Position numbers and translations under genes: made by a program. A model generated the notes under the pieces. The model made no database searches and was not told the origin of the DNA. It was given only the letters and a program-made list of their open reading frames with translations. Source: Branchipolynoe longqiensis (lineage: Eukaryota; Annelida; Polychaeta; Phyllodocida; Polynoidae). From it: a stretch of 64,000 nt of DNA. Where the stretch lies: assembly GCA_030323885.1 (NCBI GenBank), contig CM059194.1, forward strand, positions 11,952,963-12,016,962. Direction: 5' to 3'. Below, piece after piece: positions 1 to 64,000 of this stretch. Within the stretch, counting starts at the first letter, position 1; the number at the start of each line of letters is the position of its first letter.

Positions 1-63
1 CGGTGGCGTCTCCTTGTGGAACATTAAGAACTAGCATTAATCTTCTTCCAGGCAGAGACACCA

Positions 64-493
64 GGGCCATATTCGATTAACACGACCAGGGCGACTAGGG
101 TCACCCGAGTTGCCACAATTTCAAATCGAACACTGCGAGTGGAGTTGACAAAAACATGTGCCATGTGCAAAAAGGCCCAACCCCAGTAGCCCACATCCTG
201 GCTGGCGGTGCCTAGGAACGATGACATCAAATTTGCGCTGGTACCGTCCTGCAGGATAACAGCTACCAGTACCAGTCCTACATTTTTTTTTTTATAATAA
301 CCCAGATTAATGAAATGGAAATATAACTAAATTGTGCAATCATAAAATACTTTAAATCCTATTTTGCTGTAGTTATATCAGTTATTTAAAAAAAGTCTTA
401 GATTAAACCACCCTTTTTTCCATCCCAAGCGTGGAGAAGCGTATTCGATTATTCGACCCGAATCTGTAGGATGTGCATTAATTGATTATGCCC
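64..493. mobile_element. MITE, CGATTAA-end family, copy 1
   Basis: This 430-bp non-coding unit starts with GGGCCATATTCGATTAA and ends with an approximate inverse of it (ATTGATTATGCCC). The interior matches the copies at 47896-51665 and 53951-54424, including a region around GCGAGTGGAGTTGACAAAAA and a T-run. No ORF is present, so it is probably a non-autonomous DNA transposon. No target duplication is visible. Confidence 0.6.
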
Positions 494-578
494 TAGGATC
501 TCCCGCCATCCCGGTCACGTGACAAATATCCCAGCTTAAATCGTAACAGGCGCAGCAGCCACCATCGAAGCATCACCT

Positions 579-1515
579 TGTAAAAATATACGGATTTTCG
601 GTTCGGATTTATATATTGGCAGAGAGCATTACTATTCTCAGGCGACGGAGTGGGAACCAAGGTTATGTAACAAGAGAAGCAATGGGTGCCCCACATGCTG
701 TGTGACATAATAGACTAGGTGGAAAATATGATAACACATAGTGCCCGAGATTATGACGTGATGTTCCTTTGTAAGAGACATTTAATGTTTAGTGAAATGT
801 TCCCGCTATGCACCAGTAAGAGTGCAAGTGGAGGGGAAGGACATTTTTAATATATGCTTATTGTAACTGCCTGCAACTACCTGTTACCAAGGGGCCGATG
901 GGCAAGCATACCCAGCCATCCTACATACATTATGGACACCACCTGCAGCTGGGATTGAGTGACAGCTGCCTTCTATTAGGGCGTCACCCTCCAGGCTGTA
1001 GAGGGTGTCTGATTGGCTGGCTGTGGGAGGCACCTGCATTGCTTATAGCTGACACACACACCTCACTCTAGGCATTCACTTCTTCTTGGTTAGGCACTCT
1101 AGCAGGAGAGACTCCTCTCTGGTCCAGGAACCCAGACACTTTGTCTGAGGCTCCACTTTCTATACACAAACTGCAGCAGCTATTCAAAAGGGACTGAGCT
1201 GTGTGCAACAACCATGGGACTCCGGTTCAATGGGCTGTAGGCACTGATTCTTCTATACACTAACAAGAGTAATGAGGATCTTTGTGGAAAGTAGGTTAGG
1301 AGTGAAGGTGATAGGTCGCTAGTAGGTGAACAGGAATTGGTGCCAATACAGTACAACTTCTTCACTGTCAATCTTGCGCGACTTGTCTTCCCTTTCTTCC
1401 TTATGAGTTTGTTGAGAGGGGCATCAGGTGGGAACTGACAGACAGTTGTCAGAACACACCTGGGGAAGAGTAAGTGGTATCTGGGGCTCTGACGGCCGAG
1501 TCCAAAGATATTACA
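579..1515 (+). mobile_element. solo LTR, family L, copy 1 (TSD ACCT)
   Basis: A 937-bp unit begins TGTAAAAATATACGG and ends AAAGATATTACA, so it has the TG...CA termini of a long terminal repeat. The 4-bp ACCT at 575-578 is repeated at 1516-1519 as a target-site duplication. Related copies lie at 25512-27763, 44221-45045, 55159-56048 and 58621-59593; several of these carry an AATAAA signal about 200 bp before the end (here the equivalent hexamer reads AATACA). No internal gag-pol sequence lies next to any copy, so these are solo LTRs left by recombination. The LTR superfamily cannot be named without the coding region. Confidence 0.85.
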
Positions 1516-1667
1516 ACCTGACCCTCTCGATTTTAAATAACACAATTACAGTTTATACTCTATTGTCAGGTAAAATCTTGAACTTTACTTTACCTAACCA
1601 CCATTTCTAATTTAGTCACTACATTTCGCACTCCGCCAAACACTTCAGTCACCGTAGACTTTTTTGT

Positions 1668-1913
1668 AGGCGGTGACTTTATAGTGCTTCCCCACTGTGA
1701 AATCAGGCTGCCAACCCCATGACCTGATATCCCATTCAGTCGCTTTATCCTGACAGAGCACACCAGTCCTTGGCCTACCCTAATAATGCCAAGTGCCAGG
1801 CTAGGAAGCGACAAGTACCAATTTTGTAAGTCATTGGTTCACTCGACCGGGAATGGAACTCCCGATCTCCCGCAGGGAAGGCTTGTGCTCTACCGATTCG
1901 GCCACCGCGCCCA
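1668..1913 (-). mobile_element. tRNA-derived SINE, family S
   Basis: Read on the minus strand, this begins with a tRNA-like head (A-box-like GGCCGAAT..., then a B-box-like segment) followed by the family core containing AATGACTTA and TTGTCGCTTCC. It is diverged and lacks the ACAA-rich tail. The full-length reference copy in this window is 55053-56312. Confidence 0.65.
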
Positions 1914-2362
1914 GTGTTGAAGATAGGTGCTATGGTAATACTACCAATAGGCCTACATGCAGAAATTTGATCATCCATTGCTGAAACTATAATTTTGTTC
2001 CCCAAATCACACAGCCAGTATATTTGTCTGGAGCCACTCAATAAGAACGGTTACTGGATGGGAAGTCTAAATAATTCGCGCAAAAAAACGTTGATTTTGA
2101 GATCTGTTGCTATATAAAGAGCCATGACTAGCAAACGAGGGATGAAGGTGATTACAGCCAAACAGATTGTAAGATGAGTGTGCCTCATTTAAATATATGG
2201 CATAAAATGTTTTTAATTGTTGGTGATTCTAAGGTTAGGGGAAGGCAAAGCTCCTCCCCTTTGCCTCCCCATTCTTCCAATCCCCCAATCCCAACCTGAA
2301 GCATAAAGCCCGGGAATATACAAAGGCATGTGAACCTGAATGGGTTCAAATCAAGCTTAAGG

Positions 2363-2580
2363 TCACATATAAGCACACTTACTACTCTGGAAATAGTGAC
2401 TGCAAGTTAGGATCGATTGTGACCAGACAGTTCCAGGAGGGCACATCATTTCCACGTAGGTGATACGATGGTTCCCGAAGGTTCCTGATCTTGTACACTG
2501 GAGATACGCATTGCAGACTCCTTTGTATGTGTGGTAGCGTATAGTTGAGAAGGTGTTGAAATCAAATCCTTCACAAATAC
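2363..2580 (-). CDS. terminal exon: chitin-binding type-2 (CBM14) domain
   Basis: The exon follows a CAG acceptor (AG at 2581-2582) in phase 1 and encodes about 72 residues. It shows the peritrophin-A pattern: C1 in GICEG, C2 and C3 separated by five residues (CNAYLQC), C4 in MMCPPGTVW, C5 in LTCSHYF and C6 in SSKC, followed by AYM and a TGA stop at 2363-2365. CBM14 domains bind chitin or similar glycans in extracellular proteins. All six cysteines are present only if the exon reads through to the stop, so I call it the last exon. A consensus-like donor (GTAAGT, complement of 2377-2382) sits just before C6 and would give a symmetric 198-bp exon instead. An ATTAAA poly(A)-like hexamer lies about 150 bp downstream, near 2213. 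Confidence 0.75.
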
Positions 2581-3204
2581 CTGCAAAGTCAATAAGCATC
2601 GAAGCATTACACAACTAGAATGGCAACACATGATTCTGTGCTCAAATGCTGAACTTTAAAGATCTGGTCATCTCATTTTAACCATTTCATTAATATTCAT
2701 GGCAACTGAACAAAATATTCATATTCTAGAAATAGTAACCCCTAAGAATAGTCATCAGAATAGTTAGTCCAATGGGGGGTCCTAGACATGTCAGTCTTTG
2801 GCTACTAGATTAGAGTTTAAATTCTAAGACATCAAGCAGGGAAAGGGTAGATGGAATGATATGGGCTATAAAGCAGTGAAAGTACTGATCCATGCATGGA
2901 TCTGAATATTTTGTGTGGTTATTTAAAGCCTTTGTGAGAGCATAATGGGAGTATATAATTATTAAACAGCTCTTCTTATGCCAAATGGACCAGTGTGACA
3001 ATGGTATATTTCTCAACAATCTCGATACAAAGGTCTGAGATTAATTCCAGTAAGGGCCCAAATAAACTTATGTAAGTAACAAATTATCCGGTATTTCCTA
3101 ATATCTCATTAAGAGGAGGGCGACATTGATATATGGACAAAGTAAATATTTACCTAGTAAGAATTAAGGGTGTTACACACATAGATATATGGTATATGTG
3201 GATG
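2581..3204. other. intronic, no feature seen
   Basis: Intron upstream (in transcript sense) of the CBM14 exon. It is AT-rich, with no exon-like cysteine pattern, no inverted termini and no repeat I could match elsewhere in the window. Confidence 0.5.
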
Positions 3205-4060
3205 GATAAGACTACTCAGATACTGGTGAGAGAGCTACTATTCGCAGATGACAGTGCACTGGTTGCCCACTCTGCTGAAGAGACCCAGAAAATAGTGGAC
3301 GCTTTCTCCGATGCATCAAAGAAGTTTGGCCTGAAAATTAACATCAAGAAGACGGAGGTGCTGTACCAACCCAACTCTACAAGAACCCAAGAGGAGGAGA
3401 TCATGGTTGACAGAAATAAGCTGAACTCTGTTCCGGAATTCACCTATCTCGGAAGCACTATATCAAGTGATAGACGCATTGATGCTGAGATACAGAGGAG
3501 GATGGCCAAGGCTAGCGCATCTTTCGGCCGACTATGCCAGAGACTCTGGAACAACCACCATGTGTCCATTCGCGTCAAAGGTAAGATCTACCGCGCAATC
3601 GTGCTATCCACCCTACTATACGTAGCCGAGGCCTGGACAGTGTACAGACGGCAGGTGAAAAAGCTGCATGCCTTCATGATGCGACATCTGCATTCAATCA
3701 TGAGGCTAACCTGGAAGGACAAAGTGACGAATAAAGAAATACTTGAACGGATGGGGCTGCCCTCTATGGAAGATCTTCTGATCAAAAAGAATCTCCGGTG
3801 GACTGGACACCTCATGAGGATGTCATCAGACAGGCTACCAAAGCGGATCCTCTATTCTCAACTGTCTTCTGGCTACAGAAAGAGAGGGCGCCCCCGTCTC
3901 CGGTTCAGGGATACCATCAAGAGAAACCTGAAACTGAGAGACATTAAGACCGACTCATGGACGCAACTCTCACAGCAGAGAGCTAAATGGAGAGTGGCAG
4001 TCAAGTAATGAAAGCAGTCTTTGTCGCATCGCGACCGACAGCATGATGATGATGATGGAT
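3205..4060 (+). pseudogene. LINE fragment: reverse transcriptase C-terminal half
   Basis: An open frame of about 270 residues starts inside the palm of a non-LTR reverse transcriptase (RELLFADDSALVAHS, the FADD catalytic box) and continues through the thumb and the C-terminal region (RWTGHLMRM, then KRGRPRLRF) to a stop at 4006-4008. The sequence ends in an ATGATGATG run at about 4044, like the short tandem tails of several LINE clades. The endonuclease and the first RT motifs are absent, so the copy is 5'-truncated, as is normal for target-primed insertion. The frame is intact over its length, suggesting a fairly recent copy. Clade is not assigned; RTE-like or another truncated non-LTR lineage is possible. 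Confidence 0.8.
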
Positions 4061-4288
4061 GGATAAGGGAGGCATAATGACATGAGTAACGAGTGTGTAT
4101 ACTCACTATCAGTGCAATATGCACTTGGGTAAAATAGAAAGGTAAGCGTATCAGCTACCAGGTTTGTTAACACTATGCTGTTACTATTGCAGTACCACAT
4201 GGTCGCAATCTTGACTGCGCTTAATATTGCTGGTCAGGATTGGCAATTGGTAGCATACTCGCAGGGGCGGTCCGAATGATGGACTAAT

Positions 4289-4584
4289 GCCTGGTACACA
4301 CCTCCCGTATAAAACCTAAAACTGCCTGTTTCACGACTAAGTTTGAGTTTTAGTCAGTTTCAGTCTTTAGGTGTGTGACCCCCCCCTATCACACCAGAGC
4401 CTTGCGATTGCGACTTAAAACTCAGTTTTAGGTTTTATACAGGAGGTGTGTACAGGGCTTTTATAAGATTCGAAAAATGAATCGGGCAGTTTTAGTAGGG
4501 AAATGGGACGGGTCGGGTTGTGACGGGTCCCGTCGGGCAGTCAGTTTTAGAGCGTGAATCGTATACGGGAGGTGTGTACCAGGC
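4289..4584. mobile_element. MITE with perfect 23-bp inverted ends
   Basis: The element opens with GCCTGGTACACACCTCCCGT and closes with the exact complement; the TIR match is 23 bp. A second, inner copy of the end (GGAGGTGTGTACAGGGC near 4441) indicates a complex or nested foldback. It has no coding capacity. Flanks are AT-rich and give no clear target duplication. Confidence 0.75.
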
Positions 4585-4934
4585 TTAACCCCTGCCCCCA
4601 CCTCCCGATGGCTAGTGGCCACCTCCAATGAGACCTTTACACGCAGCCTGGATGGGTAGTACTAGCAAGTTACTTCCATTCTGGCATGGACTCCAAGGTT
4701 TGAAGAAACTGTGATGCTGTCTCTTTATTTCCCAAGCAGAACAGAAACTAGTGCATCACAATATCTAGGTTATTCACCAGTTATGCGACACAGAAATGGT
4801 TCTCATCAAAGGTTGCTTTTTAAATTAGACTGTATTATATTGCGGGAGCATATTATAAAGTAGATCTGCTTGGTGTATCACAAAAATTATTACAATGTTT
4901 GCCCCCTCATTGAAAGATCAGGGAATTGTAGGCA

Positions 4935-7660
4935 ATTTTAAAAGCAGAGTACAAAAAACTCAGTAATGACAGACAGCAAATTATCATAGCAAACCAAACA
5001 AAAAAAGTTGGAGGGGTTACAATCTACTGCAAAACCTAAAGAAATCTAGACACTGAGGCCCTAAAATAGGAAACAACTGAAATGAACACCTGGAGCTACT
5101 ATGGTGCCTAATAAAAAACGAGAAGCAGGCTAACATAGCCATAGCAAGCCTCTAGAGACCACTGTCCTGGGATATTGAAACATTCCTTGAAACTCTAGAC
5201 AAAAGCATAAATACAGTGAGAAAACTAACAAATGCAGAAATCTTTGTGCTAGGGGACTTCAACATAAACTACAGTAGCAACGACAAAAATATACTAATGC
5301 TACAAACCACTATCAAAATCATAGGGCTACAGCAACTTATTACAGACAGCACAAGACTAGGAAACAATCTCAACAATTGACCTAATACTATCCAACTCAA
5401 ACCATGCCACAACATGGGGCACTAGAAGCTGGGGTATAAGTGACCATGAGCTAATATATATAACGAGGAAAAAACTCAAAAACACAAGCCAATATAAATA
5501 TAAAAAGGGCACATCCCTAAAAAACTACTCAAAAGAAACACTTAAAAACCACCTATACGAAAATATAGACAACCTCACAACAGACAGAGATGACACTGAT
5601 ATCTACTGGAATAACATTTTCACAGAAATAAAACAATCATTAGATGAGATGTGTCCCATAAAGAAACTAAAAATACAGAGAAACCAAGACCCGTGGGTAG
5701 ACAGGGAACTGTTAATGCATATCGCAACAAAATGAAAGCTAGGTGACAAAGTGAAACGTACTAAAGACCCAGAGGATAAAAGGGCCTATAATACTGCCAG
5801 AAACAACTCCCTCAAAGCGGTAAGGACAGCAAAAAAGAAATATATAATAAAACAAGAAAAGGACTGGGGAAGCAACGCAAATAAGTTCTGGAAAAATGTA
5901 AGCTTACTATTCCCCCAAAATAAGATAGAAGAACGCATATGGATAAGGATGGAAATACGAACACAGATAGTGATGCAGCAAACAAACTAAATACCCACTT
6001 TGCCACGGTAGGACAAAGGTTATCAAAGAAATTCACAAGAATCTGGGAAAACAAGTCAGAAAATATCCAGGATGAAATCCCCACCTGCAAAACTGACCTA
6101 AGAGAACTAACACAGCTAATAAATGACATAGATGAAAACAAACCAAGTGGAATAGATGGAATCCCCACACAAATACTAAAAGAGGCACTCCAAGCCATCC
6201 CAGATACCATGGTCGACCTGTTCAACATATCATTTGAGCAGGGACACTTCATCACAGCATGCAAGATGGCAACCATCACCCCCATCTACAAAAGTGCTGA
6301 CAAACAAAACATGGGGAACTACAGACCAATATCAATCTTGCAAACACCAGGCAAGCTAATTGAAAAAATATTTCACAGGCACATAAATGAGCACCTGGAA
6401 AAAAACAATATACTAAACAAGAGGCAAGGAGGTTTCAGAAAACTACACTCCACATCAAAACCAATAGCAAACCTAACAAGTGATGTGCTGGCATCATTGA
6501 ACCAAAAGAAATTAGTTGGAGCAGCCTCCATCGACTTCAGCAAAGCCTTTGACACTGTAGACCACAGCATATTAATAAGAACATTAAACAACATGGGCAT
6601 TAAATCCAAATCAATAAACTGGATAAAATGCTACCTAATCAACAGGCAGCAACAAACTAAAGTAAATGGTACACTCTCAGACCAACAAACTGTCACCTGT
6701 GGTGTACCCCAAGGATCAGTCCTGGGACCACTACTATTTATGCTATACATAAACGACCTAGAAAAATGCCGGAGACAGAATGTCTCCAGCTATATGCGGA
6801 TGACACTGTCGTATATGCAGAAGGAAGCACAGTAGAGGAGGTATCAACCAAACTAAACAACCTCCTGCGAAAGCTGGACGGTTGGTGTGAATCCAATAAA
6901 ATAACCATCAATGCAAATAAATCTAAAACTACGCTTCTCACATACAGCAATCACAGGAAGAAACCTACAATGTACACTAGGAAACCAAACACTGGAAAGT
7001 GTAAATCACTACAAACACCTAGGCCTAGAACTAGGTAGCCAGCTAAACTACAATCTGTGTGTAACAAAAATCATACAAAAAGTATCTTCAAAGGCATGGT
7101 AGTCCCCTACTTTGACTATGGGGATGTAATTTACATGGGTGCTAAAAAAGAGCTACTTAACAAATTGCAGATACTACAAAATAGGGCCCTGAAAATCTGC
7201 CTGAAAGTAGACAAACTACACCCCACTTATGACCTACACAAAAGAACTAAAGTAAAGCTACTAGAAAACAGAAGGATAATCCACCTAAAAACATTAGCAT
7301 ATGGATATAGCCAATAAATTAAGCGTCTAACCCAACCACTAAGGGACACCATAGCAAGCAAGGCACCACTACTAAGGCAGACCAGAAGCCAGATCAAAGC
7401 CCATGAAAGGAGCACACTGGAAATGGCCGCCAAGGCATGGAATGCGCAAACGGTATGAGAAAGACAAATCCCTGACCTAAAAACATACAAAAAATATCTG
7501 TGCAAAATAAAAACTGGAAACCCCAACTGAACTGCACCACAAGGGGGCAGGTGATATGTCACAGCCCACCAACTGGACAGCCCAGGGCGGGATAACCGGA
7601 AATATAAAAGCCAGATAACATATCCAACAACGATATAAATCAAATCAAATTCAAACAAAC
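4935..7660 (+). pseudogene. near full-length non-LTR retrotransposon, CR1/jockey-type, broken
   Basis: The 5' part encodes an AP-endonuclease remnant (VLGDFNINY near 5250). Reverse transcriptase follows from about 5940: NYRPISIL, then AFDTVDHSIL near 6540, GVPQGSVLGPLLF near 6700 and YADDTVVYA near 6790, which carries the catalytic YADD. The C-terminal part (LQILQNRALKICL near 7170, then AAKAWNAQ near 7430) is typical of CR1/jockey-superfamily elements. Frames shift at about 6770, 7000 and 7080 and stops interrupt the endonuclease, so it is dead. The coding strand is strikingly A-rich. The 3' end is an AAATCAAATCAAA-like tail near 7640. It lies antisense to the host gene, in the intron between the CBM14 exon and the EGF exon at 11319. 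Confidence 0.85.
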
Positions 7661-8476
7661 ATAACTCAACCACCTATTACGTACAGGCCTATGGACATGT
7701 AAATAAAATAGGCTAGTATAGAATTAAGTAGAAAAAAGCGGAAACCTCTTCCCAAGAAAACCCCAAAACACTAACATAGAACGTTAAGAAAACAACTAAC
7801 ATATTAATAAGAATAGAACAAAAATACAATGCCAAGAGGGCCCCAAAAAACTAACATAGGCTACTAAACATACCAACAGACTATCTATCTGCTACTGAAA
7901 TGCAGACAATCAAATAACTTATGAGCAGCTACTGCTTGGTAAGACAACACCAACACTACAGCTGGCCAGCATTGAAAACAAGCCTAGGTACCCGGGATTA
8001 CATGCTATGGACAGTATAAATACAGCCTCAATAAAAACAAAATATAAAAAAAAGTAATCTACTTAGGCACATTCAATGTTGAAAATGAATACGGAGTATT
8101 TTCTTTGACATCATATGTACCTGTGCTCTAGACAACAACAACACGTTACACCTGCATTGTCAAAGGAGTTTTTGCTGCTTTTCCAGTTACTCAGCTACTT
8201 ACAATGCTTCAGGTACAAATGTTCTCTGGACAAAACAAGGGGGAAGTAAGCAAGAAGCAATGTTTGCGCTTACATTCTGGAGAGCTGGCGCATGTCTGGC
8301 AGGCTGCTTCTGTGACACAATCTACAACGACAGCAAGGTTCATTATGTTACAAGTCTTCTACCGATAACCTACTCAATGAATCATGCTGGTCTTCCACGT
8401 ACAATCCACTACTTTATAGAATTAATTCACTCTATGGTGCCGTGGAACTAATCAATGCAAACTTATTAAATAACTA
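7661..8476. other. intronic, no feature seen
   Basis: A-rich sequence continues for a few hundred bases past the LINE tail and then becomes ordinary intronic DNA. No exon, repeat termini or RNA gene was recognised. Confidence 0.4.
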
Positions 8477-8640
8477 ATGGAATGGCCAAATGAGCTGGGC
8501 ATCCACTTCCTGTATTGCAGGTAATGGGAGTCCAGCCATTGTTCAAACCCCAGTAGAGTCAATCCAATGACTTAAAAATACATACTTCTAGCTACCTGAC
8601 CTGGAGCTCTGCATTACTAGAACAGGTCAAATAGTGGAAT
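8477..8640 (+). mobile_element. degenerate SINE, family S
   Basis: A worn tRNA-like head (GGAATGGCCAAATGAGC) and B-box remnant are followed by the diagnostic GAGTCAATCCAATGACTTAA. The tail is missing. The call rests on the head-core order matching the better copies in this window. Confidence 0.45.
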
Positions 8641-8696
8641 CTTTTGGATTTCTGTACATTATAATGACATGTAACAATTAAAACAACTCCCTATTA

Positions 8697-9063
8697 CAGG
8701 CTGTAGGATTTAAGATTTCATGGGAAACACTTTTTGGGTTCCGTGCCTGGTACTCATGGGAACCCTTCAGTAACTGTTTTTCGGTTCCGTAAAATTGGTG
8801 ATGGGTACCCATTCTTGTAACTGTTAATTAAATTTAGTAGGAGTATATTTTGAACACATCTGTGCAGAAATTGTAGATATACCTTTAATCATTTACAATG
8901 TAATGAAAACAATCGATCGTTGACTTGAACTGTTAAGTTTTTGTGTTTTTGCCGTAAATACTTGATTAATATCATGGGAAACGCAATTTCGGTTCCGTAG
9001 TTACCCCAGCACGGTAACGACACGTTACTGGTAACGATCGTTACCGTGAAATCCTACAGCCTG
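8697..9063. mobile_element. 367-bp TIR element flanked by CTATTA
   Basis: The termini are CAGGCTGTAGGATTT and its complement (15-bp TIRs). CTATTA occurs at 8691-8696 and again at 9064-9069. The CAG...CTG ends resemble hAT elements, but those normally give 8-bp duplications and only 6 bp match here. An internal palindromic GTAACG/CGTTAC cluster near 9013-9050 has no coding sequence. Confidence 0.7.
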
Positions 9064-9261
9064 CTATTATTTACTTTTAATCATATTTTGTTTGAAAACT
9101 CAGGTATATTGTGCACCTTCTATTGAAAAGCATGCCAATTGCAATTGTAATTTTAATACACCAAAACAGGTCTAAAACTTGTGCGTATCCATGCAAACTG
9201 GTAAAATAAAGCATAAATCTTGCAACATCACAGCCTGGCTTCTACCAGTGCTTCTACTCTG

Positions 9262-9480
9262 CAATATGGTTAAGATGCCCGCTCTTGTGAACGAATTCTG
9301 ATAGGATTAGAACGCCTGGTTCAAACACCGGACCAGTCAAACCAATGACTTAAAAATCGGTCCTAGTCACTATCTAATCGAGGTATTAACAGAGAGCTTG
9401 TATCTATATACACGCTCTCTGGTATTAATATGACAGGGCAAGGATCAATGGGATGAGAAAGACTAATTTCCCATGGATGG
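9262..9480 (+). mobile_element. SINE, family S variant tail, split by a 34-bp element
   Basis: The core GTCAAACCAATGACTTAAAA at about 9338 and the tail AGGGCAAGGATCAATGGGAT identify the same SINE variant as 60001-60205. It is interrupted at 9389-9422 by the minimal TIR element described separately. It forms an inverted pair with 9495-9735. Confidence 0.55.
9389..9422. mobile_element. 34-bp minimal TIR element (TSD TATTA)
   Basis: ACAGAGAGCTTGTAT and ACACGCTCTCTGG form inverted ends with almost nothing between them. TATTA flanks both sides (9384-9388 and 9423-9427). The ends match the 830-bp element at 10247-11076, which has ends CCAGAGAGC...GCTCTCTGG and also a 5-bp duplication. Confidence 0.6.
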
Positions 9481-9494
9481 AATCGTCTTTGCTA

Positions 9495-9735
9495 TTTATT
9501 TTTGCTAGATTAGTTGATTAAGCGGGGGGAAATTTCAAATGCGGATGATTGGTCTTCCTCATTCCACTGCTCCTTGCCCTATCCTAATAATGCCGAGCAC
9601 CTGGCTAGGAAGCGACAAGTATCAATTTCTAAGTCCTTGGTTTCGCTCGATCAGGATTTGAACCCATGGGTTCGAATTCCACGACCTACCAAAACAGGAG
9701 ACGGGCGTTCAACTCATTCCGTCATCTTGAACACC
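9495..9735 (-). mobile_element. SINE, family S variant tail, reverse orientation
   Basis: On the minus strand it contains the tRNA-like head, the AATGACTTA-type core and a tail that matches 60125-60205 (GAATGAGGAAGACCAATCAT). It forms a hairpin-capable pair with the SINE just upstream. Confidence 0.6.
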
Positions 9736-10246
9736 TAATGCTCTAAACCCCACCCACAAAAATACTATAGTGACAGAGATCCAATAGCGTGGCAACGAAA
9801 CTGTCATTGTAAGGATCTTGAGATAAAAATGGAATAAATTGAAGTTGCATATAAATAATACAATAACTTTGAGTTCTGGTAATATATGTTAGCGAAATAT
9901 ATTACATTTATCATTATAATTTACATAAAAGTAACTTTCATTTTATAGAGTTAACTTTGAAAATATTTGAAACACTAATTAAAACCCAAAATAAAAGATG
10001 GTGTGCCCATCGAAATGCTGGACATCATATGCTTCAGACATACTAGGTTCTATTACATAGCATTCCTTGTTTGCAGCAACACATGTTTAATCATGAGTAC
10101 GCCAATATCTAAGTTGGATTTAGGAGCACCAAATCTATGTCAGTATTTTGCTTTTAGGAAATTTGACGTTTTAATTGGATTATTCAGCTTTAAAGTAACA
10201 TTCCATAGACACAAAAAGAAACTTACACAATATATGCTAAGTGATA
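9736..10246. other. intronic, no feature seen
   Basis: AT-rich intronic sequence with no supported exon or repeat boundary. Confidence 0.4.
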
Positions 10247-11076
10247 CCAGAGAGCTTGTATAGACAGATGAGAGGGACAACTCCCGCAAAAATTGGTAAC
10301 ACAGGCTACAGTGGCACCTCTCGATCTCGCGGTCATTGTTGAACAAGCCAAAACAAGTGGCTAAGGCACAGTACGTGCAGTGGTTAACTGCAATAACTAC
10401 ACAGGAACAGCAAGGCAAATATATTTTTTCTCATTCCAGACACAAGATGACAGGTAAGAAAGACATTAAAATCAAACCAGCATACTTCCCTACATGCCTA
10501 TATTCTGACACTGAGTGATAATAAATGCAGGTAGCATACTGCATAGTCATGATAGTGGAACTCCTGGTAAACTTGAGATGTTTTGTCCCAGTTGAGGATA
10601 GAGTAGTACTAGTAGCTGACATCATAAATATGATAAAGTTAGTTATTTTTATGTTTGGGTGTATTATAGCATATTCAATGATTTACATATGTGTGCATCA
10701 CGGATTGTCAATGGCCATGAGCAATCTCCATTGACAATGCTTTGAGTTTGCCAGTACACGCAGTGCAAAACATTAGTTTTATTCAAAATTAATAGAAATC
10801 CAGAACCATAACCTTATAAATTTAATATAATCTTTTTGGTAAACATGCTTTCTATATGTCTCCCAAGCGATCTGTTTCTAGGTTGTGTGGTTTTAGAGAT
10901 ATTTCACTTTTTCTGTATGAAGATTGCACATGACCATTGACAACGCCTTGAGTTTGCTGGTATGCATACAGCTGTGTCATAAACTGTTCAACAACCACCA
11001 CTTGGAGCGCCACAGTCGGCAGCTGTTACACGGTCTAGTATGAGAGTTGTCCCTCTCATCTATACATGCTCTCTGG
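10247..11076. mobile_element. 830-bp TIR element (TSD TGATA)
   Basis: The ends CCAGAGAGCTTGTATAGACA and its near complement extend about 37 bp, covering GATGAGAGGGACAACTC. TGATA flanks the element at 10242-10246 and 11077-11081. Two internal segments containing ATTGACAA..CTTTGAGTTTGCC are partly repeated; a similar stretch recurs near 46490. No transposase was found, so it is non-autonomous. Confidence 0.75.
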
Positions 11077-11218
11077 TGATACGCATATCAGACATCTGTT
11101 GTTAAATTTGATGAATATGAAATGTGTTATGCATTATATTGTGTGAACTCGCTGGAGGGGACTATTACACATACCTGCTTTCAAACCCTACTTTCCTGTT
11201 TACTATTCGATGTTGGAT

Positions 11219-11290
11219 TCAGGATAATGAGACTGAGTGAGATATTGAGTCATGGTGCCCATGACATGGCATCCCAGTTGGGCAGCATTC
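11219..11290 (+). mobile_element. SINE fragment, family S 3' core
   Basis: ACTGAGTGAGATATTGAGTC and the following GGTGCC...CCCAGTTGGGCAGCA match the distal core of the SINE at 55053-56312. It ends about 30 bp from the donor of the EGF exon at 11319. Confidence 0.5.
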
Positions 11291-11318
11291 CGAAATCAGT
11301 GGTGACAATGCGACTTAC

Positions 11319-11429
11319 CTATTTCACAGAGGTTTCCTGCAAAACCTTTTGAACAGATGCATCCTGGTTTGTTTGACTGTGTCACGCATACGCCACCATT
11401 TTCACAAGCCAAATTACATGTTGACACAA
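11319..11429 (-). CDS. EGF-like exon
   Basis: This 111-bp exon lies between a CCTAG acceptor (AG at 11430-11431) and a GTAAGT donor (complement of 11313-11318), phase 1 on both sides. It encodes 37 residues with six cysteines in EGF order: STCNLAC, ENGGVC, PGCIC, GFAGNLC. It lacks the D-x-D/N-E calcium-binding start, so it is a non-calcium EGF module. It is the last EGF before the CBM14 exon in transcript order and lies about 345 bp from the next EGF exon. The six-cysteine pattern with both splice sites in phase makes the call firm despite its short length. Confidence 0.9.
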
Positions 11430-11774
11430 CTAGGAAGAGAGAATGAATATGGAAAGATAAGTGTATGAATAAATATAGAAATGTGTAAAATTTTGTATCT
11501 CAGCAAAGTAGTCCTACCCCTTAAATGTCATCTTCAGTCAATAAGGAAGTAATTGCTCTATATCAATAAGTATATCATAATAATGTCAGTAATAGGAATA
11601 ACACAAATAATTTGTTTAAAGAGAAAAATAATAATCTAATAATGGTCAATGAGTTTCCGTGTCAGTTACAAATTCTTACAAGGTCTTGCAGATGCAACAC
11701 TCTAGAAAAAAAGTGTCGCAAGATTGCACAAAACTTGCATGATTGCATGAATATAATGGTTGTATTCTGCTCAC

Positions 11775-11888
11775 TTGTTTCACAATTGGCCCCTGTATGT
11801 GTCGCTGGACAATTGCAGTGATAATTGTTAACCCGATCATCGCATACTGCTCTATGTTGACAAGGGGCAGAGGCACACTCATTGATAT
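11775..11888 (-). CDS. EGF-like exon, calcium-binding type
   Basis: A 114-bp phase 1-1 exon: TTTAG acceptor (AG at 11889-11890) and GTGAGC donor (complement of 11769-11774). The 38 residues start with DINEC, the calcium-binding signature, and contain six cysteines (NEC, APC, AVC, YHC, NC, ANC). An Asn-Tyr (VNNYHC) sits where calcium EGFs carry the hydroxylation and aromatic positions. The usual glycine-aromatic turn before C6 is replaced by THTG, a mild departure from the consensus. Calcium EGF modules stiffen extracellular rods and often mediate protein binding. Confidence 0.92.
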
Positions 11889-13122
11889 CTAAAGAAAGAG
11901 CACAAACCACATTTCATCTCAGTTCAAGTTAAATTGACAAGTATTAAATACAAGTTCTTCAACCTTCCAATGGTGGATCTATGAATTTCAAAACAGCAGT
12001 GGCTTAATTGGTCGGGCTGACCCAGAATTATCCAACCCACACAAATTTCAAGATGCTAGAAGATATTTTCAGAGTCAAAGCCTTAACTGTTAGATGTGTG
12101 ATTTGGGACACTTGTTACTCAATTATAGGGTTAATTTTGAATTACTACTGTTCTAGTTCACAATTTTGCTCCCAAATATTCTCTCTTAGATGAAATGCAA
12201 CTTCAGCAGAATCTCACCCTCTGACAGCTGTTTACAACCCAGCAATACTGATTTTACGCCCTGTCATGAATATGGGTATCGCCGGGTTGTGGCCACTGGC
12301 TGACTGTCATCTGTGTGTACATGGCCAGAAGTGGGAAGTGTTTGCCTCTCAGGCGGGGGGATGAGGGGGGGGGGGTAATACATTTCAGCGCCGAGGCACT
12401 GGTCTTTCGGCCATATCAATTTACATTCATTCACGTTTATAATAGTAAATAGAGTCTAAAATCAACAAGCGTTTGATACACAGACACACACAAAAAAAAG
12501 GAATAGTGCTGTTATCCAACAGCATTAAGAGATAACAGGGTGTACATTTGATATGACCAGTGTCATGGTTAGGGTAACTTTGTACTAACATACATGGTGA
12601 ATATGAAGCTATTCTGCTAGTATAACTTGATGCAGATTAAATCCTATACTTCGGCGCAGATTTGATCAAAAAGAAAGTTCTTCAAAGACTCTTCAAATTG
12701 CCTGAATCTATAAGCCCATTCTTCCTGATAAGCATCGTTGATACTAATGGCAGAGTTATTGCCATACATTGCCTACTGGAGGTGAATACCTTATCTAGTA
12801 CATTACATCAGTTTTCTTGATTGATGTAGTGCGTTGGATAATGATTTGTGACTTTTTGAGTAGGCTACCACCAGCTTTGTAATTTAGGAATACTACCAAA
12901 TTTTGGGTGAAACTAACATCTCAGCAATCTCCCAAGATGCTTTCAGAATGAGTGGGAACAACATCTTCATCAAAGGTCAACCCCATGAACTTTCATTTAA
13001 AAAACTCTGTTCATCCTCCAACTGTTGTAAAATCACAGAAAGAGAATTGATTTACTCGTATTATTTCGTAAAATAAAAAAAGGAAAGGACCCACAATCAT
13101 GACTATGAGCAATAGGGCCTAC
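11889..13122. other. intronic stretch
   Basis: Intron between EGF exons. It holds a short G-run near 12355-12374 and otherwise no supported feature. No exon-like cysteine spacing was seen on either strand. Confidence 0.45.
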
Positions 13123-13325
13123 ACAACCCATAGCCTGCGTAGAGGGGGAGCCACCTTCTTGAGGTAATGCGGGGCCTCGATCCTTGAGATAAAAGAGAGG
13201 GGAGACTGGAAGTCGGATCCTGGTTTAGAATATTTGACAGCGCCTATATATGGGACAGCGGTTAGCAGCGGGCATGCGCATGGCTGCTATCCTAGCGAAC
13301 GATCGAAGATAATCCTGTGTCTGGG
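13123..13325 (+). pseudogene. tyrosine recombinase C-terminus, PAT-like element (copy 1)
   Basis: Translation gives the HSLRRGGAT box with the catalytic histidine and arginine, then ASILEIKERGDWKSD, the usual stretch before the nucleophile. A TAA replaces a glutamine codon soon after the box, and the part with the tyrosine is degraded. Only this tail is present, upstream sequence being unrelated, so the duplication starts inside the recombinase gene. The same tail in copy 2 (33375-33563) continues from a longer YR reading region. Confidence 0.75.
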
Positions 13326-13346
13326 TGGGTTTGGGCCTTCATGGGG

Positions 13347-14016
13347 CTGTCACACTACGACGTAACGACGTCAACGTAGGGAGAACGTGAAGAACGTTGA
13401 ACTTCTTGGCGTAATATGCAAATTTGGGCAGAAGTTGAACGTGGATGCAGCGTAGTGGACGAGAGAGTAACGTCGGTAAAGCGTAGTGATACCGTCGTTC
13501 GACGAGAGAGGTGAACGTAATGACGCTGACGGAACGTTATGAACGTTATTCCATCGTCAGAAGAACGCTACGTGACGTTAGCTACATCATGAGACGTTGA
13601 ACGTACGTTGAATGCACGTTCTCCTGACGTTCTCCTGACGTTCTCCTGACCTTGTCCTGACGTTCCCATTACGCCCCGTGGGCATTTGCACTTGGTTTAA
13701 TGGGGGTCAATGTAGTGGAACGTAGTTGAACGTAGTGAGGAGCATTGGAATAACGTCCGTTTAACGTTATTGACGTTCGCTGAACGTGAACAGAACGTAC
13801 GGCGAACGTAAACCCTTACGTTCGACCTACCTCGAAACTTTTGAACATGTCCAAAACCTTGACGTACCTCGACGTAACACGACGTAATGTGACGTAACTC
13901 GACGTCACTCTAACGTCATTATGACGTCATCATAACGTAATCCAACGTACATCAACGTAACGACGAAATATCACCACATTAGGCTCACGTTGGCTCATTA
14001 CGTCGTAGTGTGACAG
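13347..14016. mobile_element. ACGT-rich TIR element present only in copy 1
   Basis: CTGTCACACTACGACGTAA at the left is matched by its complement at the right (19-bp TIR). The interior is crowded with AACGT/ACGTT words and has no ORF. The equivalent place in copy 2 (about 33588) is an empty site, so the insertion is directly demonstrated. The exact ends and target duplication are uncertain because about 684 bases, 13339-14022, are extra relative to copy 2. Confidence 0.8.
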
Positions 14017-14022
14017 GGGTAT

Positions 14023-14488
14023 TAGAGGTACCAGCCAGAGTTTATCTCGTCCAACTACATGTGTGTTTATTGTCTATCCGGAAGATATAAATAATCTGGG
14101 GTATAACTAGTTATGCTAATATTATTTAGGCTGTAGGGGGCCCTATTGTGACGCGACCGGCTGGGGGCTGGACGCTGTACGCCTGTACTCCCCCAATCAG
14201 GATGAAGAGTTGCGGGGAGCCGTTTTGCAGTCGGCGAGCTATCCTCCAATCAGGACGAAGATATGCGGGGGAAGTGAGTTCGGGTGGCGCGACACGCATT
14301 CGGTATCCAGTCAGCCGGAATTTTGACTGTTTGATTGATTGCTTGTTACTTGATGTTGAACTGTTTGATTGTTGTATTTTGATGTTTGAACTATCTGATT
14401 AAACGGAGGGGCCTTTAGAGGTACCAGCCAGAGTTTATCTCGTCCAACTACATGTGTGTTTATTGTCTATCCGGAAGATATAAATAAT
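14023..14488 (+). repeat. B1-A2-B2 split repeats of PAT-like element, copy 1
   Basis: A 73-bp unit starting TAGAGGTACCAGCCAGAG occurs at 14023-14095 and 14416-14488. Between them, 14096-14415 is a 320-bp segment. This placement directly after the recombinase tail is the B1-A2-B2 end expected of PAT/Ngaro-type retroelements, where A also occurs at the missing 5' end. Function: the repeats regenerate a circular intermediate for recombinase-mediated integration. Confidence 0.65.
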
Positions 14489-14639
14489 CATCTTAATATC
14501 CAATATGAGGTGCATGCACCTCTGTGATATTAAACTGATTTTTTTTAATTGGGGTTTACTGCTCCAGTGCCATCTGTGGTAACTGCTTTGTGACACAGGA
14601 GACATATATCTTCTCCATGTGGTATCCATAGATTCATAT

Positions 14640-15045
14640 TTGGGGCCCACAATAACCCATATGGACCCTATATGGGCTTTGTGTTATCTGACAGTGGGCC
14701 GTTGGGCCACCTTTGGGCCAATGGTGGCCTATGCTGGTATGGGTGGCTTGCCACCGTTGTTGGCCCGACAGCGGGTCAGTTGACAAAACAAAGTTGGCCC
14801 AATGGCGTCTTGCCACCGTTGGCCCGACGGCTGCTTATCACCGTTGGCCCAAGCGCGGCTTATCACCATTGGCCCGGCAGTGTGGCCACTGTTGGGCCAC
14901 CGTTAGGCCACCATTGGCCCAATGGTGGCATATGCTGGTATGGGTGGCTTGCCACCATTGGCCCAACAGTGGGTAAACAAAACAAGGTCGGCCCGACGGC
15001 GGTTTGCCAGCTTTGGCCCGACGGTTCTGTGCTATCTGGGTAATA
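14640..15045. repeat. GGCCC-rich inverted/tandem array, copy 1
   Basis: Repeated TTGGCCCGACGG / GCCACCGTTGGCCC words in both orientations make an imperfect tandem and inverted array. It lies in the intron before the EGF exon at 15408. The central units differ from the array in copy 2 (34217-34622) in a patchy way. It could be a foldback transposon with internal repeats. Confidence 0.6.
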
Positions 15046-15407
15046 GCACAAACAAACACCACATTAGTGTATATCAGATAATTCATTTTGTTACTTTTAA
15101 CTTCTAGGATTCTAATTGTTCTAGTCTAGAAGAATGTAATAACAAATAGTACTAACTCCTTCGTGGCAATGCATATATTTAGAAAACTACTACAACATTT
15201 CAGTAATATAAGTTATTTATTAAAAGTGTGATCCATACTTTACTGGGATTATATGTTTCATTAATTGCCAAATAACTTAACAAATTGCTTCTGTGGAATA
15301 TACACTGTGAATAGAATTATTCATGTAGATAGAAATTCACTTTTATTTCAATTTCCATATATATATTTATGCAAAGAGTGAAATGAATGAACACATTGAG
15401 TACTCAC

Positions 15408-15521
15408 TTGTTTCACACTTGTGTCCGGTGTACCCAGGGCTACAGGTACAGCTGTAGCTATTCACATGGTCATTGCATGTACCACCATTTTGACAAGGGG
15501 TACTAGAGCACTCATTTATTT
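15408..15521 (-). CDS. EGF-like exon (duplicate of 34985-35098)
   Basis: A 114-bp phase 1-1 exon: CTTTAG acceptor (AG at 15522-15523), GTGAGT donor (complement of 15402-15407). It encodes 38 residues beginning EINEC, with six cysteines (NEC, TPC, GTC, YSC, TC, HKC), an NGG motif between C2 and C3, and [10 protein letters not shown] at the end. Glutamate replaces the first aspartate of the calcium signature, which may weaken calcium binding. It appears identical in protein to its duplicate in copy 2. Confidence 0.93.
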
Positions 15522-16633
15522 CTAAAGGATGACAATTCAAGATCATTAGGTATACTGTCGTGACAGGCCAGGCTACATAAAGAAAGCGAACTGACACAAC
15601 AATCCAATAAAACATTTCTTTTCAATAAAAATAGAACTGTTGCTAATGTGGACAAGGAGAGATGTCTATGCACAACTAAACAACTATTACAATGATCCAG
15701 CAAAGCAACAGTTGGCATATCCCATTTATTGAAGATTTTATTTTAAACCAAAGAAAACCCAGAAAAATTAAGAGAACAATAGAGCACAGGGGTCACACAT
15801 ATATAAACCTTAAATATGATGACCTTGGAGCCACCCTGAGAGAATACCCTAGGTTTGGCTTTGTGTCCATTCCATGCCCTTCGCACCCTAGCCATTCTTT
15901 CCACCTAATCTCAAAAGCATCAGGATCCCTCCCCACTAGTTACCTTACTGATGAATCAAAAAGCAGCGTACAACAACAATTAGTCAAAGGAAATCAATAA
16001 ATGAAGAAAAAGAAGATACAGACAGTTAACAAATTAATGATCCACTCTAGCCCCAGTACTTCCTTCTGCTTGGAAAATTGTTTATTCAGTAATATTTAAA
16101 ATCTACAAACTCCAAAGATTACATACCTTAACAGTTGAAATACATCTAGCAGGATAAATTTCATTTACATGAACAACTAAACAACGTCTAACACTCCCCA
16201 CCTGATTACAAAGTCTATACAGCCTATGAACTCCAACATGACTTACTCTAACAGTTGAAAGGCAACTAGTACTAGTAGTAGGATCCAAAGTTACATTATC
16301 TGCTTACCACCAATAATACTAATACATATCATGATTAACTAATATTCATAAAGCACAAAGTCTACACAGCCTATAAACCCACTAATATGATTTATGTCTT
16401 TGACTAAGTTAAAATACATTGTATCTATTGATAGTTTTGGGGATGTTGTTGAATTAGTGAATTGTGAGTCATTAGTTGCGCTAGAGACTCCTACATGGCA
16501 TCTTTGCAATGTCGATTGTCATTGCCTGTGTTAGCCTATCTATATCTCAATTTTCTGACACATCATAATTACAATTGACAATCAAGGGGACTATCAACAA
16601 ATTTGAAAGTGTGTGTGAAGAATGAATAGCAAC
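15522..16633. other. intronic stretch, copy 1
   Basis: Intron between the two EGF exons of the duplicated block. It contains a piece (about 16430-16495, TTTTGGGGATGTTGTTGAAT) that also occurs in the repeat block at 29837-30961. No other feature was recognised. Confidence 0.45.
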
Positions 16634-16747
16634 CTGTGTCACAGCGATCTCCAACATAACCAGGTTCACAGTTACAACTGTATGCATCAACATCGTCGGT
16701 ACAGCTGGCATCATTCTCGCATGGGTTTGACCCACACTCATCTATAT
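16634..16747 (-). CDS. EGF-like exon, calcium-binding type (duplicate of 36211-36324)
   Basis: A 114-bp phase 1-1 exon: TTTAG acceptor (AG at 16748-16749). The residues start DIDECGSNPC, a full calcium-EGF signature, and continue with six cysteines to GDRCDT. The donor is GTTGCT, a weak match to consensus, so splicing here may be inefficient or regulated; the same donor is found in copy 2, so it predates the duplication. If skipped, reading frame is kept because the exon is symmetric. Confidence 0.9.
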
Positions 16748-17080
16748 CTAAAGGAAGAAAATATAAGTTCATTGAGCAGTTTGTCACATACTTAACATCA
16801 TGCTTTAAGTGTTGCAAGCAAATATAAGTTCATTAAAGTTACATTCTCTGATGAAACATCTTTTTGTTAAAACCAAAACACTTACCTACATTTGATTATA
16901 TGCCCACCTTAGATATTGGTGCATTAAATTATACTTTGAGATAGTATATACAGAATAATCAGTGAATTCTTTAGCCCATCCCTTTGGACACCTACGTTGA
17001 GAAAATCCATTAGGCACGAATGCCATTAACCAATTAGGTCAATATTGTGACCTCATTAGCAGTGCCCTCATTCTAAGTAC

Positions 17081-17415
17081 TGTAGTAGTCTGAACATGAG
17101 CTCTACTATCACGTGGTAGCAGCGGAGACTACGACGCCATCAGCGCAGTACCACTACACTGCGCTAGGTGGCGGCACGGGTCACCACCGGTCAGACCCCA
17201 ACTGGGCTGACCTCTACTGCGTGTGGTTGACCCACCCCCCCACACACACCTATTGAGTCGATGTGGGACCTGGCGAGTCAGGGGGCGGGTCAGACAACTA
17301 CTGACGCCGCGGAGAGCAGATGGTTCAATAAACCCAAGGTGAAGCGTACACTGAATTGAATCTTGGTGTTCTTCCGTGTGAAAGAGTGAGAGTCAGAGGG
17401 CCGTGGGCCATTACA
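17081..17415 (+). mobile_element. 335-bp solo LTR (TSD GTAC), only in copy 1
   Basis: It starts TGTAGTAGTCTGAAC and ends GGGCCATTACA, with an AATAAA near 17328. GTAC is found on both sides (17077-17080, 17416-17419); copy 2 has a single GTAC at 36654-36657, the empty site. This is a different family from the 0.8-0.97-kb solo LTRs. Confidence 0.92.
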
Positions 17416-17639
17416 GTACCATGTGAGCTTAGTCAGGTTCCAGGAGGTCTAGTGGGAACTTTGATGGCACCATGGCATAGTTCGCTAGCGTTGTTGCCAA
17501 AAAATCTCACCACAATGGCAGTCTCAAAGTCTAAGCGCAGAGAGGTTGAATTGAATATTCTATTATCCTTTATAATCGCACTAGTGTGATGGTTTTGAGC
17601 TTCCTGCCTCTAGGGTTAATGTAAGCCCATGTGCTGTAA

Positions 17640-18259
17640 CGCATAATTTATATTTGTATAAACCGACAGAAGTAGGAGGTAGGAGCAATGGTAACTGCAG
17701 TAAACCCCAGGAGAGAAATCTGTTATAAACAAGCTAATAACTAGATACAAGTGTCCAAATAAATTTAGCCATAAACAGAGCGTTGACAATGTTGTCGAAT
17801 ATAGGGAACAGGGCGATTTTTCTCTCTATGGTAGATTTAAAAAGACGCATACAGGGCCGATAGACATCATCATCCATCTGCACAGGCCTGATATGGGACT
17901 AAAATCCATGACCAACCGGAGTAGGGGCCCATGCACATGCTAGCGTAAATAGATGGTGCCATGGGGGACTCTCTTCGAGCCTATTCGGGTTTTCAAAAAT
18001 ATCTGAACCTTTATTGTAAGATAGTGCCATGAGAGAAGGGATAGATAAAAAGTAGTGAATCTACTCTAGATTGATTTTTCTGGATAGTGATATCTTCGTG
18101 AATATAAAACACACTGTGGTATTCCCAACAAAATACCAGCTAATTGTCATGTTTTGACAGACTTTGGGTTTTGTACGTTATCTTTAAGAAATTGAAATCA
18201 ACAAACCGGCTACTGAAATAAACATTATCTGGGAATTATTAATTATGCAAAGCTGGAAT
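17640..18259 (+). pseudogene. PAT-like reverse transcriptase remnant, copy 1
   Basis: This is the counterpart of 36905-37428. Its coding content is scrambled by many one- to four-base insertions relative to copy 2, which I attribute to sequencing error. The GC-rich YR element interrupts it at 18260, and the RT reading region resumes at 23038. Confidence 0.7.
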
Positions 18260-20829
18260 GATACGCGACGAAGGAGGAAGAGCTGGCAGAGGTGGAATAA
18301 AAACACACTTTATATTTCAAGTGAGGAAGATCAAGAGCACATAACTAAGAGGTAAATCTATCCATGTCACAAAATAATCAATCAATCAAGGTAATATCAA
18401 TAAAAATCAAGGTAATGGTAAGAAGAATTCATGAGAAGAGTCCATGGGGAGGGAGAATTGTCAAAAGTCAGGAAGTGGGGAGGCGGCCCAAAGAGCCCTC
18501 CACCCTATGAGAGGAAAGGTGTGTAAGTAAGGTGGTTGGGGGGTGTGAGAAAAAAGTGGTGAGTGCCTGCAGGGGCGAGTGAGGTTGAGTGGCTGGGAGC
18601 AGCAGGGCGGCCCGGGTTATTAAGGGCCGGAGAAAGGGGGGGGGGGAATTATGTAAAAGTCAAACGGTCAGGAAGGGGGGAGGAGCCCCAAATGAGCCCT
18701 CCACCAAACGGGGGGAGCGCACATGGCAAGTCCTAAGGGCCTGGCCCCCCCCGCACAGGCTCTGCAGGGAGAATGCCTGTTGGGGCAGGAACCAGCGAGG
18801 GGCTCTGAGAAGCGCGTCGCTGAATGCGCTGTTAGTGTCCGAGGGTCCGCCTGTTTCATTAATGCCCTAAGGCATAATGACATGCGGGATCGGCGAGGCT
18901 AGCCGGAACCAGAGCACACGGAGGCGCCCCAGGAGGCAACGGGCAGAGAGGAGCGCCCGGACGAGGCTGGGCAACAAACAGGGCGACCACCCTCGAGGGC
19001 GGGCGGCAGGGTCTTGAGCTGGTCTTTGGAGCTCTGGAGGTGCATTCCGGAGGCCCCCTGGAGGCCAGGGGCGACATTCGGCGCAGGTGAGAAGAGTGTG
19101 GGGGCCGCCTCACACCTTGGGACGGGAGAGAGGAGGCTAGGACTGCTGAAGACATCCCGTAGTAACCCACAAAGAGGGAGGCGGCGGCTGCCGAGGGATG
19201 CTCCGCCTGCGGGGGGCAGCCCGCGGCTAGGTGGGCGAGCGACGCCGCGAGGTTGGAGGGGGCTGGCCGGGCGACGATGTCGCCGGAGGCCCGCTTCCCC
19301 TCCTCCGGCAAACGTCTCGCGCGAGACGAGGAGCCAAACCCGGAGGGGGTCCCGCCCCCGGCCACCTCAACCCAGGAGGCCTCTCACCCCAGGAGAGGAG
19401 GCGTTTCGGTCGGAGGCCGGTGGCGATGGGAGGGCCCGGGCGTAGAGGGCGGTGGTGGTAGGCCGGCGACATTGAAGGCGGATTGGAGCCAGAGGGCTCA
19501 CGGCCATGGCCCGAGGTCAAAGGTCTACATAGCCCTCCGGCCTTGGCATCGGGCTTAGGAGGAGGATGGTGAGACTCGAAGCAAACCCTCGCCGCGAAGC
19601 ATCCCTCGGCCGCCATGAGCTCAGATTCACGCGCAACGATGATGTCCCCAAGGGTGGGTCCCCGGCCACCAATGCCCTGACTCGAGGAGGCAGTGGGAGG
19701 CCATGTTGTCGGTATTTATGCCAAGGTTGGCCCCGACGCGAACGTTGTAACCGAGGGGAGGCGCGGAGGGCCAAACGAACGAGGTTGATCCGCCTCCAGC
19801 CTCGTAGGATTGCTTCGGGAAGGTGGGTGCGGAAGGCCGGCGGAGTAACCCTCAGGGCATAGCAGTTTGGGTTTGAGGAGTAGGCATCCCCCAACCCATT
19901 AGGTAGGCAGGAGTCCCGCACTCGATGACCGACCCTCTGGGTCACGGAGAACGTGGAGGGGCCATTGGAGGCCCCTCCATAGGAAGGCGAACCACCTGAG
20001 GTCCCGGAGGGCCCTCAGCCTCCGAGGGTGATGGAGCCGAAGAAAGCCCAGAAACACAGCTGCGCAGAGCCATGAAGAGGCAGGCCATGAAAACTTCCTC
20101 ATGGGCAAGGAACGCAGCAAGGCTCGCCGACATGGTTCAGGTCGGCTGAGGATGCTTTGGAGCTCCTGGCACCCGAGGGTGGGGCGAGCGATCCGGGCCT
20201 CACAGTCGGCCACGAGTTCATCGACTTTGTCGGGGGTGATGCGGGTGGTCATTGCCTCGCTGTCGACCGCGAAGGTGAGGTGCACGGCAGGAGGGTGGAA
20301 TTTTCCTGAGGTGACCTACAGGCCGAGGGCGCCGACAAGGGCGATGAAGGCGTCGAAGGCCTGGCGGGCCCTCAGGTATGTGAGCTCGCACCCGACAAAG
20401 TTGTCCACATACAAGAGGGCATGGAAGCCCTCGTGGCGAAGAACCCAGGCGACGGCGGAGGTGACCTGGACGCAGGTCACCCCCAAGGAGTGGCATCCAA
20501 AGGGGAGGGCGAAGTCGACGTAGGTCGCCCCGTCGAGGGTGATGCCGAAGAGGGGGCATAAGAGGGGGTCGGCACGGAGCTGGCGGTAGGCCCTGGATAT
20601 ATCCGCGGTCCAGGTTTACGCCCCCGTGCCCTCCCGGAGGAGGCGGCGGCCCACGTCGGCGACAGAGGGGAGCCTGTCGGCATGGGGGCCTGCCTAGATA
20701 CTCGCGGCGGGGGATGCCGGCATTGACGCTGCCCCCGGGAGGGTAGGACAGGTCGACGATGACCCGCCTCTTGCCAGGGTCGGACTTGGGGCGGGTCATC
20801 ATGGGGGAGACCTGGGCCCAGTGGGTGAA

Positions 20830-20861
<32 letters not shown>

Positions 20862-23037
20862 CGAGGAAGGGGCCTGCGAGAGCGCCGTGGGCAAGTCCCG
20901 GAGGTGGGCCTGGTGCTCCGGGGCCTCCCGGTGGTTGGTGTAGGTGGGGCGGGGAGGGGCGTTGGCGGGGTAGTTGGCTGGGAAGCCAAACTCCAGGAGG
21001 TCAATCAGGTCTTGGTCGTGATAGTCCTGGAGGCGGCTTCGCCAGGCGGGGATGTGGAGGCCTGACAGGAGGGGGATGCGGGCAGCAAAAAAATTAGGTA
21101 GTCCCGCAGTACGGAGGGCGTCGTAGGCCTGGGAGAAGGTTGGGTATCGGTCCCAGGTTGCGCCGGAGAGGTGTGGCCATATGGAAAGGAGGGTAGGGTG
21201 GTAGACTGGGGGTGGGCCGCAGGAGGGGGTGGCGGGGAGGGTGTCCTGGAAGTCAGGGTTAACCACGTCGGCAACGGGCTCTCCCAGGTCGCCGAGGTGG
21301 GGGGGTCGGGAGCGGGGGGGTCGGGGGGAGAGGCGGTGTTGTTGCCACCGGGGAGGCGGGGAGGCGGGAGTGGGGGAGGAGGTGCGTGGGGGTGGTAGAG
21401 GGGGTGGGCGAATTCGTCAGGAGTGGAGGGGCGGGTGCCCCGGGGGTTTGGTGATTGGGGGGGGCGGGGTGGGGGGGGCGGGGTCAGAGTCAAAGTCAGG
21501 GAGGTGGTGGATGTAAGCGGTGTCAGCGGGGGCGCCCCCGTGGGGGCGTCGGATGTGGGGGCGAGGGCGGTGGTGGCGGGGACGGCGGCTGCCATCGGTG
21601 AAGTCAGGACAGGGGGCGGTGGAGATGTGAGCGGTGTGGTCGGGGGCGTTATGTAATGGATCACCAGCTGTGGGGTGGGGCGGTCAGATGAGAGGAGGGC
21701 GGTTGGAGCCGGTTGGTTGGTGGGCGCTACGTCAGCCCTGGAGGTGGTCGGGTGAGCGGCCGCCGCCGTCGGGTGAGTGGCCGGCGGGACTCCCGGTGCT
21801 CGGTGGGCGATGACGGGGGTGATGGCTGTGCCAGGGCGAGGGTTGGCGTCAGGAGTGACGTCATCACAGCGGAGGCAGTTGTGGTGGCGGCTGGGGGTCC
21901 GGGGATGTGAGGGGGCCTCCCGGGGGGCCGCAGTGGGCCGGGGCCGGTGCTGGCCCCCCGCCAGGGATGGCAGGCGGTCGGGGGGAGGGCTCCCCTGGGG
22001 GCGCGCGGCCTGGGCCTCGGAGGTGTGTCGCCGCCGCTGGACTAAAAATCTGGCGAGGTGATCTCGGGGGCAGCAGATGTGCACTCCCGGGTCCGTTTGG
22101 TGAAGCAGACTGCCTCGCTGTGGACGGTCAGGATGCGTCGCAAGTTGGCGCAGTACGCGCATGCGTGGCACTTCCTGGAGCCCTGCTCTCAATGTGCCTC
22201 ACCAGTGGGGGCGAGGTCGCCTGAGGCGGGGTCGGGGATCCACGCAGGGCAGGGCAAGCCGTATGCGTCTCGGGTGTAAGGGGTGCAGGGCTCAGCCTGG
22301 GAGGAGCGCGGCTGGGCGGCGGCAGGGCGGGTGGAAGCTGTGGAGCGGGAGGCGGCAGCTCGGGAGGTACCGGGGGCAGTCGCGGGGGCGGTGATGACGT
22401 CCAGCTAGACGCGTTAATAGCTATGGGGTCGTGCCACCCATCTGGGAGCCTCCCGTCAGCGATCCATGCGAACACAGTTTCTGAGTATCTCCGGACGGTA
22501 GGCCAGGGATGGGTCACACAATCGTGCTGTACTGTCAGGTTATGGTGGAGGAGGCCTGGGATTGAGTCTGAGGGGAAGGCGGGATGCGACTCGAGCATCC
22601 GGAGGGTGAGGTTATACTCCTCCATGGTGGCCTCCCCTCTCTTGAGTGCCTTCCCCTCGGGCCCTCTCTCAATCAGGTCATGGGAGAAGATGTACCCTGA
22701 TGGGATACCTTTTCGTTGTCTTGTGTTTTGCGCCTCGGCCGACTCGAGGATCTCCCGAACTGCCTTGGCGGCAGAGGTGGGGCTGTGGTCCGGGGCGGCT
22801 CGGAGGGCGGCAGGGAGGCGGCCTGCTAGGTTGTGTAGGCGCCTTATCTGGTATACCGTCTGTAGAGGGGATGGACATCATGGTGGGGCGAGTGGCTGGG
22901 AGCAGCAGGGCGGCCGAGAAGGGGGGGCGGGATTATGTAAGACGTCAACGGTCGGATGGTAGGGAAGAGAGAGTGGGGGCGGAGAGGGGGGTACTCCTCC
23001 TTCGCCGCGAATCAAACGCAATGCAAGCATTACGACC
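18260..23037 (-). mobile_element. GC-rich YR retroelement (family D), copy 1
   Basis: About 4.8 kb inserted into the PAT-like RT remnant without target duplication. Domain order on the minus strand is gag-like, proline-rich linker, reverse transcriptase, RNase H, tyrosine recombinase. It shares its in-frame stops (TAA at 20616-20618, TAG at 20316-20318) with copy 2. The first 1.9 kb on the plus strand (to about 20140) is indel-rich and lacks about 250 bp of the recombinase/RNase H region. A homopolymer G run of about 30 bases occurs at 20829-20860. Confidence 0.85.
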
Positions 23038-23142
23038 GAAGTTACCGGAAGATAAGCTAACTAAATTAATATTACACTGCTGCGGAGGGTGTAGGAGTCC
23101 GGGGAGACCATGGTGTTAGAGGCCAGGGTTATAGGGGAATTC

Positions 23143-23439
23143 GGCACTTCAAATATCTCAAAAGTTAGCCATTTAAAATAAAAATTACTCAAACTAAAGT
23201 ATGGTAGATTATAACGATCAACCTAATATATTTATCTCAGAAAATTACAGAAACTCAAAACCATCGGGCTATGCACCATTCAAGACCGACAGCAGGTAGG
23301 CCTACAGTCTGATCGATCGTTTTGAGTTTCTGGCATTTTTTCTATATCAATATATTAGGTTAATCATTATAATCTACCTTACTTTAGTTTTAAGCTATGC
23401 TTATTTTAAATGGCAAACTTTTAAGATATTTGAGGTGCA
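23143..23439. mobile_element. foldback element FB, copy 1
   Basis: Two arms of about 130 bp are inverted around a short centre; the arms start GGCACTTCAAATATCTCAAA and end with ATATTTGAGGTGCAA. The same element is found at 25209-25508 and 42353-42650, with single arms or diverged pairs at 54853-56515 and beyond 63370. It is non-coding. Confidence 0.8.
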
Positions 23440-23562
23440 ACCATGGATGCAAAATTAATTTTGGCATCCACGCCAAAACTCTGACACCATAGACTGTCGC
23501 CATCTTGTCTTTTTGCATTCTTTTCCATTTCAGCCACTCTGTGCTGATTTAAATAGCAGTTG

Positions 23563-25199
23563 GTGTGGAGGGGAAGGCTGTGAAGAAGGGGGAAGCCACC
23601 AGGGAGGAATACAGCATCTCCGTGCGGATGGTGGAGGCCCACCCCTCCTTCCCCTCTGACTCCATCCCCGGCCTCCTCCACCATAACCTGACGGTGCTGA
23701 GGGACAACATCACCCATCCCTGGCCTACTGTCCGTAGATACTCAGAGATGGTTTTCACCTGGATTGCGGACGGTAGGCTGCCCGATGGGTGGCACAAGCC
23801 CGACTCGGATTGCCCCAATGCACAGGCACGGTCGTCCAAGGCCGACGGTCGCACGCCCTACAGCGAGGAGGCCTATGCCGTTCCCTGCCCTGCCTGGAAC
23901 CGCGACCCCGCCTGGTGCGGCCTCGGGCGCCCGGAAGCATCACCCCTGCGCATATTGTGCCAAGGTGAGGCATATCCTCACAGCTCACAGTGAGGCTTAC
24001 ATAACATAGACGCTGGAGTTGTCACTACGCCGCCAGCGCCCTCCCCGCCCCACCTACACCAACCACGGGGAGGCCCGGGAGCACGAGGTTCACCTCCTCG
24101 ACTTTGCCCGGACCGAGCTCGCCCACGGCGCTCTCGCCGGCCCCTTCCATGTCCCCCCCTTCACACCCTGGGCCCAGGTCTCCCCGATGATGACCCACCC
24201 CAAGTCGGGCCTGAGCAAGAGGCAGGTCATCGTCGACCTCTCCTACCCTCCCGGAAGCAGCGTCAACGCCGGCATCCCCCGTCGGGTAACCACGGGTAAC
24301 CACGGCCGTCGCCTGGATCCTCCGGCGCGAGGGCTTCCATGCCCTCTTCGACGTCGATGTCGATGACTTTGTCGGGTGCGAGCTCTCCTACCTGAGGGCC
24401 CGCCAAGCCTTCGATGGCTTCATCACCCTCATCGGCGCCCTCGGGCTGGAGGTCGCCTACGGGAAGTGCCACCCTCCCACGGTCCGCCTCACCTGGCTCA
24501 GATTCGCTCTCGACAACAAGGTGATAATGATCCGGATCGCCCCCGACAAAGTCGAGGATCTCATCGTCGACTGCGAGGCCCGGATCGCCCACCCCACCCT
24601 CGGCCGCTGTGAGCTCCAGAGTATCCTCGGCCGCCTCAACCAAGCTGTGTCCTTCCCACAAGGAAGTTCATGGGCCGCCTCCTCGCGGCCCTGCTAAGCT
24701 GTTATGGCGCCGCCTCCCTCACCCTCGGGGAGGAGGCCCGCCGCAACCTCAGGTGGTTTGCGCTCTACCATCGCGCCTCTATCGGCCTCCACCTCCTCCG
24801 CGCCCCTAAGGTCCGCTGCCTCGTGATAGAGTGCGACTCCTGCCTCACCGGCAGCGGGGATTACTCCCCGACGGGCTGTTACGCCTCCAGCTCTCCTCCA
24901 GTCACGCTCTCCTGCCATTCCTTTTCCACCCACTCACCCATACTTATTTTCTTTCTCCTCTGAGGGTGGAGGGCTCTTTGGGGCTCCCTCTTCCCCCCCC
25001 CCCCTGAACTCTCGCCATGTGCGCTGACTGACATTTATATCTCCTCATTGCATTGCCCTATTTATTCTACTTTATTCATTATCCTGTACTATCCTTCACT
25101 TTTGATCATCCTGTATTATCCTGTATGTTCATCACACTCCTGAATAAAGTGCTCTTTTTCCACCCTCAGCCCGTTATTCCTCCTTCGTCACGTATCATA
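23563..25199 (+). mobile_element. family D YR retroelement, internally deleted (copy 3)
   Basis: Opposite in orientation to the other copies. Its left part encodes the gag-like region (HPWPTVRRYSE near 23720, WIADGRLPDGWH near 23770, CPAWNRDP near 23890, then HPCAYCAKVRHIL in another frame). The RT starts near 24046 (PPRPTYTNH, then VIVDLSYPPG near 24230). A deletion joins GIPRR to the region around the active site, where it reads VDVDDFVG, so the catalytic Asp-Asp lost in copies 1 and 2 is kept. RNase H breaks off near 24850. The end carries AATAAA near 25144 and the family terminus. The 5' end is truncated at the junction with duplication copy 1. Confidence 0.8.
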
Positions 25200-25208
25200 G
25201 GGGAAGTC

Positions 25209-25508
25209 TGCACTTCAAATATCTCAACAGTTTGCCATTTAAAATGAAAATTACTCAAACTAAAGTATGGTAGATTATAACGGTCAACCGAATATATTTA
25301 TCTTAGAAAATTACAGAAACTCAAAACCATCGGGTTATGCACCATTCAAGTCTGTCAGCAGGTAGGCCTACAGTCTGATCGATCGTTTTGAGTTTCTCAC
25401 ATTTTTTCTATATAAATATATTAGGTTAATCATTATAATCTACCTTACTATAGTTTCAAGTAATTTTTATTTTAAATGGCAAACTTTTAAGATATTTGAG
25501 GTGCAACC
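25209..25508. mobile_element. foldback element FB, copy 2
   Basis: The same inverted-arm structure as 23143-23439. The sequence that follows it in other copies (CCATGGATGCAAAATTAATT) is interrupted here by the solo LTR, and resumes at 27764. Confidence 0.8.
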
Positions 25509-26417
25509 ATGTATTATATTCTGGATGCCCGGCCGTCTGAGCACCAGATAATACCACAAAACTCTTCCCAGATGCGTTCTGACAACTGTCGGTCAGTTCA
25601 CATCTGATGCCCCTCTCAAACAAACTCATAAGGAAGAAAGGGAAGACAAGTCACGAAAGATTGACAGTGAAGAAGTTGTGCTTTATTGGCATCAACTCCT
25701 GTTCTCCTACTAGTGACCTATCACCCTGACCCCTTACCTTCTGTCCACACCAAGCCTCATTACTCTAGTTAGGATGTATCAGAATCAGTGCCTACAGCCC
25801 ATTGAAACGGAGTCCCATGGTTGTTGCACACAGCTCAGTTTGTATATTTGATCAGCATCAGACAGAGTGTCTGGGTACCTGCCCAAGAGGGAGTGTGTCT
25901 CCCTCCAGAGTCAGGAGTAGAGTGTTGCTGCCCAGTGTGTCTGGAGCAGTGTCCAGAATAATCAATATCAAAGTGAGGCTAGTGTGGTCAGGCACAGCAC
26001 GGGTGCAGGGGACTGGACCTCCCACAGCCAGCCAATCAGGCACCCTGCACAGCCTGGGAGGCGACAACCCCCCCGACGGGCAACAGTCACCCAACCCAGC
26101 TGCAGGTGGTGGACATAATGTATGCAGTATGGCTGGTGTGCTGGCCCATCGGCCCCATGGTAACAGGTAGTTGCAGACAGTTGCAATAAATATATATATT
26201 AAAAATGTCCTTTTCCTCCACTTGCATCCTTTCTGGTGCATAGAGGGAACATTTCACCAAATATTAACTGTCTCTTATATAGTAACATCTCGTCATAATC
26301 TTGGGCACTATGTACTAACATATATCTCCCATAGCCTAATATGTCACACAGCGAGTGGGGCACCCACTGCTTTTCTATTACATAACCTTGGTCCCCACTC
26401 CGTCGCCCGAGGATAAT

Positions 26418-27711
26418 GATGCGCGAAAAGGAAGAAGGGAAGGCGGGGGTGGGAAAAAGGCGTTTTATTAATGCCTCAACAGAGGATACAGAGGAACAGA
26501 TACACATGCAAGGAACAAGGAAAGGGCTCATGAGGAGCAAAGAAACAGGCTCGTGAGGAGCAATACAGTGATGGGCTCATGAGGAGCAGAGGTAATGCAG
26601 GAGGGGCTCATGAGGAGCAAAGTCAGAGTTCTGGTAGAGGGGGTGCCTCGAGAGGCTGGGCCGTGTCGCCCGAGGTGTGAGGTGCGAGGTGGTGGGCCCC
26701 GGCTTCGTCTGGGCGGCGTTTCGATTGGTGGTCGCTGGGAGGTTGTCCGTGGAAGTCGCGGGGCTGTCGGCAGTGGTGAGGGTTAGGCGCCAGGAGGGGC
26801 CCCCCGGGCCGGCCGGGGGGGGGGGGGGGGCGGCGGATCAAAAATCCGCCGAGGCGGCCGGGGTCTGGCGCTCACGGGCTTGCTTGGTGAGGCATTCGGC
26901 CTCGCAGTGCCTGGTCAGTAAGCGCCGCACATTGGCGCAGTAGGCGCAGATGTGCCGGCGCCTGTCTCCCACCTCGCCGTGGGCCTCCCCGATGTGGGCC
27001 CGATCGCACGAGGCGGGATCGCGGTTCCAAGCGGGGCAGGGGGCCCCGTGAGTGTGCCTATCGTAGGCGGTGCGGGCGTCGGCTTGGGGCCGGGGCGGGT
27101 GTGTGCCTCGGGCCCATTCGCCTCGGGGCAAGTCCTCGCCTCGGGAGACTGGTGTTGCCGGAGGGGTGGGCGTGGTGATGGAGTCCATCCTCAGGGTGTT
27201 GAGGGCCACAGGGTCGTGCCATCCGTGGGGGAGCCTCCCGTCCGCTATCCAGGTGAAGATGGCCTCGGAGTAGCGGCGGACCGTAGGCCACGGATGCACG
27301 AGGATATCCCTCATCACGGTGAGGTGGTGGTGGCATAGGCCCTGGAGGGAATGCTCGGGGAAGGCTGGATGTCCGGCGAGGGTGAGGAGGGCGAGGTTGT
27401 ATTCATCGCGGGTGGCCTCCCCTCTCTTGACCGGCTTCCGCTCAGGGCCCCTCTCGATGAGGTCCGAGGGGAAAATGTATCCCGAGGGGATGCCTTGGCG
27501 CCTGCCGGCGCGCTGCGCCTCGGCGGAAGCGAGGATGTCTCGGACGGCGTCGGCCGCGGATGCTGGGGTGTAGTCCTCGGCGACGTCCTGGAGGTAGGCC
27601 ATGGGAGGCGCGGGGCGGTGTCTGGTGAGGTGTGAGCACAGCGCGACAGCCCGGGGCGGGGGAGGGTCTCTTCCTCTCCTCGCATCAAACGTAATGCTTC
27701 GCATTACGACC
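26418..27711 (-). mobile_element. family D YR retroelement, gag-only deletion derivative (copy 4)
   Basis: This 1.3-kb element keeps the family 5' end (GGTCGTAATGCGAAGCATTA, a small hairpin) and 3' end (AATAAA, then CGCGCATC) but lacks RT, RNase H and recombinase. The junction is near a G-run at 26817-26830. It sits in the LTR with no target duplication, as expected for recombinase-mediated integration. It must depend on proteins from other elements, if it was mobile at all in this form. Confidence 0.8.
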
Positions 27712-27713
27712 AA
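26838..27713 (-). CDS. gag-like protein of family D YR retroelement
   Basis: This is an uninterrupted frame of 291 residues, the best-preserved coding sequence of the family. The middle carries HPWPTVRRYSEAIFTWIADG and RLPHGWHDP. The C-terminal third has a candidate zinc-binding cluster: CPAWNRDPASCD, then RHICAYC and LLTRHCEAEC. The same blocks occur in copies 1-3, where the frame is broken. By position (first ORF of a YR retroelement) it should be a nucleic-acid-binding structural protein; that is inference. The start at 27713 is in the terminal 5' sequence; a later methionine (MAYLQDV, about residue 38) is equally plausible. Expression is unlikely to be independent of a complete element. 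Confidence 0.65.
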   Translation of the reverse strand: MVVMRSITFDARRGRDPPPPRAVALCSHLTRHRPAPPMAYLQDVAEDYTPASAADAVRDILASAEAQRAGRRQGIPSGYIFPSDLIERGPERKPVKRGEATRDEYNLALLTLAGHPAFPEHSLQGLCHHHLTVMRDILVHPWPTVRRYSEAIFTWIADGRLPHGWHDPVALNTLRMDSITTPTPPATPVSRGEDLPRGEWARGTHPPRPQADARTAYDRHTHGAPCPAWNRDPASCDRAHIGEAHGEVGDRRRHICAYCANVRRLLTRHCEAECLTKQARERQTPAASADF

Positions 27714-27763
27714 TGCTCTCTGCCAATATATAATTCTGAACCGAAAATCCGTATATTTTTACA

Positions 27764-28450
27764 CATGGATGCAAAATTAATTTTGGCATCCAGGCCAAAA
27801 CTCTGACACCATAGACTGTCACCATCTCATCTTTTTGCATTCTTTTCCATTTCACCCACTCTGTGCTGATTTAAATAGCCGTTGGATACTGGAACCAGTA
27901 ATTCCACTTCCAGTTCGACACTAAACCAAGTTTTGCCCGTATTTAGACTACATTGTCAGTCACCCCTACTGTAAGTATGGGGTGAATCTTTCATCATACT
28001 ACAAGTATATGGGGTGAATCTTTGAGTGATAGTAGTGCTCATGCTAGATAAAAGATTCACCCCATACTTGTAGTAGGGGTGAACGACAGGGTAGTCAAAA
28101 TAGTGGCGAAAACTGCTTTAGAATGGTACAGGAAGTGGAACCCCTAGTTCTAGTATCAAATGGTTATTTATATCAGCACAGAGTTTGTGAAATCAGTGAG
28201 AATGCAAAAACACAAGATGGCGGCGATAGAACACCGTCGATTTTACTTTAAAGTCTGTTAAACTATATGTTTTATTATATTTCTAAGCTCAAAAGTAGCA
28301 GGGAAATATGAAGACGTATATATAAAGAATATATTTTGCTTCTTAAATTAAGCTCAGTTCATTTCTCCACTATGTCGAAATTCTTCGTCCGTTTTTCTAT
28401 CGGGTTGGTTTTCACCCCTACTACAAGTACCGGGTGATCTTTTATCTAGA
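27764..28450. repeat. inverted repeat region with CACCCCTACT ends
   Basis: Sequence at 27768-27930 (ATGCAAAATTAATTTTGGC, then GGAACCAGTAATTCC) is repeated inverted at about 28130-28230. The centre holds short inverted words GTATGGGGTGAATCTTT / AAGATTCACCCCATAC (28000-28080), repeated again near 28405-28445. It is probably a composite foldback element. No coding sequence. Confidence 0.5.
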
Positions 28451-28453
28451 TCA

Positions 28454-28692
28454 GACGAGATGGCCGAATGAGTTAGAGCGTCCATCTCCCATGTTGGTAT
28501 ACCATGGGATCGTGGGTTTGAACCCTGGTCGAGTCAAACCAATGACTTAAAAATGTATATTTGTCGCTTCCTAGCCAGGCGCTCAGCATTAAGAGGATAG
28601 GGCAGGGACTGGTTGGCTCAGTGTCAGGATAATGTGACTTGAGTGGGATATCAGGTCATGGTACCAGTGGCCTGGTTTCCCAGTGGTAGAGA
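28454..28692 (+). mobile_element. tRNA-derived SINE, family S
   Basis: A clear head: GATGGCCGAATGAGTTAGAG (A box) and GGGTTTGAACCCTGG (B box), then GAGTCAAACCAATGACTTAA and TTGTCGCTTCCTAGCCAGGC. It ends early in the distal core, so it is 3'-truncated compared with 55053-56312. The head is tRNA-like but too altered to be a functional tRNA gene. Confidence 0.8.
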
Positions 28693-29142
28693 CTTGCAGA
28701 AAATTGTCAAATATCAGAGTGGCTTTCAAAACAAATGTATTCTGATAAAGTTCTTTAAAGACCTTTAATTTGTCATATGGATGGACTTTAATAGGTCAAG
28801 TAGAAGCAAAGTTATGGTGCATAATGTACACCAAAAATGGGGTATTTACCTCACAGTAAGTACATAGGGTTATAGGGGCAGGAATTTTGATCAGGGTAGT
28901 ATCGAGCAGCCAAGGGAGGTGTGAATGCCAAGTGCCATGAGCAGAGGTGAGAGGGTCAGCAAAAGTGTTATAACTCTCAAATCGCACCATATACAAGCAA
29001 ATCGCTTGGCATATACACAGATAACATGTTTAAGAACCATATTATATTAATTTTATATGTGTTTATATTCGAATGCTACAGACCCTCCATTAAATAATAT
29101 CTATGTAATGTAATTTATATAGCACAGAAATTGCATACTGAC

Positions 29143-29259
29143 CATTTTCACAGCGTAAACCATCATAACCCATGTCACAATTGACACAACCATATTCATC
29201 AACACCAGCAAGACAGTGACCACCATGCTCGCACGGGTCTGACGCACACCCATCTCTGT
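29143..29259 (-). CDS. EGF-like exon with CxxC spacing
   Basis: A 117-bp phase 1-1 exon: CATTAG acceptor (AG at 29260-29261) and GTCAGT donor (complement of 29137-29142). It encodes 39 residues: DGCASDPC, EHGGHC, YGCVNC, YDGLRC. C4 and C5 are separated by two residues instead of the near-universal one. The N-terminal RDG deviates from the calcium signature. It lies between the two duplicated EGF pairs and has no duplicate upstream, since copy 2 lacks this segment. Confidence 0.85.
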
Positions 29260-29613
29260 CTAATGGATTAAAAGAAAATAAGGCCTTTAAGCAATTTGAT
29301 AAGTAGCTGACCCCTTGTTTGAATGGGTTTTACTTTTAGGTACACTGATCTGTATCAAAATAATGAAAATCAAACATGGTTTGCTTACAACTATCATTTT
29401 CAACATACAGGCAGTAGAGGCCATTAGATTTTAACCTACCTGACTGCTGAAAATAGACTATTGAATTCATTAGAAACCGAAACTACACATAAATTTATCA
29501 TATTCACACAATTAAAGGACTATCACAATTCACAGTGATACATCATAACTGTAATTGACAATAAGGGGGACTATCAGCAAATTTGGCAGTTTGTATGAAG
29601 ATTGAATACTGTC

Positions 29614-29653
29614 TTGTTTCACAGTTGGTGCCAATATAACCATCGACACATAA
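29614..29653 (-). pseudogene. relic of an EGF exon (C-terminal third)
   Basis: Translation gives CVDGYIGTNCETR, the C5-to-C6 end of an EGF module. The intron sequence beside it (ATCATAACTGTAATTGACAA...GGGGGACTATCAGCAAATT) matches that beside the EGF exon at 16634 (near 16560-16610). The first four cysteines are gone and the donor GT is replaced by GA, so it cannot be spliced. It is evidence for an older exon duplication. Confidence 0.65.
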
Positions 29654-29836
29654 ATATACCAATGACATACTTACTGGTCTCCGTTTACGTAAATTATTTC
29701 AAGAGCAATGCAAGCTATGTTCAAAATATCCATTTGCTTGTTATTGCATGAAATAAGTAATGTTATTAGATCTGATGAAGTTACTTTACCAAGAAAACAT
29801 TTAAGCAAACACATAATATGATTATTCAAATATGCT

Positions 29837-30961
29837 AGTTGTGAGTCATATGCGGTTTCAAATTCACATGGAACCCATGACAAAAGTTGAAATTTTTGCA
29901 GGAATTCAATATTTGTCGATAGCCATTGATAGTTTTGGGGATGTTGTTAAATTAGTGAATTATGAGTCATTAGTTGTACTAGAGACTCCTAGTAACCTGC
30001 CTGATGCATGTCTGGATTACCGTAGCAGATTACCTCCCTGTATTTTCTACTCTATTTACGCAAGAGAATGAGCAATTACAATATGGACACTGACAGAGTA
30101 TAGGAGTATATTGTATTTCATCAGCCTGGGGCAGGTGATGCTAATGACAGGCTGCATGAGGAGCGTGGTCGGATGGTGCTGTCCGGATGCGCTATGGCGT
30201 CCGGTCATCGTTCATGTGGACACCACGCCCTGGTAAAGATCATGTGGTTTCGTACGCACGGAACTGGTTAGGGGGTGGTATCACGGTTGAATCATGGATC
30301 CTTAATTGGTTGCCGAGCATCCGATCGTGGTAAGCAGCACCGGGCAGGATGCCGGGCACCGATCCTCACCAGCAGCCTAGTCAGACGGATGTGGCTGAGA
30401 TTCTCAGATGGCCCCATCCAGAATTTGTTCTTGATTGGCTCGGGTTGGTTGATTGATTGGAGTCATTTGATTGATTCAAGTCATATGATTGAGTTTGGTC
30501 AGTTGATTGATTTTAGGTCAGTTGATTGATCGGGTTAATGATTGATTTTGGGTCAGTTGATTGTCGGGGTCAATAATTGATTGGGTCAATGGTGATTTAA
30601 GGAATTGTTGATGGAATATGAGTGTCTGGTCCAATGATGTAACCTGTCTTTAGTCCCTGCTTGTGTTGCTATTCTGCCCTGGCTTACCTTATTTTTTTAA
30701 CTTATTTTTTTATTTTGGTCATTAAGTTTGAATGGGGCCTGAGCATGCAAGAGAAGTAGTGCACACAACGCGGACAGTAACAGGATGGATAAAGACATTT
30801 TTAATATATAAATTAAGATTAACTCATGGGGCAGGTAGAACTAGTGTAAATAAGTAGTAAGGTAGCCGGTTCGAAGCCACCGTCTATATTGGGACCGCCA
30901 TTCTGGTATAGATTTTGGACCCGTGATTGTCTAAACAATTACTGTTAAACAAGTAGATGGG
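29837..30961. repeat. duplicated intronic block, copy 1
   Basis: This 1.1-kb block recurs at 42828-43932 with moderate divergence. It includes a minisatellite of TTGATTGATT words (30443-30605). In copy 2 it follows the larger duplication almost directly, so both are probably parts of one longer duplicated unit that later lost the 23.6-29.8 kb section. No coding potential was recognised. Confidence 0.85.
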
Positions 30962-31274
30962 TCGTTCTCAGAAACTGTGTGCCACTTGAGGTAGTCTACT
31001 TGAAATGCATATTTCAAAGAAACCCATTATTGGAGTGTCAATATTTTGATTTCATCATTTAGCCCACTAGTGTCCGATATATATGAGATCAAAAGTTAAT
31101 GTTTATATTGTGTATTATGTATCTTATTGGGATGGATGTAGCTAAATAATTACATCATTAATTTGTGACATTGTCAACAGGATTGAAAATAAAGTGTCAC
31201 AAACTTAATGAAAACCTCTGTACAACAGCACATTTCACTTCAAATGGTCATGTCTCCAACGTGAGAAGGAGTGC

Positions 31275-31925
31275 TCAGGCGTCTGCAGTGAAAATCGAGC
31301 TCTGATCGGGCAAACGTCCGCCAAATTTTTCCCGTCGGCAGACTACCGCAGCAGCTACCCGCCTTTGGTCTTTCGAACCATCAGTGTATATGGAGAGGTG
31401 GTCTGCAAACTGGCCTTGAATCTCTGCATGCAGTCCTTGGTACTCGAGTGGATGTGTCCCAGACTTCCTCAGTTCCGTGAGTCGGAGGATAACCGATGGC
31501 TTTCTCAGCGACCACGGGGGATGTTCTGGGACTTTGGCATCCTCCAACACGTTCAAATCCATGACCAAGGCCTCCATATGAGGTTTCATTCGGAGCCTCA
31601 GTGGCCGGATGTAATTTGGCCTGGCTTCATACCTGGATTTGTCATGTTGCTCGAATAGACAATTGTGTGCAGGATTCAATGCATTAGTTTTTATCTTGAC
31701 TACATATTGCATGGCCAGTTTGATTCTCCTGTTGTTAAGTGATGGTTCATTGGCGTCAACGTAGAGGCTCTGAACCGGTGAGGTGCGGAAGGCCCCAAGG
31801 GCCAGGCGCAGTCCCTGGTGGTGGATCGTGTCTAGCAGCCCAATATATGATTTCCTTGCGGAACCGTATACTATGCTGCCGTAATCCACTCGTGACCAAA
31901 CCAAGGTTCTGTACACGGATAGCTG
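31275..31925 (-). pseudogene. I-type LINE fragment: RT C-terminus and start of RNase H
   Basis: On the minus strand: SRVDYGSIVYGSARKSYI, then LGAFRTSPVQSLYVDA, the conserved C-terminal RT region of I-clade elements, followed by an RNase H opening (SIYTDGSK...) that stops after SSIFTADA at 31275. I-clade LINEs carry a C-terminal RNase H, which supports the clade. Both ends are missing; the 5' end abuts a YR retroelement at about 31926. The frame is open across the fragment. Confidence 0.8.
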
Positions 31926-32109
31926 GGTTAGAAAGCTTGGCGGGTGTGTTGGCACATTGCTGTAAAGTAATCCGCCAGGTATACGACCTGGTCGCATCTG
32001 CCAAAAAACGCGACCACAAAGTGTGCCTGAATGACAAATTCCGCCTAGACCTGAAAATGGTGGCTGGAATTTGCAGCCACTTTTAATGGAAAAGACAACA
32101 TCATTTCGG

Positions 32110-32598
32110 CCAATCAATCCATCTCCGTCTATAGTGATTCGTCGCTATTCGGGTTCGGTGCTATCCACTCCAGTGATTGGATAGCCGGTGCCTTTGAAAT
32201 CGGGAATGCGAAGGCATTGCAGGGATGGCTAGGGCATCAATTTGAGGAAGCTAAGGATGTCGGTTGCAGAACCGACAACATTAATGTTCTTGAGCTGTGG
32301 CCCATCCTGGTGGCAGCGCGCCGCTGGGGCCAGCTATGGTCGGATAGAACCATGGTGTTCGTCACAAACAACACTCAGGTCCGTGCCGCAAAAATAAAAA
32401 ACCACCATGAAATGGCTACGACTGATATTCTGGATGTCGATCCAGTATAATTTTGATGTACAATCGGTATATATTAGCACCCATGACAACGTAGTGTGTG
32501 ACAGCCTGAGCCGGCTGGGCGAATTTAAGAATATTGCTAGGGTGAGAGATGCAGATGTAACGGGGGCCATGTGTTGTCATGACCTATTTGATTGTTAA
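32110..32598 (+). pseudogene. RNase H domain of family P
   Basis: SVYSDSSLFGFGAIHS near 32128 gives the first catalytic aspartate, NINVLELWPILVAARRW near 32280 the glutamate, and VFVTNNTQVRAA near 32358 the third acidic position, where TDN is expected but TNN is found. VCDSLSRL near 32497 is the closing box. A frameshift near 32405 separates the last part. Loss of the third acidic residue and the frameshift indicate an inactive copy. Confidence 0.75.
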
Positions 32599-33563
32599 TC
32601 CAGACTGGGAACGACTCCGGGTGGAATGCGGGGACTTCGAGGAAGCCCATTACGCCGCCACTACCAAACTGACCAGGTCGGTCCAAGTGAAAGCCTACTT
32701 GGAGTTCTGTGAAATTTTCGCGGACAAGGTTGCCCCGTACCCATGCCCACCTGATCAATTGTGTATGTATATGTCATTTCTCACTCGGAGGATGTGGTTC
32801 AACTCTATAAGACAGTATGTTAGTGCAATTAATAATCACCTGAAAGACCTGGGCTGCACGCCTATAGATCATACTAATCATCGTATAAAAAAGTGTATGT
32901 CAGGTATACGCAGGTCTTTGGGAGACGCTCCCAACTAGGCTCCACCACTGCTACCATACCAGCTAGTAAGATTATTCGCAGTTATGTTCCTTACACCAGG
33001 ACATACGGCGCTACGAGCGGCTGTATTACTATCGTTTAGGGCCTTGCTCAGAAAATGTCATGTGTCAGAGTCAGAGTCCTCACTGCTCAGGTCAGACTTC
33101 ACCTTCTACAGGCGGGGGATGATGATCCGGGTGCGGTTGTCAAAGACCATACAGTACCATGACCGAGTTCACCGAATACCGGTGTCAACCATACCCAATC
33201 CGGCCTTGTGCGCGGTTTATTGGGTACGTAGGCATTTTGCAGAAGTGGCCGCTCCCCCGAGGGCCATGCCTTCAAAATACCGAGGCTAGGTGGGTCAATT
33301 TCCATGCCGCACTCCTTTTACTTGTCGTCCTTAAAATGCTTGTGTGAGCGAGCAGGCCTTTGGCCCGCAAATTTCACAACACATAGCCTCCGTAGAGGGG
33401 GAGCCACCTTCTTGAGGCAATGCGGGGCCTCGATCCTTGAGATAAAAGAGAGGTGAGACTGGAAGTCGGACGCTGTGTTTGAATATTTGAGAGCGCCTAT
33501 GGGACAGCGGTTAGCAGCGGACATGCACATGGCTGCTATCCTAGCGAACGATCAAAGATAATC
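32579..33563 (+). pseudogene. tyrosine recombinase of family P
   Basis: The N-terminal core-binding domain (VKAYLEFCEIF, then QYVSAINNHLKDLG) runs to a TAG at 32936. The catalytic domain follows: FRALLRKCHV near 33040 carries the first arginine, HSLRRGGAT near 33376 the histidine and second arginine, and AVFEYLRAP near 33470 the nucleophilic tyrosine. A frameshift near 33290 and a TGA just before DWKSD break it. Tyrosine recombinases join DNA without duplicating the target, replacing the integrase of LTR elements. Confidence 0.8.
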
Positions 33564-33588
33564 CTGTGTCTTGGTGGGTTTGGGCCTC

Positions 33589-34055
33589 TAGAGGTACCAG
33601 CCAGAGTTTATCTCGTCCAACTACATGTGTGTTTATTGTCTATCCGGAAGATATAAATAATCTGGGGTATAACTAGTTATGCTAATATTATTTAGGCTGT
33701 AGGGGGCCCTATTGTGACGCGACCGGCTGGGGGCTGGACGCTGTGCCGCCTGTACTCCCCCAATCAGGATGAAGAGTTGCGGGGAGCCGTTTTGCAGTCG
33801 GCGAGCTATCCTACAATCAGGACGAAGATATGCGGGGGAAGTGAGTTCGGGTGGCGCGACACACATTCGGTATCCAGTCAGCCGGAATTTTGACTTTTTG
33901 ATTGATTGCTTGTTACTTGATGTTGAACTGTTTGACTGTTGTATTTTGATGTTTGAACTATTTGATTAAACGGAGGGGCCTTTAGAGGTACCAGCCAGAG
34001 TTTATCTCGTCCAACTACATGTGTGTTTATTGTCTATCCGGAAGATATAAATAAT
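33589..34055 (+). repeat. B1-A2-B2 split repeats of PAT-like element, copy 2
   Basis: B1 at 33589-33661, A2 at 33662-33982, B2 at 33983-34055. Same units as 14023-14488. Here B1 follows the recombinase tail directly, without the MITE. Confidence 0.65.
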
Positions 34056-34216
34056 AGTGTCTTATCATCTTAATATCCAATATGAGGTGCATGCACCTCT
34101 GTGATATTAAACTGATTTTTTTTAATTGGGGTTTACTGCTCCAGTGCCATCTGTGGTAACTGCTTTGTGACACAGGAGACATATATCTTCTCCATGTGGT
34201 ATCCATAGATTCATAT

Positions 34217-34622
34217 TTGGGGCCCACAATAACCCATATGGACCCTATATGGGCTTTGTGTTATCTGACAGTGGGCCGTTGGGCCACCTTTGGGCCAATG
34301 GTGGCCTATGCTGGTATGGGTGGCTTGCCACCGTTGTTGGCCCGACAGCGGGTCAGTTGACAAAACAAAGTTGGCCCAATGGCGTCTTGCCACCGTTGGC
34401 CCGACGACGGCTTATCACCGTTGGCCCGACGGTGGCTTATCACCGTTGGCCCGGCAGTGTGGCCACTGTTGGGCCACTGTTAGGCCACCATTGGCCCAAT
34501 GGTGGCATATGCTGGTATGGGTGGCTTGCCACCATTGGCCCAACAGTGGGTAAACAAAACAAGGTCGGCCCGACGGCGGTTTGCCAGCTTTGGCCCGACG
34601 GTTCTGCGCTATCTGGGTAATA
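34217..34622. repeat. GGCCC-rich inverted/tandem array, copy 2
   Basis: Counterpart of 14640-15045. The central units read GACGACGG and GACGGTGG where copy 1 has GACGGCTG and AAGCGCGG. Length is the same in both. Confidence 0.6.
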
Positions 34623-34984
34623 GCACAAACAAACACCACATTAGTGTATATCAGATAATTCATTTTGTTACTGTTAACTTCTAGGATTCTAATTGTTCTA
34701 GTCTAGAAGAATGTAATAACAAATAGTAGTAACTCCTTCGTGGCAATGCATATATTTAGAAAACTACTACAACATTTCAGTAATATAAGTTATTTATTAA
34801 AAGTGTGATCCATACTTTACTGGGATTATATGTTTCATTAATTGCCAAATAACTTAACAAATTGCTTCTGTGGAATATACACTGTGAATAGAATTATTCA
34901 TGTAGATAGAAATTCACTTTTATTTCAATTTCCATATATATATTTATGAAAAGAGTGAAATGAATGAACACATTGAGTACTCAC

Positions 34985-35098
34985 TTGTTTCACACTTGTG
35001 TCCGGTGTACCCAGGGCTACAGGTACAGCTGTAGCTATTCACATGGTCATTGCATGTACCACCATTTTGACAAGGGGTACTAGAGCACTCATTTATTT
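34985..35098 (-). CDS. EGF-like exon (duplicate of 15408-15521)
   Basis: Same 38-residue EINEC module with six cysteines, the same CTTTAG acceptor and GTGAGT donor in phase 1. Its conservation at protein level while flanking intron bases differ is compatible with either recent duplication or purifying selection; the divergence is too small to decide. Adds a further module to the protein if both pairs are spliced in. Confidence 0.92.
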
Positions 35099-36210
35099 CT
35101 AAAGGATGACAATTCAAGATCATTAGGTATACTGTCTTGACAGGCCAGGCTACATAAAGAAAGCGAACTGACACAACAATCCAATAAAACATTTCTTTTC
35201 AATAAAAATAGAACTGTTGCTAATGTGGACAAGGAGAGATGTCTATGCACAACTAAACAACTATTACAATGATCCAGCAAAGCAACAGTTGGCATATCCC
35301 ATTTATTGAAGATTTTATTTTAAACCAAAGAAAACCCAGACAAATTAAGAGAACAATAGAGCACAAGGGTCACACATATATAAACCTTAAATATGATGAC
35401 CTTGGAGCCACCCTGAGAGAATACCCTAGGTTTGGCTTTGTGCCCATTCCATGCCCTTCGCACCCTAGCCATTCTTTCCACCTAATCTCAAAAGCATCAG
35501 GATCCCTCCCCACTAGTTACCTTACTGATGAATCAAAAAGCAGCGTACAACAACAATTAGTCAAAGGAAATCAATAAATGAAGAAAAAGAAGATACAGAC
35601 AGTTAACAAATTACTGATCCACTCTAGCCCCAGTACTTCCTTCCCCTTGCAAATTTGTTTATTCAGTAATATTTAAAATCTACAAACTCCAAAGATTACA
35701 TACCTTAACAGTTGAAATACATCTAGCAGGATATATTTCATTTACATGAACAACTAAACAACGTCTAACACTCCCCACTTGCTTACAAAGTCTATACAGC
35801 CTATGAACTCCAACATGACTTACTCTAACAGTTGAAAGGCAACTAGTACTAGTAGTAGGATCCAAAGTTACATTATCTGCTTACCACCAATAATACTAAT
35901 ACATATCATGATTAACTAATATTCATAGAGCACAAAGTCTACACAGCCTATAAACCCACTAATATGATTTATGTCTTTGACTAAGTTAAACTACATTGTA
36001 TCTATTGATAGTTTTGGGGATGTTGTTGAATTAGTGAATTGTGAGTCATTAGTTGCGCTAGAGACTCCTACATGGCATCTTTGCAATGTCGATTGTCATT
36101 GCCTATGTTAGCCTATCTATATCTCAATTTTCTGACACATCATAATTACAATTGACAATCAAGGGGACTATCAACAAATTTGAAAGTGTGTGTGAAGAAT
36201 GAATAGCAAC
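35099..36210. other. intronic stretch, copy 2
   Basis: Counterpart of 15522-16633 with a few substitutions. Nothing further was recognised. Confidence 0.45.
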
Positions 36211-36324
36211 CTGTGTCACAGCGATCTCCAACATAACCAGGTTCACAGTTACAACTGTATGCATCAACATCGTCGGTACAGCTGGCATCATTCTCGCATG
36301 GGTTTGACCCACACTCATCTATAT
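36211..36324 (-). CDS. EGF-like exon, calcium-binding type (duplicate of 16634-16747)
   Basis: The DIDEC calcium-EGF module with six cysteines, identical at protein level to its duplicate. The unusual GTTGCT donor is preserved here too. About 1.1 kb of intron separates it from the other exon of the pair, as in copy 1. Confidence 0.9.
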
Positions 36325-36904
36325 CTAAAGGAAGAAAATATAAGTTCATTGAGCAGTTTGTCACATACTTAACATCATGCTTTAAGTGTTGCAAGCAAAT
36401 ATAAGTTCATTAAAGTTACATTCTCTGATGAAACATCTTTTTGTTAAAACCAAAACACTTACCTACATTTGATTATATGCCCACCTTAGATATTGGTGCA
36501 TTAAATTATACTTTGAGATAGTATATACAGAATAATCAGTGAATTCTTTAGCCCATCCCTTTGGACACCTACGTTGAGAAAATCCATTAGGCACGAAGGC
36601 CATTAACCAATTAGGTCAATATTGTGACCTCATTAGCATTGCCCTCATTCTAAGTACCATGTGAGCTTAGTCAGGTTCCAGGAGGTCTAGTGGGAACTTT
36701 GATGGCACCATGGCATAGTTTGCTAGCGTTGTTGCCAACAAATCTCACCACAATGGCAGTCTCAAAGTCTAAGCGCAGAGGTGAATTGAATATTCTATTA
36801 TCCTTTATAATCGCAATAGTGTGATGGTTTTGAGCTTCTGCCTCTAGGGTTAATGTAAGCCCATGCTGTACGCATAACTTATTTTGTATACCGAAAGAAG
36901 TAGG

Positions 36905-37428
36905 AGGTAGGAGCATGGTAGACTGCAGTAAACCCAGGAGAGAATCTGTAAACAGCTATACTGATAAAGTGTCAAATAAATTTAGCCATAAAAGCGTTGA
37001 CAATGTTGTCGAATATAGGGAACAGGGCGATTTTCTCTCTATGGTAGATTTAAAAGACGCATACAGGGCCATAGCCATTCATCCATCTGACAGGCCTGAT
37101 ATGGGACTTCCATGACCAACCGGAGAAGGGGCCCATGCACATGCTAGATAATAGATTGTGCATGGGGCTCTCTTCGAGCCTATTCGTGTTTTCAAAAATA
37201 TCTGACTTTATTGTAAGATGTGCCATGAGAGAAGGGATAGATAAAGTAGTGAATTATCTAGATGATTTTTGGATAGTGTCTCGTGAATATAAAACTGTGG
37301 TATTCCAACAAAATAAGCTAATTGCATTGTTTTGACAGCTTGGGTTTTTACGTTATCTTTAAGAAATTGAAATCACCGGCTACTGAAATAACATTTCTGG
37401 GAATTATTAATTATGCAAAGCTGGAAAT
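36905..37428 (+). pseudogene. PAT-like reverse transcriptase remnant, copy 2
   Basis: Reading blocks: VNSYTDKVSNKFS, then FLSMVDLKDAYRAIAIHP (motif A, near 37030), NRLCMGLSSSLFVFSKI (near 37150) and NYLDDFWIVS near 37250, where the YLDD active site is intact. Frames shift twice. The region ends at LGIINYAKLE, where the GC-rich YR element is inserted at 37429. The RT reading region continues at 42250 with KLPLDKLTKLILHC, so the insertion is clean. It is the same family as 31926-34055. Confidence 0.8.
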
Positions 37429-37779
37429 GATATGCGACGAAGGAGGAAGAGCAGGCAGAGGTGGAATAAAAACACTTTATTCAGTGAGGAAGATCAAGTG
37501 CAATAATGAGGTAATCAATCAATGTCACAAAATAATCAATCAATCAAGGTAATATCAATAAAAATCAAGGTAATGGTAAGAAGATCATGAGAGAGTCCAT
37601 GGGGAGAAATGTCAAAGTCAGGAAGTGGGGAGGCGGCCCAAAGAGCCCTCCACCCTATGAGAGGAAGGTGTGTAAGTAAGGGAAGGTGGGTGGAGAAAAA
37701 AGTGTGAGTGCTGCAGGGGCGAGTGGAGGCGAGTGGCTGGGAGCAGCAGGGCGGCCGGGTTATAAGGCCGGAGAAGGGG

Positions 37780-38680
37780 GGGGGAATTATGTAAGAAGTC
37801 AACGGTCAGGAAGGGGGGAGGCGCCCCAAAGAGCCCTCCACCAAACGGGGGGAGCGCACTGGCAGGCCTGGGCTGGCCCCCGGCGCAGGCTATGCAGGGT
37901 GAAGCTGTTGGGGGCAGGAACAGCGAGGGCTCTGAGAGCGCATCGCAGAATGGCTGTTAGTGTCCGAGGGTCCGCCTTCATTATGCCCTAAGGCATAATG
38001 AAGGCGGGATCGGCGAGGCTAGCCGGAACCAGAGCCACGGAGGCGCCCCAGGAGGCAACAGGGCAGAGAGGAGCGCCCGGCGAGGCGGGCACAAACAGGG
38101 CGACCACCCTCGAGGGCAGGGCGATGGTCTTGGAGCTCCGGAGGGTGATCCGGAGGCCCCCGGGGGCCGGGGCGACATCGGCGCAGGTGATAGTGTGGGG
38201 GCCGCCTCACACCTCGGGACTGGGAGAGAGGAGGCTGGACTGCTGAAGCATCCCGTAGTACCCAAAGAGGAGGGCGGTCCGAGGGATGTCGCCTGAGGGG
38301 GCAGCCGCGGCCAGGTGGGCGGCGACGGCCGCGAGGTGGGAGGGCTGGCCGGGCGACGTGTCCGGAGGCCCGCTCCCCTCCCCGGCAAACGTCTCGCGCG
38401 AGGCAGGAGCCAAACCCGGAGGGGTCGCCCCCGGCCACCTCAACCCAGGAGCTCTCCCCGGAGAGGGCGTTTCGGTCGGAGGCCGTGGCGATGGAGCGGG
38501 CGTAGAGGGCGGTGGGGTAGGTGGCGACATTGAAGGCGGATGGAGCCAGAGGGTCACGGCCATGGCCCGAGGCAAAGGCTACATAGCCCTCGGCCTGGCA
38601 TCGGCGATTCTTCCAGGTGGAAGGGGCGAGGGAGGCGACGCGGAGCCCTCCATGGCGGCGACCTCGGATGCCGTGTAACC
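37780..38680 (-). pseudogene. tyrosine recombinase of family D, copy 2
   Basis: ALLFGYYGMLQQSSLLSP near 38270 aligns with the first catalytic box, but the arginine (usually in LRQSNL) is glutamine. DPRTLTAILRCALRAL leads to FTLHSLRRGPAQACQ near 37900, the second box. The nucleophilic tyrosine region is absent: sequence after the box turns into the repeat A2/B1. A 16-bp perfect palindrome at 37972-38007 contains an in-frame TAG. It cannot encode an active recombinase. Confidence 0.7.
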
Positions 38681-38685
38681 GATAA

Positions 38686-39260
38686 TCAGAGTCCGGGGTT
38701 GTAAGGGAAGTCGTCGTGGCAAGGGTAGGTGTGGACAAGCCCGAGGCGGGCGAACTCTCCTCGGGCCACGCCAGCCCAATGCCCGGGGAGGTGGGCACGG
38801 CTGAGAGCATCGTCGAGGACGAGGTCGGCCCCGGGCTTGTGGAGGATGGTGAGCTCGAAGCAACCCTCGGCCGCCATTAGCCAGAGTTCACGCGCACATG
38901 TCCCGAGGGTGGGTCCCGGCCCCGCCCTGACTCGAGGGAGGCGGTGGAGGCCATGTTGTCGGTATTTATGACAAGGTTGGCCCCGACGACGTCGTCCGAG
39001 GGGAGGGCGCGGAGGGCCACGACGAGGTTGACCGCCTCCAGCTCGTGGATGCTCGGGAAGTGGGCGCGGAAGGCGGCGGAGTACCCTCGGGCATAGCAGT
39101 GGGTTGAGGAGTAGGCTCCCCCACCCATTAGGCAGGAGTCGCACTCGATGACGACCCTCTGGGTCACGGAGAACGTGGAGTCCATTGGAGGCCCATCCAT
39201 AGGCTGCGAACCACCTGAGGTCCCGGAGGGCCTCATCCCCGAGGGTGATGGAGCCGAAGC
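38686..39260 (-). pseudogene. RNase H domain of family D, copy 2
   Basis: VVIECDSCLMGGGAYS near 39140 supplies the first aspartate, FPSIHELEAVNLVVALRAL near 39050 the glutamate, NLVINTDNMASTASLE near 38970 the third acidic residue, and DLVLDDALSRAHLPG near 38800 the closing box. All acidic positions are present, but frameshifts separate the start, middle and end. RNase H degrades the RNA strand during reverse transcription. Confidence 0.75.
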
Positions 39261-39329
39261 CGAAACAGCTGCGCAGAGCCATGAAGAGGCGGGCCATGAA
39301 CTTCCTCATGGGCAGGACGCAGCAGCCGA

Positions 39330-40026
39330 CATGGTTCAGGCGGCTGAGGATGCTTTGGAGCTCCTGGCACCCGAGGGTGGGGCGAGCGATCCGGGCCTCA
39401 CAGTCGGCCACGAGTTCATCGACTTTGTCGGGGGTGATGCGGGTGGTCATTGCCTCGCTGTCGACCGCGAAGGTGAGGTGCACGGCAGGAGGGTGGAATT
39501 TTCCTGAGGTGACCTACAGGCCGAGGGCGCCGACAAGGGCGATGAAGGCGTCGAAGGCCTGGCGGGCCCTCAGGTATGTGAGCTCGCACCCGACAAAGTT
39601 GTCCACATACAAGAGGGCATGGAAGCCCTCGTGGCGAAGAACCCAGGCGACGGCGGAGGTGACCTGGACGCAGGTCACCCCCAAGGAGTGGCATCCAAAG
39701 GGGAGGGCGAAGTCGACGTAGGTCGCCCCGTCGAGGGTGATGCCGAAGAGGGGGCATAAGAGGGGGTCGGCACGGAGCTGGCGGTAGGCCCTGGATATAT
39801 CCGCGGTCCAGGTTTACGCCCCCGTGCCCTCCCGGAGGAGGCGGCGGCCCACGTCGGCGACAGAGGGGAGCCTGTCGGCATGGGGGCCTGCCTAGATACT
39901 CGCGGCGGGGGATGCCGGCATTGACGCTGCCCCCGGGAGGGTAGGACAGGTCGACGATGACCCGCCTCTTGCCAGGGTCGGACTTGGGGCGGGTCATCAT
40001 GGGGGAGACCTGGGCCCAGTGGGTGA

Positions 40027-40057
<31 letters not shown>

Positions 40058-40464
40058 GAGGAAGGGGCCTGCGAGAGCGCCGTGGGCAAGTCCCGGAGGT
40101 GGGCCTGGTGCTCCGGGGCCTCCCGGTGGTTGGTGTAGGTTGGGCGGGGAGGGGCATTGGCGGGGTAGTTGGCTGGGAAGCCGAACTCCAGGAGGTCAAT
40201 CAGGTCTTGGTCGTGATAGTCCTGGAGGCGGCTTCGCCAGGCGAGGATGTGGAGGCCTGACAGGAGGGGGATGCGGGCAGCAAAAAAATTAGGTAGGCCC
40301 GCAGTACGGAGGGCGTCGTAGGCCTGGGAGAAGGTTGGGTATCGGTCCCAGGTTGCGCCGGAGAGGTGTGGCCATATGGAAAGGAGGGTAGGGTGGTAGA
40401 CGTGGGGGGTGGGGCCGCAGGAGGGGGTGGCGGGGAGGGTGTCCTGGAAGTCAGGGTTAACCAC
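39330..40464 (-). pseudogene. reverse transcriptase of family D, copy 2
   Basis: Begins with LLEFGFPANYPANAPPRPTY near 40230 and continues RRVIVDLSYPPGGSVNAGIP near 39950, TADISRAYRQLRADPLLCPL near 39790, then FALPFGCHSLGV near 39690. The active site reads LYVDNFVG (39590-39612) where YLDD-type is expected: the second aspartate is asparagine. Stops: TAA at 39814-39816 and TAG at 39514-39516. A G-run of about 30 bases at 40027-40056 breaks the N-terminal part and is probably unreliable sequence. Copy 1 has the same stops and substitution. Confidence 0.8.
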
Positions 40465-41254
40465 GTCGGCAACGGGCTCTCCCAGGTCGCCGAGGTGGGG
40501 GGGTCAGGGAGCGGGGGGAGGGGAGGGGGGAGAGGCGGGGTTGTTGCCACCGGGGAGGCGGGGAGGCGGGAGCGGGGGAGGAGGTGCGTGGGGGTGGTAG
40601 AGGGGGTGGGCGAATTCGTCAGCAGTGGAGGGGCGGGTGCCCCGGCGGTTTGGTGATTGGGGGGGGGCGGGGTGGGGGTGTGGGGTTGCCGGGGGGTCAG
40701 AGTCAAAGTCAGGGAGGTGGTGGATGTAAGCGGTGTCAGCGGGGGCGGGACCGCGGGGGCGTCGGATGCGGGGGCGAGGGCGGTGGTGGCGGGGACGGCG
40801 GCTGCCATCGGTGAAGTCAGGACAGGGGGCGGTGGAGATGTGAGGGGTGTGGTCGGGGGCGTTATGTAATGGATCACCAGCTGTGGGGTGGGGCGGTCAG
40901 ATGAGAGGAGGGCGGTTGGAGCCGGTTGGTTGGTGGGCGCTACGTCAGCCCTGGAGGTGGTCGGGTGAGCGGCCGCCGCCGTCGGGTGAGTGGCCGGCGG
41001 GACTCCCGGTGCTCGGTGGGCGATGACGGGGGTGATGGCTGTGCCAGGGCGAGGGTTGGCGTCAGGAGTGACGTCATCACAGCGGAGGCAGTTGTGGTGG
41101 CGGCTGGGGGTCCGGGGATGTGAGGGGGCCTCCCGGGGGGCCGCAGTGGGCCGGGGCCGGTGCTGGCCCCCCGCCAGGGATGGCAGGCGGTCGGGGGGAG
41201 GGCTCCCCTGGGGGCGCGCGGCCTGGGCCTCGGAGGTGTGTCGCCGCCGCTGGA
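40465..41254 (-). pseudogene. proline-rich linker region of family D
   Basis: A long frame rich in P, T, S and A, with runs such as PPPPP and TPLTSPPPP, lies between gag and RT. Composition alone (strand-biased C-rich DNA) could produce it, so it may be a low-complexity linker or just the consequence of base composition. It recurs in copy 1. Confidence 0.45.
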
Positions 41255-42230
41255 CTAAAAATCTGGCGAGGTGATCTCGGGGGCAGCAGATGTGCACTCC
41301 CGGGTCCGTTTGGTGAAGCAGACTGCCTCGCTGTGGACGGTCAGGATGCGTCGCAAGTTGGCGCAGTACGCGCATGCGTGGCACTTCCTGGAGCCCTGCT
41401 CTCAATGTGCCTCACCAGTGGGGGCGAGGTCGCCTGAGGCGGGGTCGGGGATCCACGCAGGGCAGGGCAAGCCGTATGCGTCTCGGGTGTAAGGGGTGCA
41501 GGGCTCAGCCTGGGAGGAGCGCGGCTGGGCGGCGGCAGGGCGGGTGGAAGCTGTGGAGCGGGAGGCGGCGGCTCGGGAGGTACCGGGGGCAGTCGCGGGG
41601 GCGGTGATGACGTCCAGCTAGACGCGTTAATAGCTATGGGGTCGTGCCACCCATCTGGGAGCCTCCCGTCAGCGATCCATGCGAACACAGTTTCTGAGTA
41701 TCTCCGGACGGTAGGCCAGGGATGGGTCACACAATCGTGCTGTACTGTCAGGTTATGGTGGAGGAGGCCTGGGATTGAGTCTGAGGGGAAGGCGGGATGC
41801 GACTCGAGCATCCGGAGGGCGAGGTTATACTCCTCCATGGTGGCCTCCCCTCTCTTGAGTGCCTTCCCCTCGGGCCCTCTCTCAATCAGGTCGTGGGAGA
41901 AGATGTACCCTGATGGGATACCTTTTCGTTGTCTTGTGTTTTGCGCCTCGGCCGACTCGAGGATCTCCCGAACTGCCTTGGCGGCAGAGGTGGGGCTGTG
42001 GTCCGGGGCGGCTCGGAGGGCGGCAGGGAGGCGGCCTGCTAGGTTGTGTAGGTGCCTTATCTGGTATACCGTCTGTAGAGGGGATGGACATCATGGTGGG
42101 GCGAGTGGCTGGGAGCAGCAGGGCGGCCGAGAAGCGGGGGGGGATTATGTAAGACGTCAACGGTCGGATGGTAGGGAAGAGAGAGTGGGGGCGGAGAGGG
42201 GGGTACTCCTCCTTCGCCGCGAATCAAACG
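41255..42230 (-). pseudogene. gag-like region of family D, copy 2
   Basis: SAAKAVREILESAEAQN near 41990, IPSGYIFSHDLIERG near 41900, HPWPTVRRYSETVFAWIADG near 41720 and then, after a frameshift, LPCPAWIPDPASGD near 41440 and HACAYCANLRRILTVH near 41365. The frame ends with TAG at 41255-41257 after ITSPDF, as in copy 4 (SADF). An in-frame stop lies in the cysteine-rich part. Copy 1 is equivalent. Confidence 0.7.
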
Positions 42231-42249
42231 CAATGGAAGCATTACGACC

Positions 42250-42310
42250 AAAGTTACCGTTAGATAAGCTAACTAAATTAATATTACACTGCTGCGGAGG
42301 GTGTAGGAGT
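42250..42310 (+). pseudogene. continuation of PAT-like RT after the YR insertion
   Basis: KLPLDKLTKLILHC continues the RT that was cut at 37428. Equivalent in copy 1 at about 23038-23098. After it the homology stops. Confidence 0.65.
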
Positions 42311-42352
42311 CCGGGGAGACCATGGTGTTAGAGGCCAGGGTTATAGGGGAAG

Positions 42353-42650
42353 TTGGCACTTCAAATATCTCAAAAGTTAGCCATTTAAAATAAAAATTAC
42401 TCAAACTAAAGTACGGTAGATTATAACGATCAACCTAATATATTTATCTCAGAAAATTACAGAAACTCAAAACCATCGGGCTATGCACCATTCAAGACCG
42501 ACAGCAGGTAGGCCTACAGTCTGATCGATCGTTTTGAGTTTCTGGCATTTTTTCTATATCAATATATTAGGTTAATCATTATAATCTACCTTACTTTAGT
42601 TTTAAGCTACTCTTATTTTAAATGGCAAACTTTTAAGATATTTGAGGTGC
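42353..42650. mobile_element. foldback element FB, copy 3
   Basis: Near-identical to 23143-23439, being part of the duplicated block. Confidence 0.8.
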
Positions 42651-42827
42651 AACCATGGATGCAAAATTAATTTTGGCATCCACGCCAAAACTCTGACACC
42701 ATAGACTGTCGCCATCTTGTCTTTTTGCATTCTTTTCCATTTCAGCCACTCTGTGCTGATTTAAATAGCAGTTGGGTACTGGAACCAGTAATTCCACTTC
42801 CAGTTCCACACTAAACCAATTTTCGCC

Positions 42828-43932
42828 AGTTGTGAGTCATATGTGGGTTCAAATTCACATGGAATCCATGACAAAAGTTGAAATGTTTGCAGGAATTCAA
42901 TATTTGTCGATAGCCATTGATAGTTTTGGGGATGTTGTTGAATTAGTGAAATATGAGTTATCAGTTGTGCTAGAGACTCCTAGTAACCTGTCTGATGCAT
43001 GTCTGGATTACCGTAGCAGATTACCTCCCTGTATTTTCTACTCTATTTACACAAGAGAATGACCAATTATAATATGGACACGACAGAGTATTGGAGTATA
43101 TTGTATTTCATCAGCCTGGGGCAGGTGACGCTAACGACAGGCTGTGTGAGGAGCGTGGTCGCATGGCGCTGTCTGGATGAGCTATGGCATTCGGGCATTG
43201 TTCGCGTGGACACCATGCTCAGGTAGAGATTGTGTGGTTTCGCGTGCATGTCACCTGTCATGGGGTGGTATCACGGTTGGATCACGGATCCTTAATTGGT
43301 TGCCAAGCATCCGATCATGGTAAGCAGCGCCGGGCAGGATGCCGCGCACCGATCCTCACCAGCGGCATAGTCAGATGGACGTGGCTGAGATTCTCAGCTG
43401 GCCCCGGCCAGAATTTGTTCTTGATTGACCTGGGTTGGTTGATTGATTTGAGTCATTTGATTGATTTGAGTCATCTGATTGATTTGGGTCAGTTGATTGA
43501 TTGGGTCAATGATTGATTTTGGGTCAGTTGATTGATGGTGTCAATAATTGATTGGGTCAATGGTGATTTAAGGAATTGTTGATGGAATATGAGTGTCTGG
43601 TCCAATGATGTAACCTATCATTAGTCCCTGGTTGTGTTGCTATTCTGTCCTGGCTTACCCTATTTTTGAAACTTTTTTTATATTTTGGTCATTCAGTTTT
43701 AAGGGGGCTTGGGCATGCAAGAGAATTAGCAGACACAACGCCGACAGTGACAGGATGGATAAAGACATTTTTAATATACAAATTAAGATTAACTCATGGG
43801 GGGGGGGTAGAACTAGTGTAAATAAGTAGTAAGGTAGCCGTTTCGAAGCCACCAACTATATTGGGACCGCCATTCTGGTATAGATTTTGGGCCTGTTCTT
43901 GTCAAAACAATTACTGTTAAACAAGTAGATGG
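42828..43932. repeat. duplicated intronic block, copy 2
   Basis: Matches 29837-30961, including the TTGATTGATT minisatellite (43432-43570). Starts 54 bp after the end of the larger duplication. Confidence 0.85.
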
Positions 43933-44220
43933 GAATGGGTACTCAAGGTGGTAGAGAACTGGAAAAAGATAGAACGATTGTGAAGAAAAGCCTTGACAGT
44001 GACTAAGGGAGGAGTGGCTAATACAGTGGAGAGTGTACATAAAGTAACATACAATGCATGGGCATTTCGGACGGGAAGGGTCCACAAATTTATTAAATTC
44101 TATTGAAAATCATATTGGCTCCACTGTATAGCACTCGCTCTGACCGGACCGAAAAGACGTAATGTTTCCGGGCTTCCATTTTCCTTGGCCGTTTGCGCAA
44201 GTAGAATGGAAGAGGAATGT

Positions 44221-45045
44221 TGTAAAAATATACGGATTTTCGGTTTGGATTTATGTATTGGCAGAGAGCATTACTATTCTCGGGCGACGGAGTAGGGACC
44301 AGGGTTACATAACAGACAAGCAATGGGTGCCCCACTCGCTGTGTGACATTTTTAATATATGTTTATTGTAACTGTCTGCAACTACCTGTTACCATGGGGC
44401 CGATGGGCAAGCACACCCAGCCATCCTGCATACATTATGGACACCACCTGCACCTGGGGTTGTGTGACAGCTGCCCCATATTAGGGCGTCGCCCCCAGGC
44501 TGTAGAGGGTGTCTGATTGGCTGCCTGTGGGAGCCCAGTCACCTGCATTCCATATACCTGACACACAGACCCCACTCTTGGCATTCTTGACTAGGGCCTC
44601 TAGCAGGAAGCACTCTTGGCTAGGGTCTCTAGCAGAAGGCAATCTTCTCTTGTCCAGGACCCCAGACACTCTGTCTGAGGCTGCACTTTCTATACACAAA
44701 CTAGAGCAGCTATTCAAAAGGCACTGAGCTGCGTGCAACGATCATGGGACTCAGGTTCAATGGGTTGTAGGCACTGATTCTTATACACACTAGCAAGAGA
44801 CATGAGGATCTGTGTGGACAGTTGGCAAGGAGTGAGGGTGATAGGTCGCCAGTAGGTGAACAGGAGTTGATGCCAATAAAGCACAACTTCTTCCCTGTCA
44901 ATCTTGCTCGACTTGTCTTCCCTTTTCTTCCTTATGAGTTTGTGGAGAGGGACACCAGGGGGAACTGACAGACAATTGTCCGAACACACCTGGGGGAGAG
45001 TAGTGGTATCTGGGGCTCTGACGGCCGAGCATGCAAGATATTACA
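44221..45045 (+). mobile_element. solo LTR family L, copy with internal deletion
   Basis: Begins TGTAAAAATATACGG and ends GCAAGATATTACA. AATAAA near 44875. About 170 bp corresponding to 700-840 of the first copy is deleted near 44347. No target duplication is seen (ATGT left, CTAA right). It ends only 84 bp from the EGF exon at 45129. Confidence 0.75.
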
Positions 45046-45128
45046 CTAAGCTCCGATGGTGGTGCCACCACCCCTGCACACTGTAACCGCCACTCACTGT
45101 ACCGGTGAAAATTTGTTTGAGCACTGAC

Positions 45129-45239
45129 CTGTTTCACAGTTGGTGTCCGTGTACCCTGAGTCGCAGGTGCAGTCATATCCGTTCACACGGTCATTACAAT
45201 CACCATACAGACATGGGTTCGATACACATTCATCGATAT
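45129..45239 (-). CDS. EGF-like exon, calcium-binding type
   Basis: A 111-bp phase 1-1 exon with GCATAG acceptor (AG at 45240-45241) and GTCAGT donor (complement of 45123-45128). The 37 residues start [10 protein letters not shown] and include LYGDC, YDCTC and TNCET, six cysteines in EGF order. The calcium signature is complete and an asparagine (DRVNGYDC) precedes the aromatic, the beta-hydroxylation context. The C2-C3 loop is two residues shorter than in the neighbours. Confidence 0.92.
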
Positions 45240-46249
45240 CTATGCAACAAAAATGTCAACCACATTACAATACAGAATTGTATCTATCCTCGTAATATTC
45301 TCATTGTTAATATATTATTAAATGGGGAGTTGATAGAGGGGAAGAGACCAAGAAACATATTGCAGCAATGAGACCACTCTTAGGGTGTCTGTCCCATTTA
45401 AAGCACACATCTTTAAAAGAAAAGGAAATGTAATAATATAATTATATATATATATAGGGAAGGTTACACAGGTAGTTCTATAGGAATAAGTCTTGAAGAT
45501 TTACATAAGTTACAGAGCCATTAGAAATACACTGATTGCAAACACGGGGTTTCCCTTCTTCCTTTTTTTTTACAGATTATTGTTCCTAAAAGTATGTTCC
45601 ACTTCCTCATCATGTATGTTACTTTCTAGCTGGCTTTTGTTGCACTATCATACAGGACTACTGTTGTTGAACAAATTAGCTGGTAGTGATGAACATGGCA
45701 TGCAGATCTACGGAATGAGTTACTGTTGATAACAATTGCAGAACAGTTGGAGAATTTAATTAAGACGAGAAACGAAAGTGATGATATTTACTAAAGATGT
45801 CAGGGAATCCCTGCCAAATACCCATAAAATCAAGGGCGACAGTTCTCCCCGCCCCACACACCCCTTTTATTTCTTGCTGTTCCGCTGTTATTTCCAGTCA
45901 ACCATATACAATGACAGAGACAATCCCAATACCAATGTAAAATGTAAGACCAAAATGCACTGGGATTGGCCCCACTGCTTCACTAGCCACAGCCTGTCCA
46001 CTATATTACTAACAACCCCACCCCAACAACATAATTTATAAACTCTTGGATTACAGAATTGCATTGTGTTATATGCTGCAAATTGTGTATTCAACGGTTA
46101 ATATATACCATACTATATACCTGTGTAAATAACCCCGAATTGAAAAATCGCAGGAAGACCAGTGCTTTAGGACTGACAAAAGACTTATTCAGCAGAATAA
46201 ACATACCACACACCACACACAAAAAGATGTGTGCTGTTTGAATACTCAC
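45240..46249. other. intronic stretch
   Basis: Intron between two calcium-type EGF exons, with a TA dinucleotide run near 45443-45458. No other feature was recognised. Confidence 0.45.
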
Positions 46250-46363
46250 TCACTGCACATAGAGCTCCCTCAAAGCCAAGCGGGCAGGCGCAAGTGTAGC
46301 TGTTGAGAGCGTCCGTGCACTCTTTCCCGTTGCTACAAGGAGCCGAGGCGCACTCATTTATAT
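46250..46363 (-). CDS. EGF-like exon, calcium-binding type
   Basis: A 114-bp phase 1-1 exon: TTTAG acceptor (AG at 46364-46365) and GTGAGT donor (complement of 46244-46249). Residues start DINECASAPC and continue KECTDALNSYTCACP to GALCAV; six cysteines. The calcium signature and N-x-Y/F hydroxylation context are present. The first ten residues equal those of the exon at 11775, suggesting a common origin among the modules. Confidence 0.92.
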
Positions 46364-46979
46364 CTAAATGACAAAATTGAAAGTCAAATTACTTCACTAT
46401 TTGTCTATTGGAAATCGGATTTTGATTATGTTGTTCAAATTGACTACATCACGGTTCCGACTGTGCATTGGGAGCAAAGGCGTACGCCCATTGAGTTTGC
46501 CGATACGCATAGGGCAAAACTGGCATTTTATTCAAAATAACTAGAAATACATAATAATTTGGCATAAACATGGATGGAAGGATGCAATATAATAAAATAA
46601 TGCATATGTTTAAGACACAACTCTCCATAAACCATAGAATATAAATAAAAACATAAATAACATTAATAAATCTGACTCTGGCTATGGCTCTAACACTAGT
46701 CTGAGTGCCTAGATTTGTCTAAATCTAAATGCACATGGCATAAGATGTGCTGGTCATATTGATGTAAATGCAATGCTGGATAAAAGATTAATATCTTAAT
46801 TTATTATATATATTTTTTTAGTTGGTATTCTATGTTTCAAATAAGAGCTGAGATGAGCTGAAACTAGCACACTTCATAGCTGCACCCAGTGTATTAGCAT
46901 GTGCCATGTGCTTCTCGTGGCTTTGTTTTGCTCTGATGCATCCCACAATGCACCGCGCCGCTGGAACCGCGATGTAGTC
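46364..46979. other. intronic stretch
   Basis: AT-rich intron. A fragment near 46490-46550 (GAGTTTGCCGATACGCATAG) resembles internal sequence of the TIR element at 10247-11076. Confidence 0.4.
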
Positions 46980-47470
46980 TATACTCGTGTTACTTCGAGA
47001 AGGGTCCACAGCGACGAAAGGACGAAAAAAGAGTTCCCACTGGGTAATATCGAACATATCCTTGCAGGATGAGTTTCCCATTCATTAAGTAGTGTTATTG
47101 TGTGATTTAAACAGAAATCAATGTAGATCAATTTCAAATATACTTCAAACAATTTAATCTGTTCAAAAGATACATAAATATGTGATAATGTCTGAACAAA
47201 CAACAAGAACAACATAGTCAAATAATATTTTACTACACTGCTAGCTCTGTGGAGGTGTAGCCTGGTCCCCTGGCATTTATTTGCTCATGCAGAGGCATAG
47301 GAGTTTTCATCTATTATCGTTCAGTTTCCAACCTGGTCCCCTAGCCTTTGTACCGGAAACAAGTTTAAACGAGCTCAAACGAGTTCAACCCCGGCTGGTT
47401 GGGTCGCACCGTGGCTAGTTGGGTCCCTCCATTTAGCGCTGAATATGCTTATGGAGACTTCGTGCATACG
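46980..47470 (-). repeat. dispersed repeat, inverted partner of 53260-53890
   Basis: Segments here (CAGCGACGAAAGGACGAAAA near 47010, and GCGCTGAATATGC near 47436) recur inverted at 53690-53880 and 53260-53370. On the minus strand a short frame opens with MGNSSCKDMF at 47081. The unit is probably a repeat; its class is not known. Confidence 0.5.
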
Positions 47471-47553
47471 TACATACGAGCGGCCCCTCGTTTTCCATAC
47501 GACAGTGGCGACACCTATTGTATTGTATCCGAACTACCCTAATCGTCACTTCT

Positions 47554-47868
47554 GGGCCGCGTTCAGGCTCCGTCTCGGAGGCGCCTCGGAGGCGCCCGTG
47601 ACGTCAGGCTAGTCTGAACAACAATAGCAGTTGGTCGCCTCGAAAATGGCCGCCCCCATAGGCGGCGGCCATTTGCAATCGAAATGCTGCGCTCTGATTG
47701 GATGAAACCACTGAGCCCGGCGGCCATTTTCGAGACGCTTTTTGTCTCCAACCTGAAAAGGGAGGCGTCGCCGAGACGTCGCCGAGACGCACCCTGAACG
47801 GGAATAGGCCAAAAAGCATCGCCGAGACGTCGCCGAGGCGCCTCCGAGACGGACCCTGAACGCGGCCC
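47554..47868. mobile_element. 315-bp MITE with 36-bp GC-rich inverted ends
   Basis: GGGCCGCGTTCAGGCTCCGT at the left and its near complement at the right; internal pairs GGCGGCCATTTT / AAAATGGCCGCC add further symmetry. No target duplication is certain. Non-coding. Confidence 0.75.
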
Positions 47869-48598
47869 TGGTCGTGTTTCCCACCAACGATCCGCGGGCA
47901 TAATCGATTAATCAACTCGGGTCACCCAAGCAATTTTTTGGCGCATGCGCAGATTCGATTAAGGGAAGTCGGAATCCTTAAATAGAGGGTGGGGGGGCGT
48001 GGTAAAATGTTGTAGCCTTGAGGAAGCGAAACCGAATGGCTAGGTGCGGGGGGAGGTTTCAGTTGGCGTTCCTCGGTGCCGCTTGGGGCATAGTGGGTAC
48101 CCGGCTCCCCCTACCGAATCAACCACAATTCGGAAATTATGCGCCGATTCGAGTAAGGGAAGCCGGAGACTGGTGTGGGAGAAAGAACAATTTATTTTAT
48201 GAACAAGGTACACCGTGGGAATCAGTCCAGTGCGCCGATGTCGAGGGGGCCCTCCCGGATCGCCAGAAGCTCTGAGACCGCCAGAGCCAACCCAAAACAC
48301 AAGGCTAACGCTCGGGGGGCCTCAGAGGAGGCCAGTCGGGGGATGTAGTTGAATGCCACCGTGGACTCCCAGGTGCCCTGCGCCATTATGGCCGCCAGGT
48401 CGGTGCTACGTGATGCGCATGCCTGGGCGGCCCCCCTTCCGGAGGCTGTGGAGGGTGAGCCTGGAAGCCTCCGCGAGTGCCTCCCTCACAATGGGGGTCA
48501 GCATCTGCGTGGTCAGGGGGGCACCCGTATGGCAGATGAACGCCGGGGCATCGGAGGGGGCTGGGACCTGGTCCCGGGCGCTGCAGCAGGTGAGCCGG

Positions 48599-49857
48599 TG
48601 TAGTAAGTTCAAAACACTACCCCACAAAAACACTACGGTAGTGTTTTCAACCTAGGTTCAAAACACTACGGTAGTGTTTTTAACCTGGTTGATGGTAAGT
48701 TCAAAACACTACTGTGGCCACGCTCAAAACACTATCCTTAAGTTCAAAACACTACCTTTAAGTTCAAAACACTACTCTATTTGCTTAGGGTGGAGCAGTA
48801 TGTAGTAATGTGGGTCAGCCGGTTGCTGGATGTTGTTTAACGTCCTAGCATCATCTAAGGTTATATCAGGAAGGGTATCGACTTGTGACAGTGCACACTC
48901 ATGGGACTTTGTCTCTGTGTCTGTGTGTGTGTCTCTTTGTCTGTGTGTGTCTCTGTGTGTGTATCTGTGTCTCTGTGTGTGTCTCTGTGTCTCTGTGTGT
49001 GTCTGTGTGTGTCTTTGTGTGTGTCTGTGTGTGTGTCTGTGTGTGTCTGACTCTGTGTCTCTGTGTGTGTATGTGTCTGTATGTGTGTGTCTCTGAGAGC
49101 ATGACACACATGCAGACACTCTCCCTCCCTCCCTCCATCCCCCCGTCCCTGCCTCCCTCCCTCCCTCCCTCTCTCTCTCCCTCTCTCCCTCCCACACAGA
49201 GACAGAGAGAGAGACACACACACCGACACAGAGACACCCACAGAGAAACAGAGACACACACAGAGACACAGAGACACACAAATAGACACAGAGACACACA
49301 CAGAGACACACACACATACACAGAGACACAAATACACAGAGACACACACAAAGACACAGAGACACACACACAGACACACACAGAGACACACAGACACAGA
49401 GACACACACACACGAACACCCACACAGAGACACACACGGAGACACAGAGACACACACACACAGACACAGACACATACACACACATAGACACACACACAGG
49501 GATGGAGGGAGGGATGACGTTTGACGTTTGTGGTGCACATGCCGCAGCGCTATCACAGTATCAGCGTATACTACTAATACGTGCTTCAAACGCCGCAGCA
49601 CATCAGCGTATACTACTAATACGTGCTTCAAATGCCGCAGCACTATCAGCGTATACTACTAATACGTGCTTCAAACGCCGCAGCAGGGTCAGCTAGTGTT
49701 TTGAACTTGGGTGGTGTTTTGAACGTATGTAGTGATAGTGTTTTGAACTTAACAGTAGTGTTTTGAACCTAAGTTCAAAACACTACCATCGTGTTTTGAA
49801 CGTAGGTTCAAAACACTGGTAGTGTTTTGAACGGCGTAGTGTTTTGAACGTCCTACA
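48599..49857. mobile_element. Ginger1-like non-autonomous element with GTTCAAAACACTAC arrays (TSD CCGG)
   Basis: Termini are TGTAG...CTACA, flanked by CCGG on both sides (48595-48598, 49858-49861). Both ends are arrays of GTTCAAAACACTAC in direct and inverted copies. The interior holds a SINE tail fragment (48829-48905), a GT-rich run (48905-49100), a CCCT run, an AC-rich run (49191-49500) and three units of CAGCGTATACTACTAATACG (49559-49683). TGT...ACA ends with CCGG duplications are the signature published for Ginger1 transposons; assignment is inference since no transposase is present. Confidence 0.65.
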
Positions 49858-49952
49858 CCGGGCAGGACCAGGATGAAGAGGGCGACGGCCTGTGATGAAG
49901 ACTTGATCATCTTGGACGATGAGATGGTGACCCGGACCTCCCCGGGCACCGG

Positions 49953-50314
49953 TGTGGCGTTTTCAGTGCCCAGTCATGCTCAGCGGCCTGTCATGGCTTC
50001 TGCGCATGCGCGGATTTTCGCACGTTGCGGCGAGCACTGCTATTTGTTTTGTTTACTGCTACGTTGTTAGCTGCTACGTTAATATCGCTTGGAATTTAAG
50101 GTTAATTTAATGAAATTTCATTATTTGAGTATGTAATTCTGTTAAATATGATCGCATTCAATAGATTTCGGCCTGATCTGACCCTAACACTGCCGGGCAC
50201 CAGCTGAGCTTGTAGCCGGCGAGGCCACGGGTGTTTTGCATATGTCTTAAAATCCGCGCATGCGCAGAAGCAACGACAGGCCGCTGAGCATGACCGGGCG
50301 CTGAAAACGCCACA
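49953..50314. mobile_element. Ginger1-like MITE, 362 bp (TSD CCGG)
   Basis: TIRs of about 66 bp start TGTGGCGTTTTCAG and include CATGCTCAGCGGCCTGTC and TTCTGCGCATGCGCGGATTT, inverted at the right end with few mismatches. CCGG flanks at 49949-49952 and 50315-50318. Non-coding. It lies 95 bp from the other CCGG-flanked element. Confidence 0.75.
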
Positions 50315-51665
50315 CCGGGCTAAAATCCTCGCGTCGCACTGTGTGGGGGCCACCCATCCACCGTGGGAGGGGGAGAAGAGGTTGGACTGTCTCATCAGGG
50401 TGAAGAAGGCGATGATCACCACTGCCCAGGGGACCACACCGCAGTGACCCTGCGTGCGGAAGTAATCGTAGATGTGTCGGATCATGGGTGGCGTGATGGA
50501 TGGGTGGGCCGCATCCGCAGCATCAGCTCCTCCTGCCGTTTTGCGGTCGCGGAGGTGGTTGTAGCCCGCTTCGGCGTCACAGCTTTGGCCCGTAACATCG
50601 GGCCGCCGCTCCCCCCTTCCCCGGAGGCCTGGGGCCTCTGGGGAGGAGCGGCGGCCGTCCGCCGGTGTGTGGGGGATGTGGCATCGCCGCCATCTTGGGT
50701 AGATGTTCTGGGCTGCTCCTGCTCCTGCTCGGGCCAGGGCCTCCGGGTGGCTCGCTTCGCGGGCCCACCGACCGGTCGTGATGTTCGTCAGGTTCTCTGC
50801 ATTTTCTATTTTCACTTGGTGGTTTATTTAACGTGGTTGGAGTTGGGGTCGCTCTGTTTTCTTAAAATGTTGTAGCCTTGAGGAAGCGAAACCGAATGGC
50901 TAGGTGCGGGGGGAGGTTTCGGTTGGTGTTTGTTGGCGCCGCTTGGGGTGTGGTGGGTACCCGGCTCCCTCTACCGAATCAACCACAATTCGGAAATTAT
51001 GCGCCCATCCTACAGACTCGGGTCGGATAATTGAATGCGCTTCTCCATGCTTGGGGTGGAAAAAATGGTGGTTCAATCCAAAACTTTTTTTTTTTTTAAT
51101 AACTGATATAACTACAGCAAAATAGGATTTAAAGTATTTTATGATTGCATAGCTTAGTTATATTTCCATTTCATTAATATGTGTTATTACTAAAAAAAAA
51201 CATGTAGGATTGGTACTGATAGCTATTATCCTGTGACGTCAATCAATTCAATTCTTTTATTTTAACTCTCTGCTAGGTATGTTTAGAATAAACTGAGGTG
51301 ATACAAGAAATGCATACAAATTCCTTACAGACAGAAAGGATCACAGAAAAGCGATGCTTATCTAGCTGGTCTCCATGATGTGAATGAACAAGTGATGACA
51401 ATAACAGATGATTATACTTAACCTACATTTTTAACCAATGATTATGATGAGATACTGATGCGTCTCTTCACAGTTAGTAAAAAACGTCATTGTTCCTAGC
51501 AAACCCCAGCCAAGAGGTGGGTTACTGGGGTTCGGTCGTTTTGCACATGGCACATGTATTTCTCGACGCCACATATTTTTGTCAACTCCACTTGCGGTGT
51601 TCGATTTGAAATTCTAGCAACTTGGGTAACCCGAGTCGCCCGGGTCGTGTTAATCGATTACGCCC

Positions 51666-52080
51666 CAAGAAGAGGCCACAGCGAGAATCAGGCCATTCTC
51701 CTTAATTTGCCTACTCCATAGTAGCCCTTTGTCCGCATTGTGAATTATTATTTGTATTTATTATTATTATCATCATTAATATTATTGTTTTATTATTGCA
51801 GACGCATTAGCTTTCTACTCAGCCGAATGCACAAGTAGCCTACTGTAAAAGTACAACGTCTTAACACTTTTACTTCTGGATACTGAATGGTTTATTCCCA
51901 ATCCAGGGCCCGAGCCGCCGGCACCCTCTGACTGTGACGTCATCTCATTTACATATTCCTTTGTTCTCAGTACGTGCCTGGATGTCTATTACGCATATAT
52001 TACACCTACCGATAGTTCAATGGCAAATAGCAGAGTTTTTTGTGTGTGCATGCTTGTAAGCATCGTAACAGTCATTACTC
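51666..52080. other. intronic, simple repeats only
   Basis: TTATTATTAT-type low complexity at 51745-51800; otherwise nothing recognised. Confidence 0.4.
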
Positions 52081-52380
52081 AATCAATTAATCAATCAATA
52101 GGATACAGCTATAATAGGCCTTGGACCTGTTAGCCGCTCTTAATTAATAGAAATCGAGACAGTACTTCAGATGTGGTGGATTGTAGCAACTGTCACTGAT
52201 ATACATAATGCTTGACCAGTATGCATCCAGTCGGGACTTGAAACAGTTCACCGACTCTGCTGCTACGACACTCTCAGGCAAGTCATTCCACAGGTCAACC
52301 ACCCTAAAGCCGAAAAGGTTGTTTCGCAGGTCCAGTCTGTCATCGTGAGTAATGAGCATAGTACTTTCAAATGGGATTCA
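52080..52380 (-). pseudogene. LINE 3' end, CR1/L2-like
   Basis: The minus strand encodes FGFRVVDLWNDLPESVVAA and VNCFKSRLDAYW, the C-terminal signature of CR1/jockey-superfamily ORF2, with a stop at 52144. The tail is a TTGATTGATTGATT-like microsatellite (complement of 52080-52101). Only about 230 bp of coding sequence remain, so it is a severely 5'-truncated insertion. Confidence 0.75.
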
Positions 52381-52519
52381 GCCTTCGGCTTCTGCCATTT
52401 GAAATCATTCCAGACTATAACAAATACCTACACTTAGATCTAGATCTATGGAAAACGGTGTCCTTTGATTAGTAGGCTACGTTTTTCAATCCATATAGTC
52501 TTAATATGAGTAATGTATG

Positions 52520-52947
52520 GGTCACAAATACGCTACGGCGTGCTTGCGGCGTGCTTGCGGCGACCGTAAAGTCGCCGCATCGGTCACCGTGCGGTTTTTT
52601 GCTCGCCGCAACGTTTTTTTTTTTTTTCAAGTTGGAGTTATCTTAACTTCGAAAAATCGCAACGCCGCAATCGTCGCAATCCAGACTCCACAACACCGTA
52701 CGATCACCTTTGTTGCCATAAATAAAAAGGTTATAAAATGAATATCAATATGGTACAAAATTCATGTTTGTGTGATCAATATTAAGAAAGTTATGACTTT
52801 GTTTGTATTAAATATGTGTATAAATTCAACACAAACCCTACGATTTGTGAAGAGATAAACCGTAGACCGCAATGCCGTAGCATTTGCATATACCGCAAGA
52901 CACACCGCAGACCGCAGTACCGTACGGCCCCTGCAATATTTGTGACC
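52520..52947. mobile_element. 428-bp TIR element with GGTCACAAATA ends
   Basis: GGTCACAAATA at the left and TATTTGTGACC at the right. The subterminal regions are rich in CCGCAG/CTGCGG-type words (ACCGCAGACCGCAGTACCGT). No ORF, no certain target duplication. Confidence 0.65.
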
Positions 52948-52975
52948 TAAACATTAGCAATGCTTAGGACCGACC

Positions 52976-53655
52976 CCCGGGCCGTATTCGATTAACGTGA
53001 CTCAGGTGACCCGAATTGCTAGAATTTCAAATTGAACACCGCGAGTGGAGTCGAAAAATACCCAGGTCGTGTGCAAAACGACCTGACCCCAATCAAATTG
53101 CCCGAATATAGAATATGGAAGATTTGTAGGGAGGGACCAGTGTAGTTGTTCCTCGAGTTGGCGTGCGCTACTCTGCGGTGGTACATCGTCAAGGCATTAA
53201 GCCCATAGGCAATTATTAATCAATCGCTGTCACCACCCTCTTTGCTGCATAGTGAAGCTCGACGAGCGATTTCCGTTTCTGTTTGCTGGATTTTTCATAA
53301 GCATATTCAGCGCTGAAAGGAGCGGGAAAACCAGCCACGTTTGAACCCGTTTGAGCCCATTTGAACTTGCCGGAAATAGACTTTCCTCTTCTCGTGTTAG
53401 CGAGAACTCCGCAGCTTAATCTAAAACTTAATATTTTTTTCAATAACTGATATAAGTACAGCAAAATAGGATTTCAAGTATTTTATGATAGTAGAAGCTG
53501 ACAATCTGGGTTATTACAAAAACCCGTTAAATCAACACGTAGGACCTGACGGGTCGTTTTGCACACGGCACATGCTTTTGTCAACTCCACTTGCGGTGTT
53601 CGATTTGAAATTCTAGGAACTCCGGTGACCCGAATCGCCCGGGTCGTGTTCATGT
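52976..53655. mobile_element. two fragments of the CGATTAA-end MITE, inverted to each other
   Basis: 52976-53110 is the left half of the family; 53404-53655 is the same part of the family in reverse (ends GGGTCGTGTT). Between them is unrelated repeat DNA (53260-53370 pairs with 47340-47460). Confidence 0.55.
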
Positions 53656-53950
53656 TCACACATTATCACACTTTTATGTATCTTTTGCACAAATTAAAGT
53701 GTTTGAAATATAATTGAAATTTATCTACATCAACTTCTGTTTAAATCACACAATATCAGTACTTACAGAATGGGCAACTCATCCTGCAAGGGTATGCTCG
53801 ATATGTGACAGGGGTCACCCGTTTTTCCTCCTTTCCTCGCTGTGAACCCTTCTCGGAATGTTATTATTCAACACGAGTATACAAATGGTGGCGCCCATAT
53901 AAGGCTATTTCCTTTTGCTGGATTTTGGTTATTTCATTGATCACTTCTGT

Positions 53951-54424
53951 GGCCGTAATCGATTAACACGACCCGGGCGACTCGGCTCAACCGAGTGGTC
54001 AGAATTTTAAATAGAACACCGCGATTGGAGTCGACAAAAACACGTGCCGTGTGCAAAACGACCCGACCCCAGTAACCAACCTCTTGGCTGGGGTGGCTAG
54101 GAGCGACGACATCACATTTGTGCTGGTACTGTCCAGCAGGATAACGCTAACAGCCACCGGTACCAGTCATACATGTTTTTGGGGGGTAATAACATAGATT
54201 AATGAAATGGAAATATCACTAGACTATGCCATCATAAAACAATATAAATCCTCTTTTGCTGTAGTTATATTGGTTATTAAAAAAAAAAGGTTTTGGATTA
54301 AGCCACCATTTTTCCCACCCCAGAGCGTGGAGAAGCGTATTCGATTATTCGACCCGAGTCTGTAGGATGTGCGCATGCGCCAAAAAGTGGCTCGGGTGAC
54401 CCGAGTTGATTAATCGATTACCCC
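53951..54424. mobile_element. MITE, CGATTAA-end family, full copy
   Basis: GGCCGTAATCGATTAACACG at the left and GTTGATTAATCGATTACCCC at the right. The reference copy in this window: 474 bp, non-coding. Confidence 0.7.
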
Positions 54425-55052
54425 CAAAGAGTACGAGTATTGTTTAAGTATATATATATACATGTGTTAGTCATTAGCCTCCCCGCTGGGTGGGTCAGTA
54501 TAAATAGGCTTTAACTCCCATGTATGAAGATACAAGGTGCTCTATCATTTTTCTTGTTTTCTAAGATTGTGCTATTTATTCTGTGGGTTCACGATTGTGT
54601 GATTACTAATGACATGCAATCCATGTTGCTTCCTTTCATTTTCTAAGAATAGTTAAAGTTGCATTGTCCGAAAAAAGCATAGCATTTTCAAGACCAAAAC
54701 ATTTCAGATCATATCCAACTTAGATAACAGTGCACTTATTAAACATGTGTTGCTACAAAGAAGGGGATACTATGCCAACTTATTAGGATCTGTTACTGCT
54801 GAAGAATATATGGTCAGAATTGTGGCAATCACGCCAAAATTAATTTGGCATGCTTACATTTAAAATATGTCCAAAGTTATTCATTTTAAAGCAGAGTTAC
54901 TTCAAATTAAAGAAAGGGCGATTATAATAATGAACCTAATATATTTATCTCAGAAAATGACAGAAACTGAAAAGCATCAGACTGTGCAGCTTTAATTAGT
55001 TATGTCTGTGTTTTATAAGGAAATGTCCTATCGAGTAGCTTCCTTCCACAAA

Positions 55053-56312
55053 GACCAGACCAGTCTGAATGAGTAGAGTGTCCATCTCCTGTTTTGGGAG
55101 ACCTGGAGATCCGAACCCATGAGTTTGTGGGTTTGAATCCTGGTCGAGTCAAACCAATTGTAAAAATATACGGATTTTCGGTTAAGAATTATATATTGGC
55201 AGAGAGCATTATTATTCTTGAACGACGAAGTGGGAATCAGGTTATGTAAACTAAAGGTAACCCACTCCCACTCCCATTGTACATGATACTGAGTGATGTG
55301 AAATATATGTTATATATGATGCTTGGAGTTAATGAAGAGATTTCCTATAGGAAAGACAGTACATGATTATTGAAATGTTTCTCTATGTGTTCATAAAGAA
55401 TACAATGGGAGGAAAGGAAAATGTTACTATATATATCTATATACATATCTGTAACTGTATGCAACATCCTGTCCACCCATGACCACCGACTGACCCCCCT
55501 GGCTAATCTGCATATGTATAGAGTGCACCACCTGTAGCTGGTTTGAGTGACAGCCCCTACTGGGGGTGGGCACCCACCCAGTCTGTGGGGAGTGTCTGAT
55601 TGGCTGGCTGGGGAATGTCCAGTCACCTGACTCACTTGGCCTATCCTGACCACACACTAGTCTAAAATAAGTAATTATTCAAATATCTGCTCCAGTTAAG
55701 CTGGAGAGAAATCACTCTACTCCTAGCTCTTGAGTGAGACACACCTACTTTTGAGCAGCAACCCCAGACACTCTGTCTGCTCTCAGTATACAGGCTAAAG
55801 TGACAATGAGACATAGTATGGGCAGCATATGAGGAGTGAAGGTGCTAGGTCACATGTAAGGGGGGTGGACAGGAGTTGCTGCCAATAAAGCACAACTTAT
55901 TCACTGTTCATCTGTGTGACTGGTTTTCCTTCCTCTTTCCAGACTTGGTTAAATTGATTTAGGCTGATTGCATCACAGGTGAAATGAAGGGGAAGAGTTT
56001 TGTAGTCACATGGGGTGCTCACAGCGGCAGAGCACCCGTGTTTCTATACAATGACTTAAAAATGTATACTTGTCGCTTCCTAGCCAGGCGCTCAGCATTA
56101 TTAGGATAGGGCAAGGACTGGTTGGCTCAATGTGAGGATAATGTGACTGAGTGGGATATCAAGTCATGGTGCCAGCAGCCTGGTGTCCCGGTGGGGCAGC
56201 ACTATACTACACTATACTATACAGTCACCATGAGTGCACACTGTCACAAGTCGGCACCCGTCGTGATATGACTTTAGATGTTGCTAGGACGTAAAACAAC
56301 AAACAAACAAAT
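55053..56312 (+). mobile_element. full-length tRNA-derived SINE, split by a solo LTR (TSD CCTTCCACAAA)
   Basis: SINE sequence is 55053-55158 and 56049-56312, about 370 bp. It has the tRNA-like head with B box (GGGTTTGAATCCTGG), the core AATGACTTAAAAATGTATA, the distal core and a tail ending AACAACAAACAAACAAAT. CCTTCCACAAA flanks the whole (55042-55052, 56313-56323), the kind of duplication made by LINE machinery. This is the only copy here with both ends. Confidence 0.88.
55159..56048 (+). mobile_element. solo LTR family L, inside the SINE (TSD CAAT)
   Basis: Starts TGTAAAAATATACGG; the right end is GTTTCTATA followed by CAAT. CAAT is found at 55155-55158 and 56049-56052; the uninterrupted SINE has a single CAAT in AAACCAATGACTT. 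AATAAA near 55885. Confidence 0.85.
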
Positions 56313-56984
56313 CCTTCCACAAATAGCAATCTCCTTGTGGAAGCGAAATATAAAATAAAACGCCTCCCTTTAATTTATGTGGTGCAATTATTTTGAGTTT
56401 CTGCCATTTTTCGAGCTAAATATGTTAACTTGGTCGCTATTATCGACCTTACTTTAGCTTGAATTTACTTTTATAATAAATGGTTAACTTTGGAGATATT
56501 TGATGTGAAAACCTGTCAAATTAATTGTTGCATGCCCATTAACATTCTGATACAACAGGTTTAATCAGTATATAACAGAGTTGATTCAACTTTGCATACA
56601 CCGTTATGCAGAAACAAATATTTAAGAAGTGTCACCAGAATCTAACTTGGAGATGGAAGATAGCATCTCGATGAGTGCTTTGCTTTCCAAAATGTGATGC
56701 TTTTATCGGACTATGCAGCTTTAAGTAACGTCTATGTCTCACAAAGGGAGAACAAGTTAAAAAAGCCTGGTCACGTGAGTGCGATTTCTTCTTGAAGATT
56801 TATACTGCCTATCACGGATAAGTCTGAATAGAGTTGTTTTCACCATTAGACAGTTTGTCGATAGAAAGCCAGAGCCTACACTTTTACCGACCCAAGGGAT
56901 TTTTAACCTCACACACCACATAGACATGGTATGAGAGCAACTGGCCTTTGATGATGCTGTAAGTTATACACAGCGGTGGGAATT

Positions 56985-57092
56985 CAAATTGGCAGAGGTG
57001 GGGGCACAGAGAATCAAACCACCGACCTTCAGATTAGCAGTTTGACCTAGAAAAAAGTCAGACACTCTAACCCCTCTGCCACCGAGAACACC
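56985..57092 (-). mobile_element. tRNA-like sequence, second SINE-type head
   Basis: On the minus strand GGTGGCAGAGGGGTTAGAGT resembles an A box and GAAGGTCGGTGGTTTGATTC a B box, but the spacing is expanded by a T-rich insert and no clean cloverleaf forms. It is more likely a SINE head or pseudo-tRNA than a tRNA gene. Confidence 0.45.
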
Positions 57093-57265
57093 ACATTCTT
57101 GAACTTTCTTAGTAAGCCTAGTCCTACATACACTGCAGTTACTATTTCTAGAATTTGATTAATTTATTGAGATATAGTTTAATTAGTTCAAGAATGCACG
57201 TCCCAATCACGTAACCAGATTTTTTAACTTGTCGTCCCTTTGTGAGACATAGCTTGTTCACTTAC

Positions 57266-57370
57266 TTGTTTCGCACATGGTACCGGCAAAGCCAGGAGCA
57301 CAAATGCAGGTTATGCTTGATATTCCTTCCAAGCATGTTGCCCCAGTTCCGCAAGGACCTGAGTCACACA
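57266..57370 (-). CDS. EGF-like exon
   Basis: A 105-bp phase 1-1 exon: CATCAG acceptor (AG at 57371-57372) and GTAAGT donor (complement of 57260-57265). The 35 residues carry six cysteines: CDSGPC, GTGATC, ITCIC, TMC. There is no calcium-binding signature. It is the shortest module and the farthest upstream EGF found. A tandem repeat array begins about 20 bp upstream of its acceptor (57394-57775). Confidence 0.88.
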
Positions 57371-57393
57371 CTGATGACAAAAGAAAATACGAA

Positions 57394-57775
57394 AAGGTAA
57401 TTATAGTTCTATTGACGAATTTAAATCATAAATCACAGTGAAGAATGATGTATGTAGTTGTTTGTTTTTTTAAAGGTAATTATAGTTCTATTTGCGAATT
57501 TCAATCACAAACCACAGTGAAGAATGATGTATGTAGTTATTTTGTAAAAAAAAAAAGGTAATTATAGTTCTATTGGCGAATTTCAATCACAAACCACAGT
57601 GAAGAATGATGTATGTAGTTATTTAAAAAAAAAGGTAATTATAGTTCTATTGGCGAATTTCAATCACAAACAACAGTGAAGAATGATGTATGTAGTTAAA
57701 TTTAAAAAAAGGTAATAATAGTTGTATTGGCGAATTTAAATCACAAATCACAGTGAAGAATGATGTGTGTAGTTT
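57394..57775. repeat. tandem repeat, about 75-bp unit, five copies
   Basis: Each unit contains AAGGTAATTATAGTTCTATT, CAATCACAAACCACAGTGAA and GAATGATGTATGTAGTT, separated by variable A- or T-runs. It lies in the intron beside the EGF exon, covering where its branch-point would be expected to begin. Confidence 0.85.
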
Positions 57776-57786
57776 TCTTTGGATAC

Positions 57787-58620
57787 ACATGCAATGAGCT
57801 GAGCTGGGGGGTGGAGGTGTAAGGTATTCATTGTACGACCGTCAGTTGGTTATGTGACTAGTTAACGGCATCACTGAATGGACCGTCAAATAAACAGTTA
57901 CTAAAGCGAACTCACAGTGTCCACACACATTATTACAGGCCGTAAATGACATGTTATATATATATATGTTTCTTGTGGAACATGCGCAATGAGGTGGGCT
58001 GGGGTGGAGGTTATGGGGTGGGGTGTTATGTTGAGTAAACATCGTTGACAGGCAGTAAATGACATGGTATATATGTCTTCCGCTGAACAGTTGATTGCTT
58101 GGTTGTTGGAGTTTATGTCCTGGCAACATCTAAGGTCATAATGGGGGATCCGAACACGGCCAATGAGCTGATCTGCGCAGGGGTTGTGGGAAGGTGGGTA
58201 CGGGACATGTTGCGGAAACATTATTCACGTGCAGCAAATGACATGGTATAGATTTGTTTGTTTGTTGTTCTTTTACATCCTTGGCACATCTAAGGTCATA
58301 TCAGGATGGGTACCGACTTGGGACAGTGCGCACTCATGGCGACTTTACAGTGCTATCCCACTGGGAGACCAGGCTGCCAGCACCATGACCCGGTATCCAA
58401 CTCAGTCACATTATCCTCGCACTAAGCCAGTCATTGCCCTATCCTAATAATGCCGAGCGCAAGGTTAGAAAGCAACAAGTATAAATGTTTAAGTCATTGG
58501 TTTGACTCGACCAGGGTTTGAACCCACAAACCCATGACATGGCATAGATATCTTCCACTGATCATGCACAATGAGCTGAGCTGAGATGGGGAGGGGGTGG
58601 GGGGAGGATGGCTAGCTAGG
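57787..58620. repeat. degenerate repeats with CAATGAGCTGAGCTG and AATGACATGG
   Basis: Four irregular units share AATGAGCTGAGCTGGGG-like and GTAAATGACATGGTATA-like words, the array being interrupted by the SINE at 58257-58543. Confidence 0.5.
58257..58543 (-). mobile_element. tRNA-derived SINE, family S, reverse orientation
   Basis: Complement of the family: tail and distal core at the left (GACAGTGCGCACTCATGGCG), core TAAGTCATTGGTTTGACTCG, and the B box near 58515. Head partly lost. The flanking CCATGACATGG belongs to the host repeat. Confidence 0.7.
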
Positions 58621-59593
58621 TGTAAAAATATACGGATTTTCGGTTCAGGTTTATATATTGGTAAAGAGCATGATTATTCTTGGGTGACAGAATAAGTAAG
58701 GGTTTATGTAATCTAATGAGCAATGAGGCCCACTCACATTATGACATGTAATACACTATGTGAAATATATGTGCATGCATGGTGCCTAGAGATTAATGAA
58801 GAGATGTGGTATATCAGAAGAGTTTAAGGTTGAAGAAATGTTCCTCTATGTATTCATAAAGAATGCAATTGGAGAAAAAGGACATTTTAGTCTATATATA
58901 TATTTGTAACTGTTTGCAACTATCTGTCACCAGGGTGCTGAATGGCCTAGCACACCAGCCTAATCAACATATACACTGAGGCGCAGCCTGCAGCTGGGGA
59001 TGAGTCACCATTACTCAAATGGGGTGGTGCCGCCTCCCAGGCTGTGGGGGGTGTTTTGATTGGCTGGTTGTGGAATGGCCAGTCGCTCTCTCCCCCCGGG
59101 CCCCTGACCACACGAGCAGCATAAGATTAATTATTAATGAAAAACAGACCGATGCTCCCGTCACACTGGACATCGGCACTCTATCCCTGACTCTTGAGTG
59201 TGACAGACCGACTCTTGAGCAGGACCCCAGACACTCTGTCTGATGCTAGCAAAATTCACCTATTCCAATTGAGTGTGTGCAACAACCCTGGGGCTCTGGT
59301 TCCATGGGCTGCAGGCACTGATTTTGAGACTAACTATAGAGACCAATGAGTTGCTGTGTGGACACTACAGGAGGGGTGAGGGTGATAGGTCACTGATAGG
59401 TGAGCAGGAGTTGTTGCCATTAAAGCACAACATCCTCACTGTCTATCTTTGTCCTTGTCTTCCTTTCTTCCTTATTATGGTTAATGTGTTAGTAATCTGG
59501 GTTCGAATAATAGCATCACAGGTGATATGAAGGGGAGAGTCTGATGGTATCATCTGGTGTCCAAAACGTGGCCGGGCATCCAGAAATATCACA
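58621..59593 (+). mobile_element. solo LTR family L (TSD TAGG)
   Basis: A 973-bp copy, TGTAAAAATATACGG to CCAGAAATATCACA, with TAGG at 58617-58620 and 59594-59597. A homologue of the polyadenylation region (ATTAAAGCACAACATC) is near 59420. Confidence 0.88.
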
Positions 59594-59662
59594 TAGGAAT
59601 GGGGGAGGGGGGTTAGACTGCTATGCTAGGTCGGCATTGGGTGCGAGAACAACATGGCTAAC

Positions 59663-59946
59663 CTTTACAATAAGACGGGAGGTTCTCAGGATTGACGTCG
59701 ATTGAGTTGCACTCTGTCTGCATGACGCGTCTTGCGATGGCGCAGATGGTATCTTGGATCCTAGTCGTCTCGTCAGCCAGACCTTCAAAAGGACAGATGT
59801 CACTCTTGCAGTTGAGCCGGTGGCTGGCTTGTACCGCGCAGTTAGTGAAGGCGCTAGTGGCCGACTTTGACAGCACGTCCTGGCAGACTGTCTTCCAGGG
59901 AGGCAGCCCGCACTGATGCATCGGGGGCGTTGTCGTATCAGCACAG
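59663..59946 (-). CDS. probable cysteine-rich exon, family not recognised
   Basis: An open stretch of about 94 codons with nine cysteines: CADTTTPP, HQCGLPPWKTVC, FTNCAVQASHRLNC, KSDICPFEG, DTICAIARRVMQTEC and SYCKG. A possible donor (GTTAGC, after AAAG) gives a phase-1 end, compatible with the EGF exon next in line. The acceptor is uncertain: CAACAG at 59946 gives phase 2, CATCAG at 59912 gives phase 0. The spacing is distantly like the C8 region of von Willebrand-D proteins, but I cannot place it. High cysteine content and lack of repeats in the window make it more than a chance frame. Confidence 0.45.
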
Positions 59947-60000
59947 CTGTTGGGTGGTCAAAATGGTTGTTTGTTGTTTTATGTCCTAGCAACATACCCA

Positions 60001-60205
60001 GATGGGATGGCCGAATGCGTTAGAGCCTCCATCTCCCGTTTTGGTAGATCGTGGGATGGTGGGTTGAAACCGTGGTCGAGTCAAACCAATGACTTTAAAA
60101 TGATAATTGTCGCTTCCTTGCTTGGCACTCTGCATTTTTAGGCTAGGGCAAGGAGCAGTGGAATGAGGAAGACCAATCATCTGCGATTGAAATTTCCCCT
60201 GATCA
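60001..60205 (+). mobile_element. SINE, family S variant tail
   Basis: GATGGGATGGCCGAATGCGT head, B box remnant GGGTTGAAACCGTGG, core GAGTCAAACCAATGACTT and the variant tail GAATGAGGAAGACCAATCAT. It is preceded by a short reversed SINE tail (59968-59995). Confidence 0.7.
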
Positions 60206-61200
60206 ATCAACTAATGTACCCAAAAAGAAACAATCTATATATAAGGTCATGTTAGGAAAGGCGATACATAGAGCCACTGATTGGTTGGTCAAATAGAAAA
60301 ATAGAGTCACTCAGGGGTTGGAAAGTGGATTTCAAGTGGAGCCACACTCATGGTAGGACTACGGCCAATATGTGAAATGTTTGGAAGATTTGTGGGTTTG
60401 ATGATACCAGCATGTAATTAGGAATGCAGCTAAACTATGCGTCAATGGCATTATTACCCGCCTGTTGTAACGAACCTACTCATGTCTACTGAAATGACCT
60501 TAGATATTGCCAGGACGTAAACCCACAACAAACAACTTATGTTCTAATATTACATTTCTACATTTCGAAGTGTAGCCCACAGCAGCACTAGAAGGTCGCT
60601 TTGAAAGTAGGCCTAAGAGAATTTAGAACCACATTATGTTGATTCGCTTTGAAATAAACTAATGATTTGTTAATTCTTCTTTTCCCTTTTCCAAAAATGA
60701 TATGTTACCTATGATGTTACAAGGATTAGTTGGTTGTTGGAATTTTATGTCCTGATGGACAACATCTATCTCCAGCTAACACATAATGTTAAGTAACGTC
60801 AGGCTAATGATATTTTTTGGTTATGGTACATTATAATGGCATAGTAACCTTATACAGATGTCATAACATGTATTGTAATGTTTTGGAATCTATTGTGACT
60901 GAGACGCGGGCAGCCATCTTGGAAGAGACTGTAATGACATGTGAGATATAAAGTATATCGAAACCTAATCCAACTTAATCTAATTTATATTGGTGGCATC
61001 TTCACTACCAATTTGGCGATGACGATCGAATGATCTGGGCCAACCATCTTATGACCATTTAATGAGAAACTAACGCGCATTAAAATGACATTCAAGAAAA
61101 GTGAGTGAACCAATGTACACATGAGGAAGGGCCACTACAGGGCAACCAAAATCAAGGATCACAGCAAGTACCCATTACAAACATTGGCATTGCATGCCTG
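60206..61200. other. intronic, SINE scraps only
   Basis: Short SINE tail fragments near 60490-60535 and 60728-60760; no exon or complete element recognised. Confidence 0.4.
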
Positions 61201-61500
61201 TTACTCAGGGCAATATGGCTATAAACTGTTATGATGATATTTCTACAACATTTTTATGACATCAAAATATGGTTCTCGAATGTTATACAAAAACCTCATA
61301 TTGATGTAAGAAAACGTTGCATTAATGTTATATGAAAACATCATAATGATGTTAAAAAACGTCTCTAAAATATTAAAAAATAATGTTATACAACATTTTT
61401 ACTCGATACAAAATAACGTTGTTATGATGTTTTTTAATAACATTATTGTGACATCTTAAAACATTATTATGACATCACTATGACAGTTTATTGTTAGCTC
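61200..61500. repeat. AACGTT/ATGATGTT-rich repeat region
   Basis: Words such as AAAACGTT, ATTATGACATC and ATGATGTT recur in both orientations. AGCTAACA at about 60776 and TGTTAGCT at about 61491 could be short inverted ends of one element, which is weak evidence. Confidence 0.35.
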
Positions 61501-61612
61501 GGTCAGAACAGGTAACGACTTGTGACAGTGTGCACTCATGGCAAGTTTATAGTTCTGCCCCACTGGGGAAATCAGGCCACCGCACTAGGGCCCGATATCT
61601 CACGAAGATGAT
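61501..61612 (-). mobile_element. SINE fragment, family S distal core
   Basis: TGTGACAGTGTGCACTCATG and GCCCCACTGGGGAAATCAGG match the complement of the SINE distal core. Confidence 0.55.
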
Positions 61613-63370
61613 GATGTAGAATGTATATCATTACCTCGGTTCCGTTTTCCAACTGTTTCCCAGTTGGTTGGTGTTCGCGATGTCATAGTCGAGAACCGTC
61701 CCCCCTCTTGTGACAAAGTCGTCACCACAGAAATCATTATAATTGCCACAGAGACCCTAGGAATAGATGAGATTGTATCAGCAGAACACAAGCAGTGCAA
61801 CTTCAACAGCCATATTAGAGTTTTATTTGCTTTGTTGTTGTATGTTCAGCCAGAATACAATGTTGATAAGAGCCCACGTGTAGACCTGTTTTGTTTTGTT
61901 TTGCCATGACAATTTCCCTTGTCATTTCCTATGCTATCATCATCATCACCATGCTGTTGGTTGCTTTCATTACTTAACCGCATGCAGTTGTGCATTTTAT
62001 AAAAGCTGCTTGCAAAGTGTTAATGTGCTGCTGGATTTTGCAAGTTACTAGCAGCACTCTCTCGGGGAGCAAAGAAAGGTCTCACACTGGCAAGAACACA
62101 TCAAGGCAGGCACCGAGCACATATTAAACATAATGTTTGTGTGTGTCACACGACAAACTGGAATCCTGAGGCACTTTTTTTTTTCTTTTCTTGAAGATTT
62201 ATACTGCCTATCATGGATAAGTCTGAATAGACTTGTTTTCACCATTAGACAGTTTGTCCCTGCAGTGGCTGGTCGGAAGATCTTAGGAGTTCCATTCCTC
62301 ACCACCCTTAATGCTGCCACGGTAACATGGTTTTCTGTTATGGTTTGCTCCCGTAGCCTTTGGTTCTATCAAGAACCTGTACCTCAAGGTAGTAGTTTAC
62401 AACTTTGCAAGCCAGGGGCGTCAAACTCCATGAGGTATTTGAGCAAATAGGTATCAGAGGTACTGCAATACCCGCATTCCTAGACCTACAGTTTCCCACA
62501 TGCTCCCGCCCTGATATGACGATAGAAGTTGGTAGTACGTAGATGCCCAACAAACAAGCCACATGGTAATTCATAGATGAAGGAATGAGGGATCTTTGGT
62601 GGCGGCACCTATGGGAAGTTCTGAGCACTACTGCAAACAGATGCTGTGATGTCGCTGGGATGCTGGAGATGCAGGTAACTGCCCTTCTTCTGTGATCTCA
62701 TCTCTGAATAGAGCCCGCCATTTAAGCTAGAAAGTACCCGACGTGAGTGGTCCCAGATTCTGCCGATATATATATATATATATTACAAGGATAAGAGTTT
62801 GATGCCTGTTGCGATATGAATATCTGAATATAATCAAGCATTTCATTATTTTTCCAAGTATTCTTTACGGAGATATAGCATGTGAAATCCTAGGCAATCG
62901 GGGAATGTTGTACCCGACAAGAGCAGATTTAGATTCTGCTAATAGATGTCACTAGCTTTACTTGCAGGGTCTATTGCTACATAGGCCTACGTTTGCCCAC
63001 ACGTTACCGCCCAGATATGGCCAAAGCAGTTGGTAGAACGTAACAAACAAGCCACACGGTAATTCATAGAGAGGGGCTGAGCGACCTTTGGTGGTGCCAC
63101 CTATGGGAAGTCTGAGCACTACTGCAAACACATGCTGTGAGGTCATTGAGCGCTTAGATACTGGTTCACTTATTAAAGCTGCATAGTTCGATGAAAGCTT
63201 CAAATTTTCAAAACCAAAACAATTATCTAAATTTGATTCTGCATATCTAATTTAGATAGGAATGCCGTTATTAAGCATTTGTTACGACATGGGTGGGAAT
63301 ACTAAGCCAATTTGACAGAACCTGTTACTGCAGAATGGCGTCAGAATTTTGGCATGCTTGCCAACATTAA
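61613..63370. repeat. mostly dispersed repeats, no gene seen
   Basis: A 130-bp segment at about 62516-62650 (CACCTATGGGAAGTTCTGAG) recurs at about 63010-63145; another at 62190-62262 (GAAGATTTATACTGCCTATC) recurs at 56793-56870. A TA run lies at 62767-62782. No exon or TIR element could be bounded. Confidence 0.5.
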
Positions 63371-63790
63371 TTTAGCATGTTTGCACTTCAAATATCTCAA
63401 AAGCTAGCCATTTAAATTAAAAGTTACTTCAATCTAAAGTGAATTAGATTATGACTATCGACCTAATATATTAATCTCAGAAAATGACAGAAATTCTAAA
63501 CCATTGGTCTCTGCAACTTAATTATCTGTTGCCACATAGAACAAATTAGAAGGAGATACTAAGCCAGTTTAATAGAGTCTCTCACTGCGGAAACATATGA
63601 TCCTGTGGCGTTCTTACCAAGATTAATTTCGTACATTTTCACATTAAATATGCCAAAGTTAGCCATTTAAAATAAAAGTTACTTCAAGCTCAAGTGAAGT
63701 AGGTGATAACGATTAATCTAATACATTTATCGCGGAAAATAGCAGAACCTCAAACATATCAGACTATGCAACATTGAAGTTACATAATTC
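63371..63790. repeat. single arms of the FB foldback family
   Basis: TTCAAATATCTCAAAAGCTA at 63386 and a second, more diverged arm from about 63640 resemble the FB arms but are in the same orientation rather than inverted. Confidence 0.5.
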
Positions 63791-64000
63791 AGCGATACGG
63801 GACGCAAATTTAGTATAAGTTGGAAGTTTTATTAATATTTTTCGTTTGATAGTATTCTTTGCGACAGTTCTGAGGCGTTGGTCAATAATCTCTTTGTATG
63901 AATAGTCCCAGGCGCTCAACCCTATGTGTTCTTGTAGATGGATGGGTGGGATGGCTGAGAAAGAAAAAGACGGCGGCTTCCCGCAACCACGCGACAGGCT

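Follow-up and report, generated by a model that had tools for sequence, protein, structure and literature searches.

In the genome of the annelid Branchipolynoe longqiensis, a MITE is split by a 3,054-bp insert, E1, which with a probability of roughly 90% is an old, deleted Ngaro-like copy that integrated through the junction of its repeats B and A in a circle at an AT[N] site and was later entered by two Ginger1-type elements. The split MITE and the nest occupy positions 47896-51665 of the window, that is, the whole stretch of 64,000 nucleotides analysed (contig CM059194.1). The evidence consists of the anatomy of E1, clean empty sites, the end sequences of its family and the target duplications of the Ginger-type elements.

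The host MITE and its empty copies

The following parts of the MITE and an empty copy were located in the window.

47901..47951, plus strand: host MITE, left part, beginning with the terminal TAATCGATTAA...
51006..51662, plus strand: host MITE, right part, including an extra stretch of about 245 bp
53951..54424, minus strand: uninterrupted MITE copy (empty site), placed by alignment

The first-pass annotation had stated that the MITE halves rejoin exactly when 47952-51005 is removed and that no target duplication is left, and both statements held. The halves rejoin exactly between GCGCATGCGCA and CATCCTACAG. When joined, they were identical to the reverse complement of 53945-54425, which contains the uninterrupted copy 53951-54424, at 414 of 478 aligned bases, without a gap at the join. 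The left part matched 54420-54370 over 51 of the 62 bp queried with 94% identity, and the right part aligned to 53945-54425 and to 60-473 of the window. For the family comparison, 20 loci of 9.9 kb and 15 short loci were retrieved from the genome (numbered with the prefix L). Seven MITE copies were readable on both sides of the E1 point, one of them (65-476) being uninformative due to a local deletion there. All six informative copies (53951-54424, two in L019, two in L023 and one in L015) were contiguous at this point without target duplication or loss. Therefore, the 3,054 bp of 47952-51005 were inserted without duplicating or removing target sequence. The target within the MITE reads GG-ATG-TGCGCATG, and a MITE allele without E1 would be expected as an uninterrupted GGATGTGCGCATG.

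The extra stretch in the right half (∼51236-51484) was overlooked in the first-pass annotation. It is absent from the other copies compared, has ACGTCA at both edges and is possibly the tail of a LINE or SINE. Another MITE copy of the host family, L023:1578-2815, is intact at the E1 site and split elsewhere by approx. 950 bp, parts of which were also found in L019, L020 and the window. In L019, a member of the E1 family is placed at the end of a MITE, directly after TAATCGATT.

Anatomy of E1

E1 lies on the minus strand and comprises the following parts, listed in that orientation.

47952..51005, minus strand: E1, Ngaro-like insert with clean junctions against the empty MITE copies
50863..51005, minus strand: A1, 5' terminal repeat, starting with GGCGCATAATTT
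50510..50862, minus strand: 5' region, remnant of the start of a gag-like frame, matching the 5' region of L010, L012, L019, L020 and L028
50504..50510, minus strand: internal deletion junction from the gag side to the recombinase core, placed by the block ends in relatives
48222..50504 (limits approximate), minus strand: decayed tyrosine recombinase remnant in pieces and several frames, interrupted by two inner elements
48147..48293, minus strand: B1, a unit that recurs in other copies ahead of A2 and behind A
48003..48145, minus strand: A2, internal copy of A
47952..47977, minus strand: B2, truncated outer B, ending in ...CGAATC

Without its two inner elements and a single CCGG for each of them, E1 is approx. 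1,425 bp long. The order on the minus strand is A1, gag-side stretch, recombinase remnant, B1, A2 and B2, and the same split direct repeats (A1-ORFs-B1-A2-B2) are present in L020, L028 and others. The order A1-YR-B1-A2-B2 was thus described correctly before, but B2 of E1 is not complete, as it retains only ∼26 bp of a unit measuring ∼147 bp elsewhere in the family. With its C-terminal end, the recombinase frame extends into B1. The two A repeats had been called equal; in fact 133 of their 143 bases are identical. The ten mismatches (7%, nine of them transitions) are confined to a 50-bp stretch (P 0.00035 in a span test). Most of them are private to one of the two repeats in an alignment of 42 A copies, and for this reason most look like decay after insertion.

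The recombinase remnant and the internal deletion

The A/B arrangement together with the recombinase homologues bore out the earlier assignment to the split-direct-repeat elements with a tyrosine recombinase. E1 contains the recombinase pieces LMRQSNL, SSK, HSLRKGG, GTWES and FNYIPR. The frame itself is broken in E1. Four pieces, entered separately, aligned in order with recombinase homologues, and the expected positions of R, H-x-x-R, W and Y are retained. The recombinase ORF of L015 matched 12 homologues with E-values from 2e-31 to 8e-3, one of which is labelled 'integrase' by its source. The R-H-R-Y residues of tyrosine recombinases are present in the alignment with 11 of these 12, homologue P0009 having been omitted. 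The ORF L018:5485-6024 matched Phage_integrase with an E-value of 2.1e-4, below the curated cut-off of Pfam. The E1 pieces gave nothing useful against Pfam; a protein search with the first piece yielded 49 candidates, none at E 0.01, and a search of PDB sequences gave three rows with a best E-value of 0.29.

E1 has lost an internal segment, which had also been overlooked and which comprises gag-like and RT sequence together with the recombinase's N-terminal part. Blocks matching from the 5' side stop at E1 body position 352-354 in L010, L012, L019, L020 and L028, and blocks on the 3' side start at position 359 in L018, L020 and L028. An additional 2.3 kb in L020 and 2.9 kb in L028 lie between positions 353 and 359, while L018 carries its own deletion. 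The first recombinase piece of E1, cut at 50500 beside the deletion junction, falls at about residue 105 of full-length homologues (315-351 aa). Since E1 matches the gag side upstream of the junction, the N-terminal recombinase part is missing.

In the fuller copies, gag-like, RT-like (YVDDF) and RNase-H-like frames were recognised by eye. The YVDDF motif was seen in this way in L015 and L028, and RT is absent from E1. L015:6694-7098 matched RVT_1 with an E-value of 5.9e-4, again below the curated cut-off. Likely frames for gag and RNase H were found by eye in L010, L015 and L028, whereas the Pfam scan of the frames examined gave a match for neither. No methyltransferase match was obtained in the frames scanned, among which the recombinase and RNase H frames also matched nothing; the spacing in L028 leaves little room for such a domain. 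Four fuller copies span ∼3.7-4.2 kb and are decayed. Given the gag-like, RT and recombinase frames of the fuller copies, E1 is best read, from sequence comparison, as a deletion derivative of a gag-RT-YR Ngaro-like retrotransposon that lost gag, RT and the N-terminal recombinase. If the deletion preceded the insertion, E1 would have been mobilised in trans.

Copies of the family in the genome

The A repeat occurs in at least 41 rows in the 1.85-Gb genome of the species, including the two of the window (40 scored of 1,162 candidates). Eight short A loci were dropped, six because longer loci already represented these places and two because they were the window itself. A and B are the ends of a repeat family elsewhere in the genome, and the earlier expectation that A repeats stand at the ends of other copies proved right, as they were found at 36 recorded 5' ends. 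The copies are full or nearly full (L020, L028 and others), shortened or isolated A-B units. Recombination between A1 and A2 would leave units of the latter kind, and isolated AB repeats are also described for Cafeteria Ngaros in the part of PMC8547959 cited here. All seven internal B/A junctions have ATC before A.

A fuller split-direct-repeat element related to E1 was observed in the window itself (37617-42165, minus strand) with gag-like, RT and YR frames, A at 42165-42100 and 37807-37728 and B at 37853-37805 and 37665-37617. Its YR frame seems to be cut before the tyrosine, and GAC follows all three junctions. Its recombinase remnant resembles that of E1 with an E-value of 3e-6 over one 32-aa stretch; three pieces align in the same order, the third pair being weak. 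The RT/RH ORF of this element had one protein match (E 8e-20, 38% identity over 38%). An open frame of ∼300 aa at 26841-27758 (minus strand) shows 72% DNA similarity in part to the gag-like part of 37617-42165 and probably belongs to a third related element. The window further contains a long direct duplication (14023-23563 and 33589-42775) with blocks 89-99% identical, in which the same retrotransposon insertion occurs twice, and a tandem array of ∼5 copies of a 77-bp unit at 57392-57774.

End sequences and empty sites of the family

Of the 36 5' ends on record, which include that of E1, 33 have AT at positions -3 and -2. Elsewhere among the tested positions, AT occurred in 0-6 of 36, and its baseline in the retrieved loci was 0.076. 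The 5' triplets were ATT (27), ATC (4), ATG (2) and others (3). The ends without AT are those of the second L023 copy, L030 and L037. The target of E1 itself is off-consensus (ATG), as is that of L017. Of 24 rows for 3' ends, 21 were retained as probable ends; those of L015, the first L023 row and L017 were set aside as probably internal, because the next bases resemble A. The 21 ends read AATC in 17 cases, GATC in one and AATT in three (L014, second L023 and L041).

Among 24 joined flanks, those of the window, L018, L031 and L040 had been joined at the wrong B and were not used. The others yielded spanning rows for L016, L021, L028, L037 and L041 and a self-match for L017. These alignment rows do not represent independent loci, some of them lying in duplicated parts of the window. 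For L016, 24 empty-site rows to a repeat family gave ATT in 14, another AT[N] in seven and neither in three. Both rows of L041 had ATT. L021 had ATT in two and GTT in two of four rows. No duplication was seen at the empty sites of L016, L041 and L021. Those of L016 and L041, and partly those of L021, support a target origin of the triplet before A. For L028, only one of 34 rows had ATT and 25 had TTT; these sites support the absence of a duplication alone and not the target origin of the triplet. The single row of L037 suggests a lost base.

Proposed integration and alternative explanations

We infer a circular intermediate and the recombinase as the agent of integration. A double-stranded circle with the B/A junction ...CTCGA-ATC-GGCGCAT... 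would recombine with a 3-bp core of the genome, AT[N], in which the third base is T or, in fewer cases, C or G. Strand exchange would leave the AT[N] of the target before A1 without target duplication, and B2 would be followed either by AT[C] from the element or by AT[T] from the target, the third core base being free to mismatch. Two Ginger1-type DNA elements later entered CCGG sites of the recombinase remnant. A more detailed rule for the Ngaro-like core is put forward tentatively, at somewhat less than even odds. According to this rule, the first two bases of AT[N] must match, whereas the third may mismatch and be kept as T of the target on the left and C of the element on the right, or as T on both sides (L014, L041); a core that departs from the consensus may be rescued, as at E1, by likeness of the target to the A arm (GCGCAT). 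Prominent inverted repeats around the core were not detected for E1 (P 0.26) or the neighbouring element (P 0.99; 300 shuffles each), and inverted recombinase sites were rejected on these values. A 6-bp target duplication was also rejected, as ATGCGCC belongs to A in both copies. Counting against the proposed integration are the three 5' ends without AT, the rows of L028 and L037, the off-consensus target of E1, the clustered though mostly private differences between A1 and A2, the lack of prominent inverted repeats and the Pfam scores of recombinase and RT, which stay under the curated cut-offs.

The likeness beside the E1 junction could also be taken as the crossover core itself, a 6-bp ATGCGC that the MITE target has in common with the internal junction and the end of A. 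The target TGCGCAT and the A start GGCGCAT do agree in six of seven bases. Still, the six bases are absent from the other probable 3' flanks and from the empty-site rows of L016 and L041, and the feature that recurs is instead AT[N] before A. Such a core is very unlikely for E1, and ATGCGC was rejected as a family rule, being contradicted by the other copies, though the likeness may have favoured the one off-consensus site of E1. Microhomology at this one junction would suit end-joining repair of a linear fragment without any recombinase. The ends of E1, however, coincide with the A and B ends of the family and identical ends recur at other loci, which makes repair of this kind extremely improbable.

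It is highly improbable as well that E1 represents a mobile class with split direct repeats and a recombinase only, which would resemble a Crypton with long repeats and move as circular DNA, no reverse transcription being involved. Between the E1 repeats there is indeed nothing left except the decayed recombinase and a short piece from the gag side. However, gag-like, RT and RNase-H-like frames are present in other members of the A/B family, and E1 lacks the N-terminal recombinase part. Furthermore, the gag-recombinase fusion (query 50420-50600) was spanned by the window alone among the 40 scored of 148 candidates, the other 39 rows covering the recombinase side alone (34) or the gag side alone (5). 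Given this uniqueness among the scored rows, E1 is best taken as a single deletion derivative and not a mobile subfamily, and a recombinase-only subfamily was rejected on the matches listed. The reading as an old deleted Ngaro-like copy is preferred.

The inner Ginger1-type elements and the order of the nest

Two CCGG-flanked elements had been reported inside the recombinase gene, and both were recovered within its remnant.

48599..49857, unstranded: non-autonomous Ginger1-type element with a (TG)n/(CA)n core, between CCGG 48595-48598 and CCGG 49858-49861
49953..50314, unstranded: non-autonomous Ginger1-type element of 362 bp, between CCGG 49949-49952 and CCGG 50315-50318

The first has the ends TGTAG...CTACA, and its right 358 bp are repeated in the genome (at least 40 matches scored of 3,517 candidates). 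CCGG follows 15 of 16 retrieved right ends of its family and flanks both ends in the window. In its core (48899-49500), the (TG)n and (CA)n tracts form imperfect inverted arms of ∼190 nt. At L068 and L061, the right flank of the first Ginger1-type element begins with CCGG, after which comes TGTGGCG... or TGTCG..., as if another Ginger-type element had entered the same duplication. The second element has the ends TGTGG/CCACA. All of its 40 scored matches were full length with 98-100% identity, its own copy included (2,314 candidates), and it is a very young repeat. Exact 4-bp duplications were found in 14 of 15 retrieved copies (11 CCGG, two ACGG and one CCCC). By its TGTNR ends and CCGG/ACGG duplications, the sequence of each inner element matches the Ginger1 type.

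The nest had been described as four-layered. The two CCGG elements are not nested in each other, however, and the four elements therefore occupy three levels. The order MITE, YR element and CCGG elements can be read as was claimed, but the mutual order of the two Ginger1-type elements cannot, for the same reason. The nest is a relative clock with an old MITE, an old Ngaro-like derivative and a young Ginger-type element, which is unsurprising.

Comparison with known systems

The locus is an ordinary case of nested transposons, and its value lies in the end-site record of the E1 family. The integration model for tyrosine-recombinase retrotransposons in the cited parts of the papers is drawn from DIRS1-like elements. 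In the present genome, the ends of many old split-direct-repeat copies can be read and several paralogous empty sites are available, so that the core, its mismatch tolerance and the outcome of strand exchange become countable.

The inner elements share TGTNR ends, inverted repeats and 4-bp duplications of CCGG or ACGG with Ginger1 as described in the cited part of PMC2836005, where the duplications are given as CCGG (75%) and CCGT/ACGG (24%). Unlike Ginger1, both elements of the window are non-autonomous.

Cryptons likewise have a tyrosine recombinase and a proposed circular intermediate. In the cited part of PMC3212892, they are described with short terminal direct repeats only and without RT, whereas in the E1 family the split direct repeats are long and the fuller copies have RT, which places it outside the Crypton definition. 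DIRS1-like elements, in the part of PMC3266345 used here, have a 3-bp junction, NTT termini (most often ATT) and no target duplication. The E1 family resembles them in a 3-bp core corresponding to a triplet of the genome, ATT in many cases, in the absence of a target duplication and in the circular intermediate proposed. DIRS1-like elements are described there with inverted terminal repeats, internal complementary regions and a methyltransferase domain, while the repeats of the E1 family are split and direct and, to judge from the spacing alone, little room is left for a methyltransferase.

The closest likeness is to the Ngaro-like elements of the order DIRS from amphioxus, Xenopus and Cafeteria, as far as described in the cited parts of PMC2632668, PMC9210276 and PMC8547959. 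The arrangement A1-[ORFs]-B1-A2-B2, RT and YR and probably gag and RH in the family, isolated A-B units and residence inside other mobile DNA are common to both, a Cafeteria Ngaro residing inside virophage elements (PMC8547959). Amphibian Ngaros have a hydrolase ORF. E1 differs in having no gag, RT or N-terminal YR, and its fuller relatives of ∼3.7-4.2 kb are decayed. Altogether, E1 fits as a further member of the known Ngaro-like type, and its 3-bp core fits a model already in print for DIRS1-like elements (PMC3266345, in the part cited).
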